NCBI RefSeq assembly: GCF_002243045.1
Contig: NZ_MBKP01000059.1
Location: forward strand, 1-32,217
Direction: 5' to 3'
DNA from: Methanolobus psychrotolerans
Lineage (GTDB): Archaea; Halobacteriota; Methanosarcinia; Methanosarcinales; Methanosarcinaceae
Length of the DNA: 32,217 bases
In this document: positions 1 through 32,217 of the stretch, piece after piece
How positions within the stretch are numbered: the stretch's first letter is position 1
Layout of the letters: the number at the start of each line of letters is the position of its first letter
Notes under the pieces: model-generated
Seen by the model: the letters and a program-made list of their open reading frames with translations, nothing else
Databases searched by the model: none
Told to the model about the DNA's origin: nothing
Position numbers and translations under genes: made by a program

Positions 1-546
1 AATGTTGCTCAACGCAAACCAACTGTGTTTGACAATAAACTCTACATTATCATTTATTGATTCTAATATGGCCGATCTTCGTGATTCAATATGTTTTATT
101 ATATAGTTAGATTTTAAAAAATTATCCACAAAACATAGCCTTAATTGTTGATTTTCTACAAAAAATACGAGATTATCCGTGTTAGGCAATTCTGCCAATG
201 ACAAAGCTACTTTGATATAACACGAAAATAAAAATGTTTTTGATATGAATTGGTTTTTCTCTGATAGGGAAGTCGACCACCATATGATTGAATTGTGCTC
301 TGCACTTAATTTGCCAATATAATTGATGTAAGATTCCTTCAAGTTATTGGCTGTCTCCTGAAGTTTTTCTGAAATCTCAATTTGCTTCCCCTGGAGACCA
401 ATCCACTTCTCTACAACAAGTGCATTTGTCACATCTTGACCAAAATATACCCATTCATAGCTGGTGTTTCCAATAACTTTGGAAATATTATGAATACAAC
501 GTTTAGTCGGAGGACACACAATTATATTAGTTTTAGATATAGACAT
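1..546 (-). CDS. Surface-carbohydrate biosynthesis protein, N-terminal part (runs off left edge)
   Basis: The reading frame stays open from an ATG at 546 to the window edge, giving 182 codons without a stop; the C-terminus is missing. It starts 11 bases after the stop of the cyclase gene, so it belongs to the same operon. Residues around 60-120 hold a probable coiled coil (KQIEISEKLQETANNLKES) followed by an IIWWSTSLSEKN motif and a run resembling 'FLFSCYIKVALSLAEL'. From memory this resembles the N-terminus of large 'surface carbohydrate biosynthesis' proteins found in Leptospira and archaeal polysaccharide loci, which are glycosyltransferase-like but uncharacterised. That match is recognition by eye, not a search. 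The Shine-Dalgarno site is weak, fitting translational coupling to the gene upstream. The catalytic domain, if any, lies outside the window. Confidence 0.7.
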   Translation of the reverse strand, partial: MSISKTNIIVCPPTKRCIHNISKVIGNTSYEWVYFGQDVTNALVVEKWIGLQGKQIEISEKLQETANNLKESYINYIGKLSAEHNSIIWWSTSLSEKNQFISKTFLFSCYIKVALSLAELPNTDNLVFFVENQQLRLCFVDNFLKSNYIIKHIESRRSAILESINDNVEFIVKHSWFALSNI

Positions 547-557
547 AGTATTCTTAC

Positions 558-1232
558 TTACTCTATCTCACCCAATATACTACAAGGTGCACTGTCAACA
601 TCTTCAACTTGCCAGGGAATCACGATCATATGTTTTATTTCATTGGATGACAAAGCATTAAGATTCATATCTTCTATCAAAAGCAATGGCTCTCCAAAGT
701 TTTCTCTAACCATAAATGCCATTTTATGTGCAGCTCTCCCAGCATCCCTGTTTTGAAAAGACGATATTGAAATAGCATCGATTCCAATACACCGTACATT
801 AGGATAGTTCGTTCGTATCCAAAGAATAGTATCTGGTGCAATACCCGGATTATGTGTTCGATACCTTTCCTCATTTCTGAACTGTCCGAATCCTGTCCGC
901 AGTAATAAACAATCACTATTCTGGAATGCATGTGATTTTTTCTGCAAATCTTCGGGCATAATTAGTGTTGCATCATTTTTTGGACAATCAACTAGTAGAG
1001 GGTTCTTAAACACAAGATATTCCAGAGAATACTCAAAGATGGACTTTCCATTATCAATAAAGTGTTTTGGTGCATCAATATGTGTTCCTGTATGATTATG
1101 AATAAAGAGAGTACATGTGTTACTGGAATCTCCATCTACTATTCGACTATGTGCAGAAATCTCTGGCGACGGTGTGTTACCGTACAATGGTGTATGTTTA
1201 TTTATTGTATAAGATAACAAAATATACTTCAT
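558..1232 (-). CDS. Cyclase family protein (kynurenine formamidase-like metal hydrolase)
   Basis: This is a 224-residue protein with the cyclase-family signature HxGTHxDxPxH at about residues 47-57 (H47, H51, D53, H57), the divalent-metal site of PF04199 enzymes such as bacterial kynurenine formamidase. The start chosen is the ATG at 1232, one base after the HAD stop codon; an in-frame extension to 1277 would lie inside the HAD gene and is not needed for the fold. Family members hydrolyse amides, lactones or cyclic imides. Here, next to a cytidylyltransferase and dehydrogenases, it more likely acts on a sugar lactone or amide than in tryptophan breakdown, since no kynureninase or dioxygenase is nearby. 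The substrate is unknown. Translation is probably coupled to the HAD gene. Confidence 0.85.
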   Translation of the reverse strand: MKYILLSYTINKHTPLYGNTPSPEISAHSRIVDGDSSNTCTLFIHNHTGTHIDAPKHFIDNGKSIFEYSLEYLVFKNPLLVDCPKNDATLIMPEDLQKKSHAFQNSDCLLLRTGFGQFRNEERYRTHNPGIAPDTILWIRTNYPNVRCIGIDAISISSFQNRDAGRAAHKMAFMVRENFGEPLLLIEDMNLNALSSNEIKHMIVIPWQVEDVDSAPCSILGEIE

Positions 1233-1233
1233 T

Positions 1234-1881
1234 TTAAAAACCTGCTTCCAGAACTTCATCGAGTTCTCTGAGATCATTTACGGAAACTACATCCATATCA
1301 GAGAAGGGATTATCAGGAGTTTGACCGTTCATACGGGCAATAAATGCGACATTTGCTTCCTTTGCACCATTATAATCCGTAATCGCATCTCCTATAAAAA
1401 CAGCATCTTCATTATCAGCCATCTCTTTATTAAGTATATACGCAATGATTTCAGATTTCGTGCGAGGCGTTCCATACACACCTTTAAAATACTTCCCAAG
1501 ATTGTATTTTTCTACAATATAAACTAATTCATCCTCAGGTGTTCCTGAAGCAATATATAGGTTTGAGTTATTGGAGTATTTATTTATAAAATCTAACGCG
1601 CCATTAACAAATGGACATTTTAACATTTCATCTACTACGGCCTCTGAAAAAATCATTGCAAGCTTTTCTGTTATTGCATCATTAACAGGTATACCTAAGA
1701 TATTAGTATTGATGTATACAAATTTTTTATAACGGGAAACTCCACCATTTTGCAGATGATATTGAGCAATTTTCTCCGCGTACTCTGGATAATCTTCATA
1801 TACCTTAAGAAATGCCTTAGTTTTAATATCAAGTGACTCAAGAATAACTCCGTCGAAATCCAGGATTATGATTTTGAACAC
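1234..1881 (-). CDS. HAD-superfamily phosphatase
   Basis: This is a 215-residue haloacid-dehalogenase-fold hydrolase. Motif I is LDFDGV (nucleophile D8, acid D10), motif II Ser is in YIASGT (S112), the motif III Lys is near K142, and motif IV is FIGDAITD (D165, D169). The helical cap between motifs I and II makes it a phosphoglycolate phosphatase-like subtype I enzyme. It starts with GTG at 1881, preceded by GGGGAT. In nonulosonate pathways a HAD phosphatase can remove the 9-phosphate after a NeuB-type condensation or dephosphorylate a sugar precursor, and its place in a cytidylyltransferase operon fits that. The substrate is inferred, not seen. A TATA-like box at 1923-1934 may give this gene and those after it their own transcript. 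Confidence 0.88.
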   Translation of the reverse strand: MFKIIILDFDGVILESLDIKTKAFLKVYEDYPEYAEKIAQYHLQNGGVSRYKKFVYINTNILGIPVNDAITEKLAMIFSEAVVDEMLKCPFVNGALDFINKYSNNSNLYIASGTPEDELVYIVEKYNLGKYFKGVYGTPRTKSEIIAYILNKEMADNEDAVFIGDAITDYNGAKEANVAFIARMNGQTPDNPFSDMDVVSVNDLRELDEVLEAGF

Positions 1882-1922
1882 TATGTATCCCCATTATAGT
1901 TCTATTTTAGTTACTCTATTAC

Positions 1923-1934
1923 ATAATTTATAGA
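1923..1934 (-). promoter_or_regulatory. Putative archaeal TATA box upstream of the HAD gene
   Basis: On the minus strand the sequence reads CTATAAATTATG, about 45 bases before the GTG start at 1881, in the 90-bp gap after the methyltransferase gene. The spacing allows a start site near 1900 and a short leader. It is judged by eye only, and the surroundings are AT-rich. Confidence 0.4.
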
Positions 1935-1971
1935 AAGGGCAATGAATATGTTGTTGTTTATATTGTCCAAT

Positions 1972-2688
1972 TCAAACATTTTTCTTCAAATAATATAATT
2001 GAAAGCTTTCAAAAATGCCAAATAATTCGTCTGGCGCACCATGCAACATGCTATGTAGTTTGAATGGTTTGCTTAAAATATCTAGCTTTAACGTGTTGCA
2101 TCTATTATAGTCGACAATGGTTATACCATAATAATCAAATATTTTTTTATAGTCATTCGGACTTAACTCAAAAACGTGCCCCCCATCCAGATTCAGTTTC
2201 ACAACAGCTTTCCGAACATAAGGAACCGACACAAATACACCTTTCTTGCAAATACCAAGCATCTGATTTAATACAAGTATTGGATTATGAAGGTGTTCCA
2301 GTGTTTCGAACATCATACCATAATCAAATGTTTCGTCAATGTCAATTCCATCATTAGCATTCATGATCATAAATCTGCCTTTAATATTGTTACTAAAGTC
2401 TACAAAGTTAACACTTAGACTTTGATCATTACCAAAGTGTTCGATATTAAAACCATTTACATCCCCTATCTCCAGTATTTTAGAATGTCCTGCAATGTGT
2501 TTTTCCAGAAAATCATAACGTTGATTATAAAAACTCATTTGCTGCTTTAATAAAATAGCATCATGGGGATCATTGACATCATAGTTATTATCAAAACCAA
2601 CTATAGACAGATCACGAGTACTATAGTGTGCCTTATTTTCTGCACGATGTAGTACAGAATCGACTATCTTCTGCTTTATGTTACGCAT
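1972..2688 (-). CDS. Class I SAM-dependent methyltransferase
   Basis: This 238-residue protein has the core of a class I methyltransferase: a degenerate motif I ILEIGDVNGF at residues 71-80, an acidic strand-2 end (NFVDFS), a motif II-like stretch MNANDGIDIDETFDYGMMFETLEHL, and a conserved HLHNP helix start as in Methyltransf_11/23 families. A YVRKAVVKLNLDGGH stretch follows, where related sugar methyltransferases carry substrate residues. It starts at the ATG at 2688 with GGGTGC upstream. It sits 48 bp after the epimerase gene in a sugar operon, so O- or N-methylation of the glycan is the most likely role, but the acceptor cannot be read from the sequence. The Gly-rich loop is poorer than usual (GDVNG rather than GxGxG). 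Confidence 0.82.
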   Translation of the reverse strand: MRNIKQKIVDSVLHRAENKAHYSTRDLSIVGFDNNYDVNDPHDAILLKQQMSFYNQRYDFLEKHIAGHSKILEIGDVNGFNIEHFGNDQSLSVNFVDFSNNIKGRFMIMNANDGIDIDETFDYGMMFETLEHLHNPILVLNQMLGICKKGVFVSVPYVRKAVVKLNLDGGHVFELSPNDYKKIFDYYGITIVDYNRCNTLKLDILSKPFKLHSMLHGAPDELFGIFESFQLYYLKKNV

Positions 2689-2736
2689 TTATTAAGCACC
2701 CACTTTGTTATTAACACCATAATAACTTCAAATATC

Positions 2737-3648
2737 TCATTGATCACCTTCAACCATTACTCCATTTAATTCCTCATAATGGTGCTCTTTTTTATAGATC
2801 TCCTTAAGGCACTGCAATAACCCCTGACCCATGTCAAGATAATGATGACTCACAAGTTTCTTCGCAATTCTTGGATTGAATGAATAGGGTGTAATCTCAT
2901 AATGTACATTTGATTCATTTGGCAGGAATTCAAGTTCAATACGATTTCCAAGCATTTCCCTGATCATGACCATCAAATTCCTTATTTTTAACTGTTGATA
3001 GCCTGTCAGAATAACATATTCATTCTCGTATTCTTTGGATAAAATATCAACACTGCACCGAGCAGCATCTTCAACATGAATATATTCCCTCAGCTCTTCA
3101 CCATCACCTTCACGAGTGATTTTCTCCTCTGTAATTGCTTGCTTTAGTATTCTAAATATCCAGTTACGCTCATCAGCTCTTGGACCATATAGAGAGCCGT
3201 AACGAAGAATTGTATATGACAAACCATAAGCTTCATGGAAGTTTTCAATTATCAACTCACATGCCTGTTTGCTGCTCCTGTAAAATGAACCTGAATCACT
3301 ATACACATAAACTGAACTAGCAAAAACGAATCTTTTTACACCATGACTCCTGCACGCATCAAGAATGATGGTATTTCCAAGTATATTTACCTCTACGGTT
3401 TGGATTGGTTTGTTCTTAGCCTCATCGATGTCGGCTATACCGGCAAAATTATAGACCACATCACATCCTTCGATTGCGTTGTAAACTGCATCTTTATCAA
3501 GAATGCTGCCAACAATCATCTTTTCGCCTTTCTGTAGATATACACTTGCACGTGAATCAAAAATTGTTACATCATATCCCCTGCTGACCAACACATCAGC
3601 CACATGGCTACCAAGGAATCCTGAACCACCAAAAACACACGCTTTCAT
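2737..3648 (-). CDS. NAD-dependent sugar epimerase/dehydratase (extended SDR)
   Basis: This is a 303-residue extended short-chain dehydrogenase. The Rossmann motif GGSGFLG is at residues 7-13, the catalytic SSVY at 111-114, and the YRSSK pair (Y123, K127) completes the triad. A C-terminal substrate domain contains RYGSLYGPRADERNWI, typical of nucleotide-sugar epimerases and reductases acting on UDP- or dTDP-sugars. The start overlaps the stop of the 2-hydroxyacid dehydrogenase gene by 4 bp (ATGA), indicating coupled translation. It probably changes a hydroxyl configuration or reduces a keto group on the sugar made by this operon. The exact substrate is not determinable here. Confidence 0.88.
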   Translation of the reverse strand: MKACVFGGSGFLGSHVADVLVSRGYDVTIFDSRASVYLQKGEKMIVGSILDKDAVYNAIEGCDVVYNFAGIADIDEAKNKPIQTVEVNILGNTIILDACRSHGVKRFVFASSVYVYSDSGSFYRSSKQACELIIENFHEAYGLSYTILRYGSLYGPRADERNWIFRILKQAITEEKITREGDGEELREYIHVEDAARCSVDILSKEYENEYVILTGYQQLKIRNLMVMIREMLGNRIELEFLPNESNVHYEITPYSFNPRIAKKLVSHHYLDMGQGLLQCLKEIYKKEHHYEELNGVMVEGDQ

Positions 3649-4577
3649 TTTGCTCCAACTCCAGCTAATACTTTGAGTAGATTATTAACAGTTTCTATTT
3701 CCATAATCATTCTTGTTTCTTCTGTATAGGTACCTATGTGCGGGGTCAGCAGAACGTTGTCAAGGTCTAATAAGCCTCCCTTGTAAGGCTCATTTTCAAA
3801 TGCATCAAGCGCAGCTCCAGCTATAAGACCTTTTTCAAGATAGTACTTTAAAGCATTCTCATCAACCAAACCACCACGGGCAGTATTTATTAAGAAAGAA
3901 TTACGTTTCATTAAAGCCAATTCTTTGGAACTTATTATGTTAAATGTTTCTTCCATCAGTGGCAAATGTATTGAGACAACATCACTCCGGGATAGTACAT
4001 CCTCAAGTGACACAAGTTTTATGTTATGTGATACTATGAAAGGATCATCGGGATATTTTTCAAAGGCAAGTATTTCCACATTAAAAGGTTCCACTAGTTT
4101 AGTCAACTCCTTTCCAATCCTGCCAAGACCGACAATTCCAAGTGTTTTTCCATATAAAGAATTACCCATATTTGGTTTCCAAACTCTCTCTTTCATTGCC
4201 TGACTTGATTCCGGAATACGACGCATTATATTTAGTATCAGTGATAAGGTCAATTCAGCAACTGCCTTTGCAGGTGCGTTTGGAGTATTGCAGACTTCAA
4301 CCCCCCTTCTATTTGCAGCATCCAGATCAATATTATCTAATCCTACACCATATCTGGAAATAACTTTAAGAGATGTTGCTTGTTTTAGTACACTCTCAGT
4401 AATTGGTTCAGTGCCAGCTATCAGGCCAACTGCATCATCAATTAATTCTATCAACTCATTTTCATTGAGCTTTTTGTCAAGAGGATTTACAACAACTTCA
4501 AACCCTGCATCCTTTAGTTTATCAATTGGGTCTGAGTTAATTTTTCCAAACGAACGACTCGAGATCAGCACTTTCAT
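3645..4577 (-). CDS. D-isomer-specific 2-hydroxyacid dehydrogenase
   Basis: This 310-residue NAD(H)-dependent enzyme resembles phosphoglycerate dehydrogenase without its regulatory ACT domain. The cofactor motif GLGRIG is at residues 150-155, and the catalytic residues are R234 (NTARGG), E263 (FENEP) and H280 (TPHIG). SRYGVGLDNID near 74-84 is also typical of the SerA-like group. It starts at the ATG at 4577 with GGGAGC upstream, and its end overlaps the next gene by 4 bp. Within a sugar operon it could oxidise or reduce a 2-hydroxy acid, for example a glycerate-like substituent or the alpha-keto acid end of a nonulosonate; serine synthesis is less likely because no serB or serC is adjacent. 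Substrate inferred only. Confidence 0.9.
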   Translation of the reverse strand: MKVLISSRSFGKINSDPIDKLKDAGFEVVVNPLDKKLNENELIELIDDAVGLIAGTEPITESVLKQATSLKVISRYGVGLDNIDLDAANRRGVEVCNTPNAPAKAVAELTLSLILNIMRRIPESSQAMKERVWKPNMGNSLYGKTLGIVGLGRIGKELTKLVEPFNVEILAFEKYPDDPFIVSHNIKLVSLEDVLSRSDVVSIHLPLMEETFNIISSKELALMKRNSFLINTARGGLVDENALKYYLEKGLIAGAALDAFENEPYKGGLLDLDNVLLTPHIGTYTEETRMIMEIETVNNLLKVLAGVGAK

Positions 4578-4605
4578 ATATATAGCTCCCTAAGTATATT
4601 TAATA

Positions 4606-5352
4606 TTAGTCCCCTCCAGCCACTGTGAAGACTTCTCCCGTAATATAATCACCTGCTTCCGATGCTAAGAATAAAACCATTTTTGCGATATCCTTTGGGA
4701 CACCTGCTCTTTTTAGTGGAGTCATTTTAATACGTTCATCAATATTTTTACGTCCGATCTTTTTGTGAAACAACGTATCTACAAACCCGGCTCGTACGGA
4801 ATTTACGAGTATGTTACGCTCTACACCTGCTCTTGCTAATCCGTTAGTAATTGCATCCAGTGCAGCTTTTGAAGCACCATAATGCATAGAGTTTTCAGAA
4901 CCACCATATTTCGCAGAGACAGAGCTGATATTGATTATCTTTCCTCCATTGTGCTCAGCCATATATGAAAATGCTTCCTTTGCAATGAAAAAAGGCGCTT
5001 TGGCATTTAATGTGAAGGTTTCATCCCATGATATTTCATCCAGGTCAATAAAATGTTTGAACCCATAAATGCCTCCGGCATTGTTAACAAGTACATCAAT
5101 GCCACCAAAAGTACAGATGAATGAATCTATAATGTTTTTGTATGAAGAACTATCTAACAAATCAGCCTGTATTATCTCAGCATTACCGCCATTAAGCTTT
5201 ATTTTTTGTAGCAGATCATTTGCTTCCTTTTCACTTTTATTGTAATGGATTCCAACATCTGCACCATATGATGCAAAAAGTTCTGCTATACATGCACCTA
5301 TTCCGGTACTTGCACCAGTAACCAAAACCTTTTTTCCTTTCACATCAAACAA
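4606..5352 (-). CDS. Short-chain dehydrogenase/reductase (FabG-like)
   Basis: This is a classical SDR of 248 residues with TGASTGIG at 12-19, NNAG at 90-93, and the catalytic S144, Y158 and K162 (YGASK), and a C-terminal TGEVFTVAGGD as in 3-oxoacyl-ACP reductase-like enzymes. I chose a TTG start at 5352, because GGAGTGATT lies just upstream at 5355-5363 and the protein then begins directly before the first beta strand. The ATG at 5397 would add 15 residues and overlap the cytidylyltransferase gene by 32 bp. SDRs of this kind sit next to cytidylyltransferases in several bacterial flagellin-glycosylation loci (for example ptmA/ptmB of Campylobacter), which suggests a role in sugar modification. 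Substrate unknown. Confidence 0.9.
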   Translation of the reverse strand: MFDVKGKKVLVTGASTGIGACIAELFASYGADVGIHYNKSEKEANDLLQKIKLNGGNAEIIQADLLDSSSYKNIIDSFICTFGGIDVLVNNAGGIYGFKHFIDLDEISWDETFTLNAKAPFFIAKEAFSYMAEHNGGKIINISSVSAKYGGSENSMHYGASKAALDAITNGLARAGVERNILVNSVRAGFVDTLFHKKIGRKNIDERIKMTPLKRAGVPKDIAKMVLFLASEAGDYITGEVFTVAGGD

Positions 5353-5354
5353 GA

Positions 5355-5363
5355 AATCACTCC
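5355..5363 (-). promoter_or_regulatory. Strong Shine-Dalgarno site fixing a TTG start
   Basis: The minus strand reads GGAGTGATT, nearly the full archaeal anti-SD match, a few bases before the TTG at 5352. It lies just after the stop of the cytidylyltransferase gene (5366-5368). It is the reason for the short SDR start. Confidence 0.75.
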
Positions 5364-5365
5364 AC

Positions 5366-6112
5366 TTAATAAGGTATACTGTTTTCAGAAAAAACATGTT
5401 TTTTAAGCCAATACTCTACTTGTGGAATTTGCCACTCATAATCAACATCGCAGCCACCCCACTGTTTAAGAGGGTAAATCGACTGCCCCATCCATTTTTG
5501 AGGTAATAACCCTTCTTTAATATTTTCAAGGCAACGTGGTCTTACTATTGACACGCTCATATCAGCAAACCACACATCTCCTTGTGAATCACGATCGCAA
5601 TTTAATGTTTTCGGATCACCGAACACCTCGAAAGGTACAAATGGGTGGAGCAAACCATCATCACCAATCTTTCTTGCACGAAGCGGACTCCACATATTAT
5701 ATCTTGAAACAGTAACTGCAGAATCAAATGTGGGATTTTCCCTTAGTACTTTAATTCCTTCATCGATGGTCTGGGGAAGTATGGTAGCTGCATTACAGTG
5801 TAAAAGTACCATTATTTCTACATCATCATCTTCTTGATCACGTATTACTTGATAGCCATGGACATATGCATCTTCACCGAGTGCTCTTGAGCTACATAAT
5901 TCGAGTGGTCTATCGATTATTTCAGCACCATGCTTCAACCCGATATCCTTGATCTTTTGTGAATCTGTTGAAATAAATACCTTATCAACATATCTTGACT
6001 TTGTTGCTGCCAGCAATGGATACTCCATTAACGGTCTTCCCAAAACAGGATATGTATTTTTTCCGGGAAAACCTACACTACCTTCACGACCAATCAATAA
6101 TGCTGCAATCAT
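5366..6112 (-). CDS. Acylneuraminate cytidylyltransferase family protein
   Basis: This 248-residue nucleotidyltransferase probably activates a sialic-acid-like sugar with CTP. The N-terminal loop LIGREGSVGFPGKN (about 6-19) is a divergent form of the ARxGSKGIPxKN loop of NeuA. FISTDSQKIKDIG, IIDRPLEL and an LLHCNAAT segment follow the cytidylyltransferase pattern. The start is the ATG at 6112, because GGAGTTGA at 6117-6124 precedes it; the in-frame upstream extension lies in the radical SAM gene. It differs clearly from the canonical NeuA at 22892-23638 and from the SpsF-type pair, so it probably handles another acidic sugar. It lies between a radical SAM gene and an SDR gene, with near-zero spacing. 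Confidence 0.85.
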   Translation of the reverse strand: MIAALLIGREGSVGFPGKNTYPVLGRPLMEYPLLAATKSRYVDKVFISTDSQKIKDIGLKHGAEIIDRPLELCSSRALGEDAYVHGYQVIRDQEDDDVEIMVLLHCNAATILPQTIDEGIKVLRENPTFDSAVTVSRYNMWSPLRARKIGDDGLLHPFVPFEVFGDPKTLNCDRDSQGDVWFADMSVSIVRPRCLENIKEGLLPQKWMGQSIYPLKQWGGCDVDYEWQIPQVEYWLKKHVFSENSIPY

Positions 6113-6116
6113 ATTT

Positions 6117-6124
6117 TCAACTCC
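6117..6124 (-). promoter_or_regulatory. Shine-Dalgarno site for the cytidylyltransferase gene
   Basis: GGAGTTGA on the minus strand overlaps the TGA stop (6117-6119) of the radical SAM gene and lies five bases before the ATG at 6112. It fixes that start and suggests re-initiation after the upstream gene. Confidence 0.7.
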
Positions 6125-7100
6125 TTTTGTATATCTCAGTCGTTCGGAAAGAACAACCATCGCATATTGCGACTTTGTGAGCCATTCCTTTTTTATGCAA
6201 GTTCCTTATTTGCTCCATTTCTGTACCATTCCAGGCTTCGCGTATCGAGTCGCTTTTCACGTTGCCTAAGTTAAAATCATTGGAATAATCAAACCCACAC
6301 ACGGATATTGTTCCATCCCATGTGACCATCATTCTCTGCCATATATACGGACATGCCCAATCAGAAACGAGACTTTTCTTTATATTCTTATAATCTTTAG
6401 AATCGATGAATGCTATCTCGTCAACAATTTCACTCCAATAACCTACATATTTGTTAATATCTTTAAGAATCTCTGGAACACCTACTGTTTGCATTCTTAT
6501 TTTAGGATTTCCTGATCCCATGCTGTTTCGCAATTCAACAAAATCCAATATGTTTTGCCGTACTTTTTCGAATTTGGCTCCTACTCGATACTTCTCATAT
6601 ATTGCAGGATCCGTTCCCTCAAATGAAATGGATATCCTGTCAAGACCTGCTTTTATTAGTCCATATCCCATTTCTTTAGTTAGAAGAACAGCATTTGTGT
6701 TCATGTACACATCGATAATCCCTTTCTTTTTAGCATATTCGACCATTTTAATGATATTTTTATTTAACAATGGTTCTCCACGTGCACCGGAGTTTAGTTT
6801 TATTGCATAAAGTCCGCATTCTACACCCTCATCTATGATTTTAGTGAAGGTCTCGATATCCATATATCCTGATCTTGTCCCTATATTATCGATTGTTGCT
6901 TCACAAAACTCACACCGGAGATTACATACACTAGACGCTTCGATATCAAGATGAAGAGGGAAGTCTCCATTCTCAAAGTTTTCAGGCCATTCCTTCCATT
7001 TTCTGCGGTATTCTAGAAATACAGGATCATTCTTGTCCAACACACTTTTTCCGCCAATTGTATGAAAATTTGCATTTACTTCAATTGAGATAATTGTCAC
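6117..7100 (-). CDS. Radical SAM/SPASM domain protein
   Basis: This is a radical S-adenosylmethionine enzyme of up to 327 residues. The [4Fe-4S]/SAM motif is CNLRCEFC (C59, C63, C66), and a C-terminal SPASM-like domain has cysteines at about C250, C268, C313 and C316 for an auxiliary cluster. SPASM enzymes include peptide modifiers, anaerobic sulfatase maturases and sugar dehydrogenases. Here it is the first gene of a cytidylyltransferase/SDR operon, so oxidation or epimerisation of a sugar is plausible (inference). The annotated GTG at 7100 lies inside the sequence AAGGTGAC, itself a good Shine-Dalgarno site, so the true start may be a little downstream, possibly a non-ATG codon or the GTG/TTG near residues 20-21. 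A promoter lies at 7141-7151. Confidence 0.85.
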   Translation of the reverse strand: MTIISIEVNANFHTIGGKSVLDKNDPVFLEYRRKWKEWPENFENGDFPLHLDIEASSVCNLRCEFCEATIDNIGTRSGYMDIETFTKIIDEGVECGLYAIKLNSGARGEPLLNKNIIKMVEYAKKKGIIDVYMNTNAVLLTKEMGYGLIKAGLDRISISFEGTDPAIYEKYRVGAKFEKVRQNILDFVELRNSMGSGNPKIRMQTVGVPEILKDINKYVGYWSEIVDEIAFIDSKDYKNIKKSLVSDWACPYIWQRMMVTWDGTISVCGFDYSNDFNLGNVKSDSIREAWNGTEMEQIRNLHKKGMAHKVAICDGCSFRTTEIYKRS

Positions 7101-7140
7101 CTTCTAACGAACTTAGATTATGTTCTAATTATACTCTTTA

Positions 7141-7151
7141 CCTTATATAAA
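7141..7151 (-). promoter_or_regulatory. Putative archaeal promoter for the 7100-1 operon
   Basis: The minus strand reads TTTATATAAGG, a clean TATA-like box about 40 bases before the GTG at 7100, so transcription would start near 7120. It lies in the 234-bp gap after the glycosyltransferase-like gene. That gap also carries T-rich minus-strand runs near 7195-7222 that could end the upstream transcript, so this is a likely operon boundary. Confidence 0.55.
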
Positions 7152-7334
7152 GTTACAAACTATTGATTTCTAATGAATGCTATTCTGATATAGTAAAAAC
7201 GGACGTTTGAGTAAAAATATTGTAGCTGTACGCTTTTGACTTTTGTGTTATTCAAAATATTATCATTTAAACATATAATTTGATTATACCCATAACCGGA
7301 AATTAATAGTTATATCCTACACAATGAAATTGAT

Positions 7335-8534
7335 TTAGCCTTCTTTTATCCCAACCATTTCTTGCATAATACTAACTACATGTTCAGTGGCACCACTCAT
7401 CTTTTTAATTACATCATTAGAGTGTCCATTCCTATAAAACCATTTCTCAAACCATTTATTTAATTCCTGAGTGTCATATATACTTGGACAATATCCACGT
7501 GTTGTCCCAAAAAAAACGTCTTTATTCTGTAAACCAAGCTGAACACTCAACACCTGTTGAGACAGGATAAATGCTTCGATCAATGCCATTGAAGTCATTC
7601 CTATAAGCAAATCACAGGAAACAACAAATTCCAGTGAAGAACCAACTTTAGAAACATCCCATGACAATGATGATGGCAGATTCATTTGCATTAGAACATT
7701 TTCAATCTTGTGGGTAGTTTCTCGTGGATGAGGTCTTATTACTAAATGTATACGATGACCTGATATACTTGACCATTTTCCCAATTCACTTGCTATCTCT
7801 TTAATGGTCGTATATTGAGTATAGCCCGGATTCTTTGTAAGAGTTACTTTGAGATCTTCAGCAAGCGGTTCAGAACAAAATCCTATTAGTAACGTTGTAT
7901 CATCCCTTACAAAACGACTACGGAATAGACCTATGTCATCTTGAGAAAGGGATTTTTTCCAGTTTGCAATGTATTCAAAATATGGTTGGCCGGTAACCAC
8001 TATCTTTTCCGGTGCAAAACTTTCGGCTAACATTTCATCATGTACAATCTCATCTAACACGCAAATACGATCTGGTAAAGAATAGGTACAGTGCCCTTCG
8101 TTAATTCTACAGAAACGCTGCCAATAATTCATCCAGTGATCCAAAACAGCAATGCACGGGATGCCCTGATCTAAAGCAACGCGCCTTACATTATGTTCTA
8201 ATGAATTAAATGCACCCGCCCCTGCTAATAATATATCAGGATGTGCAGCATTCAAGATATTAGATATATCTTCAATTGAAGTGCTATCATCAATTTCCAT
8301 TATCTCATGCCATTGTCCAAGCATTGTTTTAGCACTCCCTGAAACCAGACCACTTATCCTGTGGCCTGTCTTGAGGCATTCTATGATAACCGGCATTATT
8401 GCATTTGCACTTCCGGGATCACTTGCAACAATAAAAAGATTCACATTCCTACATCCTTGATCTTTGAGTGAACGAAAATACGATTCATCCAGTATCATAT
8501 CGTAAAATAATGATGAATAATCATTATTCATCAT
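7335..8534 (-). CDS. GT-B-like glycosyltransferase, uncharacterised
   Basis: This protein has 399 residues and no clear signal peptide or membrane segment. The N-terminal half has a Rossmann-like pattern (NLFIVASDPGSANAIMPVI, then HPDILLAGAGAF and VLDHWMNYWQRF). The C-terminal half has a second one, with IRPHPRETTHK and LLIGMTSMALIEAFILSQQVLSVQLG, the acidic/Ser-rich nucleotide-binding end seen in GT-B enzymes and in CDP-glycerol or polysialyltransferase-like proteins. I cannot assign a family with certainty. It overlaps the end of the B12-radical SAM gene by 11 bp (ATG at 8534, alternative at 8531), so it is the last gene of that operon. A role in transferring the activated sugar is likely but inferred. 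Confidence 0.7.
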   Translation of the reverse strand: MMNNDYSSLFYDMILDESYFRSLKDQGCRNVNLFIVASDPGSANAIMPVIIECLKTGHRISGLVSGSAKTMLGQWHEIMEIDDSTSIEDISNILNAAHPDILLAGAGAFNSLEHNVRRVALDQGIPCIAVLDHWMNYWQRFCRINEGHCTYSLPDRICVLDEIVHDEMLAESFAPEKIVVTGQPYFEYIANWKKSLSQDDIGLFRSRFVRDDTTLLIGFCSEPLAEDLKVTLTKNPGYTQYTTIKEIASELGKWSSISGHRIHLVIRPHPRETTHKIENVLMQMNLPSSLSWDVSKVGSSLEFVVSCDLLIGMTSMALIEAFILSQQVLSVQLGLQNKDVFFGTTRGYCPSIYDTQELNKWFEKWFYRNGHSNDVIKKMSGATEHVVSIMQEMVGIKEG

Positions 8535-9903
8535 CCAATTCGATGTTCTTTTCTTTAGCGAATCGTTTTATTCGAACAAGATCTTGTTTTGCCATCAAAT
8601 CCCTCAAACCAAGAAGCTCAGGATCGCTAAAATTGCTGATGTTCACTGTCAGTTCAGTTGCATCACCCAAAGCCAAAATGAAATTCTCCAGCTTACTATC
8701 ATATTGGTCAAGAATCTTGTCCATATTCTTATAATAAAGTTCAGAACCAGGGTATGGTGTTATAATAAATGGGAATATCTGGAATCCATTTTTGACCCAG
8801 AACTTTGTCGTTCTGTAGATAGACTGAAGGTCTTCGCCTTCATATCCAACCATGAAATTCATTACAGGATTGATACCAGCTTTTAAAGTCAGATCAAGAG
8901 CTCTCTGTAATTTATCAACAGTTGTATTCTTCTTGATCTCCTTCAATATCCTATTGTCTGCTGACTCTCCCCCAATCTCGAGATATGTACAACCACATTC
9001 TTTAAGCCTTGATAGTATATCCGGATCAATGGTATTTGGATGACCGGTGGATCCCCATTTCACAACATCTACTAAACCTGCTTCCTCATATAGATCACAG
9101 AATTCAATTGCCCTTTTCTTGTTTGCCAACATGTTCTCATCTACAAGAGTAACAAAATCAATGGCATACTTGAACCTGAAGTGTTTTATCATTTCAACAA
9201 CATATTTTGGACTTTGGTATCTAACCTTACGTCCACCAACATTGTGGAAACAAAATGTACATCCCCATGGACACCCTCTTTCAGATATAACATCTATCCT
9301 TCTTTTAGATTCAAGTGCTTCATAACTTAGTGCAATTGAGCTATTCTTGAAATAAACATCTTCCATTGGCAACATATCCAATGCGGGATACGGAAGCTGA
9401 TCCAATTCCTCTGGTGTCATCAATGGTCTTTTCTGAGTTTCAATAATTTGGTTTTCCCGATCACGATATACGATTCCAGGCACATTGGAAAAGTCCCGAT
9501 CTTCTAAATGAATTACTACATCAAGAACTGTTCTTTCACCTTCACCTATTACACAGATATCCAAACCAGAAATCCATTCCAACATTTCTTTAGGAATACT
9601 TGTAGCACATCCTCCACCGGACATAATACAGGATTCCGGAAAAATCATCCTCATTCGAGGGATAAGTTCCTTTTGAAATTTATAAGTGGTAACGAGACCC
9701 GAGAGTCCAATCAGGTCAAAATCCTCATCTTTAATATCTTCAATGATCTCATCAACAGTTAATCGATAAGCGTTAGCATCCAGTAATACTACCTCGTGCT
9801 GCAATTCGTCAAGAACTGCGGCAATCAAAGACAAGCCATAAGGTATGTTTTTTGGTGGCTGTGTTTCTCGAATCGGAGAGTTAATTAGAAGTATCTTACT
9901 CAT
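8524..9903 (-). CDS. B12-binding radical SAM protein
   Basis: This cobalamin-dependent radical SAM enzyme has 459 residues. The N-terminal B12-binding fold is at about 1-140 (LLINSPIRETQPPKNIPYGLS, then DLIGLSGLVTTYKFQ and SGGGCATSIPKEML, VIGEGERT), and the radical SAM motif is CPWGCTFC (C211, C215, C218 with this start). A typical DxHxxG lower-ligand motif is not obvious, as in many BchE-like members. I chose the ATG at 9903, preceded by GGAAGGAAAC, over the in-frame ATG at 9918. It overlaps the Maf-like gene by 8 bp. Such enzymes methylate unreactive carbons or rearrange rings; with a Maf-like partner it may act on a sugar, a lipid or a peptide. The substrate is unknown. Confidence 0.88.
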   Translation of the reverse strand: MSKILLINSPIRETQPPKNIPYGLSLIAAVLDELQHEVVLLDANAYRLTVDEIIEDIKDEDFDLIGLSGLVTTYKFQKELIPRMRMIFPESCIMSGGGCATSIPKEMLEWISGLDICVIGEGERTVLDVVIHLEDRDFSNVPGIVYRDRENQIIETQKRPLMTPEELDQLPYPALDMLPMEDVYFKNSSIALSYEALESKRRIDVISERGCPWGCTFCFHNVGGRKVRYQSPKYVVEMIKHFRFKYAIDFVTLVDENMLANKKRAIEFCDLYEEAGLVDVVKWGSTGHPNTIDPDILSRLKECGCTYLEIGGESADNRILKEIKKNTTVDKLQRALDLTLKAGINPVMNFMVGYEGEDLQSIYRTTKFWVKNGFQIFPFIITPYPGSELYYKNMDKILDQYDSKLENFILALGDATELTVNISNFSDPELLGLRDLMAKQDLVRIKRFAKEKNIELDDE

Positions 9904-10849
9904 TATGTTTCCTTCCATAGGTACTTAAAAAATCTCTGAACCACATCGATTCAATAGGGTCTTCATGAAGAATGCCACCTTCTGTACAGTTGATTATTTT
10001 ATACCCCTCTAAAACCATATATTTGGCAGCATCAATCAATCCCTCTTTGTAATAAGAGAATATTGGCTCTGTATAACTCTTTGTTTTAAAGTATGGATGG
10101 AAATATTCCTGGTAGAAAGTTGTATAAATCTCTTCATCAGTCATGTCAGGATATGCTTTTCTAATGTTAAGATAACTATAAGTATTCTCAAAAGGCGTTC
10201 CTGCAGGATAGCCAAGATTTAGTCCTATCGTTGCTATAGGGTTACATTTCAAATAGTATGCAAATATCACTCCAAACCCACCAACATTACCTGTAGTATT
10301 TATGTTGGGTTTCTGCGTTAAGTAACGAATATACTTTGTGATTGACTTTTTTTCGTGGGGGTTATCAATCATTGCATTATAGAAATATCTCTCCCCCTTA
10401 AACCTGTTGACAGCATTTGGCGGAGCAAGTGTTGCAAAAATAACTTTTATCTGCTCAGCATATTCATCAACAATAGGGTCATCAAAGAATCTATGGATAT
10501 TCTCTCTGTCACCATCGGCATTGACGATATAATCTGGAATTATTCCCTCTTTTAAAAGTGGTATGAACATTCGATCCACAGCGATAATTATACCTTCAAA
10601 GTCACTTTCACGCAACATCTTTAAATGATGATTTTCTTTTATAGATGGACCTGCTGCTATTACAATAGCACTCATCCCTTCATGTTTGGGAAGATCTTTT
10701 ATACTTTTTGAAGACAAAATTGTCTCCATGTTTTGAGCTATATTTTCCATCCACAACTTCTCAAAATTATCTATCGTCGCCTCTGTAATCGAGTTGGATA
10801 AATCATCATTGTTCGCAATTTCACTCAGAGATTGAAAGTTACCATCCAT
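9896..10849 (-). CDS. Maf-like/DUF115 protein (6-hydroxymethylpterin pyrophosphokinase MptE-like)
   Basis: This 317-residue protein has the DUF115 core: SAIVIAAGPSIKEN at about 60-73, IIIAVDRMFIPLLKEGIIPDY and VNADGDREN, ending with a FGVIFAYYLKCNPIATIGLNLGYP block. Two functions are known in the family: archaeal MptE pterin pyrophosphokinase, and bacterial Maf transferases that attach pseudaminic or legionaminic acid to flagellin. In a locus full of CMP-nonulosonate genes the Maf-type role is the better fit, possibly on archaellin or an S-layer protein. I chose the second ATG at 10849 because GGTGAT (10856-10861) has good spacing to it and is too close to the ATG at 10855. The gene overlaps the radical SAM gene downstream. 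Confidence 0.8.
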   Translation of the reverse strand: MDGNFQSLSEIANNDDLSNSITEATIDNFEKLWMENIAQNMETILSSKSIKDLPKHEGMSAIVIAAGPSIKENHHLKMLRESDFEGIIIAVDRMFIPLLKEGIIPDYIVNADGDRENIHRFFDDPIVDEYAEQIKVIFATLAPPNAVNRFKGERYFYNAMIDNPHEKKSITKYIRYLTQKPNINTTGNVGGFGVIFAYYLKCNPIATIGLNLGYPAGTPFENTYSYLNIRKAYPDMTDEEIYTTFYQEYFHPYFKTKSYTEPIFSYYKEGLIDAAKYMVLEGYKIINCTEGGILHEDPIESMWFRDFLSTYGRKHNE

Positions 10850-10926
10850 GAACATATCACCAAAATTGTATCAAATGCATTTTCAACAAGCTAATGAAAA
10901 TTATTATAAATTAGACTGCAATACAT

Positions 10927-11055
10927 TTATTCTTCATCCACAAGACTTCCGCCTTTGATGACCACTACACTTCCAAAAGCTTTGATGTTTTTAATAGTTT
11001 CCTTATCTATCTTCTTTTGCCCATTTTCCTGTACATTTGACTTACCATACTTCAT
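10927..11055 (-). CDS. Small 42-residue protein, unknown
   Basis: A small ORF, ATG at 11055 to TAA at 10927, encodes 42 residues beginning MKYGKSNVQENGQKK and ending VVVIKGGSLVDEE. A near-perfect Shine-Dalgarno site (GGAGAGTGA) lies at 11062-11070, which is the main reason to believe it is translated. It sits between the DegT aminotransferase (60 bp) and Maf-like (71 bp) genes on the same strand. The first half is basic and polar; the second half is a short hydrophobic strand and an acidic tail. No cysteine is present, and there is no signal peptide or membrane helix. It could be a small accessory protein or a substrate peptide for the radical SAM enzymes nearby; no function is assigned. Confidence 0.6.
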   Translation of the reverse strand: MKYGKSNVQENGQKKIDKETIKNIKAFGSVVVIKGGSLVDEE

Positions 11056-11061
11056 ATCATT

Positions 11062-11070
11062 TCACTCTCC
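11062..11070 (-). promoter_or_regulatory. Shine-Dalgarno site of the 42-residue ORF
   Basis: GGAGAGTGA on the minus strand lies six bases before the ATG at 11055. The overlapping ATG at 11060 is out of frame and meets a stop after two codons, so 11055 is the start. Confidence 0.65.
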
Positions 11071-11115
11071 TATTTTTGACATATGTGTTTAAAATAATCA
11101 TTTGTTCTTCACGTA

Positions 11116-12417
11116 TTATATTGTGCTTCTGTTCATGTACACTTTTTCAAAAGCATCAATAACATCATCCATGTCATTCTTTGTCATGGAGGGCCTTATA
11201 AACTCATGCGAAAATAACTCTTTTTCATGCAATCGCTCTGCAACCGGACACAATCCTTTCTCATAATTTGTTTTCCCTTTATAAATAGGACATTTAAAAG
11301 GACAACCTTTATCGCCATAAGCAATCAGGTTTTGATACATGGGCTCAAGATAGAGAGGTTTCACATATCCGACAGACATATTTACACCTTCACCTTCACG
11401 CAATTCTGTGATAGGCAACTCCGCTTTAACAGCATTGATGAATAAATCCCGCGGAACTCCAATTACACTTTCATCATATTTCAAACATTGTATATAATAT
11501 ACATGAATACTATCTTCCCTAATAGCTGGTGCTGTAATTCCATCAAATTTAGATAATTCCTTTGCAAGATAATCTGCATTTGTAATCCTTTTACTTATTA
11601 GTCCCTCCAGTTTTTGCAACTGGCATCGTCCAATGGCAGCCTCAATCTCATTCATCCGGAAATTAAATCCCACCATATTTACTAGATCTAATGTTCCTTT
11701 GTTTCTAACAACTGCTTCAGCGTGGTTTCGTATCAAGCGTACTTTTTCGGCAAGTTCGTCATCGTCCGTGACAACAACACCACCTTCTCCGGTGTGGATG
11801 TGTTTATGGTAGTTCAAACTGTAAACCCCGATATCACCAAGTGTGCCTGCCCATTTTCCTTTATATTTGGCATGTGGTGCCTGTGCACAATCTTCTATTA
11901 CTAGTAGACCATGCTTTTCAGCAATCGCATTAATAGCATCAGCATCGTAAGGCTGTCCGAAAATATCTACTACGACTATAGCCTTTGTTCTCTCTGTAAT
12001 CCTGCTTTCAACACTTGCAGGATCTAAACAGTAATGATTAGGCTCTATGTCAGCAAAAACCGGCACAGCATTAAATATTATGGTACTTGTTGCAGATGCT
12101 GACATTGTATAAGGCGATACTATTACCTCATCGCCTGGACCAACACCACTTGCACCGATTGCACAATACAAGCCAGATGTACACGAATTTACGGCTATAG
12201 CGTGTTTAACTCCAAAATAATTAGCCCATTCTTCCTCAAATGCCCTGACTTCTGGTCCACCATAAAAATCGGAATGCCAACTCCCAAGAAAACGGGATAA
12301 AATTCCAGAGTCCATTACTCTCTGAACAGCTTCTTTTTCTTCATCGCCTATTACATTATATGCCGGAAAGGGTTTTGTTCTAACTGGCTTTCCGCCATGG
12401 ATTGCTAAATATTCCAT
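11116..12417 (-). CDS. DegT/DnrJ/EryC1/StrS family sugar aminotransferase
   Basis: This PLP enzyme has 433 residues. HGGKPVRTKPFP is the usual family N-terminus. EDCAQAPHA (D176) binds the pyridine nitrogen, and the Schiff-base lysine is K205 in SLNYHKHIHTGEGG. The C-terminal GCPFKCPIYKGK, with cysteines, and CPVAERLHEKELF belong to a subgroup that is longer than usual for the family. It starts at the ATG at 12417 after GGAGTTTGA, 12 bp from the Gfo/Idh gene. Given the 4,6-dehydratase upstream in the operon, it may aminate C4 of a UDP-4-keto-6-deoxy sugar (LegC/PseC-like), or aminate a 3-keto sugar produced by the Gfo/Idh enzyme next to it. The latter pairing is common in WlbA/WlbE-type pathways. 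Confidence 0.9.
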   Translation of the reverse strand: MEYLAIHGGKPVRTKPFPAYNVIGDEEKEAVQRVMDSGILSRFLGSWHSDFYGGPEVRAFEEEWANYFGVKHAIAVNSCTSGLYCAIGASGVGPGDEVIVSPYTMSASATSTIIFNAVPVFADIEPNHYCLDPASVESRITERTKAIVVVDIFGQPYDADAINAIAEKHGLLVIEDCAQAPHAKYKGKWAGTLGDIGVYSLNYHKHIHTGEGGVVVTDDDELAEKVRLIRNHAEAVVRNKGTLDLVNMVGFNFRMNEIEAAIGRCQLQKLEGLISKRITNADYLAKELSKFDGITAPAIREDSIHVYYIQCLKYDESVIGVPRDLFINAVKAELPITELREGEGVNMSVGYVKPLYLEPMYQNLIAYGDKGCPFKCPIYKGKTNYEKGLCPVAERLHEKELFSHEFIRPSMTKNDMDDVIDAFEKVYMNRSTI

Positions 12418-12429
12418 TTTATCAAACTC

Positions 12430-13401
12430 CTATTTTTGGCATTCCTTTATAAGTTTCAGACATGTTTTTTGAGTATGTAGAGCATCATAACCAGAACAAA
12501 TTATATTGTCATTTCCTTCAATCGTATCAATAATGTTCGACACTGCATAAGACATGGATTTGTTTAATCCTGTTTGAATACGTTTTTTTTCATACATTTC
12601 CAAGTATCCGGGATACATCGGATTTATCCTTATGCTATATTCGGTCATCTCTAATCCAGATCTGTTAAAATGAAAACGCGCTTTTTCACATAGTATATCA
12701 ATCTCAAATATACTATAACTTCTTGCGTCACCAGTGACAACATGGGCTTGTGCCCCATTCGTGAATTTCAAGAATGCATCGACAGCAGGATCATTCTCAT
12801 ACCAATCAAATCTAGCAGATAAAGGAATTGCTTTCTCTATGTTCCCAAACAAAAATCTCAATATATCAACTAGGTGAGAACCATTATGGAGGATTCCTTT
12901 TGTATATATGCCAGTGATATTTAGAATTTTACCATATGTCCCTTTTTCAAATTCATTTTTGAGATGCTGTGTTATCGGATCCCAACGACGGGAGTAGTTG
13001 ACTGCTAAAACAATTCCTGCCTCTGAATATTTATTTACAATCCGTTTTCCAGATTCCATGTTAATGGTTAAAGGCTTTTCGCAGAAAACCGCTTTTGGAT
13101 TATATTCATAACACAACTCAAGCATTTTCTCATGCTGCTCATCAGGTACACAAATGCTGATAATATCTATGTTTTCATTGTCAAGCATTTCTTTTGGATC
13201 ATTATATGCAACTCCGCCCCATGTACAAGTTGCATCATTGGCCTTTTGATAATCGACATCTACCATTGCACAAAGTCGCGTCCGCGTTTCCAGTGAATAA
13301 GCGTGAGCATGCGTCAACACCCGATCGCTTTGATATGGCCGATCATATAGTGCAGCAATATTGCCACATCCTATTATTGCCACATTATACCTGATTGCCA
13401 T
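12430..13401 (-). CDS. Gfo/Idh/MocA family oxidoreductase
   Basis: This 323-residue NAD(P)-dependent sugar dehydrogenase has the cofactor loop GCGNIA at 11-16 and the family CEKPLTI motif at about 107-113 (catalytic K109). A C-terminal domain has SHLVDILRFLFG, which carries the usual His/Asp region. It starts at the ATG at 13401 with GGAAAAACCCAC upstream and overlaps the SpsF-type gene by 17 bp. Together with the DegT aminotransferase just downstream, it suggests formation of a keto sugar followed by amination, as in 3-amino or 2,3-diamino sugar synthesis. An alternative is ketose/aldose modification in the legionaminate precursor route. The substrate is inferred only. Confidence 0.9.
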   Translation of the reverse strand: MAIRYNVAIIGCGNIAALYDRPYQSDRVLTHAHAYSLETRTRLCAMVDVDYQKANDATCTWGGVAYNDPKEMLDNENIDIISICVPDEQHEKMLELCYEYNPKAVFCEKPLTINMESGKRIVNKYSEAGIVLAVNYSRRWDPITQHLKNEFEKGTYGKILNITGIYTKGILHNGSHLVDILRFLFGNIEKAIPLSARFDWYENDPAVDAFLKFTNGAQAHVVTGDARSYSIFEIDILCEKARFHFNRSGLEMTEYSIRINPMYPGYLEMYEKKRIQTGLNKSMSYAVSNIIDTIEGNDNIICSGYDALHTQKTCLKLIKECQK

Positions 13402-14173
13402 GTGGGTTTTTCCTTTTTATCTGCTTATTTATCAAAACTAATTCTGGTTTATCTCGAAGCAATTTTACAACATCTGAAGCAGAGAACTCCGGATTATGTG
13501 GATAAAGTTCCTCAAAAATCCTGCCGATAAGTTCATAGTCTTCCTGTGTGTCCAACGTAACTGCCAAATCTGGCCAATATACCTCTTCATCAGATTCCAT
13601 ATTCTTGAGCCGATATCGTTCTGGATGCTCATAAATGTATATAGAAACGTGTTCATGATCTACCGGATCAGATGTCAATGTATTGACCTCTTCTAAAATA
13701 GATACGGGAAAAACCTGCACATCAAATCCAATTGGATATGATCGGTCTATTGTATTTGAGACATAATCATAATCCCCATTTAAAAACACCTGTATATATT
13801 CATCTACAATATTAGGATCTACAAAGGGACAATCACCTGTGATCTCAACAATAATATCTGCAGATACACTTTTGGCTGCATCAAGAACACGTATTAAAAC
13901 ATCCTCCTCGCTGCCACGGAAATACTTAATATTCAATTTATCGCAAAGAGCAATAATTGGTTCGTCAGTATCATTTGTTGTAGTTGCAACTATAATTTCA
14001 TCCAAATATTCAGATCTTTGCAACCTTTCGATCAGAAGCTCAAGTACAGGGTACCCCATTATAGGTTTTAGTACTTTTCCAGGTAACCTTGTAGAAGTCA
14101 TCCTTGCTTCTATTGTAGCCACAATCTTTTTGCTTCGTGTTACTCCGGAGTTATCTTTTACACTTACTTCCAT
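13385..14173 (-). CDS. SpsF-type cytidylyltransferase
   Basis: This 262-residue member of the acylneuraminate/KdsB-like cytidylyltransferase group has the nucleotide loop IEARMTSTRLPGKVL at about 21-35. It is followed by YFRGSEEDVLIRVLDAA and VEITGDCPFVDPNIVDEYI, hallmarks of SpsF (spore-coat polysaccharide) proteins, and LAVTLDTQEDYELI near the end. SpsF/PseF-like enzymes activate nonulosonic acids with CTP. It lies 45 bp after the dehydratase gene and overlaps the Gfo/Idh gene. The ATG at 14173 is used with only a weak SD (GGTGTGG), so the N-terminal 14 residues are uncertain. It is a paralogue of the gene at 30572-31306, with the same signature blocks. Confidence 0.87.
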   Translation of the reverse strand: MEVSVKDNSGVTRSKKIVATIEARMTSTRLPGKVLKPIMGYPVLELLIERLQRSEYLDEIIVATTTNDTDEPIIALCDKLNIKYFRGSEEDVLIRVLDAAKSVSADIIVEITGDCPFVDPNIVDEYIQVFLNGDYDYVSNTIDRSYPIGFDVQVFPVSILEEVNTLTSDPVDHEHVSIYIYEHPERYRLKNMESDEEVYWPDLAVTLDTQEDYELIGRIFEELYPHNPEFSASDVVKLLRDKPELVLINKQIKRKNPHGNQV

Positions 14174-14218
14174 ATACTACCACACCAGTTACCAGTATGT
14201 TCATTACTGCACCTACGA

Positions 14219-15253
14219 TTATATAATGTTCTCTTTTATTAATATAGATTTTATCTCATCTTTTGTAATTGGCTCTACATCTCTTGAAATGTATTCAGTT
14301 GATGTTATTGGTGATGCGTTGTATGCAGTTTCATCGATCATTATCAGTTCATCTTTTATATTTGGTAAAATTATGAACATATCATCACGCTCAAGTGACC
14401 TGGTGGCTTCGTCATCTGTCATAAGTTCTTCATACAACTTCTCTCCAAGTTTTGTGCCAATGATCTTTGTACCAATGCTTTCCGGTCGATGTCCGTATCG
14501 TGCTGCCAGTTCATCTATAAGCACTTCAGCTAAATCAGATATTTTAACGGTTGGCATTTTAAGTATAAAAGCTTCCCCACCTTGTGATATCTCCATAGTC
14601 AGAACCAAGAGTTTTACTGCCTGCGACATTGCCATCATAAAACGCGTCATTTCAGGATCAGTGATGGTTATAAACCTACCTTCGTTAATTTGTCTTTTGA
14701 AAATAGGAATGACTGAACCACTGGAATCCATTACATTACCAAATCTTACACTCGAAAAAGCAGTCTTCTTACCCCCATAATAATTTGCAGACACCATTAG
14801 TTTTTCGCCCAATAATTTAGTAGCCCCCATAGTACTGCTTGGGTTTACAGCTTTGTCACTGCTTGTGAAAATAACCTTTTTTACATTTGTTTCTAAGCTT
14901 GCCTCAATAATATTTTGTACGCCGATTACATTTGTTTTAACTGTCTCGAACGGATTATATTCCGACGATAGTACATGTTTATAAGCTGCCGTATGAAATA
15001 CATAATCAATCCCATTTAATGCTCTTATAAGGCGGTCTTTATCGCGCACATCACCTATAAGGAAGCGTACATTATGTATATAGTTCTTTTCTGCCAGTTC
15101 ACTTTGAAAGTTAAACATCTCTGCCTCATTGGTGTCAAATATTCTAACAACCGCTGGCTTTTTATATTTCAATAGATATCTAATCAGTTCCTTTCCAACT
15201 GATCCGGCACCGCCAGTAACTAATATATTTTTGTTCTCAAAAAATTGAGTCAT
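14219..15253 (-). CDS. UDP-N-acetylglucosamine 4,6-dehydratase-like (polysaccharide biosynthesis protein)
   Basis: This 344-residue extended SDR is of the FlaA1/PseB/LegB class (PF02719-like). The Rossmann motif GGAGSVG is at 14-20, AAYKHV near 89-94, FTSSDKAVNP at 129-138, and MGATK at 142-146. In this class the usual catalytic Tyr is replaced by Met and an upstream Lys/Asp does the chemistry. Such enzymes remove water from UDP-GlcNAc to give the 4-keto-6-deoxy sugar, the first step to legionaminic, pseudaminic or bacillosamine-type sugars. It starts at the ATG at 15253, overlapping the upstream PFTS-type gene by 4 bp. A broken copy of a related gene lies at 31306-31545. C5 inversion or retention cannot be told by eye. 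Confidence 0.9.
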   Translation of the reverse strand: MTQFFENKNILVTGGAGSVGKELIRYLLKYKKPAVVRIFDTNEAEMFNFQSELAEKNYIHNVRFLIGDVRDKDRLIRALNGIDYVFHTAAYKHVLSSEYNPFETVKTNVIGVQNIIEASLETNVKKVIFTSSDKAVNPSSTMGATKLLGEKLMVSANYYGGKKTAFSSVRFGNVMDSSGSVIPIFKRQINEGRFITITDPEMTRFMMAMSQAVKLLVLTMEISQGGEAFILKMPTVKISDLAEVLIDELAARYGHRPESIGTKIIGTKLGEKLYEELMTDDEATRSLERDDMFIILPNIKDELIMIDETAYNASPITSTEYISRDVEPITKDEIKSILIKENII

Positions 15254-17172
15254 GTATCCTCCCCGTTTAATAGTTCACGGAATCTTGTTATTGCTTTACC
15301 ATCTGCATATGCATCAATTTCAGGAATTACATATGTGTTTATATAACTCTCAAATTCAATATCGCCAATTTCATATAACCAGTATTTAACGATGCTCTCA
15401 AAATCATCGAATCCATGTGCGACCATTTTAGGGAATTGGTCATAGTAATAGCCCTTGAAGCTGTCTGCTGCATCGAAGAAAATCGCTTTTTTCCTTGCAC
15501 CTAGTGCTTCAGGTGTAGTAGAAGTGAAACACGCAGAAACAACAAGATCAGATGCTGCTATCACTTCACATGTTTCTCCAAACCTTCCGGTTGAATAACA
15601 ACGTTCATGTGACTGTAGATTCTCATAAAGTTTATAGTAAATATCAAAATTATCTGGGTTCAAAGTTTCCATTTCTTCGAATATCTTCTTCTGTTTGAAT
15701 ATCACTCCAACATCTGGATTCCTTTCTAGGAACCTTAGAATTCCTTCTAAAAATGGAACCATATCACCTTTTTGCAATGGTACTTGATCTCCAAATGTTG
15801 TGTCAAATACTCCAATAATCTTGAGATCTTTGGTTTTAAATTTAGCAAAAGCATATTTACTCGTATCTGAAATAACTCCGTTATCAGTTATCATTCTTGC
15901 ATGCTCGGACCAAAGGCAACCTACAGTTTGAAACTTGGCGAAATAATTTATACACCTTGTGAAAATATCATTGGATTTACGCCCCCATGAAACCAAATTA
16001 TCGTAATACATATACGAATAGATAACATGCCTCATAGTGTCATTTTTTTGAGGATTCTCAAACACGTCGAAATGATGAGTAGAATGTACGTAATACCAAG
16101 TTTTAATATTGTTTTGTGAAAAAATGATGTTTCTTACAACATGGTATTTCTCAAAATGAGTGTATACAACATAATTATTCAAATTGTACTTTTTTGTGAA
16201 CATTGTCCATGTCATGTAGTAATAAAGAATTCCAATCGTTGTTTTTATTGTATACACTGGTTTGAATACAGAGAAAAAAAATGATAATACTGTAGTAGGG
16301 ATGATTTTCTTTATCAAATTATCCTTTATGAAGCCTAAATCAATTTCATGTAACGTTGCTCGCACATCTGCAACATCATATTTTGAGTTTAGATCTTTCC
16401 TGTAACTATCGGAGATCTTGGACTCGACACAAAATATGGAGTTATCTTTTGTTAAACTTTTTTCATCCAATAAAAAATCCACTCTACGATATTTGAAAAG
16501 GAAACCCCAATCATTCCCATATACCCTAAAACCATTTTTATATTTCTTCGAAGGATTTCTTTTCAACACAATTCTCCTAGTTTTCCACCCAAGTATCCAG
16601 AGTGGAAAAAAACCTAAAGCAGCTAGATAGAATGGCTTTATGACGATTGATTTTGCCGAGTTGAATACTCGAGAACTAAGTGGAATCCGAACATTGGGTT
16701 TTAATTCTGCTCCCGTGATTTTTAAGAAATGCGTAAAGTCAGATGAAATCAGTGTTATTGATTTTGTAGCTTCTGCTATCTCATTTACGCACAAATATCT
16801 GTGGTAGAAGATTTCAAGATTTTCAACTAAATCTTTTTTATATACCAACTGTATTTTTTCAGAATTGAATAATGAAGCCATTTGATGTATCAATTTACTG
16901 TCCTTTAAGATGGTACAGTATACCTTTTCTACATTATTTAGTGCCTGATCATGGCTTTTCATATTAAAGTCTAAATCAAAATCATCCCATTTTATCTTAT
17001 TAGCATGATATTTTGTGAGTAATTTTTGAAACCACATTGACCTTTCCAATCTGGGATCAATTGTGAAATACTTTATTGAATAGTTCCTTTTTGTATACAA
17101 ATAAAATGCAGGAATTGAACTAAATCCAAGTGATTCAAATACTACCAATTTATCATTATTCTTGCTTGTCAT
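15250..17172 (-). CDS. Large polysaccharide-biosynthesis protein with PFTS-like motif
   Basis: This is a 640-residue protein of unknown catalytic activity. The C-terminal part has VVSACFTSTTPEALGARKKAIFFDAAD, which resembles the 'PFTS' motif of a family of surface-polysaccharide proteins (here C replaces P); this match is recalled, not searched. The middle section contains hydrophobic stretches (AALGFFPLWILGW and FFFSVFKPVYTIKTTIGILYYYMTW) that may associate with the membrane, and a YYVHSTHHFDVFEN region of the kind seen in GT-B-like CDP-glycerol transferases. I use the ATG at 17172 because GGTGACC sits five bases upstream; the ATG at 17184 has no such site. It is followed by the dehydratase with a 4-bp overlap. 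A transferase role is likely. Confidence 0.78.
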   Translation of the reverse strand: MTSKNNDKLVVFESLGFSSIPAFYLYTKRNYSIKYFTIDPRLERSMWFQKLLTKYHANKIKWDDFDLDFNMKSHDQALNNVEKVYCTILKDSKLIHQMASLFNSEKIQLVYKKDLVENLEIFYHRYLCVNEIAEATKSITLISSDFTHFLKITGAELKPNVRIPLSSRVFNSAKSIVIKPFYLAALGFFPLWILGWKTRRIVLKRNPSKKYKNGFRVYGNDWGFLFKYRRVDFLLDEKSLTKDNSIFCVESKISDSYRKDLNSKYDVADVRATLHEIDLGFIKDNLIKKIIPTTVLSFFFSVFKPVYTIKTTIGILYYYMTWTMFTKKYNLNNYVVYTHFEKYHVVRNIIFSQNNIKTWYYVHSTHHFDVFENPQKNDTMRHVIYSYMYYDNLVSWGRKSNDIFTRCINYFAKFQTVGCLWSEHARMITDNGVISDTSKYAFAKFKTKDLKIIGVFDTTFGDQVPLQKGDMVPFLEGILRFLERNPDVGVIFKQKKIFEEMETLNPDNFDIYYKLYENLQSHERCYSTGRFGETCEVIAASDLVVSACFTSTTPEALGARKKAIFFDAADSFKGYYYDQFPKMVAHGFDDFESIVKYWLYEIGDIEFESYINTYVIPEIDAYADGKAITRFRELLNGEDT

Positions 17173-17223
17173 CAAGGTCACCATGGCACGTAAATAATTC
17201 TTAGTTTTATCCGCGATACGAAT

Positions 17224-18996
17224 TTATTTATTAAACTGTAAATTATGATATTTAGAGTAGTGACCACCTTTCACAATTAGCTCGTGATGGTTACCTTCTT
17301 CAACAACCACCCCATCCTCCATAACAATAATCTTATCAGCATGTTCTATTGTTGAAAGTCTATGTGCAATAGCTATTATTGTATGATTACTACTTAATTT
17401 ACTCAAAGAATCTTGAATCAGCCTCTCGGATTCAGTATCCAGAGCACTGGTTGCTTCATCTAATATCAATATTAGTGGTTTCCTTACAATAGCTCTCGCC
17501 AAAGCTAAACGCTGTCTCTGACCACCAGATAGTTTGACTCCCCTATCGCCTAATATCGTATTGTATTTCTCCGGCAACGCTACTATAAACTCATGAGCAT
17601 GTGAAATATTTGCAGCTTCAATTATCTGTTCTTCGGACAGATTGTCCAAACCATACGCTATGTTCGCTGCAACAGTATCATTAAACAAGAATACATCCTG
17701 ACTAACAAGACCGATACTTCTTCTAAATGAATTTATATCAAATTCCTTAATGTCTACTCCATCTATAAGTATAGAACCGGAGCTTACATCATAGAATCTT
17801 AGTAACAGATCCATCAATGTAGACTTGCCTGACCCTGATGAACCTACAATCGCCAGCATTTTTCCTTTTGGAATACTTATGTTTATCCCTTTTAGTACAT
17901 AATCCGGAGGATTGTAGAAAAAATCTACATTCTTGACTTCGATATTATTCTCGAAATTCTCAAAAGGCTTTGAACCGTTGACTATCTTTCTCCAATATTT
18001 AGTTTCATGATTGATCTCCGAAATATTTCTCAAGCTTGCAATATGACCCGAAAGTTCATGACGATAGTTGTTAATCGATTGTGCAAATGGAGCCATTCTC
18101 ACCATAATCAACATAAAAACAGCAAGTGAAGCGATAGTCATATTTAAAACTTCTATTGAAATATAGAATATAAATAAAATAGTAACAAATAGAATACCTT
18201 CGAAAATAGTGACAATACCAACACCATTTATTCCAAACCTATAGTTTGCATTACTATTATTACTTGCAATTCGATGCAGCTGCTTTGCTTCATTTTCTTC
18301 GGTTGCAGTAGTTTTGACAAGGCGTATGGCACTAAGAATTTCCACAATGAAATTATTGAGCTCATTATTCGAATCTACGACTTCGACTCCATACTTTTTA
18401 GATTTCTTTAGGTTATAGCTCATAGCCATAGATGCCATTACAACTATAATCACTGCAACAATTGTCATTTGCCACGAGATACTTAACAACAGTACCATAT
18501 ATACAGCTATAATCAGCAAGACATTTAGAGATTCAATAGCTACAAACAAACCTGATCCAGATTTATCGGCTTCTATAGTCAGAGTATTAACCAAGTTTCC
18601 TGTTTTCTTGTTGTTGAAATAATTTAAATCTGTATTTATTACGTTATTGAAAACTTCGTCTCGAAGCCGTGTGACAAAATCAAATCTTATTTTTAGTTTG
18701 TAGCTACTCCGCAAATAACCTAATATCTGCCTTACTATAAACAATAGAAGCACTCCTAAAAGAAGGGTTAAGAACGTCATTTGTAATCCAAAAGAATTAT
18801 AGACGAACTTTAAAATATCCCAGTACTGCCCCTCAAGCGAATTACTACTATCTACAAATTGTAGCAGTGGAAGAAGTGCACCTATACTTGCTCCTTCAAA
18901 AATAGCGTATGAAAATGTTAATGCAACAAGTATAGATATCTTGTTAATATTATGTCTTAAATATCCACCAAACAACTTTAGGTCACTAAATCTCAT
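17224..18996 (-). CDS. ABC transporter, permease fused to ATPase (lipid/oligosaccharide flippase type)
   Basis: This is a 590-residue half transporter. The N-terminal part, about 1-320, has around six membrane helices (for example SILVALTFSYAIFEGASIGA, LTLLLGVLLLFIV and LLIIAVYMVLLLSI). The C-terminal nucleotide-binding domain has Walker A GSSGSGKS at 385-392, the Q-loop in VSQDVF, signature LSGGQ at 489-493, Walker B LILILDE ending at 514, and an AHRLST H-loop. The arrangement is that of MsbA and of PglK, the flippase of lipid-linked oligosaccharides in Campylobacter, so it likely moves the glycan or lipid-linked sugar across the membrane. It probably works as a homodimer. A TATA-like box lies at 19068-19078, after a 169-bp gap. 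Confidence 0.93.
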   Translation of the reverse strand: MRFSDLKLFGGYLRHNINKISILVALTFSYAIFEGASIGALLPLLQFVDSSNSLEGQYWDILKFVYNSFGLQMTFLTLLLGVLLLFIVRQILGYLRSSYKLKIRFDFVTRLRDEVFNNVINTDLNYFNNKKTGNLVNTLTIEADKSGSGLFVAIESLNVLLIIAVYMVLLLSISWQMTIVAVIIVVMASMAMSYNLKKSKKYGVEVVDSNNELNNFIVEILSAIRLVKTTATEENEAKQLHRIASNNSNANYRFGINGVGIVTIFEGILFVTILFIFYISIEVLNMTIASLAVFMLIMVRMAPFAQSINNYRHELSGHIASLRNISEINHETKYWRKIVNGSKPFENFENNIEVKNVDFFYNPPDYVLKGINISIPKGKMLAIVGSSGSGKSTLMDLLLRFYDVSSGSILIDGVDIKEFDINSFRRSIGLVSQDVFLFNDTVAANIAYGLDNLSEEQIIEAANISHAHEFIVALPEKYNTILGDRGVKLSGGQRQRLALARAIVRKPLILILDEATSALDTESERLIQDSLSKLSSNHTIIAIAHRLSTIEHADKIIVMEDGVVVEEGNHHELIVKGGHYSKYHNLQFNK

Positions 18997-19067
18997 ATTT
19001 GTTATCCATTTAAACGATAGGATTTCTCAAAGTGCACAAGGTCAAATTTATATCGATGAATCCTGAA

Positions 19068-19078
19068 AATATAAATAC
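19068..19078 (-). promoter_or_regulatory. Putative archaeal TATA box upstream of the ABC transporter
   Basis: The minus strand reads GTATTTATATTTTC across this site, about 70 bases before the ATG at 18996. It lies in a 169-bp AT-rich gap without any gene, so the ABC transporter and following genes may have their own transcript. Confidence 0.4.
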
Positions 19079-19165
19079 CATAGCAGATACATACATATAA
19101 AATCATCGATATATACAAACAATGCTATTGATGTTTTAATATAAATCAAACCGATTTTTAATTAT

Positions 19166-20320
19166 TCAGTAGTTTTCCGTTAAATAATCAGAGAATACTT
19201 CCCAAAACGGAGCCTCTCTAGAGTCTGAAGTTTTTATGTACTTAGATTTATACTCCATATATGCAGCACTATCTACTTCAAACTCTTTTTGAAGATCGAT
19301 TGCTACATCTAAATTTACATTGATCGGCTTCTTCCCAAAAGAAGCTGCCATTGAATGTATGTGTAGACCATACCAGCTTTTATTTAGCTCATCAGAAGTT
19401 AAGAATATAACTGGTTTTTGGAATAATACTGCAAAATTTACAGAGGTACTTGCATGACATATTACAAAAGAAGATTTGGAAACAAGCTCCAAAGTGTTAC
19501 CTTTTATAATGTGTCTCCCATTAAAATAATCAGAATGTTGTTCATAATTGGAACGGGGATGTGCGGCAATTATAATATTAGCACCACTTTTTGATTCAAT
19601 TGATCTGAATATCTTACATATCCCTTCGTAGTAACTTTCTGCACTTTCGGGAGCAGAAATGTTAGAATATGAATAGTCGGGATGAAATGGCATGTATTCA
19701 TCTAGAAAAACCCCATAATTTTCATTTACTCCCGGTTCTTTGATTTGATCTAAGTATAAATCATAGTCTAAAGCATGCAACCAGAGTTTATCTGTAGTAT
19801 TATCTACCGGATAAGTTGAAAAATTGGATTTTGTCCCTCCCAATAAAAGAAGAGAGGCACTTTTCACACCCAACCATTTAAAAGGCAAGTGCCTGAAGAA
19901 TTGATCCAGAACATGTTTTGGCTTTGCACTGAGTACTTTTCTGACATTGAATTTATTTTTCCTTAAAAGAGGAAGCAATGGAAGGGAATTGGCTGCCAAT
20001 AAACAATATCGAATTTTCATTTTGGAAAGGGTCCTGTAGATGAACAGCGAATTGATCCTAAAAGGAATAAGTAAAATAACAATATCATTTTGACCTAGTT
20101 CCATTATAGCAGATTTCACTTCACACTTGCTTGTAAAGTGTCTTGTTGCAAGTACTTTATTATTGACCCATGTGGTTTCAAGATCATGAGAATGAAACAC
20201 AGAGAAAAGACCCCATACTTCCACACTGAACCCATTCCTTTCAAAAGTTTCAACCCCGAATCTCTGGTAATCTCTTTCACCAAACGAATAATCTAAACAG
20301 AAAATAATTCTTCTTATCAT
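19166..20320 (-). CDS. Putative glycosyltransferase-like protein, uncharacterised
   Basis: This protein has 384 residues. The N-terminal half contains IIFCLDYSFGERDYQRFG and QNDIVILLIPFRINSLF. The C-terminal half contains IIIAAHPRSNYEQHSDYF and SSFVICHASTSVNFAVLFQKPVIFLTS, the His-Pro-Arg and His/Ser-Thr pattern found in capsule and polysialic-acid type GT-B transferases and in surface-carbohydrate proteins such as the large PFTS-type protein in this locus. I do not recognise a named family. It starts at the ATG at 20320, with a poor SD, 64 bp after the CBS gene. Position in the operon suggests assembly of the glycan. No membrane segment or signal peptide is clear. Confidence 0.65.
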   Translation of the reverse strand: MIRRIIFCLDYSFGERDYQRFGVETFERNGFSVEVWGLFSVFHSHDLETTWVNNKVLATRHFTSKCEVKSAIMELGQNDIVILLIPFRINSLFIYRTLSKMKIRYCLLAANSLPLLPLLRKNKFNVRKVLSAKPKHVLDQFFRHLPFKWLGVKSASLLLLGGTKSNFSTYPVDNTTDKLWLHALDYDLYLDQIKEPGVNENYGVFLDEYMPFHPDYSYSNISAPESAESYYEGICKIFRSIESKSGANIIIAAHPRSNYEQHSDYFNGRHIIKGNTLELVSKSSFVICHASTSVNFAVLFQKPVIFLTSDELNKSWYGLHIHSMAASFGKKPINVNLDVAIDLQKEFEVDSAAYMEYKSKYIKTSDSREAPFWEVFSDYLTENY

Positions 20321-20384
20321 AATGGTTCACATAAATAGATGCAATGAAGCTAATGTCTCATCCTGTCACTCAGGTTAATTGATT

Positions 20385-20720
20385 TTAGTAGGATTCAATG
20401 AGATCGATTATCTTGTTATCCTCATCCAAAACGGGTATTAAAAATATACGACTCTTAGCAAAGATCCTATTAGCTTCATCAATGTTGCTCTCTTTGAGGA
20501 ATATGAAGTTCAAATTCATCACGTTTCTTATTTTAGTTGATAAAAGTTCACCTCTCAGTATAGCTTTCCTGATATCCCCATCACTGATAGTTCCCACAAC
20601 TACGTCATCATCTCCAAGAACTATCAGACTTCGATGTTCATTTTCTTCGATGAGCGACATTGCATCAAGGATTGGAAATTCTTCATTTATAGTATATTTC
20701 AACATTTTATTTTTATCCAT
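20385..20720 (-). CDS. Stand-alone CBS-domain pair (PtmE/LegX regulatory half-like)
   Basis: This protein of 111 residues consists of two CBS repeats, about 8-58 and 62-111, with VVGTISDGDIRKAIL at the end of the first and FLIPVLDEDNKIIDLIE at the end of the second. In bacterial legionaminate loci the glucosamine-1-phosphate guanylyltransferase PtmE (LegX) has just such a pair at its N-terminus, followed by a nucleotidyltransferase domain. Here the protein ends where that domain would begin, and no such domain follows in any frame of the 64-bp gap. It may bind nucleotides and regulate a partner in trans, or be a truncated relic. It starts at the ATG at 20720 with GGGATTGAT upstream, 13 bp after neuC. 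Confidence 0.85.
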   Translation of the reverse strand: MDKNKMLKYTINEEFPILDAMSLIEENEHRSLIVLGDDDVVVGTISDGDIRKAILRGELLSTKIRNVMNLNFIFLKESNIDEANRIFAKSRIFLIPVLDEDNKIIDLIESY

Positions 20721-20733
20721 ATCAATCCCTTCT

Positions 20734-21873
20734 TCAATAAGTCAATGTTTTATTCAGTAGATGTTGATCAATTTCAACATTTTTGAGTATGTCTACAATT
20801 TTCTGACTGGCGTCCCCATCACCATACGGGTTTTCCATTCCTTTTACAGCTTGTTTGAATTCTTTTGACAAACCTTTCAGAATAGCAGCTTCTATCTTCT
20901 CAGAATCATGCTCTACGTTAATTACATTAATTCCCTGAAGTCTCCCTATCTGGCGTCTTCCAATATTAACCGCTGGCAGTTCAAATGAAGGTGCCTCTAA
21001 CAATGCACTACTGGAATTGCCAACTATTATATTAGCAACATTCATAAGTCCGGCATAATCCTCACGTTTTAGATTTCTTTCTACGTGAATGAACTGCTTG
21101 CGATGCTTTTCAATGCTCTTTTGTATCATTACACTACCCGCATCATTATTTGGATATACGAGTAATGTCTGCATTTTTAGTCTAGATATAGCCTTCAATG
21201 TTTCTTCCATCTGCATGCCACTATTCCAAGATTCTTCTGTAACCGGATGTTGTACAAGCAAAATAAGAGGTTCTTCAGGAGTCAAATGGAATTTATAATA
21301 AATCTCTTCAGGAGATGTGAAAAAACCTTGTCTAAACTCATCTAACTGAGGAGCTCCTACAAGTTTGACTCTGAACTTCTCCTCTCCCATCTTCAACAAT
21401 CTTTCAGATGCATCTACATTTGATGCAAAATGAATATGTGCGAATTTGGTAATAGCATGTCTTGACATACCATCCACATTACCCGATAGCTCACCTGCCT
21501 GAATGTGGGCCACGGGTATGTTCATATGAGCGCCAACTATTGCTGAAATCAGTTGTTCTCCCCTGTCCCCGGCAAGCAAGATAAAATCAGGTTTTATCCT
21601 TTCGAAGGTATCTGTGATGGATAGCATAAAGACTGCAAGCGACTTTGCCATCGTCACATTGGTATAACCTGCAAGTGTCATCGGAATCTTCTGGCTTATT
21701 CTCAGGTTGTCCTTTTCAATCTCACGGTAGCTGGAACCAAAGTCAGGGAGAAGGTGCATGTTAGTAACGATGAGTTCATAATCAAGGTCCGGATCATTCT
21801 CAATTAACTTGATTATGGGGCGGATATAACCATACTCACCTCTTGAACCGGTAATCACTGCTATCCTTCTCAT
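20734..21873 (-). CDS. neuC: UDP-N-acetylglucosamine 2-epimerase, hydrolysing (NeuC/LegG type)
   Basis: This 379-residue enzyme has the WecB/NeuC fold. VITGSRGEYGYIRPII is at the N-terminus, LLAGDRGEQL around 99-108, HIQAGELSGNVDG near 123-135, and IVGNSSSALLEAPSF near 285-300, with a QHPVTEES segment carrying the usual catalytic His. The hydrolysing branch releases UDP and produces ManNAc or the 2,4-diacetamido-6-deoxy-mannose precursor of legionaminic acid. It starts at the ATG at 21873, overlapping neuB by 4 bp (ATGA). Substrate, and so the choice between neuC and legG, cannot be settled by eye; a 4,6-dehydratase and an aminotransferase in the same operon favour the legionaminic route. Confidence 0.93.
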   Translation of the reverse strand: MRRIAVITGSRGEYGYIRPIIKLIENDPDLDYELIVTNMHLLPDFGSSYREIEKDNLRISQKIPMTLAGYTNVTMAKSLAVFMLSITDTFERIKPDFILLAGDRGEQLISAIVGAHMNIPVAHIQAGELSGNVDGMSRHAITKFAHIHFASNVDASERLLKMGEEKFRVKLVGAPQLDEFRQGFFTSPEEIYYKFHLTPEEPLILLVQHPVTEESWNSGMQMEETLKAISRLKMQTLLVYPNNDAGSVMIQKSIEKHRKQFIHVERNLKREDYAGLMNVANIIVGNSSSALLEAPSFELPAVNIGRRQIGRLQGINVINVEHDSEKIEAAILKGLSKEFKQAVKGMENPYGDGDASQKIVDILKNVEIDQHLLNKTLTY

Positions 21874-22892
21874 TCAAAATCATCCCATTTTACCAGATGG
21901 TCCTTAGGCAAGTCATACTTAGCTTTTTTGCCAAGAACATCATTAATCCGGTCTGATGGGATACCAGTACCCGGCCTCTTTGTCCAAAGATGATCCCATG
22001 TCAATGTATCTCCTTTTTTGACTTCGCTTATCGTCACAACACTTCTGTACGCCCATTCACGTATCTGTTTTTCCCTGTCATGTATCTTTTTACTGCTGCC
22101 AAGTGATAGTTCTATCTTTCTGATCCCATCCACCAGATATTTCAAATCCAGCATATCAATGGAAACAGATTGATCAGGACCAGGTTGCTTTTTGTCCAGA
22201 ACTATATGTTTCTCGATTATCTTTGCACCAAGCACCACTGCTGCAAAGCTAGTATAGAGATCAGGAGTATGATCTGAATGACCTATCACTATGTCAGAAT
22301 ACTTCTCGAGCATTCGGGAGATTGTCTGAAGATTCATATCCTCGTAAAGAGGAGGATATTCAGATATACAGTTCATCAAAGCAAAATTGTTGCCTTTGCT
22401 CTTCATCAAAGCATAAACCTGATCGATCTCCTCAAGTGTGCTCATCCCTGTTGAGATAATCATTGGATGCCCTATATCTGCAATCTTTGAAAGTGATGGG
22501 AAATCCTTCATTTCGCCGGAACCTATTTTAAAGTGTTGGAGACCTATACTATGGAGTTCCAGGGCAGCTTTGTAACTGAACGGGGTACACATATATGTCA
22601 TCCCTATGTTATCACAGTAATTCTTAAGATCTGCATGTTGATCTAGGGTCAGAGCGTTCCTCACAAGGAAATCATAAAGGGGTTCCTCAAAATTATCCGA
22701 AAGAGGAATATCCTTTAACATCTCTTCATCCGGCAGATGATGCTGAAATTTTATTGCATCTGCCCCTGCAAGCTTAGCCTGCAAAGCCATCTCTTTTGCC
22801 ACTTCCACGCTACCCAGATGGCTGTCTGCAGCTTCTGCAATTATGAAACATCGTGACCCTCTTGAAATTGTTTTTCCTGAAATCATTATCAT
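21870..22892 (-). CDS. neuB: N-acetylneuraminate/legionaminate synthase (NeuB type)
   Basis: This 340-residue synthase condenses phosphoenolpyruvate with an N-acylated mannosamine-like sugar. The N-terminal TIM barrel starts with FIIAEAADSHLGSVEVAKE, contains ADAIKFQHH, FKIGSGEM, ISTGMST, NCISEYP, GHSDHT and EKHIVLD as in NeuB, and the C-terminal SAF (antifreeze-like) domain covers about 283-340. In most NeuB proteins the first motif reads AEIGxNHNG; here it reads AEAADSHLG, so the substrate pocket may differ. It starts at the ATG at 22892, after GGAGGGT, overlapping the neuA stop by one base. A second synthase is encoded at 27085-28182. Confidence 0.93.
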   Translation of the reverse strand: MIMISGKTISRGSRCFIIAEAADSHLGSVEVAKEMALQAKLAGADAIKFQHHLPDEEMLKDIPLSDNFEEPLYDFLVRNALTLDQHADLKNYCDNIGMTYMCTPFSYKAALELHSIGLQHFKIGSGEMKDFPSLSKIADIGHPMIISTGMSTLEEIDQVYALMKSKGNNFALMNCISEYPPLYEDMNLQTISRMLEKYSDIVIGHSDHTPDLYTSFAAVVLGAKIIEKHIVLDKKQPGPDQSVSIDMLDLKYLVDGIRKIELSLGSSKKIHDREKQIREWAYRSVVTISEVKKGDTLTWDHLWTKRPGTGIPSDRINDVLGKKAKYDLPKDHLVKWDDFE

Positions 22893-23638
22893 TATTCCAT
22901 ACCCTCCATATTTTTAATGACGTTACCTGTTTGTAGTAGAGATTCAGCCACTTTTAGATCGAATATCTCATCTATATCGATCGAGCGGCTTTGATGCATT
23001 ACATAGAAAGAGTTCTTTTCTTCCTTATCAAAGAATAATCCTTTCTTCCTTAAAGTGTCCACAGGAGTAATATATATAGCACCATTCATAAAGTAAAATT
23101 GAGAGAAACTCTGTCTACCACAGCATTTTTTCGATTCCTCAAATGCCAGTTTCATATCATGACCTTCTATACGGATACAATCGTAAGGATGCTCCGATGG
23201 GATATTCACTGATATAAGGCATTCTATGCCATATTCCTTACTTTCTTCCAGATATTGCTGAATAGAGCTATCGATATCATGTTCATCCCTCAGAGGACAA
23301 GTAGGCTGCAAAAGCACAACGTAGTCCGGTACATACCCTTCATTCACTTCGAGATATTCCAATGCATGAAGAACCACGTCAAGGCTTGATGCCGTATCGG
23401 TTGCAAGATGTTCAGGTCTTCTGAAAGGAATCTTTACGTTGAATTTGCGGCTCAGATCCATTACCGCAGTGTCATCAGTCGTCACTATGGTGAAATCCAG
23501 CAGCCTGCTTTTTTCAGCAGCTTCGAGGGTGTACTGGATAAGAGGTTTATTGTCAAGAAGGGTCAGGTTTTTATTTTTTATCCCTTTTGACCCTTTTCTG
23601 GCAGGGATTATTCCCAAGAATTTCTTTTTGGAGGACAT
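22892..23638 (-). CDS. neuA: CMP-N-acylneuraminate cytidylyltransferase (NeuA/LegF type)
   Basis: This 248-residue enzyme has the classic loop IIPARKGSKGIKNKNL near the N-terminus, followed by LIQYTLEAA, TTDDTAVMDL, RRPEHLATDTASSLD and VVLLQPTCPLRDEHD, the full NeuA pattern. It activates a nonulosonic acid to the CMP form. I start it at the ATG at 23638, so the loop begins about ten residues in; an upstream TTG at 23680 would overlap the aminotransferase gene and has no SD either. It begins 4 bp after the aminotransferase stop, and runs into neuB with a one-base overlap. With neuB and neuC it forms a compact sialic or legionaminic acid core. Confidence 0.94.
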   Translation of the reverse strand: MSSKKKFLGIIPARKGSKGIKNKNLTLLDNKPLIQYTLEAAEKSRLLDFTIVTTDDTAVMDLSRKFNVKIPFRRPEHLATDTASSLDVVLHALEYLEVNEGYVPDYVVLLQPTCPLRDEHDIDSSIQQYLEESKEYGIECLISVNIPSEHPYDCIRIEGHDMKLAFEESKKCCGRQSFSQFYFMNGAIYITPVDTLRKKGLFFDKEEKNSFYVMHQSRSIDIDEIFDLKVAESLLQTGNVIKNMEGME

Positions 23639-23642
23639 GTCT

Positions 23643-24809
23643 TTAAAGTAGTTTTGAGGATATTTCGCATACGGAATCAATCACGTGATTTATATCGGTT
23701 TCCGACATCTTGACATTTATAGGCAACGCAATGGCCCTTTCCAAAAGAAGTCTTGATGCAGGCCATAGTTGAGAGCAATTCTGCAAATGAGGGAACTCCT
23801 TGAAGAGATGATCCCACGTGCCTGCGAAATGCCACTGCAGAGCATCGGGCAGGTTCTTAGTACCTAGGCCTTTTTCATAGAGCATTGATACAAACCTTTC
23901 AGCAATGTCTTTCTTTGGCAAGAAGAATACCAGAGTATCACCAATGTCACCGACCGGATCGTGTATGACCCTAAACTCAAGACCAAGGTCTTTGATACTT
24001 TCTTTTACCCTGTTCTTATTTTCTCGCTGCTTAGAGATGATTAAGTCTAACTTATTCATCTGTGCAATGCCAATTGCAGCTTGTATCTCAGTCATCCTAT
24101 AATTAAAGCCTGGTGAAGAGCGTGTATCTTTCCCTCGGGGGAAATTTGGATTGTATTCATGTCCGTGATCATGCAAAGCCCGTGACCTATTAAAGACATC
24201 TATTTCATTTGTGACAATAGCTCCACCTTCGCCAGTAGTTATGTTCTTGGCAAAATCAAAACTATAGATGCCTGCATTCCCAATGGTACCTGTAGGTTTA
24301 CCTTTGAACGAACCACCGAAACACTGCGCAGAATCCTCAAGAACAGGGATATTGTATTTGTTGGATATAGAGATTATGCCGTCCATATCAGCCGGCGCCC
24401 CGGCCATATGAACCGGTAGTATTAGCCTTGTCCTTTCAGTAATTTTCCTTTCCAGATCTTTAAGGTCCATGTTCAAAGAGGTATCTACTTCAGTAATCAC
24501 GGGTATAGCACCAGCTTCAATAATAGCTTCCACTGTTGCAACAAACGTGAAACTTTGAGTTATAACCTCATCGCCCTTCTGTACCCCAAGTGCCTTAATT
24601 GCCACTAGAAGAGCTGCAGAACCTGAAGAAACAACTTGGCAGTGATTACTTTTCACTTTACTGGAGATGACATTCTCAAACTCTCTTACTTTATAGACTC
24701 CTTTCCTCAGAGGATCAAAGCCATGGGCAAACAAAACTCCACCATTAAGGTTGAACAACTCTAGAGCAGCGTTTTTTTCTTCCTCTCCAAATAATTCGTA
24801 TCCTGGCAT
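23643..24809 (-). CDS. KdnA-like PLP aminotransferase (DegT family)
   Basis: This 388-residue aminotransferase has D159 (LEDSAQCFGG) and the PLP lysine K188 (SFDFAKNITTGEGG). MPGYELFGEEEK at the N-terminus, SFTFVATVEAI, VHMAGAPADMDGI, GSFKGKPTGTIGNAGIYSFD and LHDHGHEY recall KdnA, which makes 8-amino-3,8-dideoxy-manno-octulosonate in Shewanella; I recognise this from memory of that sequence. The next gene upstream is an iron-type alcohol dehydrogenase like KdnB, the partner that makes the aldehyde. Here the pair feeds into neuA-neuB-neuC, so the substrate may be a nonulosonate or its precursor. It starts at the ATG at 24809 with GGAGTATTATC upstream, 12 bp after the dehydrogenase. A plain LegC-type role at C4 remains possible. 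Confidence 0.88.
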   Translation of the reverse strand: MPGYELFGEEEKNAALELFNLNGGVLFAHGFDPLRKGVYKVREFENVISSKVKSNHCQVVSSGSAALLVAIKALGVQKGDEVITQSFTFVATVEAIIEAGAIPVITEVDTSLNMDLKDLERKITERTRLILPVHMAGAPADMDGIISISNKYNIPVLEDSAQCFGGSFKGKPTGTIGNAGIYSFDFAKNITTGEGGAIVTNEIDVFNRSRALHDHGHEYNPNFPRGKDTRSSPGFNYRMTEIQAAIGIAQMNKLDLIISKQRENKNRVKESIKDLGLEFRVIHDPVGDIGDTLVFFLPKKDIAERFVSMLYEKGLGTKNLPDALQWHFAGTWDHLFKEFPHLQNCSQLWPASRLLLERAIALPINVKMSETDINHVIDSVCEISSKLL

Positions 24810-24821
24810 GATAATACTCCA

Positions 24822-25988
24822 TTATGCAACTATTACTTTACTGAGCAAATATCTTACATCATTCTCCCCGAAATTTACAGGATTGAGCTTCAGGTTTTCC
24901 AGCCGCTGCTGCATCGTCAGACTTACAAGCAATTCAATGTCCTTTGTAGAAACCCCATACCCTGTAAGATTTAATGGGGCACTTGTATCACAATAGAACT
25001 CCTGAAACTTATCTGCAAACCTTAATGACTTTTCTTCCGGGGTCAGACCCTCTTTATGACCATCAATAAGATCATACAGTTCCGCATAATCAAGGAAACC
25101 GTGCTCTACATTGAACCTGATCACATGAGGCAAGAATATCCCACCCGCTATTCCATGGGGAACTTTGAAATGGCTACCCAGTGGATAAGATATACCACTT
25201 GCAGGGCCACCACCCACATTATACATAGCGATGCCTGCAAGGTGACTGCCCATAAACAGGTTCTCATGAGCAATTATATCTCCTTTATCATCAATCGCTT
25301 TGACGAGATTGTTGAATAACAGGCCAAAAGCCTCTTTTCCTATTGCCTTTGAAAGGGTATTTGAATTCTTACATGCAAAAGCTTCAATCGCATGCACCAA
25401 TGCATCGAGAGCTGAACCTGATTTAATAATCCGCGGTGCATCTAAAAGTACCATTGGATCAAGTACTGCAAGCAATGAACCTACATTCTTACCATTTATT
25501 CCCAATTTCCGTACTTCTTTTTTGTCAGTGAATACGGCCGTTCTGGTAGCTTCAGTACCAGTTCCCGCAGTCGTTGGGATGAGTATGACTGGAACACCAG
25601 GAATATTCACCTTGTCAAAACCCCGGTAATCAATACCTTTACCTGGATTCCTTAACATGATTCCTACACCTTTTGCAAGGTCACATGCGCTGCCTCCGCC
25701 AATCCCAATGATACAATCTATGACGCTGTCATGAAAAAAAGCAGTTACTTCATCCAGATAATCATAGTCGGGTTCTGAACCTGCTCTGGATCTGAAAATA
25801 TTTGTCTGAAAAGAACCATCACTTTCAAACGAAGTTATTATTTTCTGGACATGGGTGTTTAGGGCAACCCCTTCGTCAACAATCATGCCAATGTGTCTGA
25901 GATCCATTTCCTTGACTTTCGAGGATAATGAGAGAGAAGCGTTCTGACCAAACATTATGTCTGTATGACATGAGAATTTGTTTAACAT
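24822..25988 (-). CDS. Iron-containing alcohol dehydrogenase family protein (KdnB-like)
   Basis: This 388-residue group III dehydrogenase has the cofactor loop IGIGGGSACDLAK at about 95-106 and IPTTAGTGTEATRTAV at 138-152. Metal ligands D195 and H199 (ALDALVHAIEAF) and H278 (PHG) are present. At the two other positions where FucO-like enzymes carry His (14 and 10 residues before the PHG His), this protein has Ser264 and Tyr268 (PASGISYPLG), with a His at 273. KdnB of Shewanella oxidises the C8 hydroxyl of Kdo; the pairing with the KdnA-like gene downstream suggests a similar terminal alcohol to aldehyde step here. It starts at the ATG at 25988 with AAGGAGAAT upstream, the first gene of the operon. 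Confidence 0.88.
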   Translation of the reverse strand: MLNKFSCHTDIMFGQNASLSLSSKVKEMDLRHIGMIVDEGVALNTHVQKIITSFESDGSFQTNIFRSRAGSEPDYDYLDEVTAFFHDSVIDCIIGIGGGSACDLAKGVGIMLRNPGKGIDYRGFDKVNIPGVPVILIPTTAGTGTEATRTAVFTDKKEVRKLGINGKNVGSLLAVLDPMVLLDAPRIIKSGSALDALVHAIEAFACKNSNTLSKAIGKEAFGLLFNNLVKAIDDKGDIIAHENLFMGSHLAGIAMYNVGGGPASGISYPLGSHFKVPHGIAGGIFLPHVIRFNVEHGFLDYAELYDLIDGHKEGLTPEEKSLRFADKFQEFYCDTSAPLNLTGYGVSTKDIELLVSLTMQQRLENLKLNPVNFGENDVRYLLSKVIVA

Positions 25989-25992
25989 GTGT

Positions 25993-26001
25993 ATTCTCCT
26001 T
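25993..26001 (-). promoter_or_regulatory. Shine-Dalgarno site of the KdnB-like gene
   Basis: AAGGAGAAT lies on the minus strand five to six bases before the ATG at 25988. It excludes the in-frame GTG at 26009, which would put the site inside the coding region. Confidence 0.7.
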
Positions 26002-26080
26002 CTAACCACCTAATTATCTGCGTGATAATAATCATGTAATATGACAAACTTGTTCACCTTTCTGTGCAGTGAAAAATACA

Positions 26081-26092
26081 ATTTATATTTAT
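26081..26092 (-). promoter_or_regulatory. Putative archaeal promoter of the main operon
   Basis: The minus strand reads GATAAATATAAATTG, a TATA-like box about 95 bases before the ATG at 25988. A start near 26058 would give a leader of about 70 bases. Another TATA-like run near 26150 is an alternative. Confidence 0.45.
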
Positions 26093-26179
26093 CAATTAAC
26101 CACAATCATCATGTTTTAGATTCAGAGCATTATATACTTGCCACCAGATATAAAAATATGCATTCTGGACTGTTTTTAT

Positions 26180-26360
26180 ATGAAGATTGCCAAATTTGGC
26201 CGTTGTAAAAATCCTCGTTTGCGTAACAACTATGAACTTGCCATTTCTGCCAAGATCATTCACTAACACCTTGAATTTGACGTTTTTTACTCCAATGAGT
26301 CTTTACACTGATATCTTCCTCATACTTCTTTTCAGAACAGAGGACATCGTTTCATCCAGG
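26180..26360 (-). pseudogene. Probable transposase C-terminal fossil
   Basis: On the minus strand one frame reads LDETMSSVLKRSMRKISV before a stop. A continuing frame then reads VKFKVLVNDLGRNGKF and IVVTQTRIFTTAKFGNLHI; in a third frame the linking part reads KTHWSKKRQIQ. The pattern 'ETxxSVxKR ... W..KKE.K.K.LV.NLGRY' is that of the C-terminal end of DDE transposases of the IS4/IS5/IS1182 type known in methanogens. A single frameshift and a stop would explain the break. I recognise the pattern by eye and cannot name the element. No terminal repeats were found. Confidence 0.45.
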
Positions 26361-26548
26361 TTTCGATTATAATATAATTTCTATCAAATTCCTAGACTAT
26401 TTTTCTGCATACTTACATTGTGTTTTTGATAGCATAAAACACCCAGCATGGATATTCGTTTGAGATTACTGTGTGAAATAAAATACAGAGTCTTTTCCCA
26501 CTTAGACTAAATTCATTTCCACCATAAAATTAAATGAAAACCACATTT

Positions 26549-27079
26549 CTATTTATCCAATTCACCATGAAGCATGCTATAAAATAAAGAATCGTGCCAT
26601 TTTCCTTCAGACCAATGAGTTTCTCTATGCCTACCCTCAAGTTTGAATCCCATTTTCTTGAAAAAGAGAGCTTTTAGGTCGTCAAAGTCATAGATCTCTG
26701 CCCATAATCTGTGCAATCCAAGTTCTTCAAACGCGTAACGGGCCATAATATGTCCAGCATCTAATGCAAATTCATCGTCGATATACAATCCATCAGCTCC
26801 AATATATATTGAAAAATCTGCATTTTTATTGATCCAGTCAATGTAACAAAGTCCACAAGCTCCGAGTAGCTGTTTGTTCTCTAGTTCAACTATAGCGAAC
26901 ATAATGGTCTTCTGGTCTTTCATAACAATTTCTTCAAACCAGAAATTTTGATGCTCATTGTTTAGTTCACGATATTCTCTAAAATAACGCCGATATTCCG
27001 GGCTGTTACGATAATCCAATAACATTCCCAAGTCAGAACGCTCTATTGCACGCAGACCCACATGTTCACCTTTTAGCAT
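26549..27079 (-). CDS. GNAT N-acetyltransferase (RimJ/RimL- or PseH-like)
   Basis: This 176-residue acetyltransferase begins with LKGEHVGLRAIERSDLGMLLDYRN and has LENKQLLGACGLCYIDW, a GNAT core strand, and HIMARYAFEELGLHRLWAEIYDFDDLKALFFKKMGFKLEGRHRE, the region that carries the acetyl-CoA loop and the family's C-terminal motif. PseH and related enzymes acetylate the 4-amino group of UDP-4-amino-sugars in the pseudaminic acid pathway, and the NeuB-type synthase directly upstream fits. I start it at the ATG at 27079 because GAGGGGT is spaced seven bases from it and only one base from the ATG at 27085, which touches the synthase stop. The substrate is inferred. Confidence 0.85.
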   Translation of the reverse strand: MLKGEHVGLRAIERSDLGMLLDYRNSPEYRRYFREYRELNNEHQNFWFEEIVMKDQKTIMFAIVELENKQLLGACGLCYIDWINKNADFSIYIGADGLYIDDEFALDAGHIMARYAFEELGLHRLWAEIYDFDDLKALFFKKMGFKLEGRHRETHWSEGKWHDSLFYSMLHGELDK

Positions 27080-27084
27080 AATCA

Positions 27085-28182
27085 TTACCCCTCGAAATCA
27101 TACTCATAAAGAGCATCTCCCGCTAATTTAGAACACTTAAGGGTTTTACCAACTACCTGATTCATTCTATAAGGTTCGATGGAGCCTTTTGGTGCAGGGC
27201 GAAGAGATTCAAAATCATCATTACTAATCTTATCTCCTGCATTCATATCACGTGTTAACCGTAAACAACGACGTTGAACAATTGCGGTATCAACTTCATT
27301 TTGCTCAATGCGCTTTACTCCATCACCCAAAGATATCTCAAGTTCACGACTGCGTCCTACCATCTCTTTCCATGTTTCCGGATTCATAGAGAACGAATGA
27401 TCAGGCCCTGCTCGATGATGATCATCGGTGAAATGTTTTTCAATAACCCTAGCTCCCAAAGTGATAGCTCCAAGAACCGTGGCATGTAATGGCGTATGAT
27501 CTGAAAGACCAATGACCATATTCGGATATTTAGCAGCAAATGATTTCAATACTTTTAGATTGATGTACTTGAAATTCTCAAGACTTCCTGTGTAATTTGT
27601 ATTGCACTGTAACAAAACAAGTTGAGAATTATGCTTCAGAACAGAGTCAACAGCCCGTTCTACATCATTTATATCCGATGCTCCGGTTGCCATTATTACC
27701 GGTTTATTCTTTTTTGCAATTACTTCTAGGAAATCAGTCCAAGTAATATCACCTGACCCTATTTTATATGCAGGGATATACTTGTCGAACAATTCAACAG
27801 CTTCCACATCATATGGTGTAGTAAGAAAATCAATTTTTGCCTCTTTTGCAGTTTTTACCAGTTCTGTTGTCCAGTCCCTGTTGCATTCATATTGTTCATA
27901 TATCTCAAAAACAGATTTATCCCATGATTCCTGATGACTCATTTTACTGCCAAGATGTTTGAAACCATAATCACTAACTATATTTCCGGCTTTAAAATGT
28001 TGAAATTTGACAGCATCCGCACCGGATTCTTTTGCAAGCCATATCAACTCTTTGGCACGCTCAATATCTCCATCATGATTAGATGCAACATCTGCAATGA
28101 AATATGTAGGTGAAGATATAGAAATTTCTCTTTTTCCAATATATATTACGTCATCATACCTCAGTTTTAACACCGCCTTCAT
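27085..28182 (-). CDS. neuB: Second NeuB-type nonulosonate synthase
   Basis: This 365-residue synthase is of the NeuB/PseI/SpsE family. The barrel starts with YFIADVASNHDGDIERAKE and goes on with GADAVKFQHFKAGNIVS, FLTTPYD, YKIGSGDITW, IMATGAS, LLQCNTNYTG, GLSDHT and EKHFTDD; a C-terminal SAF-like domain is at about 300-365 (VQRRCLRLTRDMNAGDKIS). The AEIGxNHxG signature of the family is IADVASNHDG here. The protein is longer than the NeuB at 21870 because of an insertion near KHLGSKMSHQESWDKSVFE. The start is uncertain: the ATG at 28182 overlaps the reductase gene by 29 bp, and a GAGGT site lies inside the reading frame after it. It is likely to make a different sugar acid from NeuB at 21870. 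Confidence 0.9.
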   Translation of the reverse strand: MKAVLKLRYDDVIYIGKREISISSPTYFIADVASNHDGDIERAKELIWLAKESGADAVKFQHFKAGNIVSDYGFKHLGSKMSHQESWDKSVFEIYEQYECNRDWTTELVKTAKEAKIDFLTTPYDVEAVELFDKYIPAYKIGSGDITWTDFLEVIAKKNKPVIMATGASDINDVERAVDSVLKHNSQLVLLQCNTNYTGSLENFKYINLKVLKSFAAKYPNMVIGLSDHTPLHATVLGAITLGARVIEKHFTDDHHRAGPDHSFSMNPETWKEMVGRSRELEISLGDGVKRIEQNEVDTAIVQRRCLRLTRDMNAGDKISNDDFESLRPAPKGSIEPYRMNQVVGKTLKCSKLAGDALYEYDFEG

Positions 28183-29038
28183 ACTCTTCAAGAATACGTG
28201 TGATCACATCATCAAATGCAGGCAACTTATATCCCAATATACCCTCTGCTACTTCAACATCAAGGCCATTGCTCTCTGCTCGCACCACATTCCCACATGC
28301 ATTTAGAATACTGCCAACATTAACATTAGTTAATTCATATCCCATTCTTTTTGCCAGAGTGAGAATAAACGTCTTCTTACTAGTAACCTCACTACTTGCC
28401 AAATTTAATATACCTGTGTGCTTTTTTTCTATAATATCAAATAGTGCAGAAGAAAATTGCGTAACACAAATACTTGATGTAAAATAATCTTCAAAAAGGG
28501 TCATATGAGAACCATTTTCTATATTTTGAATGGCCCACTCAACAAATGTCGGCTTCTCTGCTTTATTGCGAAAACCTACAATATTTGTACGTACAACCAA
28601 CGAATTAGGGCAGGTTAATGCAAACTTTTCGGCTGCATATTTAGTTCTTGCATATTCATTAAGCAACCGAATAGGGTCTTCTTCCCTATGTTTTGAATTG
28701 TAATCATCTGTATAGAAGTGATCGGTTGATATTTGGACAAAATATATTTCGTTCTTTGCTGCAATTTCAGATATTACAGAAGCGGGCCGAGCATTAACCA
28801 GATATGCATAACCGGGATTAACTTCACATTCCGTCAGGCTCACAATTGCTGCACAATTAATAATAACTTGAGGAGCAGTTGACAATATTATTTTTTTTAA
28901 AGCCTGATCATCAGCAATGTCACAAGAAAAATCTGCACCGCTACGAGCAATTCCAATTGCTTCCATACCACGCTTTTCAATTTCACAAATTAATGCCTGA
29001 CCTAGCAAGCCTGTGGAACCTATGACTAAAACATTCAT
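28154..29038 (-). CDS. RmlD-like NAD-dependent reductase/epimerase
   Basis: This is a 294-residue extended SDR. The Rossmann start MNVLVIGSTGLLGQALICEI, the strand-4 motif VIINCAAIVSLTECEVNP, the YVF/TDHFY-type block QISTDHFYTDD, and the EYARTKYAAEKFAL helix, which carries the catalytic YxxxK, are those of dTDP-4-dehydrorhamnose reductase (RmlD). It probably reduces a 4-keto sugar, or a related keto intermediate of the synthase product encoded next. I use the ATG at 29038; a GTG two codons earlier is possible. It lies 15 bp after the epimerase stop and overlaps the synthase gene downstream. No RmlA-RmlC genes are in the window, so rhamnose itself is unlikely. Confidence 0.85.
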   Translation of the reverse strand: MNVLVIGSTGLLGQALICEIEKRGMEAIGIARSGADFSCDIADDQALKKIILSTAPQVIINCAAIVSLTECEVNPGYAYLVNARPASVISEIAAKNEIYFVQISTDHFYTDDYNSKHREEDPIRLLNEYARTKYAAEKFALTCPNSLVVRTNIVGFRNKAEKPTFVEWAIQNIENGSHMTLFEDYFTSSICVTQFSSALFDIIEKKHTGILNLASSEVTSKKTFILTLAKRMGYELTNVNVGSILNACGNVVRAESNGLDVEVAEGILGYKLPAFDDVITRILEEYEGGVKTEV

Positions 29039-29053
29039 ATTCACTGCCCGGCC

Positions 29054-29986
29054 TCAATTACCTTTCATCCACGTCCTCAATTTTCCGATGCCTTCCTTAA
29101 GACTTGTACTAGGTCCCCAGCCCAACAGGCGTTTAGCTTTTGAGTAATCACATACAAGTTTTGGTATTTCACTTTGTGGATGAATGTGTTCAACGTGTTC
29201 TATTCTTTCTGGATCATTGCTTATCATGGATGCAAGGTCATTAATTGTTACATCTTGACCAACTCCAGCATTCAGTATTTCTCCATTTACTGAATCTGAA
29301 TATCCCGCTTTCACTACAAATTCCGCACAGTCTTCTACATACATCAAATCCCGTGTTTGAGTCCCATTGCCGTAAATGTTCAATGTTTCACCATTAATAT
29401 CTTTCCCAACAAAAATAGGAACTACACCACCTTCTCCGGTTGCTTTCTGGTAAGGACCGTAGGTATTAAATGGGCGTAATATTACAGTAGGCAAACCGTA
29501 TGCATGGTAGTATGATTGTACCATATTTTCTCCAGCAAGCTTGGCACCTGCATAAGGAGAGGCGGCTTTTGTAGGATGCATTTCAGATATAGCAGTACCT
29601 AAGGATGCAGTATCATAAACCATACATGTACTCATAAACACAAATTTTGTATTGTGCCTGCGAGCCTCTTCCAGTACATTAAATGTTCCGATAACATCGT
29701 TATCAAATGTCTTTTTCGGGTTATCTATACTATCCTGTACAATAATACTGGCTGCGAGATGAACACAAATGTCTATGTTATTCCCAAATATTGCTGAAAG
29801 AGTAGATAAGTCTTTTATGTCACCAATTGTAAATTCTAAATTAGGATTATCCATAAATTCTGCAAGATTTTCTATCCTGCAATTCGATAAATTATCAAGT
29901 ACGAATACATGATGACCATCTTCAAGAAATTTTTTGACAACCCATCTTCCTATAAAACCTGAACCGCCTGTGACCAAAATATTCAT
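29054..29986 (-). CDS. NAD-dependent epimerase/dehydratase (UDP-sugar 4-epimerase type)
   Basis: This 310-residue extended SDR begins MNILVTGGSGFIGRWVV, with GGSGFIG at 7-13. VFVLDNLSNC, VHLAASIIVQDS, FMSTCMVYDTA, PYAGAKLAGE (YxxxK) and LRPFNTYGPYQKA follow the GalE/WbpP-type pattern, with RDLMYVEDCAEFV near the end of the substrate domain. The Tyr of the triad is preceded by SxxxxY as usual. It starts at the ATG at 29986 with AAGGAGAAAT at about 29992-30001. It is likely to form a C4-epimerised or 4-keto UDP-sugar. Upstream is a 278-bp gap with an AT-rich region (a TATA-like TTTTAAATATGC near 30045) and a decayed gene. Confidence 0.88.
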   Translation of the reverse strand: MNILVTGGSGFIGRWVVKKFLEDGHHVFVLDNLSNCRIENLAEFMDNPNLEFTIGDIKDLSTLSAIFGNNIDICVHLAASIIVQDSIDNPKKTFDNDVIGTFNVLEEARRHNTKFVFMSTCMVYDTASLGTAISEMHPTKAASPYAGAKLAGENMVQSYYHAYGLPTVILRPFNTYGPYQKATGEGGVVPIFVGKDINGETLNIYGNGTQTRDLMYVEDCAEFVVKAGYSDSVNGEILNAGVGQDVTINDLASMISNDPERIEHVEHIHPQSEIPKLVCDYSKAKRLLGWGPSTSLKEGIGKLRTWMKGN

Positions 29987-30021
29987 AGTAATTTCTCCTT
30001 AAGAAGTAAAGTTCCTATTTT

Positions 30022-30195
30022 CTATTTGTATATTATTTCAGCATATTTAAAATTATAATCCTCTGATTTCGGCATTGTAGCATTAAGATATACATATCGA
30101 AGATCAATCTGATTGAATGCTGTCATTTCTGACAATAGAACATACATATATTTCAACTCTAATCTTCTCTTAATTTCATACTCTAAAAGTGCTCT
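30022..30195 (-). other. Unassigned 57-codon open frame in the gap before the epimerase
   Basis: The minus strand is open from after a TGA at 30196-30198 to a TAG at 30022-30024, encoding a stretch that includes ELKYMYVLLSEMTAFNQ and YVYLNATMPKSEDY. It has no good start or SD. It may be the C-terminal end of a decayed gene or chance. I see no family match. Confidence 0.25.
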
Positions 30196-30264
30196 TCAAA
30201 AAGGGTTTCATCGGTTTTAAGCAGGTTACTTCAAACCTTACAAATAAATTAATATATAGTTTAT

Positions 30265-30522
30265 TTATATGAAACTGCTAATTTGTAGAACAAAATCATA
30301 GGCTCCTTGGCAGTAGGAAATATCAAGATTAATATCTTTCTCCTCAACATAATCCCAGATATTATTAGTATAATAATTGTAACTGACAATAAAAACATCA
30401 TCTAAACTCTTTGCAAAGTCAATGTTTATCTGATATTCAGAATCAGTAGCCTCTTTACACGTGGATGGAAACAAATCTACAAGTTCTCTCGATGAGTCAC
30501 CACCTAAGAATAGTGTTTTCAT
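30265..30522 (-). pseudogene. Decayed formyltransferase, N-terminal fragment
   Basis: This frame of 85 residues reads MKTLFLGGDSSRELVDLF at its start and VFIVSYNYYTNNIWDYVEE then INLDISYCQGAYDF near its end. It follows the N-terminal half of sugar and methionyl-tRNA-like formyltransferases, whose usual pattern is 'FIVSYgYr.ii...v.....aINLHISyLPwNRGA.pn.wSf.'. The catalytic His of INLHIS is Asp here, the LPWNRG loop is shortened, and the protein stops about one third of the way through the usual 230-300 residues. It looks like a relic of a 4-amino-sugar N-formyltransferase. It might still be expressed, because it has an ATG and a weak GAGGGA site, but it cannot be active as a formyltransferase. 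Confidence 0.6.
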
Positions 30523-30571
30523 AGTCCCTCACTTCACAATTTATTTTAACATCAAACTGTTATCTGTTTTT

Positions 30572-31306
30572 CTATTTTATTTTCTTTTGCTCTACATACC
30601 TGTTAATTTCGATCAGTTCCGGTTGCTTACCAATCAAATCTAAAATATCACCCATAAAAAACAGTTTCTTATGAGGAAAGATTTTTTTGTATATAATATC
30701 AATTAACTCAAAATCCTCCGTTGTATCAAGGGTCCACCTTAAGTGACTTAGATCAGTATCATTGGAAACATTAAGTTTTTTGAACACACTGGACGAATCA
30801 AATATAATATATGGTGTAACATGCTCCCTTTCGTAATCTAACTCAGCTTCTTTCCATGCCTTTTCCAGAGAGGCAAATGAAAATACTTCCGCATCCAGTC
30901 CACGCGGATAGCTGCGTATGATGGTATTGGAACAATAATCACAATCATTATTCAGGAAATGGTCAATAACTCTATCCACTACATGTGAATCTATCAGAGG
31001 ACAATCAGATGTCACCCTCACGACAACGTCAGCATCTGATACTAAAGCAGCATGATAATATCGATCAAGGACATCATTTTCACTTCCTCTAAAAATAGTT
31101 GCATTGGTGTTTGCAAGTACTGTCCTTTCTATAATGTCATTCTCTGATCCAAAAGGAATAGCGATGATTATTTCTTCAATGAGCTTCGAAAGTTCTAAGC
31201 GCTCGATATCCCATAGAATCACAGGTTTTCCAAGAATTGTCTTCATTACTTTTCCGGGTAACCTTGTAGAACCCATGCGTGCCTGGATAATAGCAACTAC
31301 TTTCAT
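30572..31306 (-). CDS. SpsF-type cytidylyltransferase (second copy)
   Basis: This 244-residue nucleotidyltransferase has AIIQARMGSTRLPGKVM at residues 5-21, IFRGSENDVLDRYYHAA and VRVTSDCPLIDSHVVDRVI in the middle, and LRWTLDTTEDFELI near the C-terminus, the full SpsF signature. It is a paralogue of the gene at 13385-14173 and keeps more of the consensus loop (QARMGSTRLPGK against EARMTSTRLPGK). It probably activates the product of the NeuB-type synthase encoded downstream at 27085-28182. I use the ATG at 31306; an adjacent ATG at 31309 is possible. The start lies at the end of a truncated dehydratase frame, so this gene was probably once coupled to it. Confidence 0.87.
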   Translation of the reverse strand: MKVVAIIQARMGSTRLPGKVMKTILGKPVILWDIERLELSKLIEEIIIAIPFGSENDIIERTVLANTNATIFRGSENDVLDRYYHAALVSDADVVVRVTSDCPLIDSHVVDRVIDHFLNNDCDYCSNTIIRSYPRGLDAEVFSFASLEKAWKEAELDYEREHVTPYIIFDSSSVFKKLNVSNDTDLSHLRWTLDTTEDFELIDIIYKKIFPHKKLFFMGDILDLIGKQPELIEINRYVEQKKIK

Positions 31307-31545
31307 CATAACCAACCCTTATTAGTGCCAGTTAACACATCAATGGTCGACAAAAATTGTACGCTGCCTATATTTGTGTAAGAGACTAACTCATGCTGCA
31401 AATTGAACATTTCTGATTCTTTCTGTTCAAATACTCTGACAAGAGAGAAGACACCATTGTCTATACAGTACTTTGAAAGTTTTCTACCAATTGAACCAAT
31501 ATCTCCTATAGTCAATATTTTTTTTTGTTTCAACCACTTAGTCAT
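31306..31545 (-). pseudogene. Truncated UDP-GlcNAc 4,6-dehydratase-like gene
   Basis: This is a 79-residue frame whose first 65 residues align by eye with the start of the dehydratase at 14219-15253: QKKILTIGDIGSIGRKL against NKNILVTGGAGSVGKEL, then VRVFEQKESEMFNLQHEL against VRIFDTNEAEMFNFQSEL. The rest of the usual 330-350 residues, including the SSDKA and MGxxK active-site parts, is absent; the frame ends at the SpsF-type start. The GGxGxxG motif has become GDIGSIG. An internal deletion that fused the stub to the SpsF-type gene is the simplest reading. A GGTATGATT site precedes the ATG at 31545, so the stub may still be translated. Confidence 0.75.
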
Positions 31546-31751
31546 AATCATACCTAAATTAAGTTTATCTTAAATCCGGTAATTCATTTCCAATCTGAAT
31601 GAAGACGGCGCCGTTCATAAGTTATCTGTATTGTGGAACTACCAAAGTGTCTTTGTATGCTCCATGGTTTATAAATATTCGGTTTAGAGAGATTTTCATT
31701 TGAAGCCACCCATCTAGTGAAGTACTTTTTAGAGCCTGCACAGATTATAAC

Positions 31752-31760
31752 CTTTTTATA
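31752..31760 (+). promoter_or_regulatory. Putative TATA box of the transposase gene
   Basis: CTTTTTATAG on the plus strand lies about 47 bases before the ATG at 31807. The 261-bp stretch 31546-31806 holds no other supported gene; the insertion-sequence end should lie in it, but I could not recognise the terminal repeat. Confidence 0.35.
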
Positions 31761-31806
31761 GCCATTAACTAAACATTTATTATTAATTAAGTACAAATAA
31801 TGCCTT

Positions 31807-32217
31807 ATGGCTAGACCAGAACAAATTCCTATAGAACGCCATCTTTCATCCGAAGAATTGCTTAAACATATCAAGTCATTAGAGAAAGATACGCGAGTTT
31901 TGCAACGTTTGTATTTTATTAAACATCGTTATGAAGGTGCTTCTGTTAATGAAGCAGCTAAACTTGTTGGCATATCAAAACAAGTCTCATATCAATGGCA
32001 AGAGCGATGGAATCAAGACGGATATAAAGGACTGATCCCCAGGTTTTCAGGAGGCTGTCCTTCAAAGCTCACCGATTATCAAAAAGAAGAACTAAAGAAC
32101 ATGCTACACAAGCGTGATGATTGGTCTACAAAAGAAGTCCGAGAACTCATTTATAATGAGTTTAAAGTTCAATACACTATTAAGCAAATATTAGTGATCT
32201 TGAAGAAGTTTGGCATG
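31807..32217 (+). CDS. IS630-family transposase, N-terminal part (runs off right edge)
   Basis: This frame is open from the ATG at 31807 to the window end, 137 codons, and is the only supported plus-strand gene. MARPEQIPIERHLSSEELL is followed by a helix-turn-helix (RYEGASVNEAAKLVGISKQ, then SYQWQERWNQDGYKGLIPR) and GGCPSKLTDYQKEELKNML, with EVRELIYNEFKVQYTIKQI and LVILKKFGM, the DNA-binding N-terminus of IS630-type transposases. The DDE catalytic domain should lie past the edge. The element sits beside a truncated dehydratase and a decayed formyltransferase, so it may have driven the rearrangement. Such elements are frequent in Methanosarcinaceae (known), which supports the organism guess. 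Confidence 0.88.
   Translation, partial: MARPEQIPIERHLSSEELLKHIKSLEKDTRVLQRLYFIKHRYEGASVNEAAKLVGISKQVSYQWQERWNQDGYKGLIPRFSGGCPSKLTDYQKEELKNMLHKRDDWSTKEVRELIYNEFKVQYTIKQILVILKKFGM

Follow-up and report, generated by a model that had tools for sequence, protein, structure and literature searches.

Positions 20734–25988 of the window, the 32,217-nucleotide contig of Methanolobus psychrotolerans analyzed here, hold five adjacent minus-strand genes that encode, in order, an iron-containing (type III) alcohol dehydrogenase (ADH), a PLP aminotransferase of the DegT fold, NeuA, NeuB, and NeuC. With the best starts (an ATG at 25988 after the ribosome-binding site AGAAGGAG for the dehydrogenase and an ATG at 23638 for NeuA), the spacing is +12 bp from dehydrogenase to aminotransferase, +4 bp from aminotransferase to NeuA, −1 bp from NeuA to NeuB, and −4 bp from NeuB to NeuC, reproducing exactly the gaps of 12 and 4 bp and overlaps of 1 and 4 bp given in the original prediction. 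The title of that prediction called the genes fused, which is wrong; the five are adjacent.

The operon may extend further into a CBS-domain protein, a glycosyltransferase-like protein, and an ABC transporter, all on the minus strand. The small CBS-domain protein (PF00571; 20385–20720) lies 13 bp downstream of NeuC; CBS domains are likewise found close to related operons, and those at the loci L006 and L140 are joined to other domains in fusions. The candidate glycosyltransferase (19166–20320) belongs to no Pfam family; a 37% identical homologue, with HP and ST motifs conserved, adjoins the same operon in L005, a locus from a second archaeon of this phylum. Because the model of this protein is of low confidence (pLDDT 59), its fold matches are GT-B-like only in a general sense; it may be the user of the CMP sugar. 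The ABC transporter (17224–18996), an open reading frame that is MsbA-like by sequence, is possibly a glycan flippase and is tied to the operon by position only. Elsewhere in the window, a PseB-like dehydratase at 14219, a further DegT protein at 11116, and a GNAT protein at 26549 could supply NeuC or NeuB1, the NeuB of the operon.

The presence of McrA marks the host as an archaeon and a methanogen, and a search of its genome found no KdsA. The operon has a GC content of 0.41 and a tetranucleotide correlation of 0.954 with the other contigs of the host, a composition that fits this host. Contamination of the archaeal genome was rejected as unlikely on the basis of this match, McrA, and the same gene order in a second archaeon (L005); caveats to the argument are that the 32 kb contig stands by itself and that a search of this assembly for archaeal 16S gave no match. 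Plasmid and phage records held no close relatives, the best standing at 31–35%.

The aminotransferase and the dehydrogenase

The aminotransferase (23643–24809, minus strand) carries the DegT domain (PF01041, 273 bits in Pfam) and is KdnA-like, as originally predicted. Its best solved structure by sequence is KdnA (PDB code 5k8b) at 273 bits, with the next at 166, and KdnA is also the first-ranked Foldseek match to its AlphaFold model (pLDDT 92; TM 0.93, 36% identity). In the tree, the protein falls inside the KdnA family, with E. coli LegC and the PseC-like rows outside (100/99). A grouping with LegC/PseC, named beforehand as the outcome fatal to the assignment, was looked for in this tree and not seen. 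It is highly improbable that the locus is a legionaminic acid operon whose aminotransferase is a usual PseC/LegC enzyme and whose alcohol dehydrogenase is unrelated: NCBIfam does rank PseC and LegC first for the aminotransferase, but their 218 and 201 bits are far under the cut-offs of 423.5 and 420, the match to KdnA stands 107 bits above that to any other solved structure, and the tree refutes the family assignment, so that either identity is ruled out.

Within the KdnA family, the aminotransferase belongs to a 19-member clade of nonulosonate-linked enzymes (support 100/100) that stands apart from those making Kdo8N. The signature TKNLPDALQWHFA in the C-terminal domain is present in 19 of 19 members of this clade and in 0 of the 43 other rows, and no Kdo-linked member has it. 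The Kdo-linked subgroup has a motif of its own on the active-site side (xxxx-N-x-W-H); the window enzyme lacks this motif and has TKNLPDALQWHFA instead. Kdo was rejected as an unlikely substrate because the host is a methanogen without KdsA, and we predict that the enzyme aminates the C9 aldehyde of a nonulosonate.

The dehydrogenase (24822–25988, minus strand) has the iron-ADH fold and family domains PF00465 and PF25137, both over cut-off. The original prediction of a KdnB-like enzyme does not hold at the level of the subfamily. The best PDB match is methanol dehydrogenase at 157 bits versus 84 bits for KdnB (5k8c), the sequence is closest to an iron-ADH other than KdnB and so lies outside the KdnB subfamily (cd08184), and in the tree the protein groups with the dehydrogenases of L005, L006, L139, L140, and L143 (SH-aLRT 99), apart from the KdnB clade. 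KdnB identity is thus ruled out; the window protein is predicted to be a different iron-ADH filling the KdnB role, oxidizing the nonulosonate at its terminal (C9) hydroxyl. Its clade travels with the same nonulosonate-type aminotransferases as other loci, among them Flavobacteriales operons with a KdnB-family dehydrogenase (348 bits). The pairing of two distinct iron-ADH lineages with a single clade of nonulosonate-type aminotransferases points to an oxidation-then-amination pair.

The nonulosonate genes and related operons

NeuA (22892–23638, minus strand) is a NeuA-like CMP-nonulosonate cytidylyltransferase with the Pfam domain CTP_transf_3; its best PDB matches are CMP-Neu5Ac synthetases (6ifd, 115 bits), and it is under the NCBIfam equivalog cut-offs. 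The nonulosonate synthase NeuB1 (21870–22892, minus strand) has NeuB and SAF domains, and its best PDB match is the meningococcal enzyme NmNeuB (208 bits), to which it is 35% identical. In the tree, it groups on a long branch with NmNeuB and the Flavobacteriales NeuBs and not with LegI (99/98). Its 296.5 bits against the NCBIfam NeuB equivalog are below the cut-off of 399.65. Among the substrate residues listed for NmNeuB (PMC6795526), E25, Q55, N74, T110, F112, K129, Y186, S213, H215, E234, and R314 are all kept, and NeuB1 departs at two, N184 (Ser) and F288 (Trp). NeuC (20734–21873, minus strand; Epimerase_2) belongs to the hydrolysing UDP-GlcNAc 2-epimerase family and scores 399.6 bits against NCBIfam NeuC_NnaA, over the cut-off of 235.9, with a model that cannot tell NeuC from LegG because the E. 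coli Leg-cluster gene is also named NeuC; the window protein is nearer to E. coli LegG than to K1 NeuC.

The order ADH–aminotransferase–NeuA–NeuB–NeuC recurs in L005 and in five Flavobacteriales genomes (L178–L182), which is more than chance. The pathway is not confined to archaea and occurs also in Flavobacteriales, other Bacteroidota, and one Burkholderiaceae MAG. The NeuBs of the Flavobacteriales operons are 67–68% identical to NmNeuB, a Neu5Ac synthase, over ∼335 residues, and the 13–20 kb of surroundings read hold no LegB/LegC match.

Other loci vary the theme. The module of L007 and L177 contains a phosphatase whose closest family is that of the KDN-9-phosphatases (161.6 bits, under the cut-off of 180); C9 would there stay phosphorylated until condensation is done, so amination must come later. 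In many Bacteroidota genomes, NeuA, dehydrogenase, and aminotransferase form a triad on their own, and a KDN-type synthase and phosphatase lie elsewhere in 11 of the 11 checked. Both groups combine a short NeuB with a gene resembling KDN-9-phosphatase, and their predicted product is 9-amino-KDN. In L140, the same dehydrogenase and aminotransferase are found with a LegC-like protein (41%), a LegI-like NeuB (50%), NeuC, and a CBS nucleotidyltransferase, suggesting that the module perhaps does not always act on a C9-hydroxy sugar.

A predicted route to a 9-amino sialic acid

In Kdo8N synthesis, KdnB and then KdnA act on the free ulosonic acid, and the cytidylyltransferase follows. We propose by analogy that this logic has been carried over from a sugar of eight carbons to one of nine. 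NeuC would convert UDP-GlcNAc to ManNAc, which NeuB1 would condense with phosphoenolpyruvate to Neu5Ac; the iron-ADH would oxidize the C9 hydroxyl to an aldehyde, the aminotransferase would convert the aldehyde to an amine, and NeuA would transfer CMP onto the resulting 9-amino-9-deoxy-Neu5Ac. The operon probably supplies a surface glycan with a CMP-activated terminal-amino nonulosonate, most likely CMP-9-amino-9-deoxy-Neu5Ac. The idea of a 9-amino nonulosonate, already part of the original prediction, gains weight from the Flavobacteriales operons and from the lack of KdsA; related operons, chiefly those of Flavobacteriales and the phosphatase-bearing variants, are its strongest support.

Observations that weigh against 9-amino-Neu5Ac are the modest identity of NeuB1 to NmNeuB and its long branch, the nearness of NeuC to LegG, the non-KdnB dehydrogenase, L140, and the other sugar genes of the window. 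The main rival, plausible for L140 but on the whole unlikely, is that the pair aminates C8 of a 9-deoxy legionaminic/pseudaminic-type sugar to give a 5,7,8-triamino nonulosonate. In Kdo, KdnA and KdnB reportedly (Gattis 2013, cited in PMC5125639) work on a primary alcohol and aldehyde, the Flavobacteriales operons combine a Neu5Ac-type NeuB with surroundings devoid of LegB/LegC matches, the KDN-type variants carry a C9-phosphatase-like gene, and NeuB1 does not group with LegI. Against these points stand the LegC-like and LegI-like genes beside the pair in L140, PseC/LegC-like aminotransferases downstream in L005 and L006, the LegG-like character of NeuC, and a precedent in nature, the 8-amino-3,5,7,8,9-pentadeoxy nonulosonate of the Flexibacter (Tenacibaculum) maritimus O-polysaccharide (PMC3210612). 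This sugar resembles the predicted one in being an amino-nonulosonate with side-chain nitrogen but has its nitrogen at C8 and is 9-deoxy; no biosynthetic genes for it were found in the open-access literature searched.

The order of steps is not fixed by the position of the dehydrogenase and aminotransferase genes at the front of the operon, and the pair could act before condensation, yielding 6-amino-6-deoxy-ManNAc or an NDP-6-amino sugar for NeuB and hence the same 9-amino product, or another if NeuB refuses it. In chemoenzymatic work, sialic acid enzymes do take mannose derivatives modified at C6 (PMC10795189). We nevertheless regard this order as improbable: the C9-phosphatase-like gene of the KDN-type variants would be useless if C6 were already aminated, and the Kdo8N pair uses a free ulosonic acid. 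It is also quite improbable that the pair makes a separate sugar, such as a 6-amino hexose of the same glycan, beside a plain sialic acid pathway. Pathways are often mixed in surface-glycan operons and the window holds many other sugar genes, but archaea of one phylum and Flavobacteriales both keep the tight gene order, a single clade holds the nonulosonate-linked aminotransferases, and the Bacteroidota triad is matched by a KDN-type synthase and phosphatase wherever checked.

Relation to known pathways and significance

As in Kdo8N synthesis in Shewanella oneidensis, a KdnA-family aminotransferase and an iron-ADH accompany a CMP-sugar synthetase, and a terminal alcohol of the free ulosonic acid is predicted to pass through aldehyde to amine ahead of activation with CMP. 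Unlike in S. oneidensis, the partners are NeuA, NeuB, and NeuC instead of Kds enzymes, in a host without KdsA, the aminotransferase falls in its own clade with its own C-terminal signature, and the dehydrogenase is outside the KdnB subfamily. NeuC, NeuB, and NeuA homologues in one operon, with a NeuB of the meningococcal group, recall the Neu5Ac pathway of N. meningitidis and E. coli K1, but here a dehydrogenase and a KdnA-family aminotransferase stand in front. The legionaminic acid pathway of the archaeon Halorubrum sp. PV6 likewise has NeuA, NeuB, and NeuC homologues and a DegT aminotransferase; there, LegC, accompanied by LegB and LegH, uses a 4-keto sugar (PMC6137143), whereas the window operon has a KdnA-family enzyme and neither LegB nor LegH. 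L007, L177, and the triad genomes share a short NeuB and a phosphatase-like gene with the Bacteroides KDN pathway (KDN-9-P synthase, KDN-9-P phosphatase, and CMP-KDN synthetase), to which they add the dehydrogenase and aminotransferase.

The open-access literature searched yielded no paper on a natural 9-amino nonulosonate and none on KdnA/KdnB biochemistry; the CH2-NH2 carbon at C8 of Kdo8N has an NMR signal near 44 ppm (PMC6357163). One paper classes CMP-sialic acids bearing a 9-amino group among unnatural, synthetic analogues (PMC8319020), and another presents 9-N-acetyl-Neu5Ac as a stable, artificial mimic of 9-O-acetyl-Neu5Ac (PMC10795189). Archaeal nonulosonates known by experiment are mainly N-formyl-legionaminic acid, in Halorubrum, with one report of pseudaminic acid (PMC6137143).

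Overall, we lean slightly toward a natural 9-amino-9-deoxy sialic acid pathway, of Neu5Ac and KDN types, in archaea, Flavobacteriales, and other Bacteroidota, with a single origin in which a Kdo8N aminotransferase switched to nonulosonates and two iron-ADH lineages were recruited. If so, organisms would produce, probably in several forms, a compound that has until now been regarded as artificial, and the TKNLPDALQWHFA motif could be used to predict such sugars from genomes. The enzymes would give access to 9-amino sialic acids without chemical synthesis. Archaeal nonulosonate chemistry would be extended, and a natural, widespread, positively charged sugar, a zwitterionic sialic acid, would be added to microbial surfaces.

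Family assignment of the aminotransferase and dehydrogenase

Gene calls on the window match the operon of the original prediction: five minus-strand genes lie between 25988 and 20734, in the order iron-containing alcohol dehydrogenase (ADH), aminotransferase of the DegT fold, NeuA, NeuB and NeuC, with successive spacings of +12, +4, −1 and −4 bp. The aminotransferase is KdnA-like, as had been proposed. Its best match among solved structures is Shewanella KdnA (5k8b), at 273 bits against 166 for the runner-up, and an AlphaFold model (pLDDT 92) has 5k8b as its first fold match (TM 0.93, E 1.7e-40; next, E 2.6e-33). A grouping with LegC or PseC, which had been named as the finding that would speak against the proposal, was not obtained: scores for these two families are half of the family cut-offs, and a 62-row tree places E. 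coli LegC and the PseC-like rows outside the KdnA family, with support of 100/99 for the split. In this tree, the 19 KdnA-family rows with NeuB or NeuA genes at the locus form a single clade (100/100), and Kdo and other rows of the family, KdnA itself among them, lie outside it. The motif [TV]K-x-[LIV]-P-[DE]-[AS]-x-x-W-H-[FY]-[AT] is present in 19/19 clade members and 0/43 remaining rows. KdnA has DGCFYWYVNNWHYLKN at this position; WH and the later W are common to both and the neighboring residues differ, which fits a change of substrate. The segment probably lines the active site.

The dehydrogenase had been described as KdnB-like, and here the data disagree. Its scores (84 bits to KdnB versus 157 to a methanol dehydrogenase) and separate tree position rule out KdnB. 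It clusters with the ADHs of five related loci (L005, L006, L139, L140 and L143; SH-aLRT 99), every one of which adjoins a nonulosonate-type aminotransferase, and this clade is apart from FucO, methanol dehydrogenase, deltaproteobacterial Kdo-linked ADHs and KdnB. The ADHs of the Flavobacteriales operons are of the KdnB family (348 bits), and thus two iron-ADH lineages partner one aminotransferase clade.

Recurrence of the module

The scan for relatives covered 84,980 species genomes and gave 80 loci. KdsB adjoins the aminotransferase in 31 (Kdo8N-like), and NeuB is present in 4, which rank among the closest to the window. The gene order of archaeal locus L005 is identical to that of the window; rearranged versions occur in a Thermoplasmata MAG (L006) and in another genome of that class (L139). 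Immediately after its ADH-aminotransferase pair, L006 encodes a 580-residue protein in which a NeuB/SpsE-like synthase is fused to an SpsF-like cytidylyltransferase (L006:4059-5801).

A further search matched 8 of 108 genomes of the Flavobacteriales (the order of genome G394). Five loci (L178–L182) have the order ADH-aminotransferase-NeuA-NeuB-NeuC, with NeuBs 67–68% identical to N. meningitidis NeuB (NmNeuB) across about 335 residues; no LegB- or LegC-type gene adjoins these operons, and L182 has a weak DegT match farther away. Two others (L007 and L177) have ADH-aminotransferase-NeuA-phosphatase-NeuB, the nearest family of the phosphatase being KDN-9-phosphatase (161.6 bits, under the cut-off of 180). 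Because WbuX-, HisH- and WbuZ-like genes for acetamidino formation lie beside Flavobacteriales operons (L179:3801-6533, L007:7501-10014, similarly in L180–L182), the operon sugar or a neighboring sugar may carry an amidino group.

The third form is a NeuA-ADH-aminotransferase triad in Bacteroidota, with a nonulosonate-type aminotransferase (L141–L147; e.g. L143:6075-9158). The triad score band holds 77 of 395 Bacteroidota genomes, and seven triad loci were examined. An unlinked pair of KDN-type phosphatase and short NeuB accompanies the triad in 11/11 genomes checked and is absent from one checked genome without it; together they are predicted to form a route to CMP-9-amino-KDN. The comparisons draw on selected loci from a few dozen relatives of this single window, and tree reference sets are modest (two LegI, two Neu5Ac synthases, one KdnA and one KdnB).

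Candidate sugar and order of steps

The substrate of NmNeuB is ManNAc, whose C6 hydroxyl becomes the C9 hydroxyl of the product. In the tree, the operon NeuB joins NmNeuB and the NeuBs of the Flavobacteriales operons in one group (99/98), away from E. coli LegI, and it retains most NmNeuB substrate-site residues (listed in PMC6795526), except N184 and F288. NeuC is no guide to the sugar type, being nearer E. coli LegG than K1 NeuC. By gene content, related locus L140 (3172-12887) is an exception to the Neu-type interpretation: ADH, aminotransferase and NeuA occur with LegC-like, LegI-like NeuB, NeuC, NeuD-like and CBS nucleotidyltransferase genes. Its product may be an 8-amino legionaminic-type sugar, resembling the 8-amino nonulosonate of Flexibacter maritimus (PMC3210612).

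For the window, the Kdo8N analogy suggests that free Neu5Ac would be oxidized at C9 by the ADH and aminated there by the aminotransferase, and that NeuA would then attach CMP. The phosphatase of the KDN-type variants argues for amination after condensation, because phosphate would block C9 beforehand. The candidate glycosyltransferase downstream may use the CMP sugar. The families, the gene order, the clades and the recurrence of the module are established here, and from them the substrate, the aminated position, the sequence of reactions, the product and its use are inferred.

Genomic setting and host

NeuC is followed on the same minus strand by a lone 111-residue CBS-domain protein (20385-20720). 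Next come a protein resembling glycosyltransferases (19166-20320) and, at 17224-18996, an ABC transporter. Unlike the lone window protein, the CBS domains in L006 and L140 are fused to a dehydratase-like or nucleotidyltransferase domain. The glycosyltransferase-like family has no Pfam entry and adjoins the operon in two archaea (homologue, L005:11984-13177); HP and ST motifs are conserved, and modeling tentatively suggests a GT-B-like fold. Upstream, a 540-bp gap precedes a second gene set (26549-29986) with another NeuB (27085-28191), a PseH-like acetyltransferase and two short-chain dehydrogenases (RmlD-like and GDP-mannose-dehydratase-like). This NeuB groups with that of related locus L010, apart from Neu and Leg references. 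A further island (5366-17184) holds radical SAM proteins, an MptE-like protein, a PseB-like dehydratase, a DegT aminotransferase and SpsF/KdsB-like cytidylyltransferases. Within it, no Pfam family scores above cut-off at 7335-8534 or at 15250-17184.

The host genome encodes McrA (methyl-coenzyme M reductase), so the host is a methanogen; it has no KdsA match, and Kdo synthesis is therefore not expected there. Operon base composition agrees with the genome. At E ≤ 1e-60, the aminotransferase is absent from all other sampled genomes of the genus and has one other carrier among 393 genomes of the phylum.

Archaeal nonulosonates with experimental support include N-formyl-legionaminic acid in Halorubrum, and pseudaminic acid is reported from Methanobrevibacter smithii (PMC6137143). 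C9-amino CMP-sialic acids have been called unnatural (PMC8319020), and a natural 9-amino sialic acid pathway was not found in the open literature searched. The logic of Kdo8N synthesis is already known; what we regard as new is the same type of terminal amination, predicted here to have been transferred to nonulosonic acids.
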